Shown piece by piece: positions 1-64,000 of a DNA stretch of 64,000 nt. Both the position numbers and the translations under genes were made by a program. Location of the stretch: NCBI GenBank assembly GCA_963931925.1, contig OZ007574.1, forward strand, positions 39,314,438 through 39,378,437. Direction: 5' to 3'. Under the pieces are notes generated by a model that was given only the letters and a program-made list of their open reading frames with translations, did not search any database and had not been told where the DNA came from. The first letter of the stretch is position 1. Each line of letters begins with the position of its first letter. The DNA is from Onchidella celtica. Lineage: Eukaryota > Mollusca > Gastropoda > Systellommatophora > Onchidiidae.

Positions 1-3000
1 ATGCCAATGTAGTTGCACTGTTACCTACAGGTATAATTACATACTTCATAATTACATAGCCTTGAACAAAGCTACGCTGTAGTGACAGCTGTTGTAGACT
101 AATTAATTACATCAGAATTGCTGTTCAAGGGTAATAAGACTCAAGCTAAAATTTTATCTGAAGTGTAACAAACACTTTCTGTTTATTTTCAATCTTGCAT
201 ATAATGTGCAAATTGGCTATTTTACATTCTTTAAAAAACTTCATTTTCAAACATCCAGTTACTGCATATATAGTAAATTTGTATGTATTTCATCCAAATG
301 ACCATCAAATCACAGAAAGGTTTAAGACCTGGGGTTAATAAATCCATTAATTTAAATGGATCCATACATAAATAAATACATGTATTGTCACAGTTTGTCA
401 TGATGTATTTTGTGTGAGATTACACGAATGATAAGCTGAGAGTCTGTTTGCATCAAAATTTATTAATGCATGACTTTTACACAAGTTAGTTTTAAAAAAA
501 AAAAAAGAGCTTGTGATCTTACATGTAATACAAATTTGATAATATGACAACATTCCAGCATGGATCAGCTATTGAGAGTCATCGCCACTGCAGTGCAACC
601 AGAATTAGGCCCATCTTTACACTGGCAAATTTCCACCACAAGGAAGAAAATTAAAAATCCAGAAAACAGGCAATTATCATGGAAGATTCCCATCCCTACC
701 TTTCATTACTGTGATTACACAAACCCCATTTAAGGAAAACAGCACTACGTTCTGTGCCCTAATATAATATTGTCACATTCCCTTAGACTGCTGTAACTAA
801 AAATTTTGAAAAATGGATTTTTATAGTATATTCTGCTACATTCAAAGGTGTATTGAATGGTCTTGGTTATAGACGCCAAAGCTGAAGAATAGTCTTATAG
901 ATAACTGAATAGCAAACTGAGACCAGTTGTGCTAAAAAAAAGCAGTTTTTTGTTTTCCCTGAAAAGTAGCCAAAATCGCTTACTACAGCTTTAGAGGACG
1001 ATGACAATATAAAATACAGTCTGAATGTACATGCACTGAAACAGAAGAAAAGAATGCCTGCCAGACTGTGAAATGACTAGGTGCAATGCACATCTGCAAT
1101 CAAATTTCATTCTGTACAAAACCTTGACAACAGTATCAGTATGGCGTGCCATTGATGTTCCAGCAGGACTACATTGGACTAATTCTTACAAAAAGTATGA
1201 ATAGGTAAAGAGTACTAGATCAAAAATCAGAAAAGCTGTGCAGGAAACAGTTGCATTAGGGGTTCTATGTATAGGCCTATGTGGAAAAGACCTGCTGTGA
1301 ATGACAGGCTGGTTTCCTCTGAGCATAACAGTGGACATCGTTCTCTCTCAGTAGAGGCTTGCAGTTGCAAACATATCATGTGTGCAGAACTGTTTAAACT
1401 TAACTTTGAACTAACCTGATTTAAGATCACTGAGAAACACTGTTATGTCCTGATTTCAAGTTGTGAAAAGTAAATCTTTGAAAGCAAATTTAACGTTTTC
1501 TCCCAAATGGGGCTGAGATTTTAACCTCTGGAAAAAATAGTTTACCCAAAGTAATCTGAAGATAATGAGATAGGCCTACCACATAGTATAGGACCTGCAG
1601 AAAAAGAAAAGCTCAAAATCTGAGTCAACAGTTTAACACCAGCAATCACAAATGCAGTCAAACATAAAACTGCAATTTAAGAATGGAATATTAGATGATG
1701 CATCATCACCACAGCCCAGACAAGAAGAAATGGTCACCGGTGCCACTCAAAAAAACTTCAACCCTCAGCTGATCTCTCTTGATTTTGATATAACAATAAC
1801 ATGCACATGTAATGGCACTGATATAAGTCTTCTTGATAATAATATTTCATTCACTTCAAAAGAAAAGAAAGTGTTATGAAGAGAACAATCTCAAGAAGAA
1901 AAACATACACATGTTCAATGTAGGAATCATATTCTTTATGACTAGTCAGGGAAGTGGGATACATGCAATAATGCATTAATTATTGCATAAACTCAGAGTA
2001 ATACATTAATTAATGACTCTCAGGATGGCACAGAATTTGTCCTATGTTGCAGCCAGCCAAGCTGACAAAATCAAGCCAAATAGTCATAGGTGAGGCTCAA
2101 AGTACCAAATTTGAGATTTTTGTCTATTTTGCCAGATTGTGCCCGACACTTTGTCACTGCAGGAACTAGAACAGTCAGTTTTTGTCCTAATCACTATTTC
2201 ACCCAGTTTTTTTTAAATTTGGGCGGCCGCAAAATAGCACCAATTCTATACTGTTGTCTCACAAATGGTATAGAATCAATGGGAGCATGTTGCAGCTTAT
2301 CTCCCCTTATCAACAGAGAAGGAGCAAGGCTTCAGTTCCATCAACTGAAAGACATTCACAAAGTTTTGTCATCTTTAGGTTTCTGCAGTGAGCTGTACAC
2401 ATATACTCTGGTTACCTTGCAACGGAGAAGAGTGTCTGAATCATTTAAGAGTCAAGGGGTCATTACACTTTGGAGATATATTCTATTCCAATATTGTGTC
2501 CCCAAGTTAAAGTGTTCTGTGTCCAGTTTTTGGAAAAACTGAGTTCATCAACAGACCTCTGTTGACCAGGCTCATTATTATATCTCCTATCAATTGCAAT
2601 GGACTCTAGCTGACATCTAGAGGACCTCCTAGTCTACGTTTTGTCCTATAATATATAATGGATATAGCAAGTGATAATACATGTACTCAATATTTTTACA
2701 TTCATTGTGCCTTGTCAGAGGCCCTCAAAGTTTGAAGCCAAATTTCTCAAAACTTGACTCAAGGGAGAGAGAACACTTCTTTACTGGGAACAATGTGGAA
2801 TGACACAAATTTGCACACCTAACAATGGCACAATTTCAGTTATTGTTAAAAACAAAACATTAAAGTAAAGTTTAAGAACAAACTGTCCACCAAACATCCA
2901 AGTTCCCCACCCCGAGCAACTATGGCATTTTGTCAAGTAGCAAGACACACTCAGTTCTTAAACCTCTGAAATTTCCACAACAGATTTCAAGCTGATGAAA

Positions 3001-3038
3001 AAAAGCATCCCTAAAATTAAATAAGATTTATATCAGAA
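1..3038. other. non-coding, AT-rich flank
   Basis: No gene is supported here. The stretch is AT-rich and holds only short open frames without domains, splice partners or sensible composition. The longest, 150 codons at 2090-2542 on the plus strand, starts at GTG and looks like chance. The last few hundred bases are probably the 3' UTR and downstream flank of the zinc-finger gene, which ends at 3039 on the minus strand. Confidence 0.6.
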
Positions 3039-5732
3039 TTACTCTGCAGTCTTTGAATGCTTTTTCTTCATGTGAGTCATGAGGGATGTTTTAAGTGTAA
3101 AACCCTGTCCACACTCCTTACAGCTGAAGGGTGCCAAGCCTGTATGAGTGGTTGAATGTCTAAGTAGCTCACGTTTTTCCATGAAGCCTGCCTGGCATAT
3201 GTCACACTGATACGGTTTCTCACCTGTATGTTTACGCTCATGACGAACCAGGCTGGATTTATTCGCATAACCTTTACCACATACAGAGCATTTGTGTAAC
3301 AGCTCATTTTTGTGCAATGACATGTGAGCCCGCAGCTTAGAATTTTCTAAAAATGTCTTGGAGCAAACCTCACATTTATGCTTGAAGACTTTCACACCAT
3401 AATGGGAATTCAGATGCCTTTCATAGAATTGTCCTCTTTTTTTCCAGCTAAACTTCTTTCCACAGACTGGGCACTCTAGTGTGCTGGTTTTATGTTTTGT
3501 TTCCATGTGAAAATGAAGGTCTTTCCTGAATGAGAACTTATCACCACAAAATTCACATATCTTGATCTCTCCTTTATGACGATGACCACGACATTTCTTG
3601 TGAGGTTCTGTCCATTTTGGATCCTTGGATGGGACCTGATCTATGCTAGAGAAATTGCTGCTGATATCCTGCACTCCAGAGCCAGTGGTGGATGTGATAT
3701 CTGAGCCCAAGTAACTCATTGATGTTGTAGTGGCAGAATCAGGGTGTTCCAGGTCAGCTTCGTCTTCAACTAATCCTGTGAAGAAATACTCAGAGGACTT
3801 TTTTGTCCATTCTCTCACTTTCTGTACAGCCAGAACCTGACTGAGGTGCTCTTTTAAGTGTTCAGCTAAATTTTCAATGGACTGACAAACATATTTACAT
3901 GTTATGCACTGAAGGTTGCTATCCACGGGTTTATTCTCCCCTATTTTTGCTGCCTGAATACCTGTATTCTCCTTATCATTGTCCATATTCAAATCTTCAG
4001 TGGCTTGTGATTGGTTCTGTTGTTCAATATGACTGTCCCTTCGAGTCTGTGAAAAATCTGTGGCAGTTTCTTGGCCAAACTTACTGAGATTGTCTTGGGG
4101 CTTTGTGGAATTCTCCTGATCGGTTAACAATGTCAGAGATGAATTCATTTTCTCTTGAAGATTGGACAGAGTACTAGAATCAACTGTTGAAGACTTATTA
4201 CCTTGAGGGGGCCCAAAGCTGTTTATTCCATAGTGATTTTGTTCATGCATATGTTTGATGAGAAAATGTCTTTTCCTGAAGACTCTATCACACACACTAC
4301 AGCGATGAAAGGACAACACTGGACATTCTTTACGCTGGTGCCATGCGATATTCTTCCTTTCTATAATCTTATCACAAAATTTGCATGCTATTCTAAACCC
4401 ACCAGGGTTTCTCTCCTTAACTGGGTCACTAACTTCACTCTGCATGTCTTGTGAATTCAGTCCTGTATTTTGTGGCTGCATAAACCCAGACCACAATGGT
4501 GGCACCTTCCCTTTCATCATTAATTTAAGATATTTCTTCCATTTCAATTTTCCAAACTGACCAAAGTTCTGATGAGGATGATGATGATCAAAGTGATGTG
4601 GATGGTACAAGTGTGGAAAAGCTGTTGGCTCCCTATACTCATGATCATGGCGTGGATGAAATGAAGGCGTCTTTTCCATGGTAGGCTTTTGCGTTCCAAA
4701 GTCTTCAGTGATTATTGAGCTTCCGCCAATATTACTGGATGTGGACATTGACACCTCTGAAGTTTCATCCTCGTTGAGTGACTGGTATGAGCTTGAGTTT
4801 TGAGTATACAAAGAAGGAGGGGGTGGAGGTGTAGGTACTGGATGATGAAAGTGTGGTGCGGGATAAGGAAACGGGCCTGGACAATGTGGAGGTGGATGGT
4901 GTCTGAAAGGCATATGGAACCATGGTGGACCTGGAGGTCTCCAAAAACGAGGACGTGGTGAAGATCCCATTAAATGGGGAGGAGGATACGGTGCAAAATG
5001 ATGATGAGCTTGATGTTGCCATAAATTCTGCTGCGCTAATTTTTGTTGTCGTTTTTCATACTTGTGGACCACAAGGTGACACTCCAACTCAAATTTATTA
5101 TCAAAGTTTGAATCATCACATTCATAACATTTCAGTTGTTTTGAACCGTTTTCACTCTCATCATAGTGAGCTTCTATAACATGGCGGGTCAGTTTGATTT
5201 TGTTATGGAACCTTAAATTGCAATGATTACAAGTGAACATGCCACCATGTGCATGTTTCATGTGCCTTCTTAAACCCATTTCGTTGGCAAACCAGTTTTT
5301 ACACATATCACACTGTGCTTTTTTTTCCTTAAACTGGCATGACCAACGTTTGTGAGCAGCTAATTGCACAGATTTTTCAAAACTATTGCCACATGAACAA
5401 ACAAAAGGCTTGCTGCTTGCTGCTCCAGCCAAAGTTTTGGCACTTCCAACTTTCAACAGTGTTTCAGCAACTGTATGTGTTGATTCTGTCTCTGCATCAT
5501 TCACTGTCTCCTTATTATGGGCAGGATTCTGAACAGCCTGCTCTGTTACAATATCATGAATGTTGCTGTCCTCTGCAATACTTAATTTCCTGGAAAATTC
5601 AGGTACTAGTTGTGTGGAAATATTACTGGTGGCTTGAGGTTCCAGATTTGGTGAAACCCTGACAGTGTCACTGGTTTCCTTGGGCTCACTGCCACCTCTG
5701 TTGGCAAAACCAGAGTCACTTTCCTTCTCCAT
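3039..5732 (-). CDS. C2H2 multi-zinc-finger protein, single coding exon (897 aa)
   Basis: This is probably a nuclear DNA-binding regulator. An N-terminal Ser/Thr/Glu-rich segment (about residues 1-105) is followed by a first group of about four fingers (about 105-225, including CDMCKNWF and CNHCNLRF cores). Next comes a long Pro/His-rich region (about 240-420), then a pair of fingers (CKFCDKII, CSVCDRVF), an acidic Ser-rich linker with an isolated finger (CITCKYVC), and finally six fingers at the C-terminus. A canonical TGEKPY linker lies between two of those last fingers. I count about 12-13 fingers; one in the final block (CPVCGKKF) has a lengthened spacer. The start is the ATG at 5732, because an in-frame TGA lies 18 bases upstream. 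A 5' UTR exon further up is possible. No KRAB, SCAN or BTB domain is visible, so I cannot name an orthologue. Zinc-finger identity is certain; the DNA target is unknown. Confidence 0.9.
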   Translation of the reverse strand: MEKESDSGFANRGGSEPKETSDTVRVSPNLEPQATSNISTQLVPEFSRKLSIAEDSNIHDIVTEQAVQNPAHNKETVNDAETESTHTVAETLLKVGSAKTLAGAASSKPFVCSCGNSFEKSVQLAAHKRWSCQFKEKKAQCDMCKNWFANEMGLRRHMKHAHGGMFTCNHCNLRFHNKIKLTRHVIEAHYDESENGSKQLKCYECDDSNFDNKFELECHLVVHKYEKRQQKLAQQNLWQHQAHHHFAPYPPPHLMGSSPRPRFWRPPGPPWFHMPFRHHPPPHCPGPFPYPAPHFHHPVPTPPPPPSLYTQNSSSYQSLNEDETSEVSMSTSSNIGGSSIITEDFGTQKPTMEKTPSFHPRHDHEYREPTAFPHLYHPHHFDHHHPHQNFGQFGKLKWKKYLKLMMKGKVPPLWSGFMQPQNTGLNSQDMQSEVSDPVKERNPGGFRIACKFCDKIIERKNIAWHQRKECPVLSFHRCSVCDRVFRKRHFLIKHMHEQNHYGINSFGPPQGNKSSTVDSSTLSNLQEKMNSSLTLLTDQENSTKPQDNLSKFGQETATDFSQTRRDSHIEQQNQSQATEDLNMDNDKENTGIQAAKIGENKPVDSNLQCITCKYVCQSIENLAEHLKEHLSQVLAVQKVREWTKKSSEYFFTGLVEDEADLEHPDSATTTSMSYLGSDITSTTGSGVQDISSNFSSIDQVPSKDPKWTEPHKKCRGHRHKGEIKICEFCGDKFSFRKDLHFHMETKHKTSTLECPVCGKKFSWKKRGQFYERHLNSHYGVKVFKHKCEVCSKTFLENSKLRAHMSLHKNELLHKCSVCGKGYANKSSLVRHERKHTGEKPYQCDICQAGFMEKRELLRHSTTHTGLAPFSCKECGQGFTLKTSLMTHMKKKHSKTAE

Positions 5733-7185
5733 CAGGCACCAGCTTTCTCACTCAACTGATAATTATTGTTCAAATTCCTATGTGCCACTTGTGAAACAGC
5801 ATCTGCCTTCAGATCTGAAAAATAGTAACAAAAAACATTTTGATGTTTGGTTCTTTTTTAAAGTCTTTTCTTTCTGACTGTCAAACAGGATTAATTACGT
5901 AGATTTATCAACCTTAATAATGCTGTGTGCAATAGTTACACACAAAAAAAATCTTTCCCACGAAATTTCAAAATTGCAATAAAAGATTTGAACACGAAAT
6001 CAAACAAATGTAAAAACAAAAATTTATCAAATTAAACTGTAACTATTTAAATAAAATGAAAATCGTGAGTTATGGAAATCTCAGACTTGGTCCATTTGTA
6101 GCTGACACCTTCGATATAATTATATTTTAAAAAAATAAAAAAAGTAATTCACCGCATATCAATAGAAAGCGTTTACATTGGAAGTATGGAAGTTATTGCA
6201 CACTGAATGTATGTTTATGTTTCAAAGGCGATTCCCCACTCTTATTCTTAAATCCCATGATGACAACAGACATAAACGGTACATCGTACATCATAAATTC
6301 AGCGTTAAGATGCTGACCTGTCGTACAATGAAAAACACAGAATCAGCTGCTTCCGCTGTCACCCAGAACACTAAATGAAATATAACATATTTTAATTACC
6401 TTATTATTGTGGCTCCTTATGAAAAGTAGTAGGGAACTGATTTTAAAAATTCAAAATCTACAGTACAATGCCAAAAATATGCGAAATAGATGGGTTGTTT
6501 TTTTTATGACACCTGGATATTTCTCCAACTTTTGTGAATAACATTTGATTTAGGAATTTTAATGCCACCACAGAAATCCGCAAAAGCACTAGAGCTGTCC
6601 TTGCTTGACCAAAACAGGCCCATCAAGACTTAAAATCACGATACAGAATATTCCCCAACTCCATACCATTATTATAAGACTTGAAGGAACATGTCCCTCT
6701 CTCTTTCTCAGTCCGAGTCGCTGCCACATGAAAAAGTGTGTTTTAGTTTTAAAATTTAAATTATGACTATATGAGTATAAACCAATTCTACTACCTGTAG
6801 GCCTACATACCATTCTAATAATAAATTAATTTAATAAATCTACAAAATTGCCTGTTCATAAACTGTGTGTGAGCTGAATTAGTTTTCAGCATTCTCTGAG
6901 TGGTAAGAAATTCCGTGACTATTTGTGTAAACAGGCGACCATTTTGCTACCTATTACAAGTCACTTCACTATCTAAATCTCAATCTAGATCTTTGTCAAA
7001 TACTTCCCCAGACCAGTTTTCAGTCATTTAGTTTCCCATGTTTTTGCATGTCCTGGTAGAATGGCACAAATTTCTACAATTTTGCCATAACAGTTTTAAT
7101 TTATGCAGACAAAGTTGAAAGAGCTGTGGACTATGAATGTTGGTACTTAACTTTTCCGCTGCTTTGTGACAATAAATAGTGTAAT
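5733..7185. other. non-coding region upstream of zinc-finger gene
   Basis: AT-rich sequence that should contain the promoter and any 5' UTR exon of the zinc-finger gene reading away on the minus strand. I see no convincing coding exon. No TATA box or CpG-dense stretch stands out. Confidence 0.4.
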
Positions 7186-7189
7186 TTAA

Positions 7190-7959
7190 CCCCATACCAT
7201 GTCAGGTGTGTTTACAGGTTTCCAGTTCCCAAATGTTCACAGCGACAGGCGCAAAATCACGGGTGGGTCAAGCTGACCATGCAGCGCAGAAGACATATTT
7301 TCATGTTCCAGGTCACTGTTCTCTTTGAGACGTAACTACTGTCTTATTGCTCTTCTAAATCAATGGCATTATGACAAGAACATGTTAACCAGTGAACCAC
7401 TGGTCGGAATCACAAAGACTAAGTTTTCAAAGGCTTTCCCCATGCTATTAAAGAATGTAACATTAACATGCGAACTGTTGCTCAACAAATTTGTAATATC
7501 AATAATTATCCCATATTTTCCCAAGCTGGCCATCATCTAAAGTTGTCTGTGTCTGAGAACCAATCAGAAACAAGCTTTGAAATGACCTCTGCCCCAAATG
7601 CCGAAATTGGTTCATTAGTATGTGCCAATCGGGATGGAGCCCTGAGCGTTAGAGCTTGGCAGGCGTGGCTCTAGAGTTAGCATGCTTCGTTCTCACGAAA
7701 ATTACAGCTTCAGTTTGATATCATTTAAGTCAGATCACTGGTTAGAGGCTTAGAGTTAGAGTTCAGAGCTATACAAAGGTTTCATTGGTTAATTCTAATT
7801 CATTATATCAAGCGTGATAAAGCCTAGCAGTAATGTTTTCACACAGATCAACTACAAACCATGTGGACCGCGGTAGTGTGCCACTGTGGTCATCGGCAAG
7901 GGTCGGTGCAATCTGGAAAGATTCTCTGTGAATGAATAAGGTAGTGCGCGGCTTGTGGT
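7190..7959. mobile_element. TTAA-flanked MITE, family 1, copy 1
   Basis: A non-coding block of about 770 bp, repeated in the same orientation at 23418-24203. Long shared blocks run through both, for example GTTAACCAGTGAACCACTGG, CAAAGACTAAG, TTGGTTCATTAGTATGTG and ATCAAGCGTGATAAAGC. It is flanked by TTAA (7186-7189 and 7960-7963). Its ends here have decayed compared with the other copy. TTAA target duplications are the hallmark of piggyBac-type insertion, so a piggyBac-mobilised MITE is the best reading. No coding capacity is visible. Confidence 0.65.
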
Positions 7960-7963
7960 TTAA

Positions 7964-10329
7964 ATTTAAATTATGTTGATCTAGGCTAGATCTAGATTAA
8001 GATCTCTAGCTTTACTCACTGATCTAGATCTAAGCTTTTTCGAGTCCAATCGCATGGGTGCCAGCAAATGAGCCGTCTGAAACCTGAAAATCACTTTGAC
8101 CAATCCAGCCAAACCTGAAGGCGCAGGCCCCGAGCAACGCAGTGATAAAACAACAGACCTATCAACTAAATGAAACCTAAATCACGTACACCAATGCAGT
8201 ATAAAAAGCAATTTTCAAAATACATGTATCAGAGAACAAAGCACTTTACATGTCACAATAATGTACCACAGTTACTAAATATTTGTGCACACCTATAACT
8301 TTCCTTGTTCATGTAAAATGTGTGTAACTGCAGTCAGTTTTTGTTCTATAAGATGACTATTATTTCCTACTTGTATCTGAATGTGGGAAAAATGTCTCCA
8401 ATAAGTTTGTAAAATCTATCAGTCACAAACACCCACAGACAATACATGTAATCATTGCTTTTGTGCGTGTTTATCAATGTTTATATTTTGTCTCTTGGAG
8501 CCAATATAGATTCTGTTGTCTCCCTTTCAATTCAACACTGCTAAGCTGGGTTTTCCTGTGTACGGAAATAGAAACGGCAACGGAAACGTCAAAAACCTAT
8601 CATTAAGTGTGTGAAGTAGTGAAACAGAACTACATGTACATATCAATATCATTATTATAACTGATGGGGGTTTGACGTTTTCTTTTCCTTGACACATGTA
8701 TGAAAACAAGGCTTAAACAATATGCCGTTGCTTGACTCACACTGCTTACAATGCAACCCCCATGGTTATAATAGAAGCGTCAAACCTATAGGTCTCACTC
8801 ACGCTTGATGTTGATGTATACTAGTAAGTACCGTTTATATTGGACTGAATGAAGTGAAATCCGGCAATGCCGGTGATACTGATGCCGGAAAACTAAAAAA
8901 GTAGAACAATCTGAGGTGGGCCCGGGCCCCTTCAGGCCTTTGTAAATTAAAGCATCCATCATCAGGTTGATCTAGTACAATGATTATTAGTAGGCTAGCC
9001 GTACACGTGTATCGGTACAGATCTAGGGGGCATGTTCGACCTTGATCTAGATTCTTGGTTTTTACGTAACAGTAGTAACACGTCAAATCAGTCCGCACAA
9101 CACGTTCACAGTACATGCGGAATCAAGCAACCGCGTATTCCAAACGAAAGCATCCATTATCAATCGATAATCAAAGTTCGCAGATCTACCATTGCAGACG
9201 TCTTAGAATGCATTAATTCTGGCATAGGTCTGACACACGAGATGAAGTCAGCGCAACACATGATAGACTACGCCCACTCAAACCATACACGGAACAAGCG
9301 GGTCTTGACCAGACACAACGCGTGACCCTGTGGCTCTTCGCTCACTTTCAGGTTGCGCTATTGTCAGCGATGCATGCGAAGGGCTTGATCTAAAACTGCG
9401 AATCAGCCAGAGCACGACGGCAGCCCTATGCTGACGATACACCTTCCGACACGGTGAATGCTAAAAATAGGGGCAAATTAGGCCTAGTCTATATCTCGAA
9501 CGCAAGCTTGCGCTTTTTTTGGTATGATTGATTGATTCACCAGGTTTTTGTTTTTTTTTGTTTTTGAACAGTTCTTCACATCGCAAGACCGGAAATTTTT
9601 TTTTGGAGACATAGCGAAACCGGAAATCCGGTAGGCCTACAGCCTATACCGGAGGTCTGGCACCCATGCAATCGTAAAATTCTATTGCCATAAACGATAA
9701 ACAAAAAAAAAAAAAAGTTCCTCCTGCGCACTTTCTATCAAAGCCTAGTAAAACCATTGACTTCTTTCGGCTACTGGTTGGAAACAAAAACTAATAGATT
9801 GTTATTTAAACGTCCATTGTAGATCTATAGTTTACCGTTAAAAGAATGCGTTTACCATGGAAGTTGTCATAATGGTGTCTTAACTTACCTAAGGAGAGTT
9901 TATTAGCCTGTAATGTTACGGAATCTCGCTTTGTGTCGTCGTAATTTTATAGCTTCAATCAACATTTTTCCTTCAGTCGCAAGACTTGCCTCCCATGGCG
10001 GATATTGCAAAATATCGAATTTGTGCATTTCCAATAGAAAAGAGTTGACTCAGGGAAGAATAATTTTGTTGGAAAAGCCGAAATAAAATTTGAGAAAGAA
10101 GCGTATTTTAAAAGAGCTTTTTGTGAATCAATTTATTTATTTAATTATTCTATTAAACAAGGGTGGCAATATTTAATAGGAATTTGTGTTATAAATAATT
10201 TGACAAAGCATTATAAGAACTTCTCCCATAGTTTGTGGCAGAGAGGATACTTGTGGTTATTTGGCCGGCGACCGGATTAAATTCATCAACCTTCGTGATA
10301 GGCCTAGCAGGCATCGCTAGCCAGCAGAA
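7964..10329. other. intergenic region before TP53RK
   Basis: No gene is supported. Features are several CTAGATCTAG-type palindromes (about 7975-8035), T-rich and A-rich runs near 9550 and 9700, and the presumed promoter and 5' UTR of TP53RK in the last few hundred bases. The 97-codon plus-strand frame at 9032-9325 has no recognisable domain and I do not call it. Confidence 0.4.
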
Positions 10330-13300
10330 ATGGAGACACCTACTTTGGTGAAACAAGGCGCTGAGGCAAAGCTATACTCCAGCAATTTTTATGGGCGACC
10401 ATGTATTGTGAAAGAGAGATTTAAGAAAAATTACAGGCATCCACAGCTCGACAGTACTCTGTCCACCCAAAGAGTGAAGTCAGAAGTACGGGCTAATCTC
10501 AGATGTAGAATGGCAGGTATGCTCTCTCCATGTCAATATATAATATAATAATCGGTGACTACTACCGGGGTCTGTCGATTTACGCGAGCTAAAAGAAAAT
10601 GAAATTTTGCGGATGCATGAAAGACAAAATTCTGCACGTTTGAGCTACCGGGCGCTTTTTCGGTTGTTCCCACCCCTCCCCAGTTAACGGAAGGACTTCC
10701 GAATGCGTTCCATAGTCCGAGTGAAAACAATACATAGCTACCCCGGCGGCTTTCCCTGATATGTCAATCTGACTACTGCCCAGACGAAGATCGGCCTACG
10801 GCCTCGATGAAACTGACTAGACCCTCACGTCGTTACATATCAATCTGACAATCGACTAATATAGCCTAGGTAAGTTGGGGTGGGAACTACCGAAAAAGCG
10901 CCAGCTACTGGTCAAAAGTTCTGCAGAAAGAAATAAAAGAGGTCTCTTATAATGCGAGGAGTTTGTGGGTGTTTTCGGCAGCACAGTAGTAGATCTTTCT
11001 GTGCTCCAGTCAGGAAGAAATGTGTCAATGTAAGAGGAAAGAATGGAGTACCACATCGAATTATGGGGAAGTATTTAGTGGCATTAAAGAAGGAACAAGT
11101 TGGGACTTAAAAGTAACTAGATCTAGTGTCGAGTTATCCAGAATGTCAACAAAAGCCATGTCGAGGGCGACGAGGTAGATCTAAATGGACTGTATTACTT
11201 ACAGTGAGACCTGCTTTTTTTTTAAGCTGAATTTCAGTGGGCCACAAAAAAACTTCATATTAAGAGTATTAACTAGTATGGATAAAGAGTAGACTTCAGT
11301 TTGAAATCAGTTTTCACAAGTTTCAATCTCTTAGTTAAAGAGAACAATGATCTAGATCTAGTCTAGATGCCTTGGTAATTTTACTTGATGTTCTGTCTCC
11401 AACAACCGAACCCCATTTTTTTTGTTTTGTGTATAACAGTAGACAACGGACAAACTGAAATCGGCGGGACCACGGGTTTGTTTTCAGTTTAGACAGTTTC
11501 GGTTTAGCAATAGGAGGCTTGAAAAACGCCAGTTTCAAGAGAGGTAGCCCAAATCACTTTCACAGAAGACAGATAATGTAAGAGCACAGGCTAGACCAGG
11601 GGCGAAGCGTGGTCCTCTGCAGAGGGTAATCAGAATTTTAAGCTTGTAAGATCCTCATAATAGGACGTATCGCTACATCATATTCATATAATCATAAATG
11701 CAGCGACTAAAACAATGAAACGGTTGCTAGGCACTGCAAAAATCTAAAGAGCGGACTATTCTTGTCAACAGGACAGGAATGCAGCAATTTACAAGTCAAA
11801 CTAATCTGAAAAACTATTCTTCATACTAACAGACTTATAAACGCATATTTTTCACCCATTTTTTAAAATAATTATAATTTGAACGGCACGTTTTCATTGT
11901 CATATTCATAGTCAGAGATTTTGTTATTCTACCATCTCATAAAGTTTCTCGGAAAGGACCCATTAACATTAAATGGTAGAAAGTGCTTAAATGGCATCTC
12001 TGTGAGTGTGACACAACAGTGTGTAGCGATTTTGGAGAAGTGGCTATCTGCCGTTGCGGTTTAGGTTCGAGAGACCTATCAAGTGAATTGATGTTCTTAA
12101 TATGTTCGACTGATTTTGATCACAATTATATCTTGATCTAGACTATAATAATTATTATTCTTTGATAGGTCTTGCTATGCGTAGAATAGATTATTCTTAG
12201 ATTACCTCAAACAAAAACAAAAAAAAGATCCACACGAACTCTTTCACTCTACTCTTTACCTTTCGATTGGGATGAAAACGACCGCCTAGTGAAAAACCTG
12301 CATAAGTACGTAAAATCAGGTCAAACCTTGATTATAAACCTAATTTTTTCCCCCACTATTTTGCTCTCTGCGGCGCCGCTTTGACGAAAACAGGCTATGC
12401 TCAAGCTAGCTTCTGGGTGTAGTCAAGTCTTCTTTGTCTTTGTTAATCACTGATTTTGGACCAGTTCATATGGTGTAAGTCCCTACAAAGATGCTTTTCG
12501 ATGAGGGGTGTTAGACTATAACAACAAACCCAAAATAGCAACGTAGAATAGAATGCTGAACTGACTAAATGGACTTGGAGTTGGGCTCGATCTGAAAAGC
12601 GTGGTAATTCTAGAATTAATATTCGAAGGGTAATCACTGATTATTTGATTATGAGGAACCCTGGAAGCCTCGCCCCTGGGCTAGACAGACTCAATACGTC
12701 CTCGCTTGCTCTGTGTTTTTGACTGATAATGAGGATGAGTGATTGCTCAGGCCTGGCTAGGGACACATGAAGCATGTATGTGCCGCGTGCGGGGTGAATG
12801 TGGACTAATTCTCAGAACAGGGAGACAGTACAGAACTGAGAATTGCCGTTCCGCCAGTCTCATTACCGTATACGATGCCATGAAATAAGCTGTCCATTGT
12901 CACTAATTGTCTCTCTGATGTCATACATAATTATTACATTTTACATGAAAGGTCCCTTGCGATGTGCCAAACGTAACGTCTGCTGCCGTCTGATTTTGGA
13001 CCCGTGATGTCATAGGCCTCCCTCCCTCTCCCCCCATCCCTGTAGTGCTACCGCTCCTATGTAGGCCTACACTACCAGTACCAGGCAGAACAAAGCATGC
13101 TCTACCTTTTTTTTAAGGGGGGGGGGGGGGGCATTCTCCACTGTATTATATTTATGTGTCAATAGGATGCGCCTTTTTGTGGATTGCCAGAACAGTAATG
13201 GTGATCACCCGCATGATTGAGTATTTTGTATTTGAACTGCTAAACAAATACCGCTAGTGAATGAATTATAGTTGATATGACATGTATGACACATTCATGA

Positions 13301-14568
13301 CAGCCAATATACAGGAGAGTGTGAGGGTGAAGACATGATGATGACTGGTACAAGAAAAAACATGGTCTAATGCTATTAACTCTCCTTCTGCGAGCAGTGC
13401 CTTAATTTCTCTCTGGCATCCTCATGGGCTAGTTTAATAATGCTATATCGTCTCCCCTACTCCCCCGGCACACCCATCAAATAGACAAGCATGAAATTGA
13501 GCATGGTTAAACCATTTCTATCTCTTCAACGGCAACACAATTTTGAGACTGTACCCTCTTTTGACCAATATATATATGAAAGAGAATCTTTCTGTTAAAA
13601 GGGAGTGACATGACAAACATAACCTTACAAAGAATAAAGAAGGATTGCAGCAGGACCATGGAAATGTTTTGGAAGAAAAGAAATTTTTATTTCCGCTTTC
13701 ATTTTAAATAGGTTCCACTGTACTTTACAATTACATTAGATGTATTATTACATTAAACTTCATCATGAAGCAAAGAAGTCAAACGTAAAGTAGGATATTG
13801 ATACCTAGATCCAAACCTTTCATGACTGTAATAACATGAGTATCATGAGGAAAATATTGCTAAAGCTGTGCTTCTCTAGCAGGTCAAGTGTAGTTGAACA
13901 ATTTCATTAAGTTCCAAAAGCAACACAGCATGGTTTTGATGTCATTTTGTATTTAGGATTACAGTTTATTTTGTTGCTGGCAGTCCCATTTTCTCTGATG
14001 TTAATACATATGTTATACATGTTTTCAGTGTGTTTTCATTTTCATATTTCTAAGAAAGAACTTGTCTTCCTCAGGTATCCTGACCCCAACAATTTACATG
14101 GTGAATTTTGCGAACAACTCCATCTACATGGAAGAAATTGAAAATGCCATCACTGTTCGAGAATACATCAGTTCTGTGCAAGATAATGAAAAAGACTCTT
14201 CATGCGCTACTTTAACTCCTTTGGCAAGTGCAATTGGTGGGATCTTGGGCAAAATGCATGCCAACAACATAATCCATGGTGATCTAACAACATCGAACAT
14301 GCTCTTACAGGGTGATCCATCTGATTTGAAACTCTTTCTTATTGACTTTGGTCTTAGTTCATTTGAGGCATCTGCTGAAGACAAAGGTGTGGACCTCTAT
14401 GTGCTAGAGCGGGCGTTTCTCAGTTCGCATCCCAATACAGAAAAAGTGTTTGAGCAAATTCTACGGGAGTATTGTGAAAGTTTGGAAAACAGTAGTGCCT
14501 GCAAAGAAATCATTGCAAAACTGGATGAAGTCAGAATGAGGGGCAGGAAGAGGACCATGGTGGGCTAG
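10330..14568 (+). CDS. TP53RK: TP53RK / Bud32 / PRPK, KEOPS complex kinase-ATPase (2 exons, 226 aa)
   Basis: Exon 1 is 10330-10516 and exon 2 is 14075-14568. The donor CAG|GTATGC and acceptor TTCCTCAG split a Gly codon in phase 1. The family is an atypical small kinase that acts as an ATPase in the KEOPS (OSGEP/TP53RK/TPRKB/LAGE3) complex, which makes the t6A modification at position 37 of ANN-decoding tRNAs in cytosol and nucleus. Visible signatures are VKERFKKNYRHPQLD with the catalytic Lys (exon 1), YMEEIE in the hinge, the catalytic loop HGDLTTSNML, the IDFGLS metal-binding motif, DKGVDLYVLERAF, and the C-terminal RGRKRTMVG tail, which is essentially the animal consensus. The length matches the family (human about 253 aa). 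The intron is 3.56 kb. The stop is followed by a truncated MITE copy from about 14.78 kb. Nothing is missing, so I take it as functional. Confidence 0.95.
10517..14074 (+). other. TP53RK intron
   Basis: A phase-1 intron with GT-AG ends. It is AT-rich, with several CTAGATCTAG palindromes (about 11340-11370, 11120 and 12135) and a 15-base G run at 13117-13131. I find no nested gene. Confidence 0.8.
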
Positions 14569-14774
14569 GTTTATTTGTTGACTCATTGGACATTACACAT
14601 GTACTTTATATTTCATTACAAGTTTACATGAGGTCACGCTCAGGTGTTTCATATCATGTATCAGACTCCACAACACACTTGTCTACAGAATTTAAATGAT
14701 TATATCATTTTGTGAAACTGATTCTTACTATGCAATTTCTTACTGCAAATTTCATTGAGATTGAAATAGAAGCC

Positions 14775-15556
14775 AACTTTGACCTCCCATAAAATGACGG
14801 TTTATTGAGCCATGGCATTAAAAATTCTCAGTATCCAAGTCAAGAGGGTGTACATTACGCTTAATTTTTTTCGAGGGGTACAAACAAAATACAAGCATCT
14901 CATTTTACATTTTTTAGTCAGCAAACGTCACCCGACGTCATTTTTTTGTGAACTCTTACAGGGGAGACAAAAATTATGTTTTTGTTTTTTTTTAATTGAA
15001 AAGGAGGTCAGCTGTGTCACCATTGACTTAGTACTGAGTGTCGGATAAACGAAATCAAGCATTGGGTGGGTCTCTAAAAACAGTCAGCGCTTCAATCCCA
15101 AACATGCTCCATGTCGCATTTTGGCATCTCCTTATAATACAAAGGCTGAGGTTTATTTGCATATTATTTTGCTCCAGATCAAAAGTTTCTGCTAGTTTCT
15201 CGGTCTACAAACTTTTCAACAAATGATTTTCATAAGAACTTCAACTTAAAACGCGAGGAAAAATACATTGAATTAAACCTCATTTATCTGGCTTTCTGTG
15301 CGAGTTATTTTCAAACACGTGCGCTGCATCATATTGACCCACCGCGACCCTTTGTCCCGTAAGCTATAAAAACACACAGCTAAACACATTAAACAATGCA
15401 AAAGGAAGTATATTTCGTCAGAGGAAGGATTGAACTTTATTTTAATGTAGGATATATGGCGTTTCACATAAATACTCGGCAGTTATTTGTAATGTTGGCC
15501 TAAAATTATGCCAAAACGGGATTTTGCCCCTTTAGCGGTCCAGTTTGGGGTACCTA
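14775..15556 (-). mobile_element. truncated copy of an 891-bp TA-flanked MITE-like element
   Basis: This segment is a diverged, inverted match to 18531-19236. Shared blocks include the end GTTGGCCTAAAATTATGCCAAAACGGGATTT, written here in pieces as GTTGGCCTAAAATTATGCC (from about 15493) and AAAACGGGATTT, plus ATACATTGAATTAAACCTC and ATCTGGCTTTCTGTG. The end near 15550 keeps a decayed form of the terminal repeat (CAGTTTGGGGTACCTA). The other end, near TP53RK, lacks about 190 bp present in the full copy, so it is truncated. It has no coding capacity. Confidence 0.7.
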
Positions 15557-16428
15557 CTTGGAAATCAGATGTGCACAATTCATTATAAAGAGTAACTTAT
15601 CACTGTGTTGGGGGATGGGAATCTTCAGGAAATTTTCTGATTCTGGTTTTTTTGTTGTTTTTTTCCGTGAAGTGGAAAATGTGTGAGCATATGTGTGTGT
15701 TGACATCAAATTTGTCTTTATACTGTTTTTAGGGCTCTCCCATAGAAAGTACACCTAAAAGACAGTTACCACAGACTCTGTAAATGCACTAAAAACCAAA
15801 TTGCAAACCTCCTTTCCAACCATACACACATCAAAACCACACATACAACACACATACTTGTCATGCTAAATACTAACATTTACAGTTTTAAGATACACTG
15901 AGTAGGACAGGAAAAGATTCGCAATGACAGCCAAAGATGTTTTATACATGGTGCATTTATTCAGAGATGGGTATACAATTTCATCATATCAAAATTTATA
16001 CAGTATATAATGTAATAAATTTCATGTTCACTCATCGTCTGAATAAACAATCGCCGTATAGACACATTTTCATAGACATTCGTATGAACAGGCATGAAAC
16101 AAATTGTATTTTCAGACTAAAACAGGAGAGAAAAAAGGGGGAGGAGACATAACATCAGCTCACCCCCTACCCCCTCCCAAAGGAAAAAAAAGTGTCTTGC
16201 ACAAAAATGGACATGTTGGCATTATCGCTTTTTCTTCTTCTCTGAGAATTTTTTTTTTTAAAACTATTCTAGCACCAAATCTGGATGACGTTTACAATAT
16301 TCAACAAACAAACAAAATACAAATATGCATGGAACATTTAAAATAGTACTTGCAATAACTTTTTTATATTAACCCTGTGTGTATTACACATGTAATTTGT
16401 CTTACAAGTAATTTCTCTCTTACTTTGG

Positions 16429-17112
16429 TTACTCTGGTGTAGAACCAGCCTCCTCGCACTCGGGACACACCCATGCGTGCTCAGCTCTCCACGCCATCAC
16501 GTCGGACAAGGTCTTCTCACTAACAACTCCAGTAAGATGTTGATTGAACAGTCGTCTTGCAGTACCATGCAACCGGCTCTTGACTCCACAGCCTCTCCGA
16601 TGCCCAAACAGTTTTATACGTTCCATGGTGTCCCTGTCTTCTTGTGGTGCTGTTTCTCTCAAAGCTGCGAGAATTTCGTTTTCCCCGAGACTAAGAGAGC
16701 CTTGCATTGGGGCCTCACCAGCAAGCTTATCCGCTCTCTCATTTCCAGATACTCCAGCGTGTCCAGGGGAGAAGATCCAAGTCAGCCTTTTCAGTTTACT
16801 ATCGTGCAGATACTGCACCCATTCAGGTTTGAGGTATCCTGTCTCTATTTTCCTGAGCATGCTCTGGGAATCTGTCACAATGACGGCACATGTGTGGGTG
16901 CTCCTCTGTAACCATGCAAGTGCGTTTTCAGCGGCTACCTCCTCCATTTTCATACTAGATGTTGTGACTTGATATGCAGCTCCATCTTCTGCCACTGTCC
17001 TGCCATCAACGCTGACCGTGTATCCCCATCCAGATCTTTCTCCTCTAGTGACTGATCCATCTGTATACACCACTGCATCTCCTGTCCTGCTTTTCTCGTG
17101 CACCAGTTCCAC
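16429..17112 (-). pseudogene. LINE (non-LTR retrotransposon) RNase H domain fragment
   Basis: An open frame of about 227 codons encodes a type I RNase H. The four acidic positions are all present: YTDGS, the Glu in KMEEVAAENAL, VTDSQSML, and the Asp in HAGVSGNERADKLAGEA. A C-terminal tail with a CPECEEAG cysteine pair follows, as in the last domain of I/Jockey-like LINE polyproteins. There is no ATG at the domain start and an in-frame stop lies just upstream, so this is a 5'-truncated copy: no reverse transcriptase or endonuclease precedes it. It sits between two inverted MITE copies. Domesticated RNase H is an alternative, but nothing here shows a promoter or initiation codon. Confidence 0.8.
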
Positions 17113-17889
17113 TTTACTTTGGGAACGTATATTCTCTTAGCACTGAAAATAAAAGCCACGTTAATCTACTTCAAATAAAGACTAATTTCGTCTCTTCGAA
17201 TATCGACAAATTGACTATGATAGCGCTTGAAACACTTCAGTCCTTTAATTCTAGAAACTTCAAGAAGATCATTCATTTCACAGTGTCGTGCATTATACTC
17301 ATGATAATGAAAAAGTTCCTTCATTCTTTTACAAACTTAAATCGCTGTCTGTGCAGGATACTTTTTGCGTTAACCAAGCACACTCAAAAACAAAACAAAA
17401 AAAACTGAATGAACAATTTTTCCTCTACAATAAATTAAACTGTGTATTAGGTAATATTAAAAATACTGCAAAATTCATCTCCACCAATACAAGAGACAGG
17501 TACAGAATTTTTTCTTCAGAGATGGAGAGCAAACGTGCATCATAATGTGTTCCAACTCCAGCCATTTTTACTAATACTGAATAATGATACTGATCATTTA
17601 ATAACTCCGCAAGAATGAGATCCCCAAAGGTAATATAATATACATGTACCATGTAAATGATGCCACCTAACTACATGTACATGTAAAGGATAACATGTTC
17701 CCTACCTTTGTCAAGTTGGACAAGTTTTAGTTACCGGTACCAGAAGAGTTGCAACATTAATTTATTTACGTAATATCTTGACCTACATCATTTTATTCTT
17801 CACTAGATATTACAGAATCTTTTACCCCAGTTCTTTCCGTCCTCGTTATTCTGCAAAAATAAAATATACCACAATCTATTCTATGTTAA

Positions 17890-18109
17890 CTCTTTGTGTG
17901 CCATGCATTTTTGCACATTAGCCGATACAGGAAGAAAATAGTGGGGGAGATGAATGAAGACTATCTACAGCAACATTTATGAATAGAAAGTCAACTTTCT
18001 TTCTTACCAAAACAAAAAGACCTAGAATGCTTGTGCATCGACACATCAGTGATTGGCACAAGCGTGACCAGCACAAGAACCGATTTATTGGCTACTGGCA
18101 CACAAAGAG
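17890..18109. mobile_element. TTAA-flanked MITE, family 2, copy 1
   Basis: A 220-bp element with terminal inverted repeats CTCTTTGTGTGCCA / TGGCACACAAAGAG and perfect TTAA flanks (17886-17889 and 18110-18113), which is the piggyBac-type insertion signature. A second copy lies in opposite orientation at 62692-62883. The two share AGAAAGTCAACTTTCTTTCT, GATGAATGAAGACT and the block around CAGTGATTGGCAC. It is non-coding. Confidence 0.8.
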
Positions 18110-18530
18110 TTAATGGCTAATACAGAGTTGGATTATGACAAAAGTGGAGTGACTGATACAATTTTAACTTTCAGATCCATTCTCACCACACCATAACAGT
18201 TATTCTGTTTGGAAACAATGGCACACATATGTTTTGGGTATTTTTTTTTTTTCAAGCAAACTGCTGCCCACTTAAATTATGCATTTCAATTGTACGGTAA
18301 CATAAAATGTAGCTTCTCTTATTGACACAAAGTTATAAAAAGAAAAAAAAAAGCACAATAAATCTGCCAGGTTGCAGCAAAGCTTGATGAAGCAAAGTCA
18401 AAATGTGGCATAAAGAAAAAGTTGTATGCCCTGCATAAGAAATAGCACCAAAACGACACAAAGGCAATCATGCCCACATTTGTGAAACATTCTACGACTT
18501 TTATTTGTTTAATTTTCTATCCTGTTATTA

Positions 18531-19421
18531 GGTAGTCCAAACTGCACCGCTAAAAGGGCGAAATCCCGTTTTGGCATAATTTTAGGCCAACATTACAAGG
18601 CTACTACTGCTGTGTGCTGTGTGTTTATGTAAAACAGCATGCATCCTACATCAAAATAAAGTTCAATTCTTCCTCTGTCAAAATATACCATCTTTTTTAT
18701 TGTTTAATGTGTGTTGATGTGTGTTTTTATTGGTTGAACAAGACAGTCTTGCTGTTTTCGCCCTGAGCCGCGTACCGATTTGACCCCTCAGAACAAAGGA
18801 TCACAGAGCGTCACGCCAATGTAGCGCACGTCTGAAAATACCTCACACAGAAAGCCAGATAAATGAGGTTTAATTCAATGTATTTGTCATCATGTTTTGA
18901 CTTGAAATTCCTATAAAAATCGTTTGTTGACCGCAAAATTGACGGAAACTTTAATAGATCAGCATCAAAATTATACCCAAACGAACCTCAGCATTTGTAT
19001 AATAGGGTTCAATTACAAAGAAAAAAGCCATTATTTTTGTCTCCCTAGTAAGAGTTCACAAAATATTGACATCTGATGAAGAGTGATGACTAAAAAAGTA
19101 AATTGAGATGCTTGTATGCTATTTGTATCCCTCGAAAAAAATTGAGCGCAATGTACACCCAATTAACTTAGAAACTGAGAATTTTCAATGCCGTGATTCA
19201 GTAAACCGTCGTTTTATGAGCGGTCAAATTTGGACTATTGTGCAGTTTGCAAAAGGTAGCAAATTCGAGGTGTTTTTTTCACTTTTGAAAATGCCCTAAC
19301 TCTCAAAGTCTTTAAGCCAGAATAATAAATCTGGTATCAAAATTCCTACAAAAGCCATCTCCATTAAATTCGACATTAACTAGTGAGATATGATAAAAAG
19401 TAAAAATCAGTTTGGACTACC
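18531..19421 (+). mobile_element. 891-bp TA-flanked MITE-like element, full copy
   Basis: It is bounded by perfect 14-bp inverted termini GGTAGTCCAAACTG (18531) and CAGTTTGGACTACC (ending 19421), each next to a TA dinucleotide (18529-18530, 19422-19423). TA duplications fit a Tc1/mariner-type mobiliser. About 700 bp of it recurs, inverted, at 14775-15556. There is no transposase, so it is non-autonomous. Confidence 0.75.
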
Positions 19422-19423
19422 TA

Positions 19424-22400
19424 CCAGTACCATTATATTTTTTTGCTGAATTGAAGAAGGTCGGTAGACCAAAAGTTTTGATTTGTCTTTCTTTTTCCTG
19501 TGTTCTATTGCATCATTTTCTGAATTATTTCTTACACGAGGCTTTGCTACAACTTTTCCTTTTCACCACATTTTGACTTCTCTTATGGGATGGTAATCTG
19601 AATATCATATTACTAGTATTCACATACATTACATTAACATTACATACAGTACATGCATATATGGAATGCATTATTTCCTGTTTTCATCTTTGCATGAAAG
19701 GTTTGTTTTATAAGGGTAGAAGACAATATAAGCATAGACTTTACTGCTTGGGGATATGTGTAGGTCACGTAGGTGCATTAAATTGATATCTGTCTGAAGT
19801 CCAAAAATTAAAAAACAAGCAACAATCAGTAAAAATATTACACTTGTTTTTTTTTAATCTCTGTTTTCAATATGTAGTGAATGGGAAGAGCAAGGTGGTG
19901 GTTCAGTACTTTATGAAAACTAAAAGTAAAAGCGGCATTTAGTTTTCCTCTGAATCTTTACTGACAATTTTAATTGACACCCCCACTCCTCAAAAAAAAC
20001 AACAACAAATCTGTGTACCACTAGCATGTGGATCCTAAAGCAAATTATAGTGAAAATGGCTGACATTTTCTCAGAAAAACACAACAAGCATCAACATGCC
20101 TTTAAAATTCAGGTCATGGTGATATAATTAAGATCATCAACATCAACAAAATACAATGTATGATAAAAATTCGCTCATACAAAATCACAATAACAAGAAA
20201 AACATGAGCAAATCATAAAATTGTGGTACAGCTGGCTAAAAATTAAAACACAGCAGCGGGGATGAGAGATCTGTTGTAACTTATAATCCTTTCTTGTATC
20301 ATATTATTTCTTATCAGATCTCTCACATTTTCTCCTTCATCATCAAAGTTCCTTCAAGTACATGGTTTCATACTGCCGGTGTGGTATTCAAGTATACTGA
20401 TATTTCACACATTACAGCATACATGTAAATGTACTTTCGCCACAGAAAATTAAAAACAACAACAATAAAAATAAGTGTACAATAGAAACATTCCTTTTAA
20501 TTCACAGCCCAGGGACCTAATCAATATTATAACAGGCTTCCACACCTTTCACACATTTTGTATAGTATATCAAGTACAGGCAATAAAATGTTTGTCTAAA
20601 TGACGACGACTTTTTTATAGATTTGTTTTGTTCGTTTTTTAAAGCATCCTACTCTACCACACACAACGGAAAGACTGTACACCAATCTACGCCATACTCA
20701 CTTTTTAACACCACTTTATCTGGGTTACAATTTTGCATGACTAAGTAAAAGTTTCTTTCGGTCATTACAAAATGGAAATTGGATCAAGACAAAAAACAAG
20801 ACACAACATGAAATGTATCTTGCATCTCCTGTAAAAGGTTTGCTTTTTGCATGTAATGTGTTTTTCCATGACAGTGACAAACTTTGGTGTATTTTCATCT
20901 TGCAAATAGTCAGTCCAAAAATCCATGCTCCCTAGTCTATTTTGCTAGGAAGAGAAACTGAATATTGAAGGAGAAGTTAGTCAGACTCTTCTGCATTGCA
21001 ATGACAAAATCAAGTATGAAAAATCAAAGCATCACAGATATTCTCATTCATGCAACAATTTCCTATGCTACAAAGCCAGTCACACGGTAAAAATCAGCTT
21101 CAAGCCCACTTTCATCTCTTATTCTTTCAAAGACATAATTTTCACTCTTACTCACTGACAAATCAAACTCGCTCACGGGAAAGCCCATGGGAATCTCATA
21201 TAAAACATTAGGCACCGGTGAACCAACAAGATAATGAACCACATAAACAGAAAATCTTTATTATGTCTTGTTTGCTTTTTGCATCAAACTTTACAGGATG
21301 GAGAACCTAAAGTACACTAAACTGAAGTGAAAGATCAACAACAATAAGATTCAGAATCATTCCTTACAGCACTTACAAAAAATACACAATCAAAGGCAAA
21401 CGTTCTTACATCAAAGTTGCAGAAAATCAAGGTTAATTAATTATGTGCAGTCCAGTTCATAACAGTAGGGATTTGCCACATCGTGTCAGTAAAGGAAAAT
21501 ACCATTTGTCTTACAGTGGACTGTCATGTTTAACAACACTGCTAATAATAAGGCCTTTGCCAGCAGCGAAAACATTTTAAATCCCCATTTTCTTTCTGCT
21601 ATATGAGCTATATAATAAAATATTTGAATAATGGCAATCAATAATCAAAGCACATGCTGTAGCAAGAGGATCAATTTTGAGTGCGTATGGCAAATGGTGG
21701 GGGTGGCCACCAGAACAGTGTGTTGGGAGTCAGACAATAACAACATGCGAGTTGTGGTCCCACCTGGCCATCTCTCCCTTAGACCGAGTGTGCAGTCAGT
21801 TCAAAGTGATGACTAATCACTGACTGAGGCAAACTGTGGGGCAGGCCATGTAGCTTCGTCAGACACGTGCACTGTCTGGTCATTACCTGTGACGTGAGAT
21901 AATTATTACATGTAGCACAGTCATTGATCATCCCTAATTACCACGCAGCGTATGCTCTTTGTCTACACTGGGCTTCATGACCACATGTCTCCACTCTCTG
22001 CATCACAAACACGTGGCCAGCCTGTTCCCATACCTTGAATGATACAGCATGTACTCGCCTGTCTCTAACTTTTGCATCTGACTCTCTCGTAATTTGATCG
22101 AAACATGGCCACTGTCAGCACAAAAAGAAAAAAAAAAGTACCAATGTGAAGGCAAGATTTGCCATCGGTTGGATATTATGTACATTGATGTGTAGGACAT
22201 GCTAACAAGGGAGGTAACCATAAAAAATGGTCAGGTATTTTAATCCCCTGCCTTGTTTTTTGTACTCTTTTCTGGAATAGCGAGACTTCGGTTATAACAA
22301 GACATTTTTGGTGGAACATTAAGAAGAGTAGGTCAAATTAATGATGAACCATATTCCCAGTTGCCTCAACAATTTTAATTTGTCTCTGATATTCACTACA

Positions 22401-23048
22401 TGTCCAAACCAGGAGTTCATGGGAAATCAACTTCTGCTTTGTGCTTTCCACTTTGTTTCACAGTTCAGATGCAGCTCAGGCTAAGTTTCACCAGTAAGTG
22501 AAGCGGCACAAGCATTAAGTCCTTGTACAATGATTCACAGAAATTTATACAGCATCATTGAAAATATTGAAATACTTAACTAAGATCAAAAACAGTAGAG
22601 ATACACAGCATCTGCTTTGCACCTCTAAAAACAGCGTGCACACTGTTAGCATGCTGCTGACAGTCAAGGCCTACAATGCATTATTCACTGAGATAATGAT
22701 AAGTTAGTTATACAATTTTGTTACACTTGTACTACAACTTAGAAAACGGCACAAGGTTTCCGACACTGATTGAAGTTATAATTACAAGGTATTGACTTCA
22801 AAGACAATGGGTCTAACGTGATCGCTGAACACCATTCAGTTATTTTCTCTGTTAGATTTTGTAAACAATATCATTGTTTATGTCTGCTGTGCATTTGCCT
22901 CTAGGTGGAGTGCCCAAATCTGCGAATGCAAAATGCTCCAGCTGTTCCTTCTTGTATCTCATATTTTTTCCTGAGATTGCCAATGCAGATAAAAATAAAG
23001 CAAGTGTCAATACTGAACGTCCAGGGCTAATTCACCAATGTAACACAC
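19424..23048. other. intergenic, no gene seen
   Basis: About 3.6 kb of AT-rich DNA without a supportable exon. There is a small inverted repeat GAGAGATCTG / CAGATCTCTC at about 20267-20328. The last part is presumably the 3' UTR and flank of death-domain gene A. Confidence 0.5.
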
Positions 23049-26000
23049 TCAACTATTTTCATCTGCTAGTATATCTGATAAATCTCCACGACCAATTTTG
23101 AGAAAAACACTGGCTAAGTTAGTTTTAGTGGCTTCATCTGGTTTTGCTCTTTTCCACTTTAGGAGAATCTGATAGTTCAATTCACTGTAGTCAGGTCTAT
23201 GCTGCATCTCCAGTTGATCAAGCTCTGCATCCTCAAACCCCAAACGACGTCCCATATCTTTCCAACTGTAGCCTAATCTGTCCTTTAGGTCAAGCATGTG
23301 ATCTCGAGACACAGATTCTGTACTCTCTGGAAGGAACATAGGAATAGCAGATGATAGTGTTGTGAAGTTTTTGTACACAACAATAACAGTCACTAAAACT
23401 TGACCATAACTCATTAACCCTCACCCTGCGAAGGGCAGTATATGAGGGCATCAACCTTCCATGCACTCACTCTGCACAGGCGGACAAAGTCAGCAAAGTC
23501 AAGCTGACCACGCAGCGCGCAAGCCGGATTTTCACACGTCGGGTCACTGACCTCTTTGAGACGTAACTATCATTTTATTGCTCACTGTATGATGTGTATC
23601 TCTTCTAAATCAAAGGCATTGTGACAAGGACATGTTAACCAGTGAACCACTGGTGGGAATCACAAAGACTAAGCTTTCAAAGGCTCTCCCCATGCTATCA
23701 AAAGATGTAACATCGACTTGCGAAACTGTTGCTCAATAAATCTGCAATATTATCTCATTTTCTCACAAGCTGACATAAACTTGCATTGTCTGTACCTAAA
23801 AACCAATCAGAAACAAGCTCTGAAACGATCTTTGCCCCAAATGCACACATTGGTTCATTAGTATGTGTCAATCAGGATGAAATAATTTGTTTAGGGCTTG
23901 TGGGGCGTGGCTAGTTATCATGCTTTGTTCTCATGAAAAGTGCAGCTGTCAGTTTAGTTTCATAAGTCAGATCATTGGTTAGAGACTTACTACAGACAAA
24001 GGTTTCACTGGGTAATCCATTATCAAGCGTGATAAAGCATAGCAGCGAATGTTTTCATACCGATCAATAAAAACCGAGCCGTGTGGACAGCAGTTGTGTG
24101 GTCATCGTACATTGGCAAATGTCAGTGAGACCCAGGCACGATTCTCCGTGAGTAAGGTCACTGACCGGACAGCGGGCTTTGAGTGTCAGCCGCAGGGTAA
24201 GCGTTAATGTTGTTTACTTTCATAAAGAGATTTTCCAAAGATATTTGACAAAGTCTTCTGGAAATTGCATCTAATTTACTTATCATCACTGCTCTACGAG
24301 AATGGCGCATGTCAGACTTGGGCCAAAAGGCAACTGGTGGTTCATTATATTCCTGAGCATGCGGGCTGTTAGATAATACTACAGAAAAAGAAATGCGCCA
24401 ATAAGAAAATGTAATAATCCAATAGAATTGTAATGGCATGAGTCATCAAATGACAGGAAAAGAAACAGTTTTTGCTTAATATCTCAAAAGTGTCAAAAAT
24501 GACTTGTGCCATTAGCACAGAGCAGTGACGATACAAAATGTTGCCAAGCACAATGCTGTTTTCTATTATAATTTTTTTTTTTTTAATTTCATTGCCAGTT
24601 GGCATGATGGTAAAACTCTTCATATTTTCTTCACCTTAGGAGTAATTAGTGTGCACTATCATTTGGTACTCAAATCAACAATCTAAATTTTTATGCATTT
24701 TCTATCAATCTTATGAAAGTCTGTACCATTTGGTATTTAAATCAATAATCTAACTGCATTATATCCCACGGCTGTTTAAATCGCTTGGAAAGCGGTATTC
24801 TAGTTGCCGATCGGAATCCCCCACCGACCTCCCGCGATGCGGTCATAAATCACCTGTCAGCCGTGTGCACATCCGTGACGGCATGCCATCCCTGGTCAAG
24901 CCTGTGTAATACGATTCCACCAATTTTCGCATACCTTTGCAGCGCGATATCTTCCGATCTAATAATGCTACAGCACCATGCGAGATCTCATTTTAAACGT
25001 CAGGATTGTACCAACAGGACGATATAACTTTTGCTGCTTACTTTTCAAGATTGTTGATTTTATCGGCTGATATTTCCAGTGTGTGTTTTTTAGATTTTGG
25101 AATTTGATTTTCAACACTAGTTCTCTTTAATCGTCAATATTTTGCACGGGCCGCCTTTGATTTCCATATAAAATCAATATTTCGAAAGTGTAAAGGCTAA
25201 CCTCTAACCCGTGCAAGTTTGGTGTATGTATAGGTTCTGTGTGATTTGTTTACGATTTTTGAAAAAGTTGTGCGACTCAATCGAGGTGCTTCTGTGCCAT
25301 TTTTTGTTTGTTTGCCGCCTGTTATTAGCAGCTTGTGTGAAAAATATTGCAAAATGGAGCACCATGAAGAACATATCCACGTTGAGCGCCTCCACGAACT
25401 GTGTCGAACATGTGGTGGGAGGACACTTACCAAACAGCAAAAACGGCAAAGGCGGAAAGCAAAGAAATGCAAGGACTTTGAGAATGACATTTTGCTTGCT
25501 TTTGGTGTATCCATCACCGGCGACTTGAATCATATTCACTCCTCAACTATTTGTTATTCGTGTGTGGCCATGATAGGAAACATCAAACGCCATGCCTTCA
25601 AAGGTAGTATTGTTAACGCCAGGAAGTTGGCCCAAGGAAGTTCACATTTATGGACTGAATTTCAGCCACACACGAGGGCCGCAGATTGTGTATTATGTGC
25701 ACAGTATTTAAAGACTAGTTTGGGGAGTAGACATGTTTCAAATGACTCCACACCACATCAAGACAGAGACCAAACAATAATTTCCACAGCAGCAGCAGCA
25801 TGTTCAACTACGACATTAGAGGATATAATCCCTTCGCCGATAATACAAAATTCAACATTTGAGGAGACAGCACCAACACAAACGATTGCATGTACAATAC
25901 AAGACGCAATCCATCGTGACATAACGGAAGCCACATCAGCTACATTACATGACACATCCAACCTATCAATGACCTGTAGTACAACATGCGAGGACACAAC

Positions 26001-29000
26001 GCTAACAGAAAACACACCGTCATCTAGCAGTGGCCTTAATGAGGCAGAGTTGAGCGGCCCCCCTATTGCTACATCAACGCCACACAAACCTACAAAGGTT
26101 ATGGTAGACAGCAACACCTCACCGGCATTTAAACACGACAAGTTATTTTCCCAGTCATTCGAATTGTCCCCAACACGGCCACTTACACAAGAAGAACATA
26201 AACTTCACACACATTTTGTTAGGAGACGATTGAATAATTCAGAAACAAACATTTTCAAATGCAAGACAGGAGGCCAACCTATACTATTAGCCAAACTAAC
26301 AAAAACAAATAAAGAAACATCTCTAGCCAAAGAAACCACCAAAAGAAAACGCACACATTTGCTTTCTACCATTAGGACTAGCATAGCGGGCGCATCACAA
26401 GACAGTATTACCACACAACATGCATCAGAACTTAGACAGGTCAAAACAGCGACACGAAAGAATATTTGTGAGGAGGCAGGCATTAAATTAAAACCACAAA
26501 TGAGCAGCCAGTCTGTGATGGCAATGAAGGAAGCTACAGATCTAACATGGAGCCAGTTACGTCAACAAAGACGGTATCTTAAAGAAGCTGGCCTCATGTT
26601 GCCAAATGAGCAAGAACAACGGAAAGCCATGGAAGATCTGGCAGCTGACATTGTCACAGAGATGGAGGATTTTATTGACGCCGATGGACAGACACACCGC
26701 GCAGCATTCGGGAGGGTTTCAAATCTATCAGATTTTGTAGTCAACATCTTAGACAAACAGAAAAACAAAATGAGACACTCACGTGGCACAACTCCACCAT
26801 TCCACAGGATGAAATTTGGGTTAAGTTTGGGGGGGACCACGGCAAAGATAGTTTAAAATTTACTCTTCAAATAGCTAACACACAAAAAGCCAATTCAAAA
26901 CACAACACATTTCTAGTTGCAATGGCAAAAATCAAAGACAGCTATGAAAACCTTGAAACATGTATGTCTGTTTTACAACCTCAACTTGCAGAGCTTTCAG
27001 CACTAGTATGGCAGGGCAAGAAAATAGTTTTATTCCTTTTTGGGGATTATGACTTTCTTGCTAAAATATATGGACTCTCTGGTGCACAAGGCACATACCC
27101 ATGTCTGTGGTGCCTGGCGCCAAAGTCCCACATGATGAAATTACAAACACACAACTCTCCAGCCCGCTCTTTGGCCACCATTAAACACGACTACAAACGT
27201 TTCAAAGAGGTCGGCTTAGGGCTGAAGAAACATGTGCGCCGTTTTCACAATAGTCTCCACCTCCCAATGCTAGATGTAGATCCAAGCCATGCTGCTCCGC
27301 CATATCTTCATATTTTGTTAGGTATTGTGCTGAAACACCATCGCCTGCTTGAAGAGGCTGCACATGAAATCGATGTGCAGTTGGGCTTACAAGCAGAAGA
27401 TGAATGCAAAGGTGTGTCTGCGTCAATAAAATCCTATGGAAGCAACTGGCCAAAGGCTGAGGGACTCGAAGAAAGAATTCGGTTCCTGCAAGGTTGTGTG
27501 ACTCTGACTAATGATGAAGAAGAGAGAAGCCGTTTTCAGGAGAAGCTCTCAGATGCAGAAGAAGAGTTACTCAACCTTGATTTCGAGCCCCTCAGCCCTA
27601 GGTCAGGGCCCATCTGCTCACAACTAGACAACATTCTTGACAAACACAACATTACACCTCAGTCATACCATAGCCGTTCATTCATCGGAAACCACTGCCA
27701 CAAATACATCACTGCCAAAGTTTATAAAGACATTACTTTGTTCATTATCAAGAAAACACAGGAAAACACACACAACCAGAGCATACTGACCATGGCTTTC
27801 GTGTTGCGGGACAAATTTAATGAAATAAATGAAGCATACGCCAAAGTTCACACATTAATATCACATGGAAAACCTGTGCCACCTAACAACATTCCACACA
27901 TTCAAACTTGGATTACTAGGTACATGGAATTATTCAGATGTTCTTTCCCCAATAAAATCATACCTAAGCAACATATTCTAGAGAAGCACTGCCTTCCCTG
28001 GATACAGAAATACGGGTTTGGTATGGCACTGCATGGTGAGCAAGGGGGCGAGCTCATTCACGCTTCTGTGGCCAAGTTAGAAAGACGGGCAGCAGCCATC
28101 AAAAACAAGCAACACCAACTTCAACTAGTCATGCAGTCACAACATCTACAAACCTCCCCAGAACTCCAAGCATGTGCTCCACCAGTGAAACGAAGGAAAA
28201 CAAAATCTTAATCTGTGACATTATTTATAATTTTATAGACCCATTCATTGTTTTTGATTATTTGTGAATTTGTGATAACATATGACTGGTTAAGTGCAGG
28301 CGTGACATGACACTGACAGTGAGGCCAACGGAAAACGATCGTCAAACTCGAATAACTCGACACTGGATATCTATACATGAATGCAGTCATGTGAGTTTTG
28401 AAAGTTAACCTATTTCTCATGCTGTGTGATGATTTCACCTCATTCGATGGGGCCAATCATATCTAATTTCATATCTGAAATTTATGAACAATGTACTCAT
28501 TTGAGGAAATATTGTATAATTTTGTGCCTCTATATCTCTACTACGATGTTGAATACATTTCTATGGTTCACTGTATACATTTACAATATATCGCTAAGTT
28601 ATTATGTGTTTACAAAAGTATGACATATGGGCTGATTTGGGTGTGAGACTGCTTTGATTACCGATAAAAAACAGCGAGTCAGAAGCGCTAAACGGGCTCC
28701 GGGAAACCCCCCCCTAGAATCGAGGTCGCTGACCCAGTTAACGAGGTCGCGACCGGGTCAGGTCACCAATAGCGGGGAGGCCGCTCGACTGGGCTCGGCA
28801 ACTAGAATACCGCCTCTTAACAGCCGTGATCCATCTGTCCATCAATCTTATGAGAGTCTAATAATTTATTTTCAGTTACTTTGATTTATCCTGGTCTCAT
28901 ACGTTTGAAAAGGACAAATTGCCTTTCAGGAACTGGATTCTAAAATTTTGAACCACTGGGATGAATCTGGATATGTTCATATCATGGAAACAGAGATATG

Positions 29001-32000
29001 TATAAAAACATCGGTAAATGTTAAAATAAAACAATTATTGCAAAACAAGGACTCAGAAATAAAGCTGTTCCTGTAACAACAAGGGGACAAGGTGGTCTAG
29101 AGGCAATGTGCTCGCCTCTCTTGCCAAGGGTCCCAGGTTCAAAATCCAGCCGGTGCAGGCATGTTCGAAGTTTGGGATTTTTCTCATACGTTCGTGTCCC
29201 TGATCCTATTGGGGTGGTGTAGAATCGAGTACCTAGTCTTTTTGAATAAGGACGAAAAAATTCGGAGGGCCCATGGCACACTTCCAAGATACCTTCTCAC
29301 ATTTTTGTGTCCCTGATTCTATTGGGGTGGTGTAGGATCAAGTACCTAGTCTTCTCGGATAAGGACAAAAAAATTCGGAGGGCCCGTGTAGTGTACACGT
29401 TGCACATATTAAAGATACCTTGGCAGTTGGAAATCGAAAAGAGCAGGCCTAACAGGCCGCTGCCCGGGCAAAATCAAATAAATTCATTCCTTCCACTCAC
29501 CCCCCCCAACCCCGCCGATTGGTGATGCACTGTGGCGACAAAGTGCCTACTCCAGTTGTAACTGGGTGCAATGACACAAAGGCAAATTTCCGAAATGGGA
29601 TTAAAGTAGTATACAAATGCAAATCTTGTTTGAAAAAAACATATGACTAACATAGGAGGAATGACTTGATAATTGAGACAGAAATTTAATAGAAATATAG
29701 ATCTTGATCAGATACATGTTTATAGCAATATGTAATACTGGTTTCTGATAGAAAATATGTGAGCACCTGATTTCAGGGGGATATGAAGAGAAATTTGTGG
29801 ACACTTGACAACATTTTCCAAATCTCATGAAACCTCAGTTTCACGTATCTGCCAGAATCTAACTGCCCCAATCTACAAGATGCAGACGGTGTTCAGACAG
29901 ATGGTGCTTTGCTGCTATTTGAATCCATACATTTTTTTTTTACCCAGAAAACTGGTGTCTTCAGTACCATTGTATTCTAAAAGTTACACAGTAAGCATCA
30001 GACAAAAACAATCTAAAATTCATAATTGTGAACATTTCACTCACTCGTCAAAGATTTCTTATTCTTTTTTTTCTTGGATTTCCGTTTCTCCGGTGGTATC
30101 ATATTAACAGTCATTTTTCCCCCATGTTGAACATTGGCAGCAGCTCCTATGTAGGTGAAATTTCTGCATTCACCTGAATTAAGAACAAAGAAATCGAATT
30201 AAAATACTCAGCTTTCATCATTACTTATACATCCAAAGCGTGCTGTGTAAGCATTTATCTGATGGAATCATAAACTCATTAGTCATTCTAATATCTTGAA
30301 TCCTTCTTGTAATATAGTGATTCCATCCACTTAGCTATGAGATATTATGCAATGTTTCAGCAGTGGTAAGTCCTTTACCCTAAATTTATGTGTCCTCATA
30401 TTACGTGCGAGCATTCTGTAATTGTCGTACTGAATTTGTATTTGGTTTAACTCTTTCCCACACAGCGCACGCTGCGTCACACGCTTCCTTAGCGAAAGCC
30501 GGAACAACACAACCTGCATTGTGACATTGTAAAGGTATTTCTTGACCACTGTATTGGAATTAACATCCCGTGACGCTGAACCTTTAAAATAGAATTCTTG
30601 GTAAAGCTTCCTTTGTCCTTGCGTGTCCAGTGATACCATGTGTGCAATAAGTGTATAGTTTGGACAGTTGTTGTGTAGTTGGGCGATCTTTGTTTACAAA
30701 TGCACATTACAGTATGGTGTATAACCCCAGGAGGTGCTTTGTCCAGACGTGGAATCATGGCCCATAGGGAAAGAGTTAAGTAGTCTGTAATCTGCTGCCC
30801 TACTGCCTAGAAAAGGGAGGTTAGGGTTGGCAAACAGCATGAACCCATATGACCTCCAGTGGCAAAACCTCTTCTCCCAGTGGAGGGCAGCAGGCATGGA
30901 ATACTAAAAAGTGTCTTTAGTGCCCAATAATGGACTTGTATTCTTGTTTGAACAGAAATGGCAATGCTGCCAGCTTGGTACAACCAAATGGGTGTTTATT
31001 GCTCTAGCAGGGCTGCCACTCAACTGAGAAAAAAACATCTGAAATCTATGCGGAGCATAAATTTTAAATGACTGACCATATTCTGTGCATAAATTTGATA
31101 TAATGGACCATACATTACACCTGCACACAGAAATACACAACAAAATACTTAACCAGGGCATTGGATACGCATGACCCTGAAAAACACCGCGGAGTGCAGA
31201 AAAAAAAAAACAGGACATCGGAAAATCACCCAGACATCGGAAAAATTACCACTGATCTCTTCCACTGCAGATTTCCTTTTCAGTACATGTGTGTACTCTA
31301 CAAGCTGGAAATCAAATCTCTTGTGAAAGGTGTGCTAAGAAAACTAACATCATAGAAGTTGAACCTACACTTAGTGGAGGAGGGAGAAGACAATGTCATG
31401 ATACTTGTAGTTAATATATTAAGTGCCTGGCTTAAAAAATAATTTGTCCACCTGAATGGCCTGACTTAGGGACCAAAAAAAAAAAAAAAAAGGGCCAAGT
31501 TTTTGGGAAAAGGACAAAACATGTATTAAACAGCATGTAACTGCAGAAAATTCTTGATCATGGGCCTTTTATTTAACAACAGAACTTATTGCATCTCATC
31601 ACAAGTACTTTACCCGAATATCATTGGGGTCACTTACGATTTATCCACCACTATTGTTGTTATTGCGTCTTAAAGTAAACCCAATACATGTGTTCAATAA
31701 GACCCGATTGACCCGACCGCTGAGGCTATTGGCAACATGCGAACAATCGGCTGACTGACCACTGGCTATCCCCACACAGGCGATAAGTGGATGAGTTCAC
31801 TCATGCGGGATGAGGGTTAATGCAGCCAACTACCATGGCGGGCATATAACCACTGTAAGTCAAATGAGTCTAAGTAAGAGTTGGACACATTTTACTCAGC
31901 TTGACTAGGTAACGTTTAGAATACCAGACAAGAGCTAAATCACTGACATCTTTAGAAAGAATCACATAGACAATGTCTTTTTAGCTTATATATATATAAA

Positions 32001-32393
32001 TATTCCCCATCTGCACACAACTGGTTAACCTGCTTTTCTACTAATGATAATTTCTCAGGCTATGTTCATATACTGCACCGATAACAAAATTTTTCTCTAA
32101 TTTCTTTCTTTTCTGCACTCTTGGGATGCATTAGGTCAATATTCTTTGCATGCCACTTGGGTCATGAATTATCATTAACTGTATAGGTGCTCGCAAAGTG
32201 AAATTTAGTTAATCACAAGCACACATCGCACGAAAGTTTGTGGGTGGCCAATGAAAAGACAGTTAAACTTAAAATGCATATGTCTACTACCATTAAGAGC
32301 CACTCCTGCCCCTTTTGAACCACAGTCCTTTCCTTTTGCCCCATTATCCTCACGGCTGGCATCCATTTCCACTTCTGATCCCTTCTCAGCCAT
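23049..32393 (-). CDS. death-domain adaptor-like protein, copy A (3 exons, 169 aa)
   Basis: Exons on the minus strand are 32393-32291, 30173-30045 and 23326-23049. All junctions are GT-AG and both introns are phase 1. Exon 1 encodes a short Gly/Lys/Asp-rich start (MAEKGSEVEMDASRED). Exon 2 encodes CRNFTYIGAAANVQHGGKM followed by a very basic stretch (KRKSKKKNKK). Exon 3 encodes a C-terminal death domain (about residues 83-165; MLDLKD, WKDMGRRLGFED, LNYQILLKWK, IGRGDLSDIL). Death domains act as homotypic adaptors in apoptotic and NF-kB-type immune signalling; a C-terminal death domain on a short protein recalls FADD/IMD-type adaptors, but I cannot name an orthologue. The gene is a duplicate of the one at 48845-50919. 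Intron 2 (6.7 kb) holds a MITE, a complete DNA transposon and a SINE; intron 1 holds another MITE. The coding exons are undamaged. Confidence 0.82.
23418..24203. mobile_element. TTAA-flanked MITE, family 1, copy 2
   Basis: A 786-bp element inside intron 2 of death-domain gene A. Termini are CCCTCACCCTGCG and its imperfect inverse CGCAGGGTAAGCG, with TTAA at both sides (23414-23417, 24204-24207). This is the piggyBac-type signature. It matches 7190-7959 along most of its length. The equivalent intron of the paralogous gene at 49.1 kb lacks it, so it inserted after the gene duplication. It has no coding capacity. Confidence 0.8.
24657..24766. repeat. tandem repeat of about 67 bp split by a transposon
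   Basis: Unit 1 is 24657-24723. Unit 2 begins at 24724 (TACCATTTGGTATTTAAATC against TATCATTTGGTACTCAAATC in unit 1) and continues, after the transposon, at about 28833-28861 with ATCAATCTTATGAGAGTCT, matching ATCAATCTTATGAAAGTCT in unit 1. The DNA transposon therefore landed inside the second unit. Confidence 0.75.
25354..26856 (+). pseudogene. RAG1 N-terminal-like region and first part of transposase (frameshifted)
   Basis: The frame is open from 25246, but the ATG at 25354 (MEHHEEHIHVERLHELC) is the likely start. The first 130 or so residues follow the layout of the vertebrate RAG1 N-terminal region: ELCRTCGG, then a DxxxIHxxxxCYSC block (LNHIHSSTICYSC), then WTEFQPHTRAADCVLC. In RAG1 the equivalent motifs are zinc-binding Cys pairs followed by a PHTPxCxxC motif. 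A low-complexity Thr/Ser-rich middle (about 200-320 of the open frame) and a Lys/Arg-rich part follow, and then a conserved pre-catalytic segment. The frame runs out at 26854 because a single-base shift has occurred at about 26756-26790, in an A-rich tract. Beyond it, the true reading lies in the frame of the downstream block. The RAG1-like similarity is recognised from memory of RAG1 motifs, not from an alignment. Confidence 0.75.
26790..28211 (+). pseudogene. DDE-type transposase core (second block, after frameshift)
   Basis: Read in the frame of 26922-28211 but starting upstream, the block opens with LTWHN...WVKFGGDHG, whose Asp (codon 26835) is the probable first catalytic acid; an ORF begun at the ATG at 26922 would miss it. 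Next come FLFGDYDFLAKIYGL with the probable second acid, a zinc-binding PCLWC pair, HxxLLG-type segments (YLHILLGIVLKHH), and near the C-terminus GEQGGELIH with the probable catalytic Glu. The order FxxxxYDxxL-GLxGxxGxxxCxxC resembles the RAG1/Transib core and the CMC transposases, which share an insertion domain between acids two and three. The C-terminus is basic (KRRKTKS). No internal stop exists in 26790-28211. Function: cut-and-paste transposition of the surrounding element. Confidence 0.78.
29083..29490 (+). mobile_element. tRNA-derived SINE with duplicated core
   Basis: The head (29083-29157) is tRNA-like, with an A-box-like GGTGGTCTAGAGG and a B-box-like GGTTCAAAATCC. The body contains the block TGTCCCTGATcCTATTGGGG...ATTCGGAGGGCCC twice, at about 29193-29290 and 29305-29400. 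It ends with CTTGGCAGTTGGAAATCGAA and GAGCAGGC. The paralogous intron near 49.5 kb has no such insert. It lies in intron 2 of death-domain gene A. Confidence 0.7.
30451..30775. mobile_element. TTAA-flanked MITE, family 3
   Basis: A 325-bp element in intron 1 of death-domain gene A. Termini are CTCTTTCCC and GGGAAAGAG, with TTAA on both sides (30447-30450, 30776-30779). The terminus is similar to, but distinct from, family 2 (CTCTTTGTGTGCC). It is non-coding; piggyBac-type mobilisation is inferred from the TTAA. Confidence 0.7.
31685..31822 (-). mobile_element. partial MITE end (family 1-like)
   Basis: The sequence ending GCGGGATGAGGGTTAA (31807-31822) is a variant of the family 1 terminus (TTAACCCTCA...GCG) read from the other strand. 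The opposite end is not recognisable, so this is a fragment or a diverged relative. Confidence 0.4.
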
Positions 32394-34600
32394 TGCAAAT
32401 CACAGGGAAATGAAACCTACAGAAAAATAGAAAAAAAGATGGCAATAAGAAATCGTAATTCATAACATAGGTAACTGCTTGAGCAAAAAGGCAGAAAATA
32501 GTCTATCTACCCAAGTGAGTTCTGAACAGGCTATTTTGCCAATCTGTGGGAGTCTAAATTCTACGTATATTGCTTGTTACATGTGGGGGGGGGGGGGGGG
32601 GGGAAACTAATTTACTGTACAGGTAACACAGCTGTGTGATAAATTCTGACCCAAGTAACACTAGTGACAGTGCAACTACCCCCCCCCCCCCCCTGATATT
32701 GATATACATCTGTTGCCAACACAACCTCATCCCTCTAGGACCAGACTGATCGCTTATTTGGTGACTGTTAGTGTTAATTGTCTTACATATAAAAATGTCT
32801 GAATTTCTGATATGTTCAGAATGTATCAGGATAGGAGAGATAAATGTATCTATGGTACTTTAATTTTTTTTAGTTTCACACGTCACACAATACACCATAT
32901 TTTTAACATGCAGAGAGTCCTTAGCCACTTGCAGGGTAACATCATGATTTATCATAATAATATATCATCACATCCCAAACAATCAAGAAGGCAGCCCTCT
33001 CCCATTCTGCTTTTTTGGTATGATATGTATAATCATTAAGCTATTCCACCCCAAGATATGTTACAAATGGAATTTTAATAAATAAAAAGTATTCAAAAGG
33101 CAAGACCCCCTGGGACATGTAATAAATAAAATTAGGATGAATACAAAGCTGCGATTTCATCATAACTTTAAAACTTCAGATTACCTACTCAACAACTGGT
33201 CCAGGTACAAAGTGTCAAAACCCCATCCCCATTCTGTCATTAATTAAGTTACCTTGCAGCAGAGTCTTTTCAGCTCAATATAGTTTATAGTCTCCCCAAG
33301 ACACAGCAGTCAAACTTATCGTATCTCTCTGCTCTTCGATTTCACTGCTGGATGTCAGCCCAAAGTCTACAACAATAATAAATCATGTGAATTATTCATG
33401 GTTTCCTTCTGAAACTGGATTCAGATGTACACAAATAATGCTAAGTAGAGCCTATATAGCCACATTACATGATTATTGCTTCACAATCTGAACATCTTTA
33501 TACATTTTAGTCACTTCAAAGGTTTTTGTCAATATGCACTGTCTATGGGATAGGGGGTAGAGTTCCACACCTCCCAACCAGTACAAGCAGGAAATGGGGA
33601 GATTTGATTTTTTTAAAAACGGGGAGATTTCACAACACAAAAACCAGGGAGGTTACCACAACCTTTAAGAAACTCAACGGATATACACACAAAGAATAAC
33701 TACCATAACCATGGTAAAAAAGAATAAAGCATTCATCGCATCTTTTACACCCCCCCACCCCCGTTGGTGTTGAAAATGAGCGTAAAAATGCTACTTCAAA
33801 AATTCCCTCCCCCTTTTACCCCATTTTCTTTTTTTTCAAAACGCACAAAGCGCCCGGCCCAGGTAAGCAGACGGTCTCCACCCCCCCCCCCCCCTTACTC
33901 CCCCACTCGCACTGGGTGACGCCATACTTCATGCAACATCTCGGTCCCATGGACATCAAAGTGAGTAGTTCGACACTTCTGTGGACATGCCAGTGCCGAC
34001 CAGTCTCTACACTGTTCCCGGAAAAACCACTGAATGGGCATGGTGGCCATAAAGTCCCTCCACCTTAGTTCCAAGCCACCCCACCTAAATGGGGACTGTC
34101 CATGCTCCTGTCTCTGATAGACATTATGTCACTATCAGTCCAGTAGCACAATCGAAAGCATTTACTTGATTTACGGTCATTTTCTTTTCGTGTGATCGGC
34201 AAAAACATTTTTTTCTTCTATTTCCTGGGATCCTGGGGATTTTTCAAAGGAACACAGGGAAGGCAGGGTTTTATCATAAAAACAAGGAAATTCCCTGCAA
34301 AACGATGAGACTTGGGAGGTCTGCTGTCAATCCTTTCTACACCTAGCCCCAAACCCAGAGCTATCCCTTATCCTGTCTTTACCCTAATTTACAATACATT
34401 CAGTTGGGGGATGTTATGGTTGAAAAAAGTGTGCGTCTCGGGTCTGTCAGACCCCCAGTGTAAAATATTTCAAACTCTGCCTGCTACAGCAGAAAACAAA
34501 ATGACTGCAAGAGCTCAAGAAACACGGGACTCTTCCCAGTGAGCCTAAAATTAATCGATCTACAGACTGTTGGTTTGAAAAGTTGATGTAGACCTAATAA
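32394..34600. other. intergenic, homopolymer-rich
   Basis: No gene is supported. The part next to 32394 is the promoter/5' flank of death-domain gene A and keeps some similarity to the flank of copy B (a run of A followed by AGATG and TAATTCAT). There is a 19-base G run at 32585-32603 and a 15-base C run at 32679-32693, which could pair. C-rich runs occur near 33750 and 33880. A possible decayed inverted-terminal element lies at about 33570-34320 (ACCTCCCAA / TTGGGAGGT). Confidence 0.45.
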
Positions 34601-34994
34601 TTTTACTTAGGCTGCCATTATCCACCAACATTATCGGCGGAGCCCAGGTTTATCCACCAACATTACTGGCGGATACTGCTTGGGTTTATCAGCAGGTACT
34701 GGTGTTGACTAATTACAAAAAAAACATACTGGATTTATTCCTTATTATTGTTGGTTGGATAAAAAAAAATTTACCAAACAGATTGATTTGCTGATAGATA
34801 AAAAGACTTTTATAGAAAACAAGAAAAAAAAACATACCCTGCTGAGAATTGAACCGCTGTCCCCCGACTGACAGGTGAAGATACAAAAAAGTACTGGATT
34901 TATTCCCTATTTTATTGTTCTTGGATTTGCACACACAAAAATTGATACCTAATATAGATCTAGTAATAAAAAGACTTTGGCAAAAAAAACTGAA

Positions 34995-35062
34995 CTACTG
35001 AGAATCGAACCACGGTCCCTTGACTGACAGACAAAAATGCTAACCACTATGTCTACGTGCGC
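34995..35062 (-). repeat. tRNA-like segment in unit X (SINE-like or degenerate tRNA)
   Basis: On the minus strand it has TAGTGGTTAGCA (A-box-like), CTGTCAGTCAAG in the anticodon position and GGTTCGATTCTC (a near-perfect B box). The acceptor arms do not pair well, so I do not call a functional tRNA. The order resembles tRNA-Asp/Glu. A half copy lies at about 34840-34880. Confidence 0.5.
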
Positions 35063-35901
35063 TGCTGAGAACCCTGAGCAATCGTGAGGGAATTCTCGCT
35101 AAATAAGCATGACTAAACCAAGAAACCCATTATTATACACGGGAAAGACCTGAACCTTCCTATGTATCCATTTTAATCAATAAAATTCCATATTTATTCA
35201 GAAAAGCCTCTCCATTTTCAATCATGCCATCATTTTCAACACGTGCGCAATATGAACGTTGATCGGGATGAACGGAACAAGGGAGAAAGATGGAGCGTAA
35301 GTCAGCGAAAATGACTCCCAATTAATTTATGTTGGCGGACAAAAAAAAAAAAAACCTAGGGAAAATTTCATCTGACAGTAGGCCTATTGTGGATAAATAC
35401 TTGTAAGGTTTTACTTTAAAAAATCTACGAAATACAAAGGCTGCCCTTATCCGTCAACATTATCGACGGATACTGCCCAGCTTTATCTGTCAACATTATC
35501 GGCGGATACTGCCTAGCTTTATCCGTCAATATTATCGGCGGATACTTGGGTTTATCCGGCAACACTATTGGCATATCTTGGGCCGCCAACAGTATTAGCG
35601 GATAAAGCTCAGGTTTATCCGCAGGTATTGGTGTTGACTAATGACAAACAACAACAACAAACACACAAGCAATCTGGATTTATTCCTAATGTTGTTGGAT
35701 TACAAAAAAAAATTACCAAACAGATTGATTACTGGTTAAAAAAAAAGAAAAAAAAATCCACCCAGCTGAGAATCGAACCACTGTCCCCCGATTGACAGGT
35801 GTAGATACAAAAAAAACTGGATTTCTTCCCTTTTGTTATTGGATTAAAAAAAAAAAGATTGATACCTAATAAAAAGACATTATTAAAAAAAAAAAAAAAG
35901 C

Positions 35902-35970
35902 CTGCCGTGCTGAGAATCGAACCACGGCCACTTGCCTGACAGGCAGAGATGCTAACAACTACGCTACTGA
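35902..35970 (-). repeat. tRNA-like segment in unit Y
   Basis: On the minus strand it shows GTAGTTGTTAGCA, CTGCCTGTCAGGC and GGTTCGATTCTCAGC, matching the equivalent segment in unit X. A second half copy sits at about 35765-35808. The A and B box sequences could drive RNA polymerase III, but cloverleaf pairing is poor, so it is read as a tRNA-derived repeat. Confidence 0.5.
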
Positions 35971-36480
35971 GAACCCTGAACAATTGCGAGGAAAGTCTTA
36001 CTAAATAAGCATGACCAAACCAAGAAACCCATATCAACGGATTAGACCTGAACCTTCGCATGCCATGTATAATTGTATTGTATTACATCCATTAAATCAA
36101 TAAAATTCTAAGTTTCTCCAATTTCATTATTGTTATCAACACTCGCCCAATACGAACGTTGATCGCATCGGGATGTACGGAACAAGGGAGGAGGACGGAG
36201 AACGGGTTAGAATCAGGGGAGATGACTCGCAAATACAGAATTTATGTTGACGGATAAAAAAATTCCTAGGGGAAATTTTATCCGACGATATCGACGGATA
36301 AAGACTTCAAATATAAAAACCACAGAAAAACTGTGGGGTCGCAGCTTGGCTATATTGCCAGTGAAGTCAAAATTTGCACTAAACAAAAAATTCTAATATA
36401 ATATCAGCCATTTTCTGTCTTCTCTTTTAGTTTGTGTTTCATTTTAATCGTTTGGGTACCACTTTTTACGCGAGGCTTTG

Positions 36481-37110
36481 CTAAATCTAGATCTAGATCT
36501 AGAATCTAGATCTAGATTTAGATATATATCTAGATTCTAGATCTGGATCCAACTTTTTCTTGTTGCCAAATTTAGACTTCCTTTCTTTCTTTAAAATCTA
36601 GGCTTGTCGTCTAACTCCACATCTGTTATAATCAGAAGTACAAACCCAGATTTCCTTATTGCTAGATTTCATTAAGACAATACAGCATGAAATTCGCATA
36701 GATATAGTACACAAGATCGCGCACTCCCTCCGCTGGCGGAATGAAAAGTGATGCCAGACAGGAAGTAGCTCTCCATTGCGATAAGCCTGAATGCGGGAAA
36801 CCTGAAACGCTTCCGCTTGTAAACATTTTGTGGTCTGCTATTACTTTCGCTTTCATATACTTATTTACAGGCGTTAAATTAGGAGGACCAGCATATTTTG
36901 CAAGTTTGCACAACACAACAGTATTGTTTGGAAACGTAAGTAAACTATTTCAGATGTTTCAGGGGTGCAGACAGGGAATAATAGTCTGCTAGACTAGATC
37001 TCTAGAATCTAGACTCTAGATTCTAGATCAATCCGAGTCAGCAGACAACATTGATAAACCGTAAATATTCCCATCAAATAGAGTCTAGATGGGATCTAGA
37101 TCTAGATCTT
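36481..37110. repeat. clusters of CTAGATCTAG palindromes
   Basis: Dense overlapping TCTAGATCTAGA motifs occur at 36487-36548, 37000-37030 and 37085-37110. The short self-complementary word is scattered through the window (7975, 11345, 42530, 55150) but is most concentrated here. Function unknown; simple-sequence expansion is likely. Confidence 0.6.
36741..36935 (+). CDS. possible first exon of an unidentified membrane protein
   Basis: An ATG-started frame of 65 codons ends at a strong donor (GAAAC|GTAAGT). The predicted peptide has a polar Cys-containing start (HCDKPECGKPE) and then a hydrophobic stretch about 20 residues long (LVNILWSAITFAFIYLF) that could span a membrane. I do not recognise it. 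The next acceptor downstream (37866, before the THAP gene) would not join it in frame, so a partner exon is unknown. It could be chance. Confidence 0.22.
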
Positions 37111-37217
37111 CATGTTTTTTTTTTGTTGTTGTTGTTCTATGTAAGTTTACTGTTGTCTAGTTGTTTTTGCTGTACCTTTTTTTCTGCTGTTAAAACTTAA
37201 ATTGTAGGCCTACTGAA

Positions 37218-37462
37218 GGGAGGTCTTCCGCCCGTCCGCGCCATAATTTTTACCACTATTAAGTAAAGCTCACGGTTACACATTGTCACTGTTATCAATT
37301 TAAACTCACAATAGGCCTACATGGAATGGTCAGATGGACCTGGGGGCATGAGGGTCTAGTCAGTTTGTATCAATGGGCGGTAGTCAGATTGACTAATCAG
37401 GCGGAAAGGGGCTGGGGTAGTTGTGTTTTCTTGACTGTCGCAGATGGGCGGAAGACCTTCCC
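37218..37462. mobile_element. 245-bp MITE with 7-bp target duplication
   Basis: Inverted termini are GGGAGGTCTTCCGCCC at 37218 and GGGCGGAAGACCTTCCC ending at 37462 (one indel between arms). The flanks are TACTGAA on both sides (37211-37217 and 37463-37469), possibly 8 bp if one ambiguous base is shared. It lies 410 bp upstream of the P-type transposase gene. P elements make 8-bp duplications, so a link is possible but unproven. Confidence 0.7.
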
Positions 37463-37873
37463 TACTGAAATACATGTATCATTATGTGGTTGACTTCGAC
37501 CTAAAACTACTAAACCTGAAACCAAAAAAAAGATGTATTCTTTAGGACTCTCTTGGAACCGCATCAATATTTGGTGTCTGAAGACTAAATGAATGGTTTC
37601 AGTATCACAGCGCTATGCTATTCCTGGAGAATGCCAGTGACTATAATCAGTCTAACCTGCTATTGCTAATTTGCTGCAACCCCAACAGTTCAGTAGAGTG
37701 TAGACCTTTCAGTGCCATGCTTTGCTAGGCTATCTGGGCTCATAACCTTATTTATGAGTGCATTATATGAAATGTATCTTCTCATTCACCCTATTAATTG
37801 TGTTGTATTGGGATTTGCAATGACTCCGACTCAGCCATGATAGCGCATAATTTCTTATTTTCCCAGAGCTGGT

Positions 37874-40800
37874 ATGGTGACATCTTGTGCTGCTTGGGGC
37901 TGCACCAATCGGCAGACCTCAAAGCGATCGGTTTCTCAAGAAAGCAGAGAGAAAGACATAACATTTCATCGCTTTCCAACGAAAAAGCCAGCTCTGCTCT
38001 CTAAATGGGTTGCTGCGGTCAGACGAGAGCATTTTGTACCCACGGCATCTCACCGCTTGTGCAGCGTGCACTTCGTACAAGATGATTTTGGAGACAGTGT
38101 CCACAGGCGCATACTGAAATCAAGTGCTGTGCCATCAGTATTTAGTTACCCTCAGCATCTGCAGAAAAGCAAAACACCAAGGAGAAAGCTTGAGAGGAAG
38201 TCTTTGCAGACAGTGAGTCCCAGCATGATAGCTAAAAAGCGGACAAAGGCAACGGCACCTTCAGTTATGCTCAAAGGGTTTAGGCATGATCATACATATG
38301 CCAGAGCAAAGAACACAGAGAAATCCCTCATGGAAATGAGATCAACAGTGACGAAGTTGAGAGCGAAGGTAAAGCTTCTCATAAACAAGGCTGCCCGAAG
38401 AAAGAAGAGTGTTATGAGACTAAGTGGTATTATTAAAGAACTTAGGGACAAGAAACTCGTAGAGACTGCTGCTCATGAGATCTTAGAACAGGCTTGTGAC
38501 ACAGAAATGAGCTTAACTTTATTCAGACACCTCATGCACCAGAGAAAAACCCATAAACATGCTAGACGATACAACTCTGCAGTCAGCAAATTTGCAATCA
38601 CACTACACTACTTATCACCCAAGGCGTACAATTTCATCCGCCCAACATTACACTTACCACACCCAGCAACACTTCGAGCTTGGAAAGGATCCATCGACTG
38701 CAGCCCAGGTTATTTCAGTGCCATGCTTAAAACAGTGGAAAAACATGCAAGTACAGGAGACAATGTGTGTTCTCTCATCATTGATGAGATGAGTCTTCGG
38801 AAAGAAGTTACTTGGTGCCCAAACAGTCACACTTATCGTGGTCATGTGGACTTTGGTGGAGGCCCAATCAATGACACAGTTGCTTCCAGCGCTCTTGTCT
38901 TCATGGTTGTGTCAATGAAGAGACATTGGAAGACACCAGTAGCTTACTTCCTTACGGATCACATTGACAGTGAGAGACTCGCTAGTAGCATCAAGGAGGC
39001 TTTGATGCGTACGGCTGATCATGGCCTCATCGTCAAAACGGTGGTAGGAGATGGCTTGAAAGCCAATATGAAGGCTGCACGCCACCTCGGCTGTGATATC
39101 GATGCTGTCAGCCCAAGGCCATATTTCTCTCATCCCCACCCGTCCTTCCGTGATGAAAATGTTTTCTTCATTTGTGACCCACCACACATGCTGAAACTTT
39201 TCAGGAACCTGTTAGCTGAGTATGGGACAGTATACCGGGCTACACCAGAAGGTAGACTGCCAATATCCTGGAAGTATGTGCGAGCTCTTCATGAATTGCA
39301 AGTGGGGGATAGTGTCTATCTTGCTAACAAGCTGCGCAGCAAACACATATTCTACAAAAATGTAAAGATGAAAGTAAATGTCGCTGCACAGACTCTGTCC
39401 TCCTCTGTGGCAACAGCGATTGAGCACCTCAGGGATGACCTAGGCCTCCCACAGTTTCTTGGCTCAGAGGAAACATGTAGGTGCATCCGCTTGATCGACA
39501 GCCTGTTTGATATGCTGAACTCCAAGAACCCTGTAGCTAGAGGCTTAAAGGCTCCCATCTCAGCTTCCAACAGAGCTACCTGGGAGAAGGCATTACCCGA
39601 TGCAGTCCAGTATATGTTGTCCTTGCAGAATGCTTTGGGGAAGCCTCTTCATCAGACACCAAGAGGACAGACAATAACTGGTTTTGTCATCACTGCCGTG
39701 TCGACCCTTCATCTGGCTGATGACCTCTTGACCAGAGGAGTTCTGAGATATCTTCTGACGTACAAGTTTTCACAGGATCACCTGGAAATGTACTTCAGTA
39801 AGGTAAGTCTCAGTTGTTATTTTTTGTTTGTTGTTGTTGTTTTTTTTTTTCTTGTAGATTTCATCTGATTCCAACTACGTCATTGATTAAATTTAAATGT
39901 TCAGGTCTCTACTATTTACACATTTTTTATTACTCCAGTTTCATGAAAGCTGTTATATGTATACATATATCTACTATGTCAAATTGAAAACTTTAAAACA
40001 CTAGAGTTGTGACTATCATTTTCCTGTTTGTTTGATTTATTTATTATGTTTCTTGAATTCTTTCCAGTTTTGGGACATGGTTTGTTGTCAGGTTTTGACA
40101 GAGTTATTACTTTTCACACTTTTACTGTTCCTCGAAATTGTTAAAATAGTAAAGGGTCATGACTTGTGCTGTAAGTGTAAGGTAAACAAGGATGAATCAA
40201 GAAGAAATTATACTGGGGAAGGAAATGGAAAAGATATCGTTTTCAAATACTAAGACTGCATTTTTAAATAATTTCAGATTCGCCAGAGGAATGGTTTCAA
40301 TAATAATCCGACTGCAGATCAGTTCAGGGCCTCTCTGAGAACCCTGATGCTCCAAAATGACATCCGTGCATCAGATTATGCCAATACAATACAGCAGGAT
40401 GGCACACATGAACTGCAGCTGGAGTCTTCACTATTCAAGAGGCAAAAGAAAGCGAAGATATCTGTTGAAATCACTGAGGACAGTGATTTTCTGGCTGCTG
40501 TGGACAGTCTTGATGCAGTGTTTACGTTATCTGACACAGATTGGAGATATTCCTGCATAATGTACACTGCTGGGTTTGTTAGCAAGCGCTTGGCAAAACA
40601 GATCAAATGTGCAGACTGTAAAGGTGCCCTTACAACTGACTCACCTCCACCCAACGATCTGCGCTATTCGTTTTTTCGAAGACGGAACAATGGTGGCCTT
40701 GTTTGTCCTTCGGATGGTATCATCCAAATCCTGGTCGCCACTGAAAAGGCTTTCAGGCTTCTTATGCCCAGCCCAGAATTGATGACAACACTCCCTCATG

Positions 40801-41075
40801 GCCAGAATATCGATGCACCAATCCAGGCTTTAGTAACATCCTCCTTAAGGGATAAGTATTTTACCCTTTTCCCAACTCTGGAGGCACACTTTTTTGACCA
40901 TGAGCACATTAACGAGGAAAATCATATCTCACAGCTCATCAAAATGATAGTGTCATATTATCTCAGGATGCGACTTTTCAAAGCCGGAAAGCTCCATCAA
41001 CAAAGAGTAATTCTGGGTGGACAGTCATCCAAGAGGATTAAGCTGAATAAGCTGGTCCTCTTCAGTGGACAATAA
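37874..41075 (+). CDS. THAP9-like / P-element-type transposase (2 exons, 908 aa)
   Basis: Exon 1 is 37874-39802 and exon 2 is 40278-41075, joined in phase 0 (AAG|GTAAGT ... TTTCAG|ATT), giving HLEMYFSK-IRQRNGFNNNP. The N-terminal THAP zinc finger (about residues 1-90) has Cys5, Cys10, the LCSVHF CxxH pair and AVPSVF. A coiled region follows (about 140-215), then the P-element RNase H-like core with IIDEMSL, GDGLKANMKAARHLG and DPPHMLKLFRNLL, and FSQDHLEMYFS with the probable catalytic Glu near the splice junction. The family makes cut-and-paste transposition through a THAP DNA-binding domain; human THAP9 is about 900 residues, so this is full length. I see no internal stop. Flanking terminal repeats were not found, so it may be a live element with unrecognised ends or a host-kept gene. 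Confidence 0.88.
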
Positions 41076-42727
41076 AAGTACGTGTAAATTGCATTTCAAT
41101 CACTGGGCAGCAAAGGATGGATTTGAGATGAGATGTAAGTTGATTCTGTGTATGTCTTGCCTTTCTCTTGATAAGATATGTATATGTTAATTATGATTAC
41201 TGTGTTACGTGATCTAACATTTCTGACTATACTAGGGCATGTCATGTCATTGTGCATGTTGACCGCACTACTGTTGTTTCATGTATGACCATTATGACAT
41301 AACTGCTAACCTGCCATAATGAATGATAAGAATGTGAGGCATGCTGTTTTGTGCTATTTTTATTAAATGACTGTTATTATGTTATTACCTCATCACTAAG
41401 GTATGAACGTCCTAATCTACTTGGCCCCAGAGTATGCGTCTTAATTCAGACTCAATTAAGACAAAGAAAATGGGCCATGGGGAGAGAAGAGACCCTGGAA
41501 TTTTATTTAATAGGCCTAGATACTAGATAGGAGCAGAGGTGTTGGCAGAGTTAGATTATGGGACATTTTGCCTCAAAAATTAATTTTGTTTGAAGGTACT
41601 TTGCGAAAAAGTCTAACATATTAGGTTGCATGGTTTGCTGCCAGTTTTCAAAATCGAATGGTTTTGGGGCATGTTTCTGGTTGTCAAAATTTGAGGCAAG
41701 AGTGAAAGAATATGTGAGTGGGATATTTCAGCTTGAGACACCTTGTTAATGTGGGATAAGTGAAAATGTTAATAGTCCACAGTGAAATAAAGATTGGGAT
41801 GTTCTTACTTTAACACAGATGATGCTAACACCGGTTTTTAGCCATTTATCTGTATTTATATCTATGCCGATTTTTTCCTACTAAACACTAACCAGGATCC
41901 GAGGCAGAGACCCACTGAAATATCTATTTTGTTGATAGGGTTGCGAGTCTTAGCAGATTATTTTTATTATTATTATTTTATTCATTTATTTATGTTTTTG
42001 TTTTGTTTTGTTTAGTCACTGTCAATGTTGGTAACATTTCTTGACAGCCTACTATTCGTTAATATTTGTTAATGTTTGATATGGCGCATTTTAGACCCCC
42101 AACCAACCCTGAACTGCGAAGCTTCCCCCCCCCCCCTTTTTTTTTTGTTGTTGTTGTGTTTTAGCAATTGTTTTAAAAATGATTCTCCCTGCGCATCGTC
42201 ATTGTAAGACCGCCGACAGTCAAGCAACGCTGAGCCAGTCAGCGATTCAGGCTTATCGCAATGTCGGTCATGCGCAGTGTGGCATCGCATGAGGTTCGCT
42301 GAGCACGCTATCTCAGTGTACTATATCTATGGAAATTCGTAACATACAGTTGTCCTGGTTGAGCAATAACTGGGAGGGCAGCAATGAAAACTCATATTCA
42401 TGATGGCGACATATCCGACCACTTCATGGGAATTTGGGAAAACCCGAACCCGAACACAGACCAGCGTTTCCGGTGATGCTTTTGAAAAATCCAAGAAAAT
42501 CCCAAGATGACTTCCAACCGAAAACACATCTAGATCTAGATCTATCTGAAATTTACAATGTAATATCCAGTGCCAGTGATTAGCTCGCAGATCACGCTGT
42601 GAAAAGGATACTCACGTACATACAGGCAAGCTCAACCTTCCACAAACCCACTAATTCGCACTCCCCAGGCCTCGGTCGGCTCGGATGTTCCAGGGAAAGA
42701 GGAATAACTCTAAACAATTCCAAGACC
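41076..42727. other. intergenic, no gene seen
   Basis: The 3' flank of the P-type transposase, then AT-rich DNA, a C/T-rich run (about 42126-42158) and a CTAGATCTAG cluster at 42530. There are no supportable exons. Confidence 0.45.
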
Positions 42728-43779
42728 ATATATATATATATATATACGACCCTTTTCGTCTTTGCAGACGGTCTTTGCAGCATTTTCTGACTTCAAGACA
42801 GATGCCGAGAGCAGCTCCTCTCATGACTAATCCGTCCGATATTCGATTTACATCTTCGGTCACAGAGTGAGCACATATACTCGCCTTCGTTTGTGACTTC
42901 ATTTGTCTTTTCCTTCCTTTTCTGTCTTTTTTCTTCCCTAATTTCTCTTTGATTTTTTTCAAATTTGGCAGCACCTTTCCTGACGGCTCCCTTCCAGGTC
43001 GTTCGATCTTCTGCCACATTTTCCCATGATTTTTCATCGATCCCAAAATCTTTCAGTGTGGTCCTGCAGATATCTTTGAAACGTAGTTTTGGTCTACCTC
43101 TTTGACGTTTTCCCTCTTTTAGCTCACCATACAGTATCTGCTTTGGGATTCTACTATCATCCATTCTTTTGACATGTCCTATCCACCTGAGTCGTCTTGT
43201 TCTCAGTGTTGCTTGAATTGAGGTGAGCTTTGCTCGTTTGAGAACTTCGCTGTTGGTGATTTTGTCCTGCCATCTGATGTCCATGATTTTCCGCAGGCAG
43301 CGAAGATGGAAGCTGTTTAATCTTTTTTCGTGTCTTGTATAGGTGGTCCACGTTTCGCAGCTATACAACAAGGTACTGATGACACAAGCTTGATAAATAA
43401 GAATTTTGGTCTTGAGTGTCAGCTTTTTGTTGTTCCAAGCTCTCTGAGATAACCTGCCAAAAGTTGTAGCTGCTTTCCCAATTCTGGCGTTTAGTTCTTC
43501 ATCCAGGGATAGTGATGCTGTTACTGTGGAGCCAAGATAGGTAAACTTTTCAACTGAGTTGATCTTGTTGCCGTTCAATGAAATGTCGGGAGGAGATAGT
43601 GTACCTTGTCCGATTACCTCTGTCTTTTTAACACTAATTGTCAAGGAAAAGAGGTCGCATGCATTTGACAATAAGTCCATCATATTTTGCAGTTGTTCGT
43701 TGTTTTTGGCTACTACTGCAGCATCGTCTGCAAAGAGGAGTTCACGCAGCATGATTTCTCGAGACCATAAAAACAGCAC
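42728..43779 (-). mobile_element. 5'-truncated RTE-like LINE with (TA)n tail
   Basis: The minus-strand open frame 43779-42793 encodes the end of a reverse transcriptase. LLFADDAAVVA contains the catalytic FADD, followed by FTYLGST, RIGKAATTFGRL, CLRKIMDIRWQDKITN, LRWIGHVKRMDDSRIP and GKRQRGRPKLR, and a final Cys/His cluster (CSLCDRRC...HERSC). The N-terminal half of the RT and the endonuclease are missing. Downstream of the stop a 3' tail ends in a TA-dinucleotide run (42728-42746), typical of RTE-like elements that end in short tandem repeats. The surviving frame has no stop, so the copy is fairly young, but it cannot retrotranspose alone. Confidence 0.85.
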
Positions 43780-44937
43780 ATACTGCTACGAGGCTGCAAT
43801 TTCACCAAAGATACTAGAAACGATCAATTCTATAGTGTCTTTGATTACACACACAACTTCAATCACCCTCCAAAATTTATTTTCATAAAGAAAAATGATT
43901 TACCTTTAATTAGGTGGTATGAAAATTAATTAATTGAAATTTGAATGTCCAACAAAAGAAAATAGAAAAACAAGCTAAAAATACATTTTTTAGGCCACAT
44001 TTATTTGCAGACGTCTGCGGATAAGATCTGGATCTTTTTCATAGACGCCTGCGAATAAGATCAGTATCTTATTTGCAAATGGATTTTGGGTTTTGTGATT
44101 TTATTTAGGAAGAGCTCCTTTAGATCACAGTTCTGGCTTGTTTTGTTGAATAATTATTAGGCTCTTCACTCGGTAAGATGGCTCGATTCGGAGTAACACA
44201 CGGTGTTTCTTATGGTAATGATGCACCAAGTTGTGGGTTTTTTCAGCGATACTTATCGGTTATCGTGTCCACGATAGCATCAGAGAGACCCCGCTTAGTA
44301 ATGCTTTTACTGAGGTTCCCCAAAGTAAACTCGCCTGTCGAATTGGTAAGGGGGGTTCAAATCTCCCCAAGAGCTGACCTTTTGTTTTTTTTTTTTGGTT
44401 ACTTTTTTTTCCTACTTTTCCCCCCAGTGATTATTGTTGCTTTGCTCCAGTGTATAAAACTGTGTTTACTGTGAGTGTGACTAGGATTTTTTGACGGGTG
44501 TGAAGTCACAGAGAAAGTCAGCCAGAGCAGATAAAAATTAACCAAACTGCCATGCAAACAAAAAAGTAATACATGTAAAACAAAACATGACAAAAAGCTG
44601 AAGCAGAAGACCCCCAAAATATATTTTCAGTAAATGCAGGGCTAAATCAAAGTCACGACAGAGAGAGACAAAATATTCAGTTGACACTGACTGACCACAA
44701 GAAATCATTTACATGTTTAAAATTTGATTTACAGTTTTATTTCTAATTAAGCAACTGTCCCGTTCAATGAAAAGGAATTTAATAAAATGAACAGGAATAA
44801 ATAAAAGAAGTAATCTGGAGCACACTAGTAAAGATCAGTTTCCTAACGACATCAATTTTGCAAAATCCTTAGGGAAAAAAATGATTCCTAATACACTGTA
44901 ATGAGCAGTACTAGGTTTTGAAAAAAAAAAAAAGGGC

Positions 44938-45015
44938 TTCCGCGTGGGATTGAACCCAAAACGGATTGAACCCGTAGTCTTCGACTGATAACCGCAGATG
45001 CTAGGCAGACCACGT
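44938..45015 (-). repeat. tRNA-like segment
   Basis: On the minus strand: GTGGTCTGCCTAGCATCTGC, then CGAAGACTACGGGTTCAATC, and a second B-box-like GGGTTCAATCCCACGCGGAA. It looks tRNA-derived with a duplicated T-arm motif. It is not a credible functional tRNA. Confidence 0.45.
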
Positions 45016-45095
45016 TAGACTGGAGGAACTTCTCATGGATAGTACACACCAAGAAACCTCCATTGCGAATAAGATCGGGACTTTCAAATTTCGAA

Positions 45096-45127
45096 GTGCT
45101 TATTCGCAGACGTCTGCGAATAAGCAC
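45096..45127. repeat. perfect 32-bp palindrome
   Basis: GTGCTTATTCGCAGAC is followed directly by its exact reverse complement GTCTGCGAATAAGCAC. It is the right boundary of the 44.0-45.1 kb composite. Confidence 0.9.
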
Positions 45128-46819
45128 TGTTTTTTTTAAATATATCAGGGGATGGTCAATTTTGTTATGCCATCTTAAAGGAAGTTAATATGTAGGTAGG
45201 TTTTTGGGATAACCTTGGGACAGCTCGCTTATTTATTCAAGTAGACAGATCATGGAGTCTTTTTTTTTTCAAATGTGGTTTCTTTCCTTCTTTTTTTCGT
45301 TCTCTATTTTTTCTTTTAATAGAGAAGTACACAGTGTAGTAATAAACACACAAAGGCCCAAAAAATCCCAAGATCTTTAAACAAACATGCCAAGATCTCA
45401 AGATAACCTCTAAAATCCCTACGACCGGCGTCGCTGTTTAGTGTAGACGATGACCGCCGTAATCAGCTAAGAAAAAGTCAACGGAAAGATTACTATATTT
45501 TTATTGTTAAAAAAATAGCCTCTATACATATAATGGTCATAGAACTGCGGGGCACAAAGTTAAATGGTGACCCCCCTCCACCCCCCAAGTACAATTATGC
45601 AAGGCCCCTACCTAGGAACAAACAAAAAGAAAACTATTGTACAATAATTTCCAAAAGAATTAAAAATGAAAAAAACTACAGGCTTCGGCACGACAAATGT
45701 TACATTTTTTTAAAAAAGCATTGTGGGAAATGAATTTTAACAGCTGTCAGAAAAATAAATAATTATTAGGGAGCAGCTATTTAGATTTCATTGCCTTATT
45801 GCTGCTAGTTCCATGTCCTTCAATAAACTTTGATATTTCATGCTAATTAGCTAATATACTGTGGTTGTTTTGTGCACTTGTGTGTGACTGTGTTTGGGTG
45901 CATAAATTATGTCTCCCACATAACTGTGTAGACCTTCTACGCTTCTTCTGGTGTCAGAACATGAAGCCCTTGGATTACGTACAGTTATGCAAATCACATG
46001 AGTGAGGGGGTGCAAAACATCACCACAAGGGAGCTGTCATCTATAAATTTGTTTTTCCTCAGACCACTAGATGTTGCAACGCTGCATGTATTGATGTCTT
46101 TCATTAAATCCTGAAATCTGGAATGTCGCTACTGCAGTTTATGGAGATACATATTACAGAACACGAAAGCCAGTGAATTGCCATACAGAGCTGATGGGGG
46201 TAAGACGTGGCCCATTTTTTTAAAATTTAATCTTGATTTATTGCAAATCTAGGCCTTGTTTTTATAGTTTATGACTTTGAGTGATTCAAATAGTGGAGTA
46301 AACCCAGCAGGAAAACATTGCCTGTGATAGGTCAGCAGCATACAAATGAAAGAGTTACTCCCCGGTTTGAAATTTGCTCGGCCTAATTTTTTACATTTTC
46401 CGCTCTTGCTTGAGAAAGGCTCTAACCGTCTGTATGATGAATGTTTTAGGTTAACAACACACAAAGTGAATTTAGAACAAAAAAGTCGTTTAAAGATCTA
46501 ATAATCTTTATTTCTATCATTATTTTCAATCATGACAGCAAGATCACATTGGAATACACTGTCCAGGAATTCAAAATTAGAATCCAAATCTGGACCCACA
46601 CATACAGCATCACATGATACATCTAATCTATGTTTGGGATATTAGTGAAACGGAGATTTGCGTACAAAAAAATCAGGTGTGGAATGCTTTAAGCGGACGA
46701 AACATAAACAGTATACTACATGTAATACAAAAAGAAACTGTATTAAAATTTACACCAATAGAACTAGTAGTAGTGGATGGACAGACTGAGGAAACATAAT
46801 AATTTATTATTACTTTCAC
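45128..46819. other. intergenic, no gene seen
   Basis: AT-rich with T runs near 45260. No exon, RNA gene or clear repeat is recognised. Confidence 0.45.
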
Positions 46820-47048
46820 CTAAGCATTGTCCATCGACTGCAGGATGTAACCCTTCAACGATGACTTCCATTCCTTTCTGTCTGATGTCTTCCTCATCCA
46901 TGTTGTTCTCCCTCTCTTTTTAATATCATCTTGCCATCCTCTTCCTGGTCGTCCTCGTGTTCTTTTTCCTGCCCATGGATGCCTTTCAGGGCAGCTTTTT
47001 GTCCATCTATTATCATTCATCCTTCCCACATATCCAGCCCAGATCCCC
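46820..47048 (-). pseudogene. LINE reverse transcriptase C-terminal fragment
   Basis: A 69-codon piece with GRMNDNRWTK, GKRTRGRPGRGWQDDI, TTWMRKTSDRKEW. This is the common end of non-LTR retrotransposon polyproteins (GHVxRMxDxRW...GRPxxRWxDDI...W...A.DRxxW). It is only the last part and is 5'-truncated. Confidence 0.7.
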
Positions 47049-47222
47049 TTTTGTTATAGCATGAATTTTGCTATGTCTGTTTGCGTTGTTTGTTTGCGTA
47101 TTTCATTATTACTTTAGGGCACCTAAATAAACACTTGACCACAGAAATAAATGAATTAGATGAGAATTCTTAACATTATTAGTTCCCATGAGTTAAGTAC
47201 AGGAATTTAAATTATGTTATTT

Positions 47223-47329
<107 letters not shown>

Positions 47330-48212
47330 GTGAGACATACACACTTGCCTAGATGCCTAGAGAGAGAGACAGACAGACAAATAGAGAGACCCTGCATGAC
47401 ATAATAAAACCAAATATAAAAACTGATATAAACACATTTTTCCCCCAAAGTTCTGCCCGAATAAGTATACATATTTATAAAATAAAAAAAAATATTTTAT
47501 AAATACTTTATGCCGTGCTTACTTGTGCTATGCTGAACAATTACTTTCAATTAAGGCTTCACTAAAGGACAGGAAGGATTGGCAAACAAAAGATTTTAAA
47601 CACTCCCTTTTATTAATATGCATAAGAAACAATTTCATCATAAATCAACACAATGCTGTAACATCAATCCTTGCTATATGAATAAGAAATGATTAGCACT
47701 AAATGTAACATTAAAATGTGTAGTAAACAAGAAAAATTCAAGTATATGATGAAAAATAAAAGCAATATTAATCTTCTTGCATATGGGTGTGTGTAGTTCT
47801 TCGTTTTCATCCCACAGCAGCAAGCATTCCTTGAACATATAGATTATATTTCTGCATGTATGATTATAATATATATTATCCTCTAGAACTAAACTGAAAA
47901 TGAGAAGCAGGACTTCACCTAAAGTAAAGACTAATTAATTCACCGCTGCAATTTTGGATAATGTATGGATACAAATTAAATACAAATAGATTCAAATTTA
48001 GCCTCAAGATATTTTTAAGAAGCTATGAGTTTCAGATTTTTATTATGCAGCTTACCCACTACAATCTCTAAGTTTAAACCTAAGTCCCGGTCTGTGCAGT
48101 GCCAAAATAAGGGCCTAAATTGCGAAACAAAATGTGTTGAAAAAGTAACATTGTATGTATGTGTACAAAATATGTTCAAGCAGCTCGTCCGTAAAGAGAA
48201 ATATGTGTTCTG

Positions 48213-48615
48213 GTGCAGTTTAGACCGATCTCCTTCTTCTTCTTATTTTTCCTCTTCTTGGCTGCTTCTTGTATCCATGGGATGTCAAGGGAGATATACA
48301 GGGATTTGGAGTATGACAGAGACTTGGTATCTGGTAGGAATATGTGGTGTTCTTCGAGCGTCTCTTTGGTGTCATCACTTTATCACTTGCGTAGTCGTCA
48401 TCTGGGTTTTCTGCCATGGCATTTCAATGCGTACACCCTTTGATGCGGTGCATTTGGTGCCAGTTCCTATGAGGTGTCCAAACCATTTCAATGGCTGCTT
48501 CTGCACATATTTTAGCACTGTTTCGAAACCTATTTTTGCTCTTATTTCCTCTTTGATTGAGGTGCTTATAGCTTTTTTCGGACAACTCATTTCTACTGTG
48601 GCTATCTGCTGCTAG
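48213..48615 (-). pseudogene. degenerate LINE 3' fragment
   Basis: Minus-strand pieces in shifting frames read KEEIRAKIGFETVLKYVQ then KQPLKWFGHLIG, as in CR1/RTE-like polyprotein ends (LKWFGHxxR). The rest is frameshifted. It lies just 3' of death-domain gene B and points the same way. Confidence 0.55.
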
Positions 48616-48844
48616 TATTAGTATTAGACAAAATAATTCAAAATATGTGAAAATTCCACTCCACCTATATGGCACCAGGTCAGTATCAGTTTTCTTCAGT
48701 ACATGTGTATATTTACATATTGTAGCCTCAGATTCTGGCCTTTAAAAGTTAAAGGTATCAACAATAACCATAATAATATAAACATATTTTTTTTAATTCA
48801 AAGCCTTGCATCTCTTACGATGCTACATCACCAATGTGACTCAC

Positions 48845-50919
48845 TTAACTGTCTTCGTCTGCCAGAATATCTGCTAAATCTCCACGACCAATTTTGACAA
48901 AAACCCAGGCCAGCTTAGCTTGAGTAGCTTCGTCAGGTTTTTCTCTCTTCCATCTCAGAAGAATTTGATAGTTCAGTTCCCTGTAATCATCTTTGTGCTG
49001 TAGGTGCAGCTGATCCAGCAGGGCTTCCTCAAATCCAAAGCGACGTCCCATATCTTTCCAATCAAAGTTTATCATGTCTTTTAAGTCGAGCATCTGATCC
49101 TGAGTCACAGGTTCTGTACTGTCTGGAAGGACATAAGAATAGCAGAAAATTATTTTGAGGAAGTTCTTTTATAGTCAACTGAAGTCAACATTTTTCATTT
49201 TGCTAGAGGTTTTCAAAAAGTATCAGATGAAGCCTTCTGGAAATTGCTTCCTAAATCTACTCAAACATTTTGCTAAGCACAATGCTATAATATCAGGATT
49301 TTTTTTTTTAATGTCATCACTAAATGACATGATGACAAAATTCTGCTGTTTTCTTCATCTTATGAATTAATTATGGGCCTTACCAAGCCGAAATTGTCTT
49401 TTAGAACCTGGATTTTGACAATCACGTGAATAAAACTGGAAATGTTCATATCTTGGAAATGAAGTCAGAAAATAAATAAAATAACAATTCAATGTAAAAC
49501 AAAGGACTAGGATATTAAGCTGGCAGTAGATGACAACATTATCATGTTTCCAAAAATGTAAGGCTAACATAGGAGAATGATGAGAAATAGAAAGTAAAAT
49601 TCTATCGTAAATATAATAGATAAATGTTTGAAATTTGTAGTGATAGCATTTGATGGCATCTGTGCCAACAGAGTATACCTGATTTCACAGGAAATGAAAA
49701 AAAAAATGCATAAACATGTGACAACGTTTTCCAAACTTTACAAAACCTAAGTTTCATGTAACATTTCTGTTTACCCAAGCTACAAGACATAATTTACAGT
49801 GCATAGGCAGACGGCAATTCCCTGCTATTTGAATCCATACACATTTATAGGCTACTTAGAGTTACAAAGTTACCATTAGACAAAAATATGGTCCAAAATT
49901 CATAAATCTGAGCATTTCACCCACTTGTCAAAGGTTTCTTGTTCCTTTTCTTGGAGCTTCGCTTTTGTGGTGAGCTGTGTACAGTGGTTTTCCCCCCTTC
50001 TTGATTGTTCTCAATATGTCCAATCCATGTGAAATAGTTTTTTCCTGAGGAAGAAACAAGGAAAACAAGTTAACATACCCAGCTATCTTTATTATTTATA
50101 TACATTCACTGTGAGCTGTGATGCAAGTGTTTATCTGATGGAATCTCACGCTCAGTGGTTATTCTGAAATCTTGAATCTTTCTTAGAATCAGAAGATGCC
50201 TGTCACTGAGCAATGAGCCCAGAAGAGGTCAGTTCCGTCACGTACATTTTATATACATACTTTTACAATAACATGCAAGCATTATAAAATTTTGTATTAC
50301 TGAATTGGTATTTAGGTTAAATTATCTGTAATTTGCCTCTCTTGTTGTCTGCCTCAGTAAAGAAAGTTATTTCATTCACGCACAATTCCACCATAAGCAA
50401 TGTAAGTGTCCACTTTTCCACAAAAGTCGAAAATTAAAAATTGACAATGGTCTCAGTAATGCGATTTGAAAAGCAAAAACAACTTTTTTTAAAAAAAATT
50501 CCTTCACTGGACTACAGTAGTAATACCAAAAGTCAACATTACTTGTTGTATGCCAGGGTGGCCATAGATTATTATTAAAGATGTGACGGTACCTGTATAG
50601 GAAAAAGTTAATCTCATACAGACAGGATGGATGTAATTTGCAGATACTGAAGTGAAACAACCATTGCATGTATTATATATTTTGATTATTGTTAGGGAAC
50701 TATAGAACTTTTTTTTAAGTACATGTAAGCTTACTATGCTATGGCTGAACGGTGAACACAGACGGTATTTTCCCCTCTCTTTAAACTTTGTATAAAAATT
50801 TAGACTGTGGTACTCAACAACAGCCAATATACACTGTAGGCCTACCTACCTCCTTCAGCAGACCGTTTGTTCATCTTTGAAAAAGGACCCTTATCTCCCG
50901 TTGCCCCACTGGCGTCCAT
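48845..50919 (-). CDS. death-domain adaptor-like protein, copy B (3 exons, 155 aa)
   Basis: Exons on the minus strand are 50919-50850, 50044-49925 and 49122-48845, with GT-AG junctions and both introns in phase 1, exactly as in copy A. Exon 1: MDASGATGDKG... (23 codons). Exon 2: KNYFTWIGHIENNQEGGK then a basic run (KRSSKKRNKK). Exon 3 is 278 nt in both genes and encodes an ungapped, closely similar death domain (MLDLKD, WKDMGRRFGFEE, LNYQILLRWK, IGRGDLADIL, end ADEDS). It is the compact form of the duplicated gene: introns are 805 and 802 bp, without large inserts. The family role is adaptor signalling through death-domain pairing; partners are unknown. No signal peptide or membrane segment is visible, so it is probably cytosolic. 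Confidence 0.83.
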
Positions 50920-53025
50920 TTCAAGTTAAGGAAAATGATATCTTAAAAAAAAAGATGAGAACAGGAAATTTTAATTCATGACACCACAATGGTGTAGCTG
51001 TCCGAACAAAATGACACAACACATACAGTATCCCTTACAGGCCTTTGGTAATTCAACTGATACATTATTTTAAAACCTCTTAAAATATATTCTGGAGTGT
51101 TAGTGGCAGGGTTTGGCACGAAGTTAAAACGTTTGGGGGGAAATACAGGGCTTGCAGAATATACTTATTTTGACACAAAGTACATCATTTTACGTTGGGT
51201 AAAACAAAAACAGATTTTCGAGTTTACAAATTCGCGTAGGTATACACAAAACAGCTCGCCTTGGCTTTAGAAATGTTGTATACATGATATGATCCGTTGT
51301 TTTGTTATGTTTTCAGGACAGCGTAGATCTAACAACTTTGAGAGGGAAACATCGAATCTTACGTGAAATTCACTTTATCCAAAATGAAGAAATATCTTAG
51401 CAAATATTGGAAAAACCCGTTAGTTTTAGTGTAATTTTTTTTTTCATTCTAATTTTCCCTACACTCAGTATATTATGTGATCCGTCTGATATTTTTGCAG
51501 GTCTGATCAATTTCCAGAGACTAAATTTTGACAAAGAGATGCCGGACCTGCTGCTTTTCAGGGGATAATCAAAACGGAAAAATCAATCAGTAACAATTTA
51601 AGCAGTTATTATTGGGAATTCCCAAAAGTCTCCATTATTCATTTTTTTCTTTCGTTGATCTTTTCCATTGTTCCGGTATTTTAAGTATGCAGGCTTAAGC
51701 ATAAGGCAGGTTTCACGCTTGTGGTCTGCATTTATTCCAAAAATGTTGAAAAATAATGTAGAATCAATGATGGATTATTATATACCTGTTGGAAGGGAAT
51801 CATTTGGGGATCCCAAAAATGATAATTAATTGAGCTTGAGACTCACCTATATTTCATAATATTGCACTGAAGTTACCTGCCCTTGGAAATTCAGAATTTG
51901 TAGAGTGAACAGAAAACCCTCTGGTAACACATATAAATGCACCAGAAACACATAGGAACATAACAACTAGACCAGGACATGCTTATGAAGGAGGAAAAAG
52001 ATAAGAAAAGATTTAAAAATTCTCTCAGAAAATAGGTTTTTAATATTGAATATAACGCATACAAGCCAACACATCAAATATTTATGAGGAAGTTAGTTAC
52101 CAGCATCATTTTATAGGAACTGAACCTTTAAAACTGAATAAATGTTAATTAAGCTGTTCACATTAATACATTTTAATGGATGAACACTTTACAGAAAAAA
52201 GTATTCAAATTAGGAGTACAATGCTTTTAATGTATTGCAACATCAATTTATCTCCCTATCAACATGTAAATTTTAATTCATATTATGCTTATACTCATAG
52301 TCATTACAGGTATGATGCATGCAGGGTATGAAAGGCATGAAGAATATTTTTAAATAGCAACTATTTGAAATCTGTTTAAAACACATTATCCATTCACAGG
52401 ACTGATATCAGAGTAAGCTACTTTCTTGAGGTATTTCCAGATCTCTCCCCTATTTGTTTGGCTGAGGTTGCTCTCCTCCTTTGCAGTCAGCCCTCAATGT
52501 CCTGTTGAAGACAACATGTCTTAAACTAAAAAATATCACGAAATAATAAGTTATTATTATCATTATTATTATTGTTATTATTATAAATATAATATAGTTA
52601 CAATTTCAAATCACAGACTGTAAATGTACCTGACGAAAGCATTGTAAGACAGTCTGTTTTTCTCTAACAAATGAAAGACTAGGATTGCACAAAGTGAATA
52701 AACGTAATTAAGCATTGTTTGAAAAATAAGAGCGGTAAGAAACTCCTTAGGTGGAGCGAGGCAGATGACGATCTTCAGAGGAAGAGTGGATTCTTTCATT
52801 AGATGTTTCGGCCTTTAACTTCCTGACATCTTCTAGAACCCCGGCCACACCGAGTTCACGACTCTCGGCGTTCGTCACTCACCTTTTTTTTTTTTCCCGC
52901 CGCCAGGTTCTCTTTGGATTTTCTGGTTTCTTTTTTTCGGTGCAGGTGTCTTATCTATTTTGCAAAAGTGCCACTGGTTATATGGTATAATTTTAGACTA
53001 TATGAATTTAGTGTTCATTTCTTTT
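50920..53025. other. intergenic, no gene seen
   Basis: The promoter side of death-domain gene B, then about 2 kb of AT-rich DNA with a short (TTA)n-type tract near 52550-52590. No exons are supported. Confidence 0.45.
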
Positions 53026-54365
53026 TCACCAAATCCAGCAGGAAGCATTTTCCGCTGTTGTTGCTATTTTCTTAAGGGCACTTCTAATTTTCCTGCCACC
53101 TCGATTGAGTTTCTTCAGAAGAAAGTACATTGTTGAAACGACAACTCCCCTTGCTCCTACTTCCACGGCGAATACGCTTGACTTCATTCCAGCATTCCTT
53201 AGATCCCTCAGGAGATCCTGGTATTTGGCCACTTTGTATTCACGCTGCTCCTCAATGTTGTTTCATAAGGGACCGTTAGCTTGATTAGGACGTATGTCTG
53301 AGCTTCCTTTGAGCTTAGTACAATGTCTGGTCTCATATCGGAGGTCCTTACCAGCTCGGGATAATCATTCCATCCTTCCAAGTCTGCTGCCACTTTCCTG
53401 TCACTGGCTTCGTCTAGTAACCCGGGTGCCGGGGAATGTATGTTGGTGCGGGTATTGATGGATGCCTGAATGAATGTGTTTGTTTTGGGTTTGTTAGACT
53501 TCTTCTTTGCCTTTTCTACTTCTGGTGCAATGGTCGTTGCCAGAATTTCAAGGACACGATTATGTCGCCAGGTGTATCTTCCACAAGCTAATGCGACCTT
53601 GCACTCAGACAGAATGTGTTGCAATGTCTGTTTCCCTCTGAAAAGCCGACATTCATCTCTGGTCTCTTTGCTCCATTGAGTGAGGTTTGTCTTTGTGGGA
53701 AGGACATCGCATGCAGCGCGAATACTGAACGCCAGCTTCATAGGCGCCATGTGCCAGATGTCGTTCCATGAATATGCTCTTTGCCAAGCGCTCTCTCAGT
53801 TTGTCCCCTGACCTTGCCCTCCTTGTTGCACTGCTTTCCGAACTCTTTTCTCGTCTTCCTCGCATCTGATCTCTTGAAGTACCATGTCTCGCTTTTCTTT
53901 GGGTCCTGCTGTAGACACCGGCGGATATGAATGTTCGCCCAATCCTCTTCTATATGACTGAGTGGTTCCGATGATTTCCTTTATCTGCAGGGAGTGTTCT
54001 GCTGCTGCGACTGCTTCTCTCACTTTCCACTTTCGATCTGTTTTCAGTTCAGGTTCTGTGTTTCTTACCGCTTCATCTTGTGAACCCTTGAACATTAGAT
54101 GAAGGCGGGCCTTCCCTACATTGTATTCCTCATTCAGGGATTTAAGTGGTTGTACATGTACTAGCTTTGCTTGTTTGCATGCAAGTGTGACATCGGTTAA
54201 TCATGGAGGGAGTCCGAGCCATTTTCTTGTGTAGCGATTTATCTTTGCCTTTAGCCCCTCCACAGTTGAGGGTGGAATCTCATAGACTAGCAGTGGCCAT
54301 AGAAGTTTGGGGATAAGCTTGAACTGGAGAATCCATAGCTTGAACTTTCCTAGGAGGCCAAACTT
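53026..54365 (-). pseudogene. broken LINE 3' half with zinc knuckle and restriction-like-endonuclease motif
   Basis: The minus-strand reading begins about 54365 with KLWILQFKLIPKLLWPLLVY, a conserved post-RT segment. It continues through RKWLGLPP (followed by a stop), HLMFKGSQDEAV, SYRRGLGEHS and ECRLFRGKQTLQHILSEC (a zinc knuckle whose second Cys is Phe here). RPDIVLSSK...LIKLTVPYE follows, a PD-(D/E)xK-like restriction-type endonuclease segment. It ends with RNAGMKSSVFAVEVGARG. At least three frameshifts (near 53220, 53700 and 53830) and one stop break it. This matches the C-terminal part of RLE-bearing (R2-like) LINEs. It is dead. Confidence 0.75.
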
Positions 54366-55990
54366 GTTTCTGAGAAAAATGGCTTATGATGAAAACCCCG
54401 TGAAGGTTTATGACAACGTTCAGAATTCTTACAGAGAGAAAGACAGTTAGTCACCTTGCATAAAATAATAGTGGTTCAAGTACTGAAGTTGTGTATTAAG
54501 CTGCCAAGTTAAATTTAGAAATTTTAAACGGTAATGCCAACAACTTACATTTGCTTCAGTTAGTGCACAGCAAAGTCACCCACATGGGCCTTGTTCATAG
54601 ACAATGTGAAGTTTTCACACCTGCAAGCACAATAAAACCATGCTAAGGATCTGAACTTTATGATGTAGCTGCTGACACTCTGTATTTGATGAATTTTTCT
54701 TGTTTCTGAAATGATGAAAGTGGTAGTAAGTAACCAAAGCCACCCCATCTGAAAGCTGTCTTAATTCATTTTCGGGTTTTTTCAATTTTGTTTTTTTTTT
54801 GTTTCAATTGTTTCTTGTTTGACCTGGCGAAAGATTTGATATAATCGAAAAACTTGAATTTTCACCCATTTTAATTCCTTTTGAATTTCTAGTATGGTTT
54901 GTTTGTTTAATGGTCTTTTTGTGTTGTGTTTTTATGTTGCACTTGTTCCTTACAAGGGGGTTGCAAAATATAACTTGTTCTTTGTTTTGCCAAGTTTTGT
55001 ATTTGGCTTTAATAGCTCTGTCCATGGCCTGGCGGAGGACGCGGGATTCCCCATCTGCAACCCCTTCGCCATGCTCTGAACCAAATAATATACGCTGTAC
55101 TTTTGTTACAGACATGAGAGTGAGGTCGGCAAGCGTGCTCTTGCCCTTATATCTAGATTTAATCTAGATCTACATTTTTCTCTAAGAAAAAAAAAAAAAG
55201 AAAAAGAATCTGGCGGCTCCAGTATCCAAAATCAGATTTTATTACTTTGTTTTCAATTTCAAAAAGAACAAAAAAAAAAAAAAGGTCATCTCAAAACCTA
55301 GATGTGCATCTTATGTACAAAGCTAAAACTAATACAATGTAATGACAGGAAGAACATAATAGTCGGCATAAATAAAACCTAAACTCATTCTAATATGAAG
55401 ATCATTCACAAACTAAGACCAGCAAACTGGGGAATTTCCGATTTTATCATGACAGATTCTGTTCGTTTGAACTATAGGCACGGACGAGCTTGCGGGTAAA
55501 CCCGATGCTGACTAGATCTAGAGCGATCGGGACAATGCGATCAGTATCGGATAGACAGATTTATGATAACTATAAATGCAAACTTACCCAACAGCTATCG
55601 AATCCAAACTGAGGATTCAAAATGTTGTGGTCCGAAGTGTTTTCTCAGAGCACAAACGATGTGCTGGCCGTCTGCAGACGAGAGCAACAAAATGCCGAAA
55701 CATGAAATCGTACGGTACTATGTGTCGGAAAAATAGCGGGTCGCGTGAATTCTTCAGACCAAAAATACTAAAATTTTCTTGTAAAACCGACCAATTTGTT
55801 TACACAACGCAAAATCGTGCTTTTTTTCAATGTCCAGGTGAAAATTAGATCTGAACTGCAAAAAACAACTATGTAATTCCGTAGCAAATTTACAGAAGCG
55901 AAAGTTCGGGTCAACCAATAGGCTTCCCCAAGATCCTGGGAAATTCCACTGACCCATGACCTTGACATTGCCTGACCATCAGTCAAATCC
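54366..55990. other. intergenic, no gene seen
   Basis: AT-rich, with A/T runs near 54790, 55185 and 55270 and a CTAGATC motif near 55150. A 103-codon minus-strand frame (55115-54804) has a Lys/Asn-rich, low-complexity composition and is not called. The end adjoins the left edge of the ISL2EU-type element. Confidence 0.4.
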
Positions 55991-56113
55991 GGAAGTGAGG
56001 CAAAAACGAGTAAACATTGCTTAGCCCGTGCTACTTTGTTCTACTTTGCACGGTGGTGTACTACTCTAGTCTCTAGTTCGTTTATCTTTTCCAAGTCGCT
56101 TTCCATCGTCGCT

Positions 56114-59100
56114 ATGGATTTCAAAATTAAGTCGTGTTCACAGCTTCAAGATTATTTGCGAGAAAGAGGTGTTGTGATCAGTGGATTCAAGAAACAAGAA
56201 CTGATTGACTTGTGTCGAAGTGCAGAGAGTCTGGGCATCGAGGTGGACCCAGATGGGATTTTGGAATCGAAGACAGACACTGTAAAGGCTAAACTGAAAG
56301 TTACGGTCAACAGCCAGATCATATATCTTCCAGTTCCAACACAGCTGGACATATCTCACGATTTGAGCCAGATACCAGTTGTAACATCGTTTGATATCCT
56401 GTCGTATCTGGCTCAGTCGAGACATTATTCACACGGCAGTCTTCGAGACTTCACGAAACTGGAGGGCTACTCAATGTTTAAGGATGGGTACGTCCTAGAC
56501 TTGAAGACTGGAAGGTTCGCAGAAAGCCAGGAACACCACCACCTTCAGTTTCAAGTCAAACCACGCACTAATGCAAAGGATCCCAGCAGTGGTCTTCCGT
56601 ATTACCTGGGGTGGATAGTGTTGACAGCCCAAGAGGACAACAACCCCATCGTCAGTGCTTACTGCTGTTGTCGTGGAGGGTAAGTTCTGAATATATTATA
56701 TATATTAATTATATTAACTTATTAAGAGAGACAGGAGAATTATAGGAAGGATTCTCACGCATCTCATACTGGTAGCTGTTGCAGTGTATAGTCTACACCT
56801 TGAAATTGATTTTAAAACCCTTGCGTGACGGAAGGTCTCTTGGTGATTCATTTTTCCCAATATTGCTGAATTTGATTCTGAAGTCAGTTCGACTCTTAAT
56901 TATTTGCTTTGATTCGTTATGCGAGAAAAGTATGATGTCCTTCGTACGTCTTAATGGTCCTGGCCAGCCACTGTCTGTGACGTTCGATTTAATTCCCAAC
57001 GGCATTTTGTCACGATTAACAAAGAGCAAAATATGACGTATGCTGTACATCTTGCAGGTCACAAAAGGGTAGTAACAGTGCCTGGGTATCATGAAAAAGT
57101 GTCTATTGCACAGATTGTAATTAGAAAAAAAAAGATATAATTTCTAATTGTGATCAAAATTATAACAGTACATTTGGAAGGCAATTTCTCGAAGAAATGA
57201 ATGTTCTTGTCATTATTCATGAATGGAGTTTGTAGGTAATCCTTCTTTTTGTGAAAGACAGAAAAACTGAATTTTTTAAAATCCTTTTTGCATCTGAAGT
57301 AACCAATAAACACCATTCTTATTTATAATTTTTTCACAGGATTGATGGTTACTGCCGGCATGTTGCAGCAGCCTTATTTGAATATATGTCATTTGTTGAT
57401 GACAGAGGATCCAGCTGCACATCAAAACCATGCACATGGTATTGTAGAAGAACTGCTTCTTCAACCCAAGCTGTGGAGGTCACAGAATTGAATTTGTCTC
57501 TTGAGCCACGTAGCAGAACACAGTAAGTGTTTTTTTTTTCTCCTGTAGCTGTCCTTACACTACGGAGATCCCCATTTTTACCAACACATACATGGTATAT
57601 AGAAACAAGAGAAGATTTGTGGATGAAAACAAATTTTATTGTAATAATATTGTCTCTATAAAGTTATCAGCATGTGACAAGGAAATGGTTCTAGGAACAT
57701 GGTACCGGTACAAGGAATTAACATGAAATAGTTTACTGTTGCATGTGTCTCCAATGCTTTTCTCCAACCTTTTGTAATGGTTGATTTGATGTTAAGACAA
57801 AAATTGTTTAGAAGCAAGAATGCAGGATAACAAAACAGCTGACATGTATAGATCTATTCAACTGTGTTTCTATCATTATCATAAACGATGTAAACTAACA
57901 CGTGCAGCTGGCATTACTAAAAATGGTGATGGTGAATCTAAATGTCCTTGTGGCTTGAACATGATGATGACACCAATGATACCATCACTCACGAGCCTCT
58001 CTTATCTATGATTACACATATTTATACATGATTACGCTTCTTGTCATCAAGTGCATTTTGTTTTAGTTTTCACCAGCTCTACCCTAAAACACATTTTAAA
58101 AAATGAACATAATTACTCTGATGTGCACAAACATAACATCAGTGTTGCAATATTATGGCAGTAGCTCAACAATACTTTTCCAGTGACAGATGGAAAATTA
58201 ATTATGGTAATATCCTTCATCATTGAAACACGAGAGGCATCAATTTATTATATTACTTACAGAATATTTCATTATGATTCATTCTCTACAGATGTCGAGT
58301 CGCCCAGGCATGTGCTGCCCCCTGGCCAGATCCAGATGAATTGTTTGCAAGTGTGAAAAGAGTGCACCCAGAGGCTGTAACTCTAGATAAAGTATACAAG
58401 CGACTAAAGAAGACACAAACGCCTCTGACAGTGCCATACCCAGATGAGAAATTGAGGGACTTTCTCACTAAAAAATGCACCTGTAAAGGAGGCTGTCAAT
58501 GCAGCTTTACATTTGTGTCAGATGTATTGACTTACTGTAGACAAGAACTGGATGCCATAGAAAAAGAAACCAGAGGTCAGACAAGCAGTGATAACTGGCA
58601 TCGTGTAAGAAAAACTCTGATAACGGCATCAAATTTTAAGAAAGCGTGTCAGAGCACTGATGGAGCTAACACTGCTGTGAATTTAATTCAGGGATCTTCT
58701 TTGAAAGAAAACCAACTGCCAGCAGCTGTAAGATATGGGCGCAATAACGAAAGCAGGGCAAGGAAACTTTTTGTTGATGGACACAGACTGAATGACAAGA
58801 CCTGTAAAAAATGTGATGTTCAGACGACAGGAATTTTTTTGTCCCCAGACATTCCTTTTCTTGCTTGTTCCCCTGATGGGGTAATGAACTGTCAGTGTGG
58901 TCACTTTGTAATAGAGGTCAAATGTTTATATAAATACCGAAATTTCTCCCCATTAATAGCTGCCAAGATGGCAGGAATTGTTGAAATCAATGATGCTGGC
59001 ATTGTTACTTTGAAAGATAAACATCCATACAACTTTCAGATTCAGGGACAGATGTGGGTAACAAACATTAAAACAGCATACCTTGTTATCTACACAGACA

Positions 59101-59228
59101 AAGGAATTTACCCAGTCATGATTCCATTCAATGAAACTTTCTGGACAGCATGTCAGCAGCAATTAGTTGATTTCTACCACACTTTTTTTTATTCAACACT
59201 ATGTAAAGCCTTAACCATTGGTCAGTAA
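56114..59228 (+). CDS. SAP-like / SWIM / YqaJ-type nuclease of ISL2EU element (3 exons, 561 aa)
   Basis: Exons are 56114-56679, 57340-57522 and 58292-59228, with GT-AG junctions and both introns in phase 2. The start is the ATG at 56114; the frame is open upstream without another good context. Residues about 8-45 (LQDYLRERGVVISGFKKQEL) look like a SAP DNA-binding helix pair. A SWIM zinc finger spans the first junction (CCCRGG-IDGYCRHVAAALF: CxC...CxH). The C-terminal part is a lambda-exonuclease/YqaJ PD-(D/E)xK nuclease: WHRVRKTLITASNF, RYGRNNESRARKLF with a conserved Glu, ACSPDG with the metal-binding Asp, IEVKCLYKYR with the ExK pair, and a Gln-rich QIQGQMWV motif. All key residues are present. 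It is thought to assist transposition as a recombinase-type nuclease; that role is inferred from element linkage. Confidence 0.88.
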
Positions 59229-59303
59229 GTGTACTTTTTTTGATAAAATACTGATTGATTGTATTGCCCAACTGTTTTTGTGATTTACATTTTGAAAAGT
59301 AAC

Positions 59304-62095
59304 TTAATCTACAAGCCGCTTTTGCAGATTACAGAGAAATATGACAATTCTTGTAATCTGATTCAAATAAAATCGTGTTTTTAAGGAAATTAAGCCACTG
59401 AGAATACGAAACGTTTTCATCCGTCTAATGGCCCTTTCAACATGAATTCTCACTGATGCAATTTTGCGTGATCTCGTAATGGCTTTCAAGCTGAGTGTTT
59501 TGCCTCTGGAAAAGGCTGGCATGTTTAAAGTAGCTTTTCTCTTCAGCAACAGGTGGCGAATGTTAAAACCTCTGTCAGCCATGATATCATCATTGTTTTC
59601 AATCAAATCAAGAAAGCCTGACATCTCCACAATAGCCGCATCTGAAATGCTTCCGCCATACAATTTTGAGGCAAATGTAATAGCCCCAGATGGCATGATT
59701 GCAATTAGCTGCTTGAGAGTGTTTCGGTGTTTATAATTAGAATATGTTACCTTCTGGGCAGAAGGCATATATGGTCTATCAATTGTATATTCTGTGCAAT
59801 CAATAATTGCTCTTGTGTTTGGAAATTCTTTAAAGGCATCGGGGAGGTTCTCTCTGCAAATTTCTTTTGAAGGCCATCGCATTGTTGAAGCAAAGCATTT
59901 ATCCAGAAAGTCAACCCATTGGTTAAAAATAAGACCCACATTTGCTGGTGAGATCCCAAACAAGAATGCTAAAAACTGATTATCAAAGCCCCTTCTTATC
60001 TTCACTAGTGTCATCATAAACTCTGTTCTGTGTTCCAGTATTTTCTTCTTTCTACGCTTTTGTGTTAAATTACCAAGATAGGGTGCAAACCAATCAAAAA
60101 TCACATTGAACAATTCTGTGCAAGGGATGCCAGTGAAATAGAAGCAAGTTGGATCATTTGCTAGAACTTTGTTGATAAATCTATTCCTGAACAGTCTTTT
60201 CACATCTTTTTCTGATAGTTCAATATGTGATTTACATTTTGTGCAAAAGATATGGAAATCTTCAGATGCTGAGTACTTTCTGGGGGATTGAAAAAGTGAG
60301 TCCAGGTCAGGAACACATGATAAAATTTGGTCATGCTGACTAGATTTTTCCTGATTTGTGTTACAAGAAATATTATTTGATTTTGGTGGTGTTAAGAGTT
60401 TTGAAAATAATGGGATGCCTTTATGTGCAGGGCTTTGGGGTGGGTCTGATTCTTCAAAATGACATTTATACTTTTCTTTTGGTAATGGACTTCTCATCAT
60501 TGCAGTGAAATTTGGAATGTTTTCAGATTCATCGCTAATGACAGCACTACTGAAACCTTTAAGTGGCATTTCCTGACTTGATGACAATGACATGACAGTA
60601 TTTGAATTTACAGTTGATGGGTTGGCTATCATTGTACATGATGAAGATGATGGTGTTGATGCCAATGACATTACATTTGAATTTGTAATCGCCGGGTTGT
60701 CTATCACTGTTGATAACAGTGGCTTTGCAGTTGCTGATACAGGTACTGCTTTTGTTGTACAGAGTTTGGGTGATGTCAATATGTCCCTAAGTGTGCTGTA
60801 CTCAGAACTGTATCCTTGTGGGACAGGGCTGCTTTCTGGTGTAGCTTTTTCTGTAATGAAACAAAGAGCAAACACTTATATAACATATTGATTTGTAGTA
60901 AATTTAATACCTTGTAGCCTTGTTTATGTCAGAGTATTTTGTGTGGAGATGTTATTTATTAGCAGCTCTTTTGAGTTATGATGGAATAAAAATCACATGT
61001 ACACATTATTGATCTTTACTATAATATAATTAACCTGCTTTGTATTTGATAAATAAATTCATTATCTTGTATTTGTGACTTATTGCAGTTTTGTTGCTAG
61101 TGAGTATGGAGATGTACTGTATATATTATGATGTATGTCTGTGTATGAGAGTGAACATGGTTGTGACAAGATAAGGTTTAAAAAAAGGGTACCAGGTGTA
61201 AGGAAAAATCAACCATCTCTCCCCCTTCCTCGGATAATTTGTTTGAAACATGAAAGGGTTAATGATATATCAATCTGAATATTAAATTTGCAATTATATT
61301 TACTTCTCCTCTGCTTTGTTGGTCCATCCCGTTCTGCTGGGGCCTTTCTTTTCCTGACTGGGGTAGCACAGCCTGCAGGTTCAGGATACTCTGAAGTGTC
61401 ATCTTTGAAATGCTGGAAGTAAAAATTGAAAATAATCTCAAACTTTGTTTAAAGACACAGTGAAATGTGAAATTACACGACTAACTCTAAAAGTCATATT
61501 GTACTATGAAACATCATAGATCTAGGCCTACAATATATAAAATTGAAAAAAAAGGAAGGGACAAAATTAAAATTCACATTTCGTCATTATTCTTCTGCAT
61601 CAAAGACAGACTGAAAAGGACGGAGAAAATCAGTAAACTTTGAAGGTGGCCAAGAGATCCTTTGGGTAGTTGATCATAATCATAGCCAAATGTAGTAAGT
61701 GCTAGAAGAATAACATGGAGGCCGGCTTTCATTGTTTCATGCAGTTAGAACAAAGAAAATTGTCGATGGGTAAACAACAGATAAGAAATGACTGTGAACA
61801 ATGGAGATGCAGACCAGTCGAAATTTAATAATAATTATGAAATATTTGTGCAAAATATGAAATTTTAAAAAGTACAATAATCTCTCACCTTTGAACAGAC
61901 ACAGGTGTAACTCTTGATCTTGTCCACATTCAGGTCCTCGTGTGGCCGGTTACAGAGTTTAATCCACTCTTTGCACTTATCTTGTTTTGTTTTTGGCTTG
62001 GGAAACGGTCTGAAAGTGACACCGGCCATATGTGGCCTGTCACTATAGCGGCTGTCACTGTTACACGTTCCCCAAGCACATGTTTTTGTCCGCAT
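59304..62095 (-). CDS. THAP-DDE transposase of ISL2EU element (3 exons, 620 aa)
   Basis: Exons on the minus strand are 62095-61889, 61412-61304 and 60850-59304; phases 0 and 1 match across GT-AG junctions. Exon 1 gives a THAP zinc finger (CAWGTC, FRPFPKPK, WIKLCNR, YTCVCSK), completed by the first exon 2 residues (HF), so the C2CH set is whole. A Ser/Thr-rich linker (about 105-270) follows, then a Cys-pair segment (FCTKCKSHIELSEKDV). The DDE_4/IS5-Harbinger-type core has DCTEYTIDRP (first Asp), a GGSISDAAIVE block, DDIMADRGF (second Asp) and HVERAIRRMKTF (catalytic Glu). No stop interrupts it. It is the DNA-cleaving enzyme of the element, with the THAP domain probably binding its ends. Convergent with the nuclease gene. 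Confidence 0.88.
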
Positions 62096-62691
62096 TGTGG
62101 TGTATTTACAACTGCGTCCCGATGCGAAAGACTCAATGTTTGCCTCACTTCCTGACCTGACCTCGTTACGATAGGCCTGACCTACTTTTGACCGGAAATT
62201 CCGTCGGACTTCCCCAAAATCTTGTGTTCTCCTATTGCCTCCACTAGACAGGAAGTAAACAAAGGCAGATTTCCATTACAACCGTCTGTTTGACAACAGT
62301 ATACGATTTTCTTTTTTTCCCCGGCATTTTTCTTGCAAAAGAACCCATTTCTGGGAGGTTGCAAACGATTTTCAATAAGATATTTGACTTTTCTTTGGGA
62401 TACCATAAAACTGGGATGTTGTATGCATTCGAAAAGTCACGAACGCTCTCCTTAAAAAAATAAAATAAAATCAGTAACTCGGACAACGGCAACTTAAAAT
62501 GGTTGGCATGTTTATTTGGAACCAACACAAACCAAAAACAGCCCAGAACAACATTTTGTCACACTTATGTCCATTCTGTGGCAGCGCAAACTTCAGGTGA
62601 CCTATTATGGCCACAAGCGTGAAACCTGCCATTATAAAAAAAAACAGCACTGACGTTAATCGTATCGCAGAATCTTTGACAGCACCCCAGC

Positions 62692-62883
62692 CTCTTTGTG
62701 TGCCAATCACCGATATATCGGTGCACAAGAATGCTAGGCTATTTTATTATTGTTTCGGGAAGAAAGAAAGTTGACTTTCTGTTACTAGATGTTGCTGTAG
62801 TTATAAGTCTTCATTCATCCCTCCCCCTCCCCCTCCCCCCCCCCCCCGCACTGTTTTCTTCCTGTGTCGGGGCACACAAAGAG
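62692..62883. mobile_element. TTAA-flanked MITE, family 2, copy 2 (inverted)
   Basis: Termini are CTCTTTGTGTGCCA (62692) and GGCACACAAAGAG (ending 62883). TTAA survives on the right (62884-62887) but reads CAGC on the left, so that flank has mutated or been rearranged. Inside, AGAAAGTTGACTTTCT and AGTCTTCATTCATC are the reverse complement of blocks in the copy at 17890-18109. A C-rich run lies within it. Confidence 0.75.
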
Positions 62884-63711
62884 TTAAAACAGTAAAACAG
62901 CTCAGGCGACTGAGTTCTCTAGAGCTGGTGAAATACAGAATAACTTTATGTGGTGGGGTCGTTCCGAATAGTTAAAATGCGTAAGGCACTGAATTATGAT
63001 GTTGTTTGCATGTTTTGTTGTCGTTGTTTTCCCCACACGATATCAAATCATGCGAAGTTTTCGCATCATATAGGTGCACAAATACATGTGGACAGACAGC
63101 CGTATAGTATAGGCCTACATGTTCTTAAAACTTAAAGTAAAGAAATCCGTGGTCAAAAAGTAATTTTTGTATCCAGGTAAATACACTGTACTTTAAAAAT
63201 ATAGATCGAGCTGTTTCGCTTAGCAACAATGAGGAATGAAACAGGGAGGAGAAGACAAATAATGTGCATAGTTTTTATAAAGCAAAGAGTGATCGAGAAC
63301 ATCAAACTTAGTTATAGGATTGTAATTGTTGTTGTTGTTTTTGGGGAGCGGAGGGGGGGGGGGTCCAATACAAGACAGGCGAAGTCAAGGAAAACCAAAC
63401 ACAAACTGAGATGGCAAATCTGATTTAACTCCGGCTATTACACAAGAAGAGCTGCAAAACAAAATAACAAGAATAATGATGCAACATTGACAATTTTAAC
63501 GTTTATGATAGCATTATCAAATTTGATTGTGATATCCACGCACTTCCAATACTATAAATGTGGGAAAATAGACACAGGTTTCAGTTCCATAGAAGAAGAG
63601 AAAGTGATGGTTGGTCTAAGCTATAAGCATTTCTCAATTTTTTATTTTTTTTTCGTAACCTATCTAATACATTGTAACGCCAATGGCCTGCTTATATCAG
63701 CCACGACCGGT
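62884..63711. other. non-coding flank
   Basis: No gene is supported. There is a G-rich run near 63347-63362. Short frames have no recognisable domains. Confidence 0.4.
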
Positions 63712-63932
63712 GTAGCAGGCCAGATTATACCCCAGCCTGACTATACCTGGTGCAATAGGCCTAAATATACCTCCGCCCGCCCAGACTATACCCGGGGTTA
63801 AACTGGCCTAGCCCATAAAATACCCCGGGGTATATTCTGGGCTTGGCCAATTTATACCCTGGTGGGTATACTTTGGGCTAGACCAGACTATACCCCAACC
63901 CCCACCCCAGTCCAGATTATACCCCCTACTTT
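63712..63932. repeat. imperfect repeats of CCAGACTATACCCC in both orientations
   Basis: The word AGAYTATACCCC (and variants CTGACTATACCTGG, CCAGACTATACCCGGGG, CCAGATTATACCCC) recurs about every 25-40 bp, with some units inverted (GGGGTATATTCTGGG, GTGGGTATACTTTGGG). It looks like a diverged minisatellite with internal palindromes. Confidence 0.6.
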
Positions 63933-64000
63933 TTTTTTTTAATAAGTCAAGAGCACAGTGTATTTCAGCCATAGTTTAAATTGATGTTACAAAAAGGGTT

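Follow-up and report, generated by a model that had tools for sequence, protein, structure and literature searches.

Results

The transposon and its boundaries

The window, a 64,000-nucleotide stretch of contig OZ007574.1 of Onchidella celtica, holds a transposon at 24767-28828 that opens with CACGG and closes with CCGTG. Its features are listed below.

24763..24766 (no strand), left copy of the 4-bp target-site duplication, ATCC (perfect 4-bp duplications in 19 of 19 full-length copies)
24767..24776 (+), 5' terminal box CACGGCTGTT, 10 bp
24777..24791 (+), 5' spacer, the long one at 15 bp (of the family's 21 left ends 20 share this length, as do 14 further left ends)
24792..24810 (+), 5' inner box GCGGTATTCTAGTTGCCGA, 19 nt, fully complementary to 28795-28813
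25354..28211 (+), transposase gene, 951 codons long where intact, split in the window copy into frames 25354-26856 and 26679-28211
25354..25728 (+), RAG1-N-like ("Chapa") zinc domain, residues 1-125
26679..28211 (+), DUF1280/RAG1-like catalytic core, with putative residue roles assigned from the RAG1 register
28795..28813 (-), 3' inner box, reverse complement of the 5' inner box
28814..28818 (-), 3' spacer, the short one at 5 bp (of 21 right ends 19 share this length, as do 9 further right ends)
28819..28828 (-), 3' terminal box CACGGCTGTT, reverse strand
28829..28832 (no strand), right copy of the target-site duplication, ATCC (same basis as the left copy)

An earlier note on this DNA had described a complete transposon with inverted CACGG termini and an ATCC target duplication, and its boundaries proved exact (CACGG at 24767, CCGTG at 28828), with both ends and both duplications located. 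The insertion is real, the 4-bp duplications being perfect in all 19 full-length copies, the window's included, while varying in sequence among them. Internal to the termini lies a perfect 19-nt inverted repeat (24792-24810 with 28795-28813). The duplication length falls within the 3 to 4 bp of the Chapaev superfamily; among the 19 copies we found neither the TWA 3-bp duplication that defines the Chapaev3 subgroup (PMC4079192) nor the 5-bp duplication that defines RAGL and Transib (PMC7204232).

The reading frame

In the window copy the N-terminal and core parts of the transposase lie in two overlapping, different frames, and the frame break at 26761-26762 is an indel difference from most copies. 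The motifs ELCRTCGG, ICYSC and PHTRAADCVLC cited in the earlier note are present in the first frame, and GGDHG, FGDYDFL..PCLWC and GEQGGEL in the second. A single uninterrupted frame of 951 codons, starting MEHHEEH, was read at 13 of 20 other loci fetched from the same genome, which rules out a programmed frameshift as the cause of the split; at the remaining seven, L049 extends to 967 codons with an altered tail and six frames are shorter. The description of the element as nearly complete thus holds for boundaries and structure, while the window's own frame is broken, and the undamaged copies that the note had proposed to seek do exist. No other frame longer than 150 aa, such as a RAG2-like kelch gene, was found inside 24767-28828.

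The RAG1-N-like domain

The N-terminal domain contains three Cys pairs, C17/C20, C67/C70 and C112/C115 (first codons at 25402, 25552 and 25687). Their likeness to RAG1-N, proposed from the motifs, is above chance in a profile check: Pfam RAG1_imp_bd (PF12560) matches the first 136 residues with E 7.5e-8 and 32.7 bits against a cut-off of 23.3, and scores 23.0 bits, slightly below the cut-off, on the whole 500-aa frame. We call the domain Chapa through PF12560, an equation that rests on the description in PMC4411706. The RAG1 N-fragment 21wb was matched in sequence; the structure comparison of the domain returned no RAG1, and 21wb may be absent from the structure set. A search with the N-region alone gave nothing at 1e-3 among 114 candidates.

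The domain also stands at the start of one copy each of the more distant families D, E and F (1.4e-39, 3.4e-37 and 7.4e-39, in a tiny database) and was not found in the fetched stretch of G2 (L090). Among 128 homologues (120 listed of 196, plus 8 new from a protein search with the full-length alignment, which returned 10), 17 have at least 350 residues ahead of the first catalytic motif and 13 of these carry the domain, 3 of them as partial matches and 8 having been used in building the profile.

Between families A (that of the window element) and B, dN/dS was lowest in the core (0.12), followed by the N-domain (0.22), residues 301-480 (0.30) and the linker (0.43). In the A-C comparison the synonymous sites of the N-domain were saturated and gave no ratio. 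All residues checked, 14 in the N-domain and 9 in the core, are conserved across families A, B and C. Synonymous sites have diverged more between A and B (L028 versus L032) in the N-domain (0.56) than in the core (0.20), suggesting that N-terminal blocks have been exchanged between families, possibly by recombination.

The catalytic core

The core matches DUF1280 (PF06918; 47.4 bits, cut-off 25), a family assigned to Chapaev (PMC3985635). Its predicted fold matches the RAG1 core in structure, with the DDE and ZnC2/ZnH2 landmarks, putatively at core-frame residues D53, D123 and C142/C145 (codons 26835, 27045 and 27102/27111) and H211, H432/H437 and E454/E458 (codons 27309, 27972/27987 and 28038/28050). 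In sequence, Pfam gave no RAG1-core match at E<=10, hhalign of the core against RAG1 was not significant (P 0.088), and a PDB sequence search with the core profile found no RAG, its best match being unrelated (E 0.18). The earlier proposal of a RAG1-N-like region joined to a DDE transposase stands as regards the single protein and needs refining as regards the core, which is RAG1-like in predicted fold and not a generic DDE domain; the comparison with RAG1 that it called for supports the likeness in predicted fold and yields no significant sequence match.

Copies and families

The genome searched was the window's own (43 contigs, 1.14 Gb). Searching it with the first frame yielded 92 matches, with 86 of 1702 candidates scored, so that counts are lower bounds; 20 loci of the group nearly identical to the window element were fetched. 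Eighteen of them align across the whole element at 98.2-99.9%, and L036 and L048 are interrupted within the fetched stretch. Pairwise divergence among the 19 full copies averages 0.39% (0.07-0.67%), the closest copy differing from the window element by 0.07%, and such low divergence indicates a recently active family. The RAG1-N block belongs to the mobile unit, as the earlier note had supposed, being present inside the element in the 18 full-length copies besides the window's, with duplications at other loci.

Family C has 63% identity over the protein, a length of 4,138 bp, an open frame of 964 codons and the duplication TTTC. Deeper families came from a search with the core (84 of 1426 candidates scored): D at 46% identity, E at 43%, F at 42% and G at 41-42%. 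Named protein relatives occur in Plakobranchus, Elysia, Haliotis, Littorina and Aplysia, and judged by these relatives only, the mollusc origin given in the earlier note is probably right. Viral contigs held no exact inner-box match and no confirmed relative of the core.

Bipartite ends of unequal spacing

In 21 copies of family A the two boxes stand 15 bp apart in 20 of the left ends and 5 bp apart in 19 of the right ends; the inner box of the L041 left end did not score, and the right ends of L036 and L048 are absent from the fetched stretches. At 24 further loci (additional family A copies, relatives whose first frame is 71-81% identical, family C and both short derivatives), all 14 recognised left ends have 15 bp and all 9 recognised right ends 5 bp. 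No end was recognisable at L028, L061 and L066, and only the left end was seen in the second copy of family C (L085).

For families D, E and F (two copies each) and G (one), ends were sought as CAC-starting pairs with equal 4-bp flanks, so the equal flanks carry no independent weight; homology between copies stops within 3 bp of the ends found for D, E and F. The ends of G2 are the same as those of F and were counted with them, and those of G1 were not found. In families A, B, C, D, F and G the inner AGTT lies at offset 35 from the tip (0-based) in the left end and at 25 in the right end; family E has it at 37 and 26, respectively. Across five end lineages (A/B, C, D, E and F/G) the two spacings hence differ by 10, 10, 10, 11 and 10 bp, roughly a turn of the helix, and in all five the longer one lies 5' of the gene. 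Against shuffles, the inner block alone was not outstanding in C and D (5/100; 12 and 17/100 reached the score), while 0/100 did so in the other families. The first seven bases of the family D ends (L069, L070), CACAGCG, agree with the RSS heptamer CACAGTG at six of seven positions, which may be chance.

Derivatives that lack the core

Of the 92 listed matches, 36 are confined to about the first 240-340 residues; their identity is 71-89%, and many have a common stop pattern. Two of them, L056 and L057, are elements of ~2.0 kb that have 4-bp duplications and retain both ends, with spacers of 15 and 5 bp; the 5' part with the RAG1-N region is kept, the catalytic core is deleted and the N-terminal frames contain stops. 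The other 34 are presumably alike.

Other features of the window

A P-element-like transposase in two frames lies at 37844-41075 (+), with THAP, Tnp_P_element and TNP-like RNase H matches followed by a THAP9_C piece. At 58278-60875 a YqaJ exonuclease frame (+) adjoins a DDE_Tnp_4/HTH_Tnp_4 transposase frame (-), the pairing typical of an ISL2EU-type element. An open frame of 902 codons at 3039-5747 (-) has C2H2 zinc fingers close to its C-terminus, and a frame at 14005-14568 (+) has Kdo/WaaP- and protein-kinase-like matches. RNase H (16429-17136, -) and reverse-transcriptase (42793-43785, -) matches below the Pfam cut-off are likely retroelement remains.

Discussion

The element is very probably a cut-and-paste DNA transposon, autonomous and recently mobile in its host, that belongs to the Chapaev (DUF1280) superfamily, and we have high confidence that it is a young, autonomous Chapaev with RAG1 architecture. 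Chapaev transposases with the Chapa domain, described by Kapitonov and Koonin (2015), who cite Kapitonov and Jurka (2007), share with it DUF1280, CAC termini, the 4-bp duplication and the RAG1-N-like zinc domain, and fusion with the core has been proposed in a common ancestor (PMC4411706). The fusion is already stated there as a Chapaev trait, and the element is hence no newly found missing link in the assembly of the antigen-receptor recombinase; with its RAG1-like build and its two ends differing by one turn it bears on how that recombinase and its pairing rule arose. The RING finger reported in two Chapaev subgroups was not found by Pfam in this element, and its bipartite, one-turn-asymmetric ends have no mention in the accessible text of PMC4411706.

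RAG1 and ProtoRAG (RAGL) resemble the element in the RAG1-N Cys motifs C1-C3, the RAG1 core fold (predicted here), the ZnC2/ZnH2 spacing (D+19 C, C+3 C, H+5 H) and the presence of two lengths of spacer in the ends. RAGL differs by its 5-bp duplications and RAG2 partner, against 4 bp, one gene and no RING found here. Transib has no RAG1-N region and makes 5-bp duplications (HzTransib; PMC7204232), and its ends are symmetric in most families (PMC8289069), unlike those of the present element.

By analogy with RAG1, the core would cut adjoining CAC with a DDE triad of D53, D123 and E454 or E458, braced by a ZnC2/ZnH2 site, and insertion would proceed with a 4-bp stagger. The N-terminal domain, conserved and under purifying selection yet outside the catalytic fold, probably serves assembly or regulation and not cutting. 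Each end would be read at two places, the terminal box and the inner AGTT box. RAG pairs a 23-RSS with a 12-RSS, and the target signals of RAG1 differ by one helical turn; with boxes one turn further apart at the 5' end, a transposase dimer would in like manner synapse one long with one short end.

The one-turn asymmetry is likely functional. That it is instead a frozen accident, or reflects promoter or binding-site spacing with no long-short pairing, is a somewhat unlikely alternative. All families tested come from a single genome, and P elements, which are unrelated transposons, also have unequal bipartite ends, so asymmetry alone does not make a 12/23-like rule. Yet a near-equal offset in the same orientation recurs in five lineages down to ~42% core identity, and spacer and box sequences changed while the offset stayed, which argues against this alternative. 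No report of Chapaev end asymmetry was found among the open-licence papers listed on Chapaev, Transib and RAG-like elements, nor in the accessible text of PMC4079192 and PMC4411706.

Late capture of the RAG1-N-like domain from a host RAG1-like gene, as opposed to inheritance with the transposase, would fit the A-B difference in synonymous divergence, a hint of block exchange. We consider it improbable, as the position of the domain is shared by families A-F and by 13 of the 17 sufficiently long homologues (with the profile and partial-match overlaps given above) and is reported in lancelet and sea anemone Chapaevs (PMC4411706).

The domain (25354-25761) and its relatives are similar in sequence, and to a weak degree in fold, to ZAD (zf-AD) fingers, and the two may be related families. 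It is unlikely that the N-terminal block is itself a ZAD-type dimerisation finger with a convergent RAG1-N likeness: RAG1_imp_bd scores in 9 of 10 cases (best 6.5e-12), exceeds zf-AD in the window (7.5e-8 versus 9.4e-4), and spans the third Cys pair (residues 2-118), short of which the zf-AD match (16-88) stops. Assignment to Transib or RAGL, invited by the RAG1-like predicted fold and the RAG1-N domain, is very unlikely in view of 4-bp instead of 5-bp duplications, a DUF1280 match with no RAG1-core Pfam match, and a single gene with no second long frame.

The preferred reading, a Chapaev transposon, also bears on N-RAG-TP of Aplysia, which likewise places RAG1-N-like sequence on a mobile element. 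N-RAG-TP, known to us by description, is said to consist entirely of such sequence and is taken as donor in a fusion with Transib (PMC8355894), whereas the element here has a core too and its derivatives L056 and L057 lack it. A deletion derivative of Chapaev would be a simpler source, and the core-deleted copies show how a mobile RAG1-N-only element can come into being with no part as donor in a fusion of Transib and N-RAG-TP. These derivatives and the bipartite, one-turn-asymmetric ends are the newer evidence, missed in the earlier note.

The element is relevant to the origins of the 12/23 rule and of the RAG1 N-terminal region. ProtoRAG has 27/31-bp spacers and depends on asymmetric ends for activity, and asymmetry has been argued to be ancestral to RAG transposons (PMC8289069); PMC7204232 disagrees, proposing that invertebrate RAGL reads ~15 bp and, unlike vertebrate RAG, is relatively insensitive to asymmetry. 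That the 12/23 rule goes back to the one-turn asymmetry is possible, if rather doubtful. Equally tentative is a wider reading, in which the whole RAG1-type layout (RAG1-N zinc domain, RAG1 fold and ends whose two spacer lengths differ by a helical turn and have to pair long with short) would descend from an ancestor shared with Chapaev, the 12/23 rule would be an old transposon synapsis rule that DUF1280 elements and RAG retain and most Transibs have lost, and N-RAG-TP would be a Chapaev without its core and not an independent RAG1-N donor. With several intact copies that are nearly identical, a cell assay is feasible, and a more distant transposase with a predicted RAG1 fold and a conserved one-turn asymmetry provides an outgroup for testing the rule.
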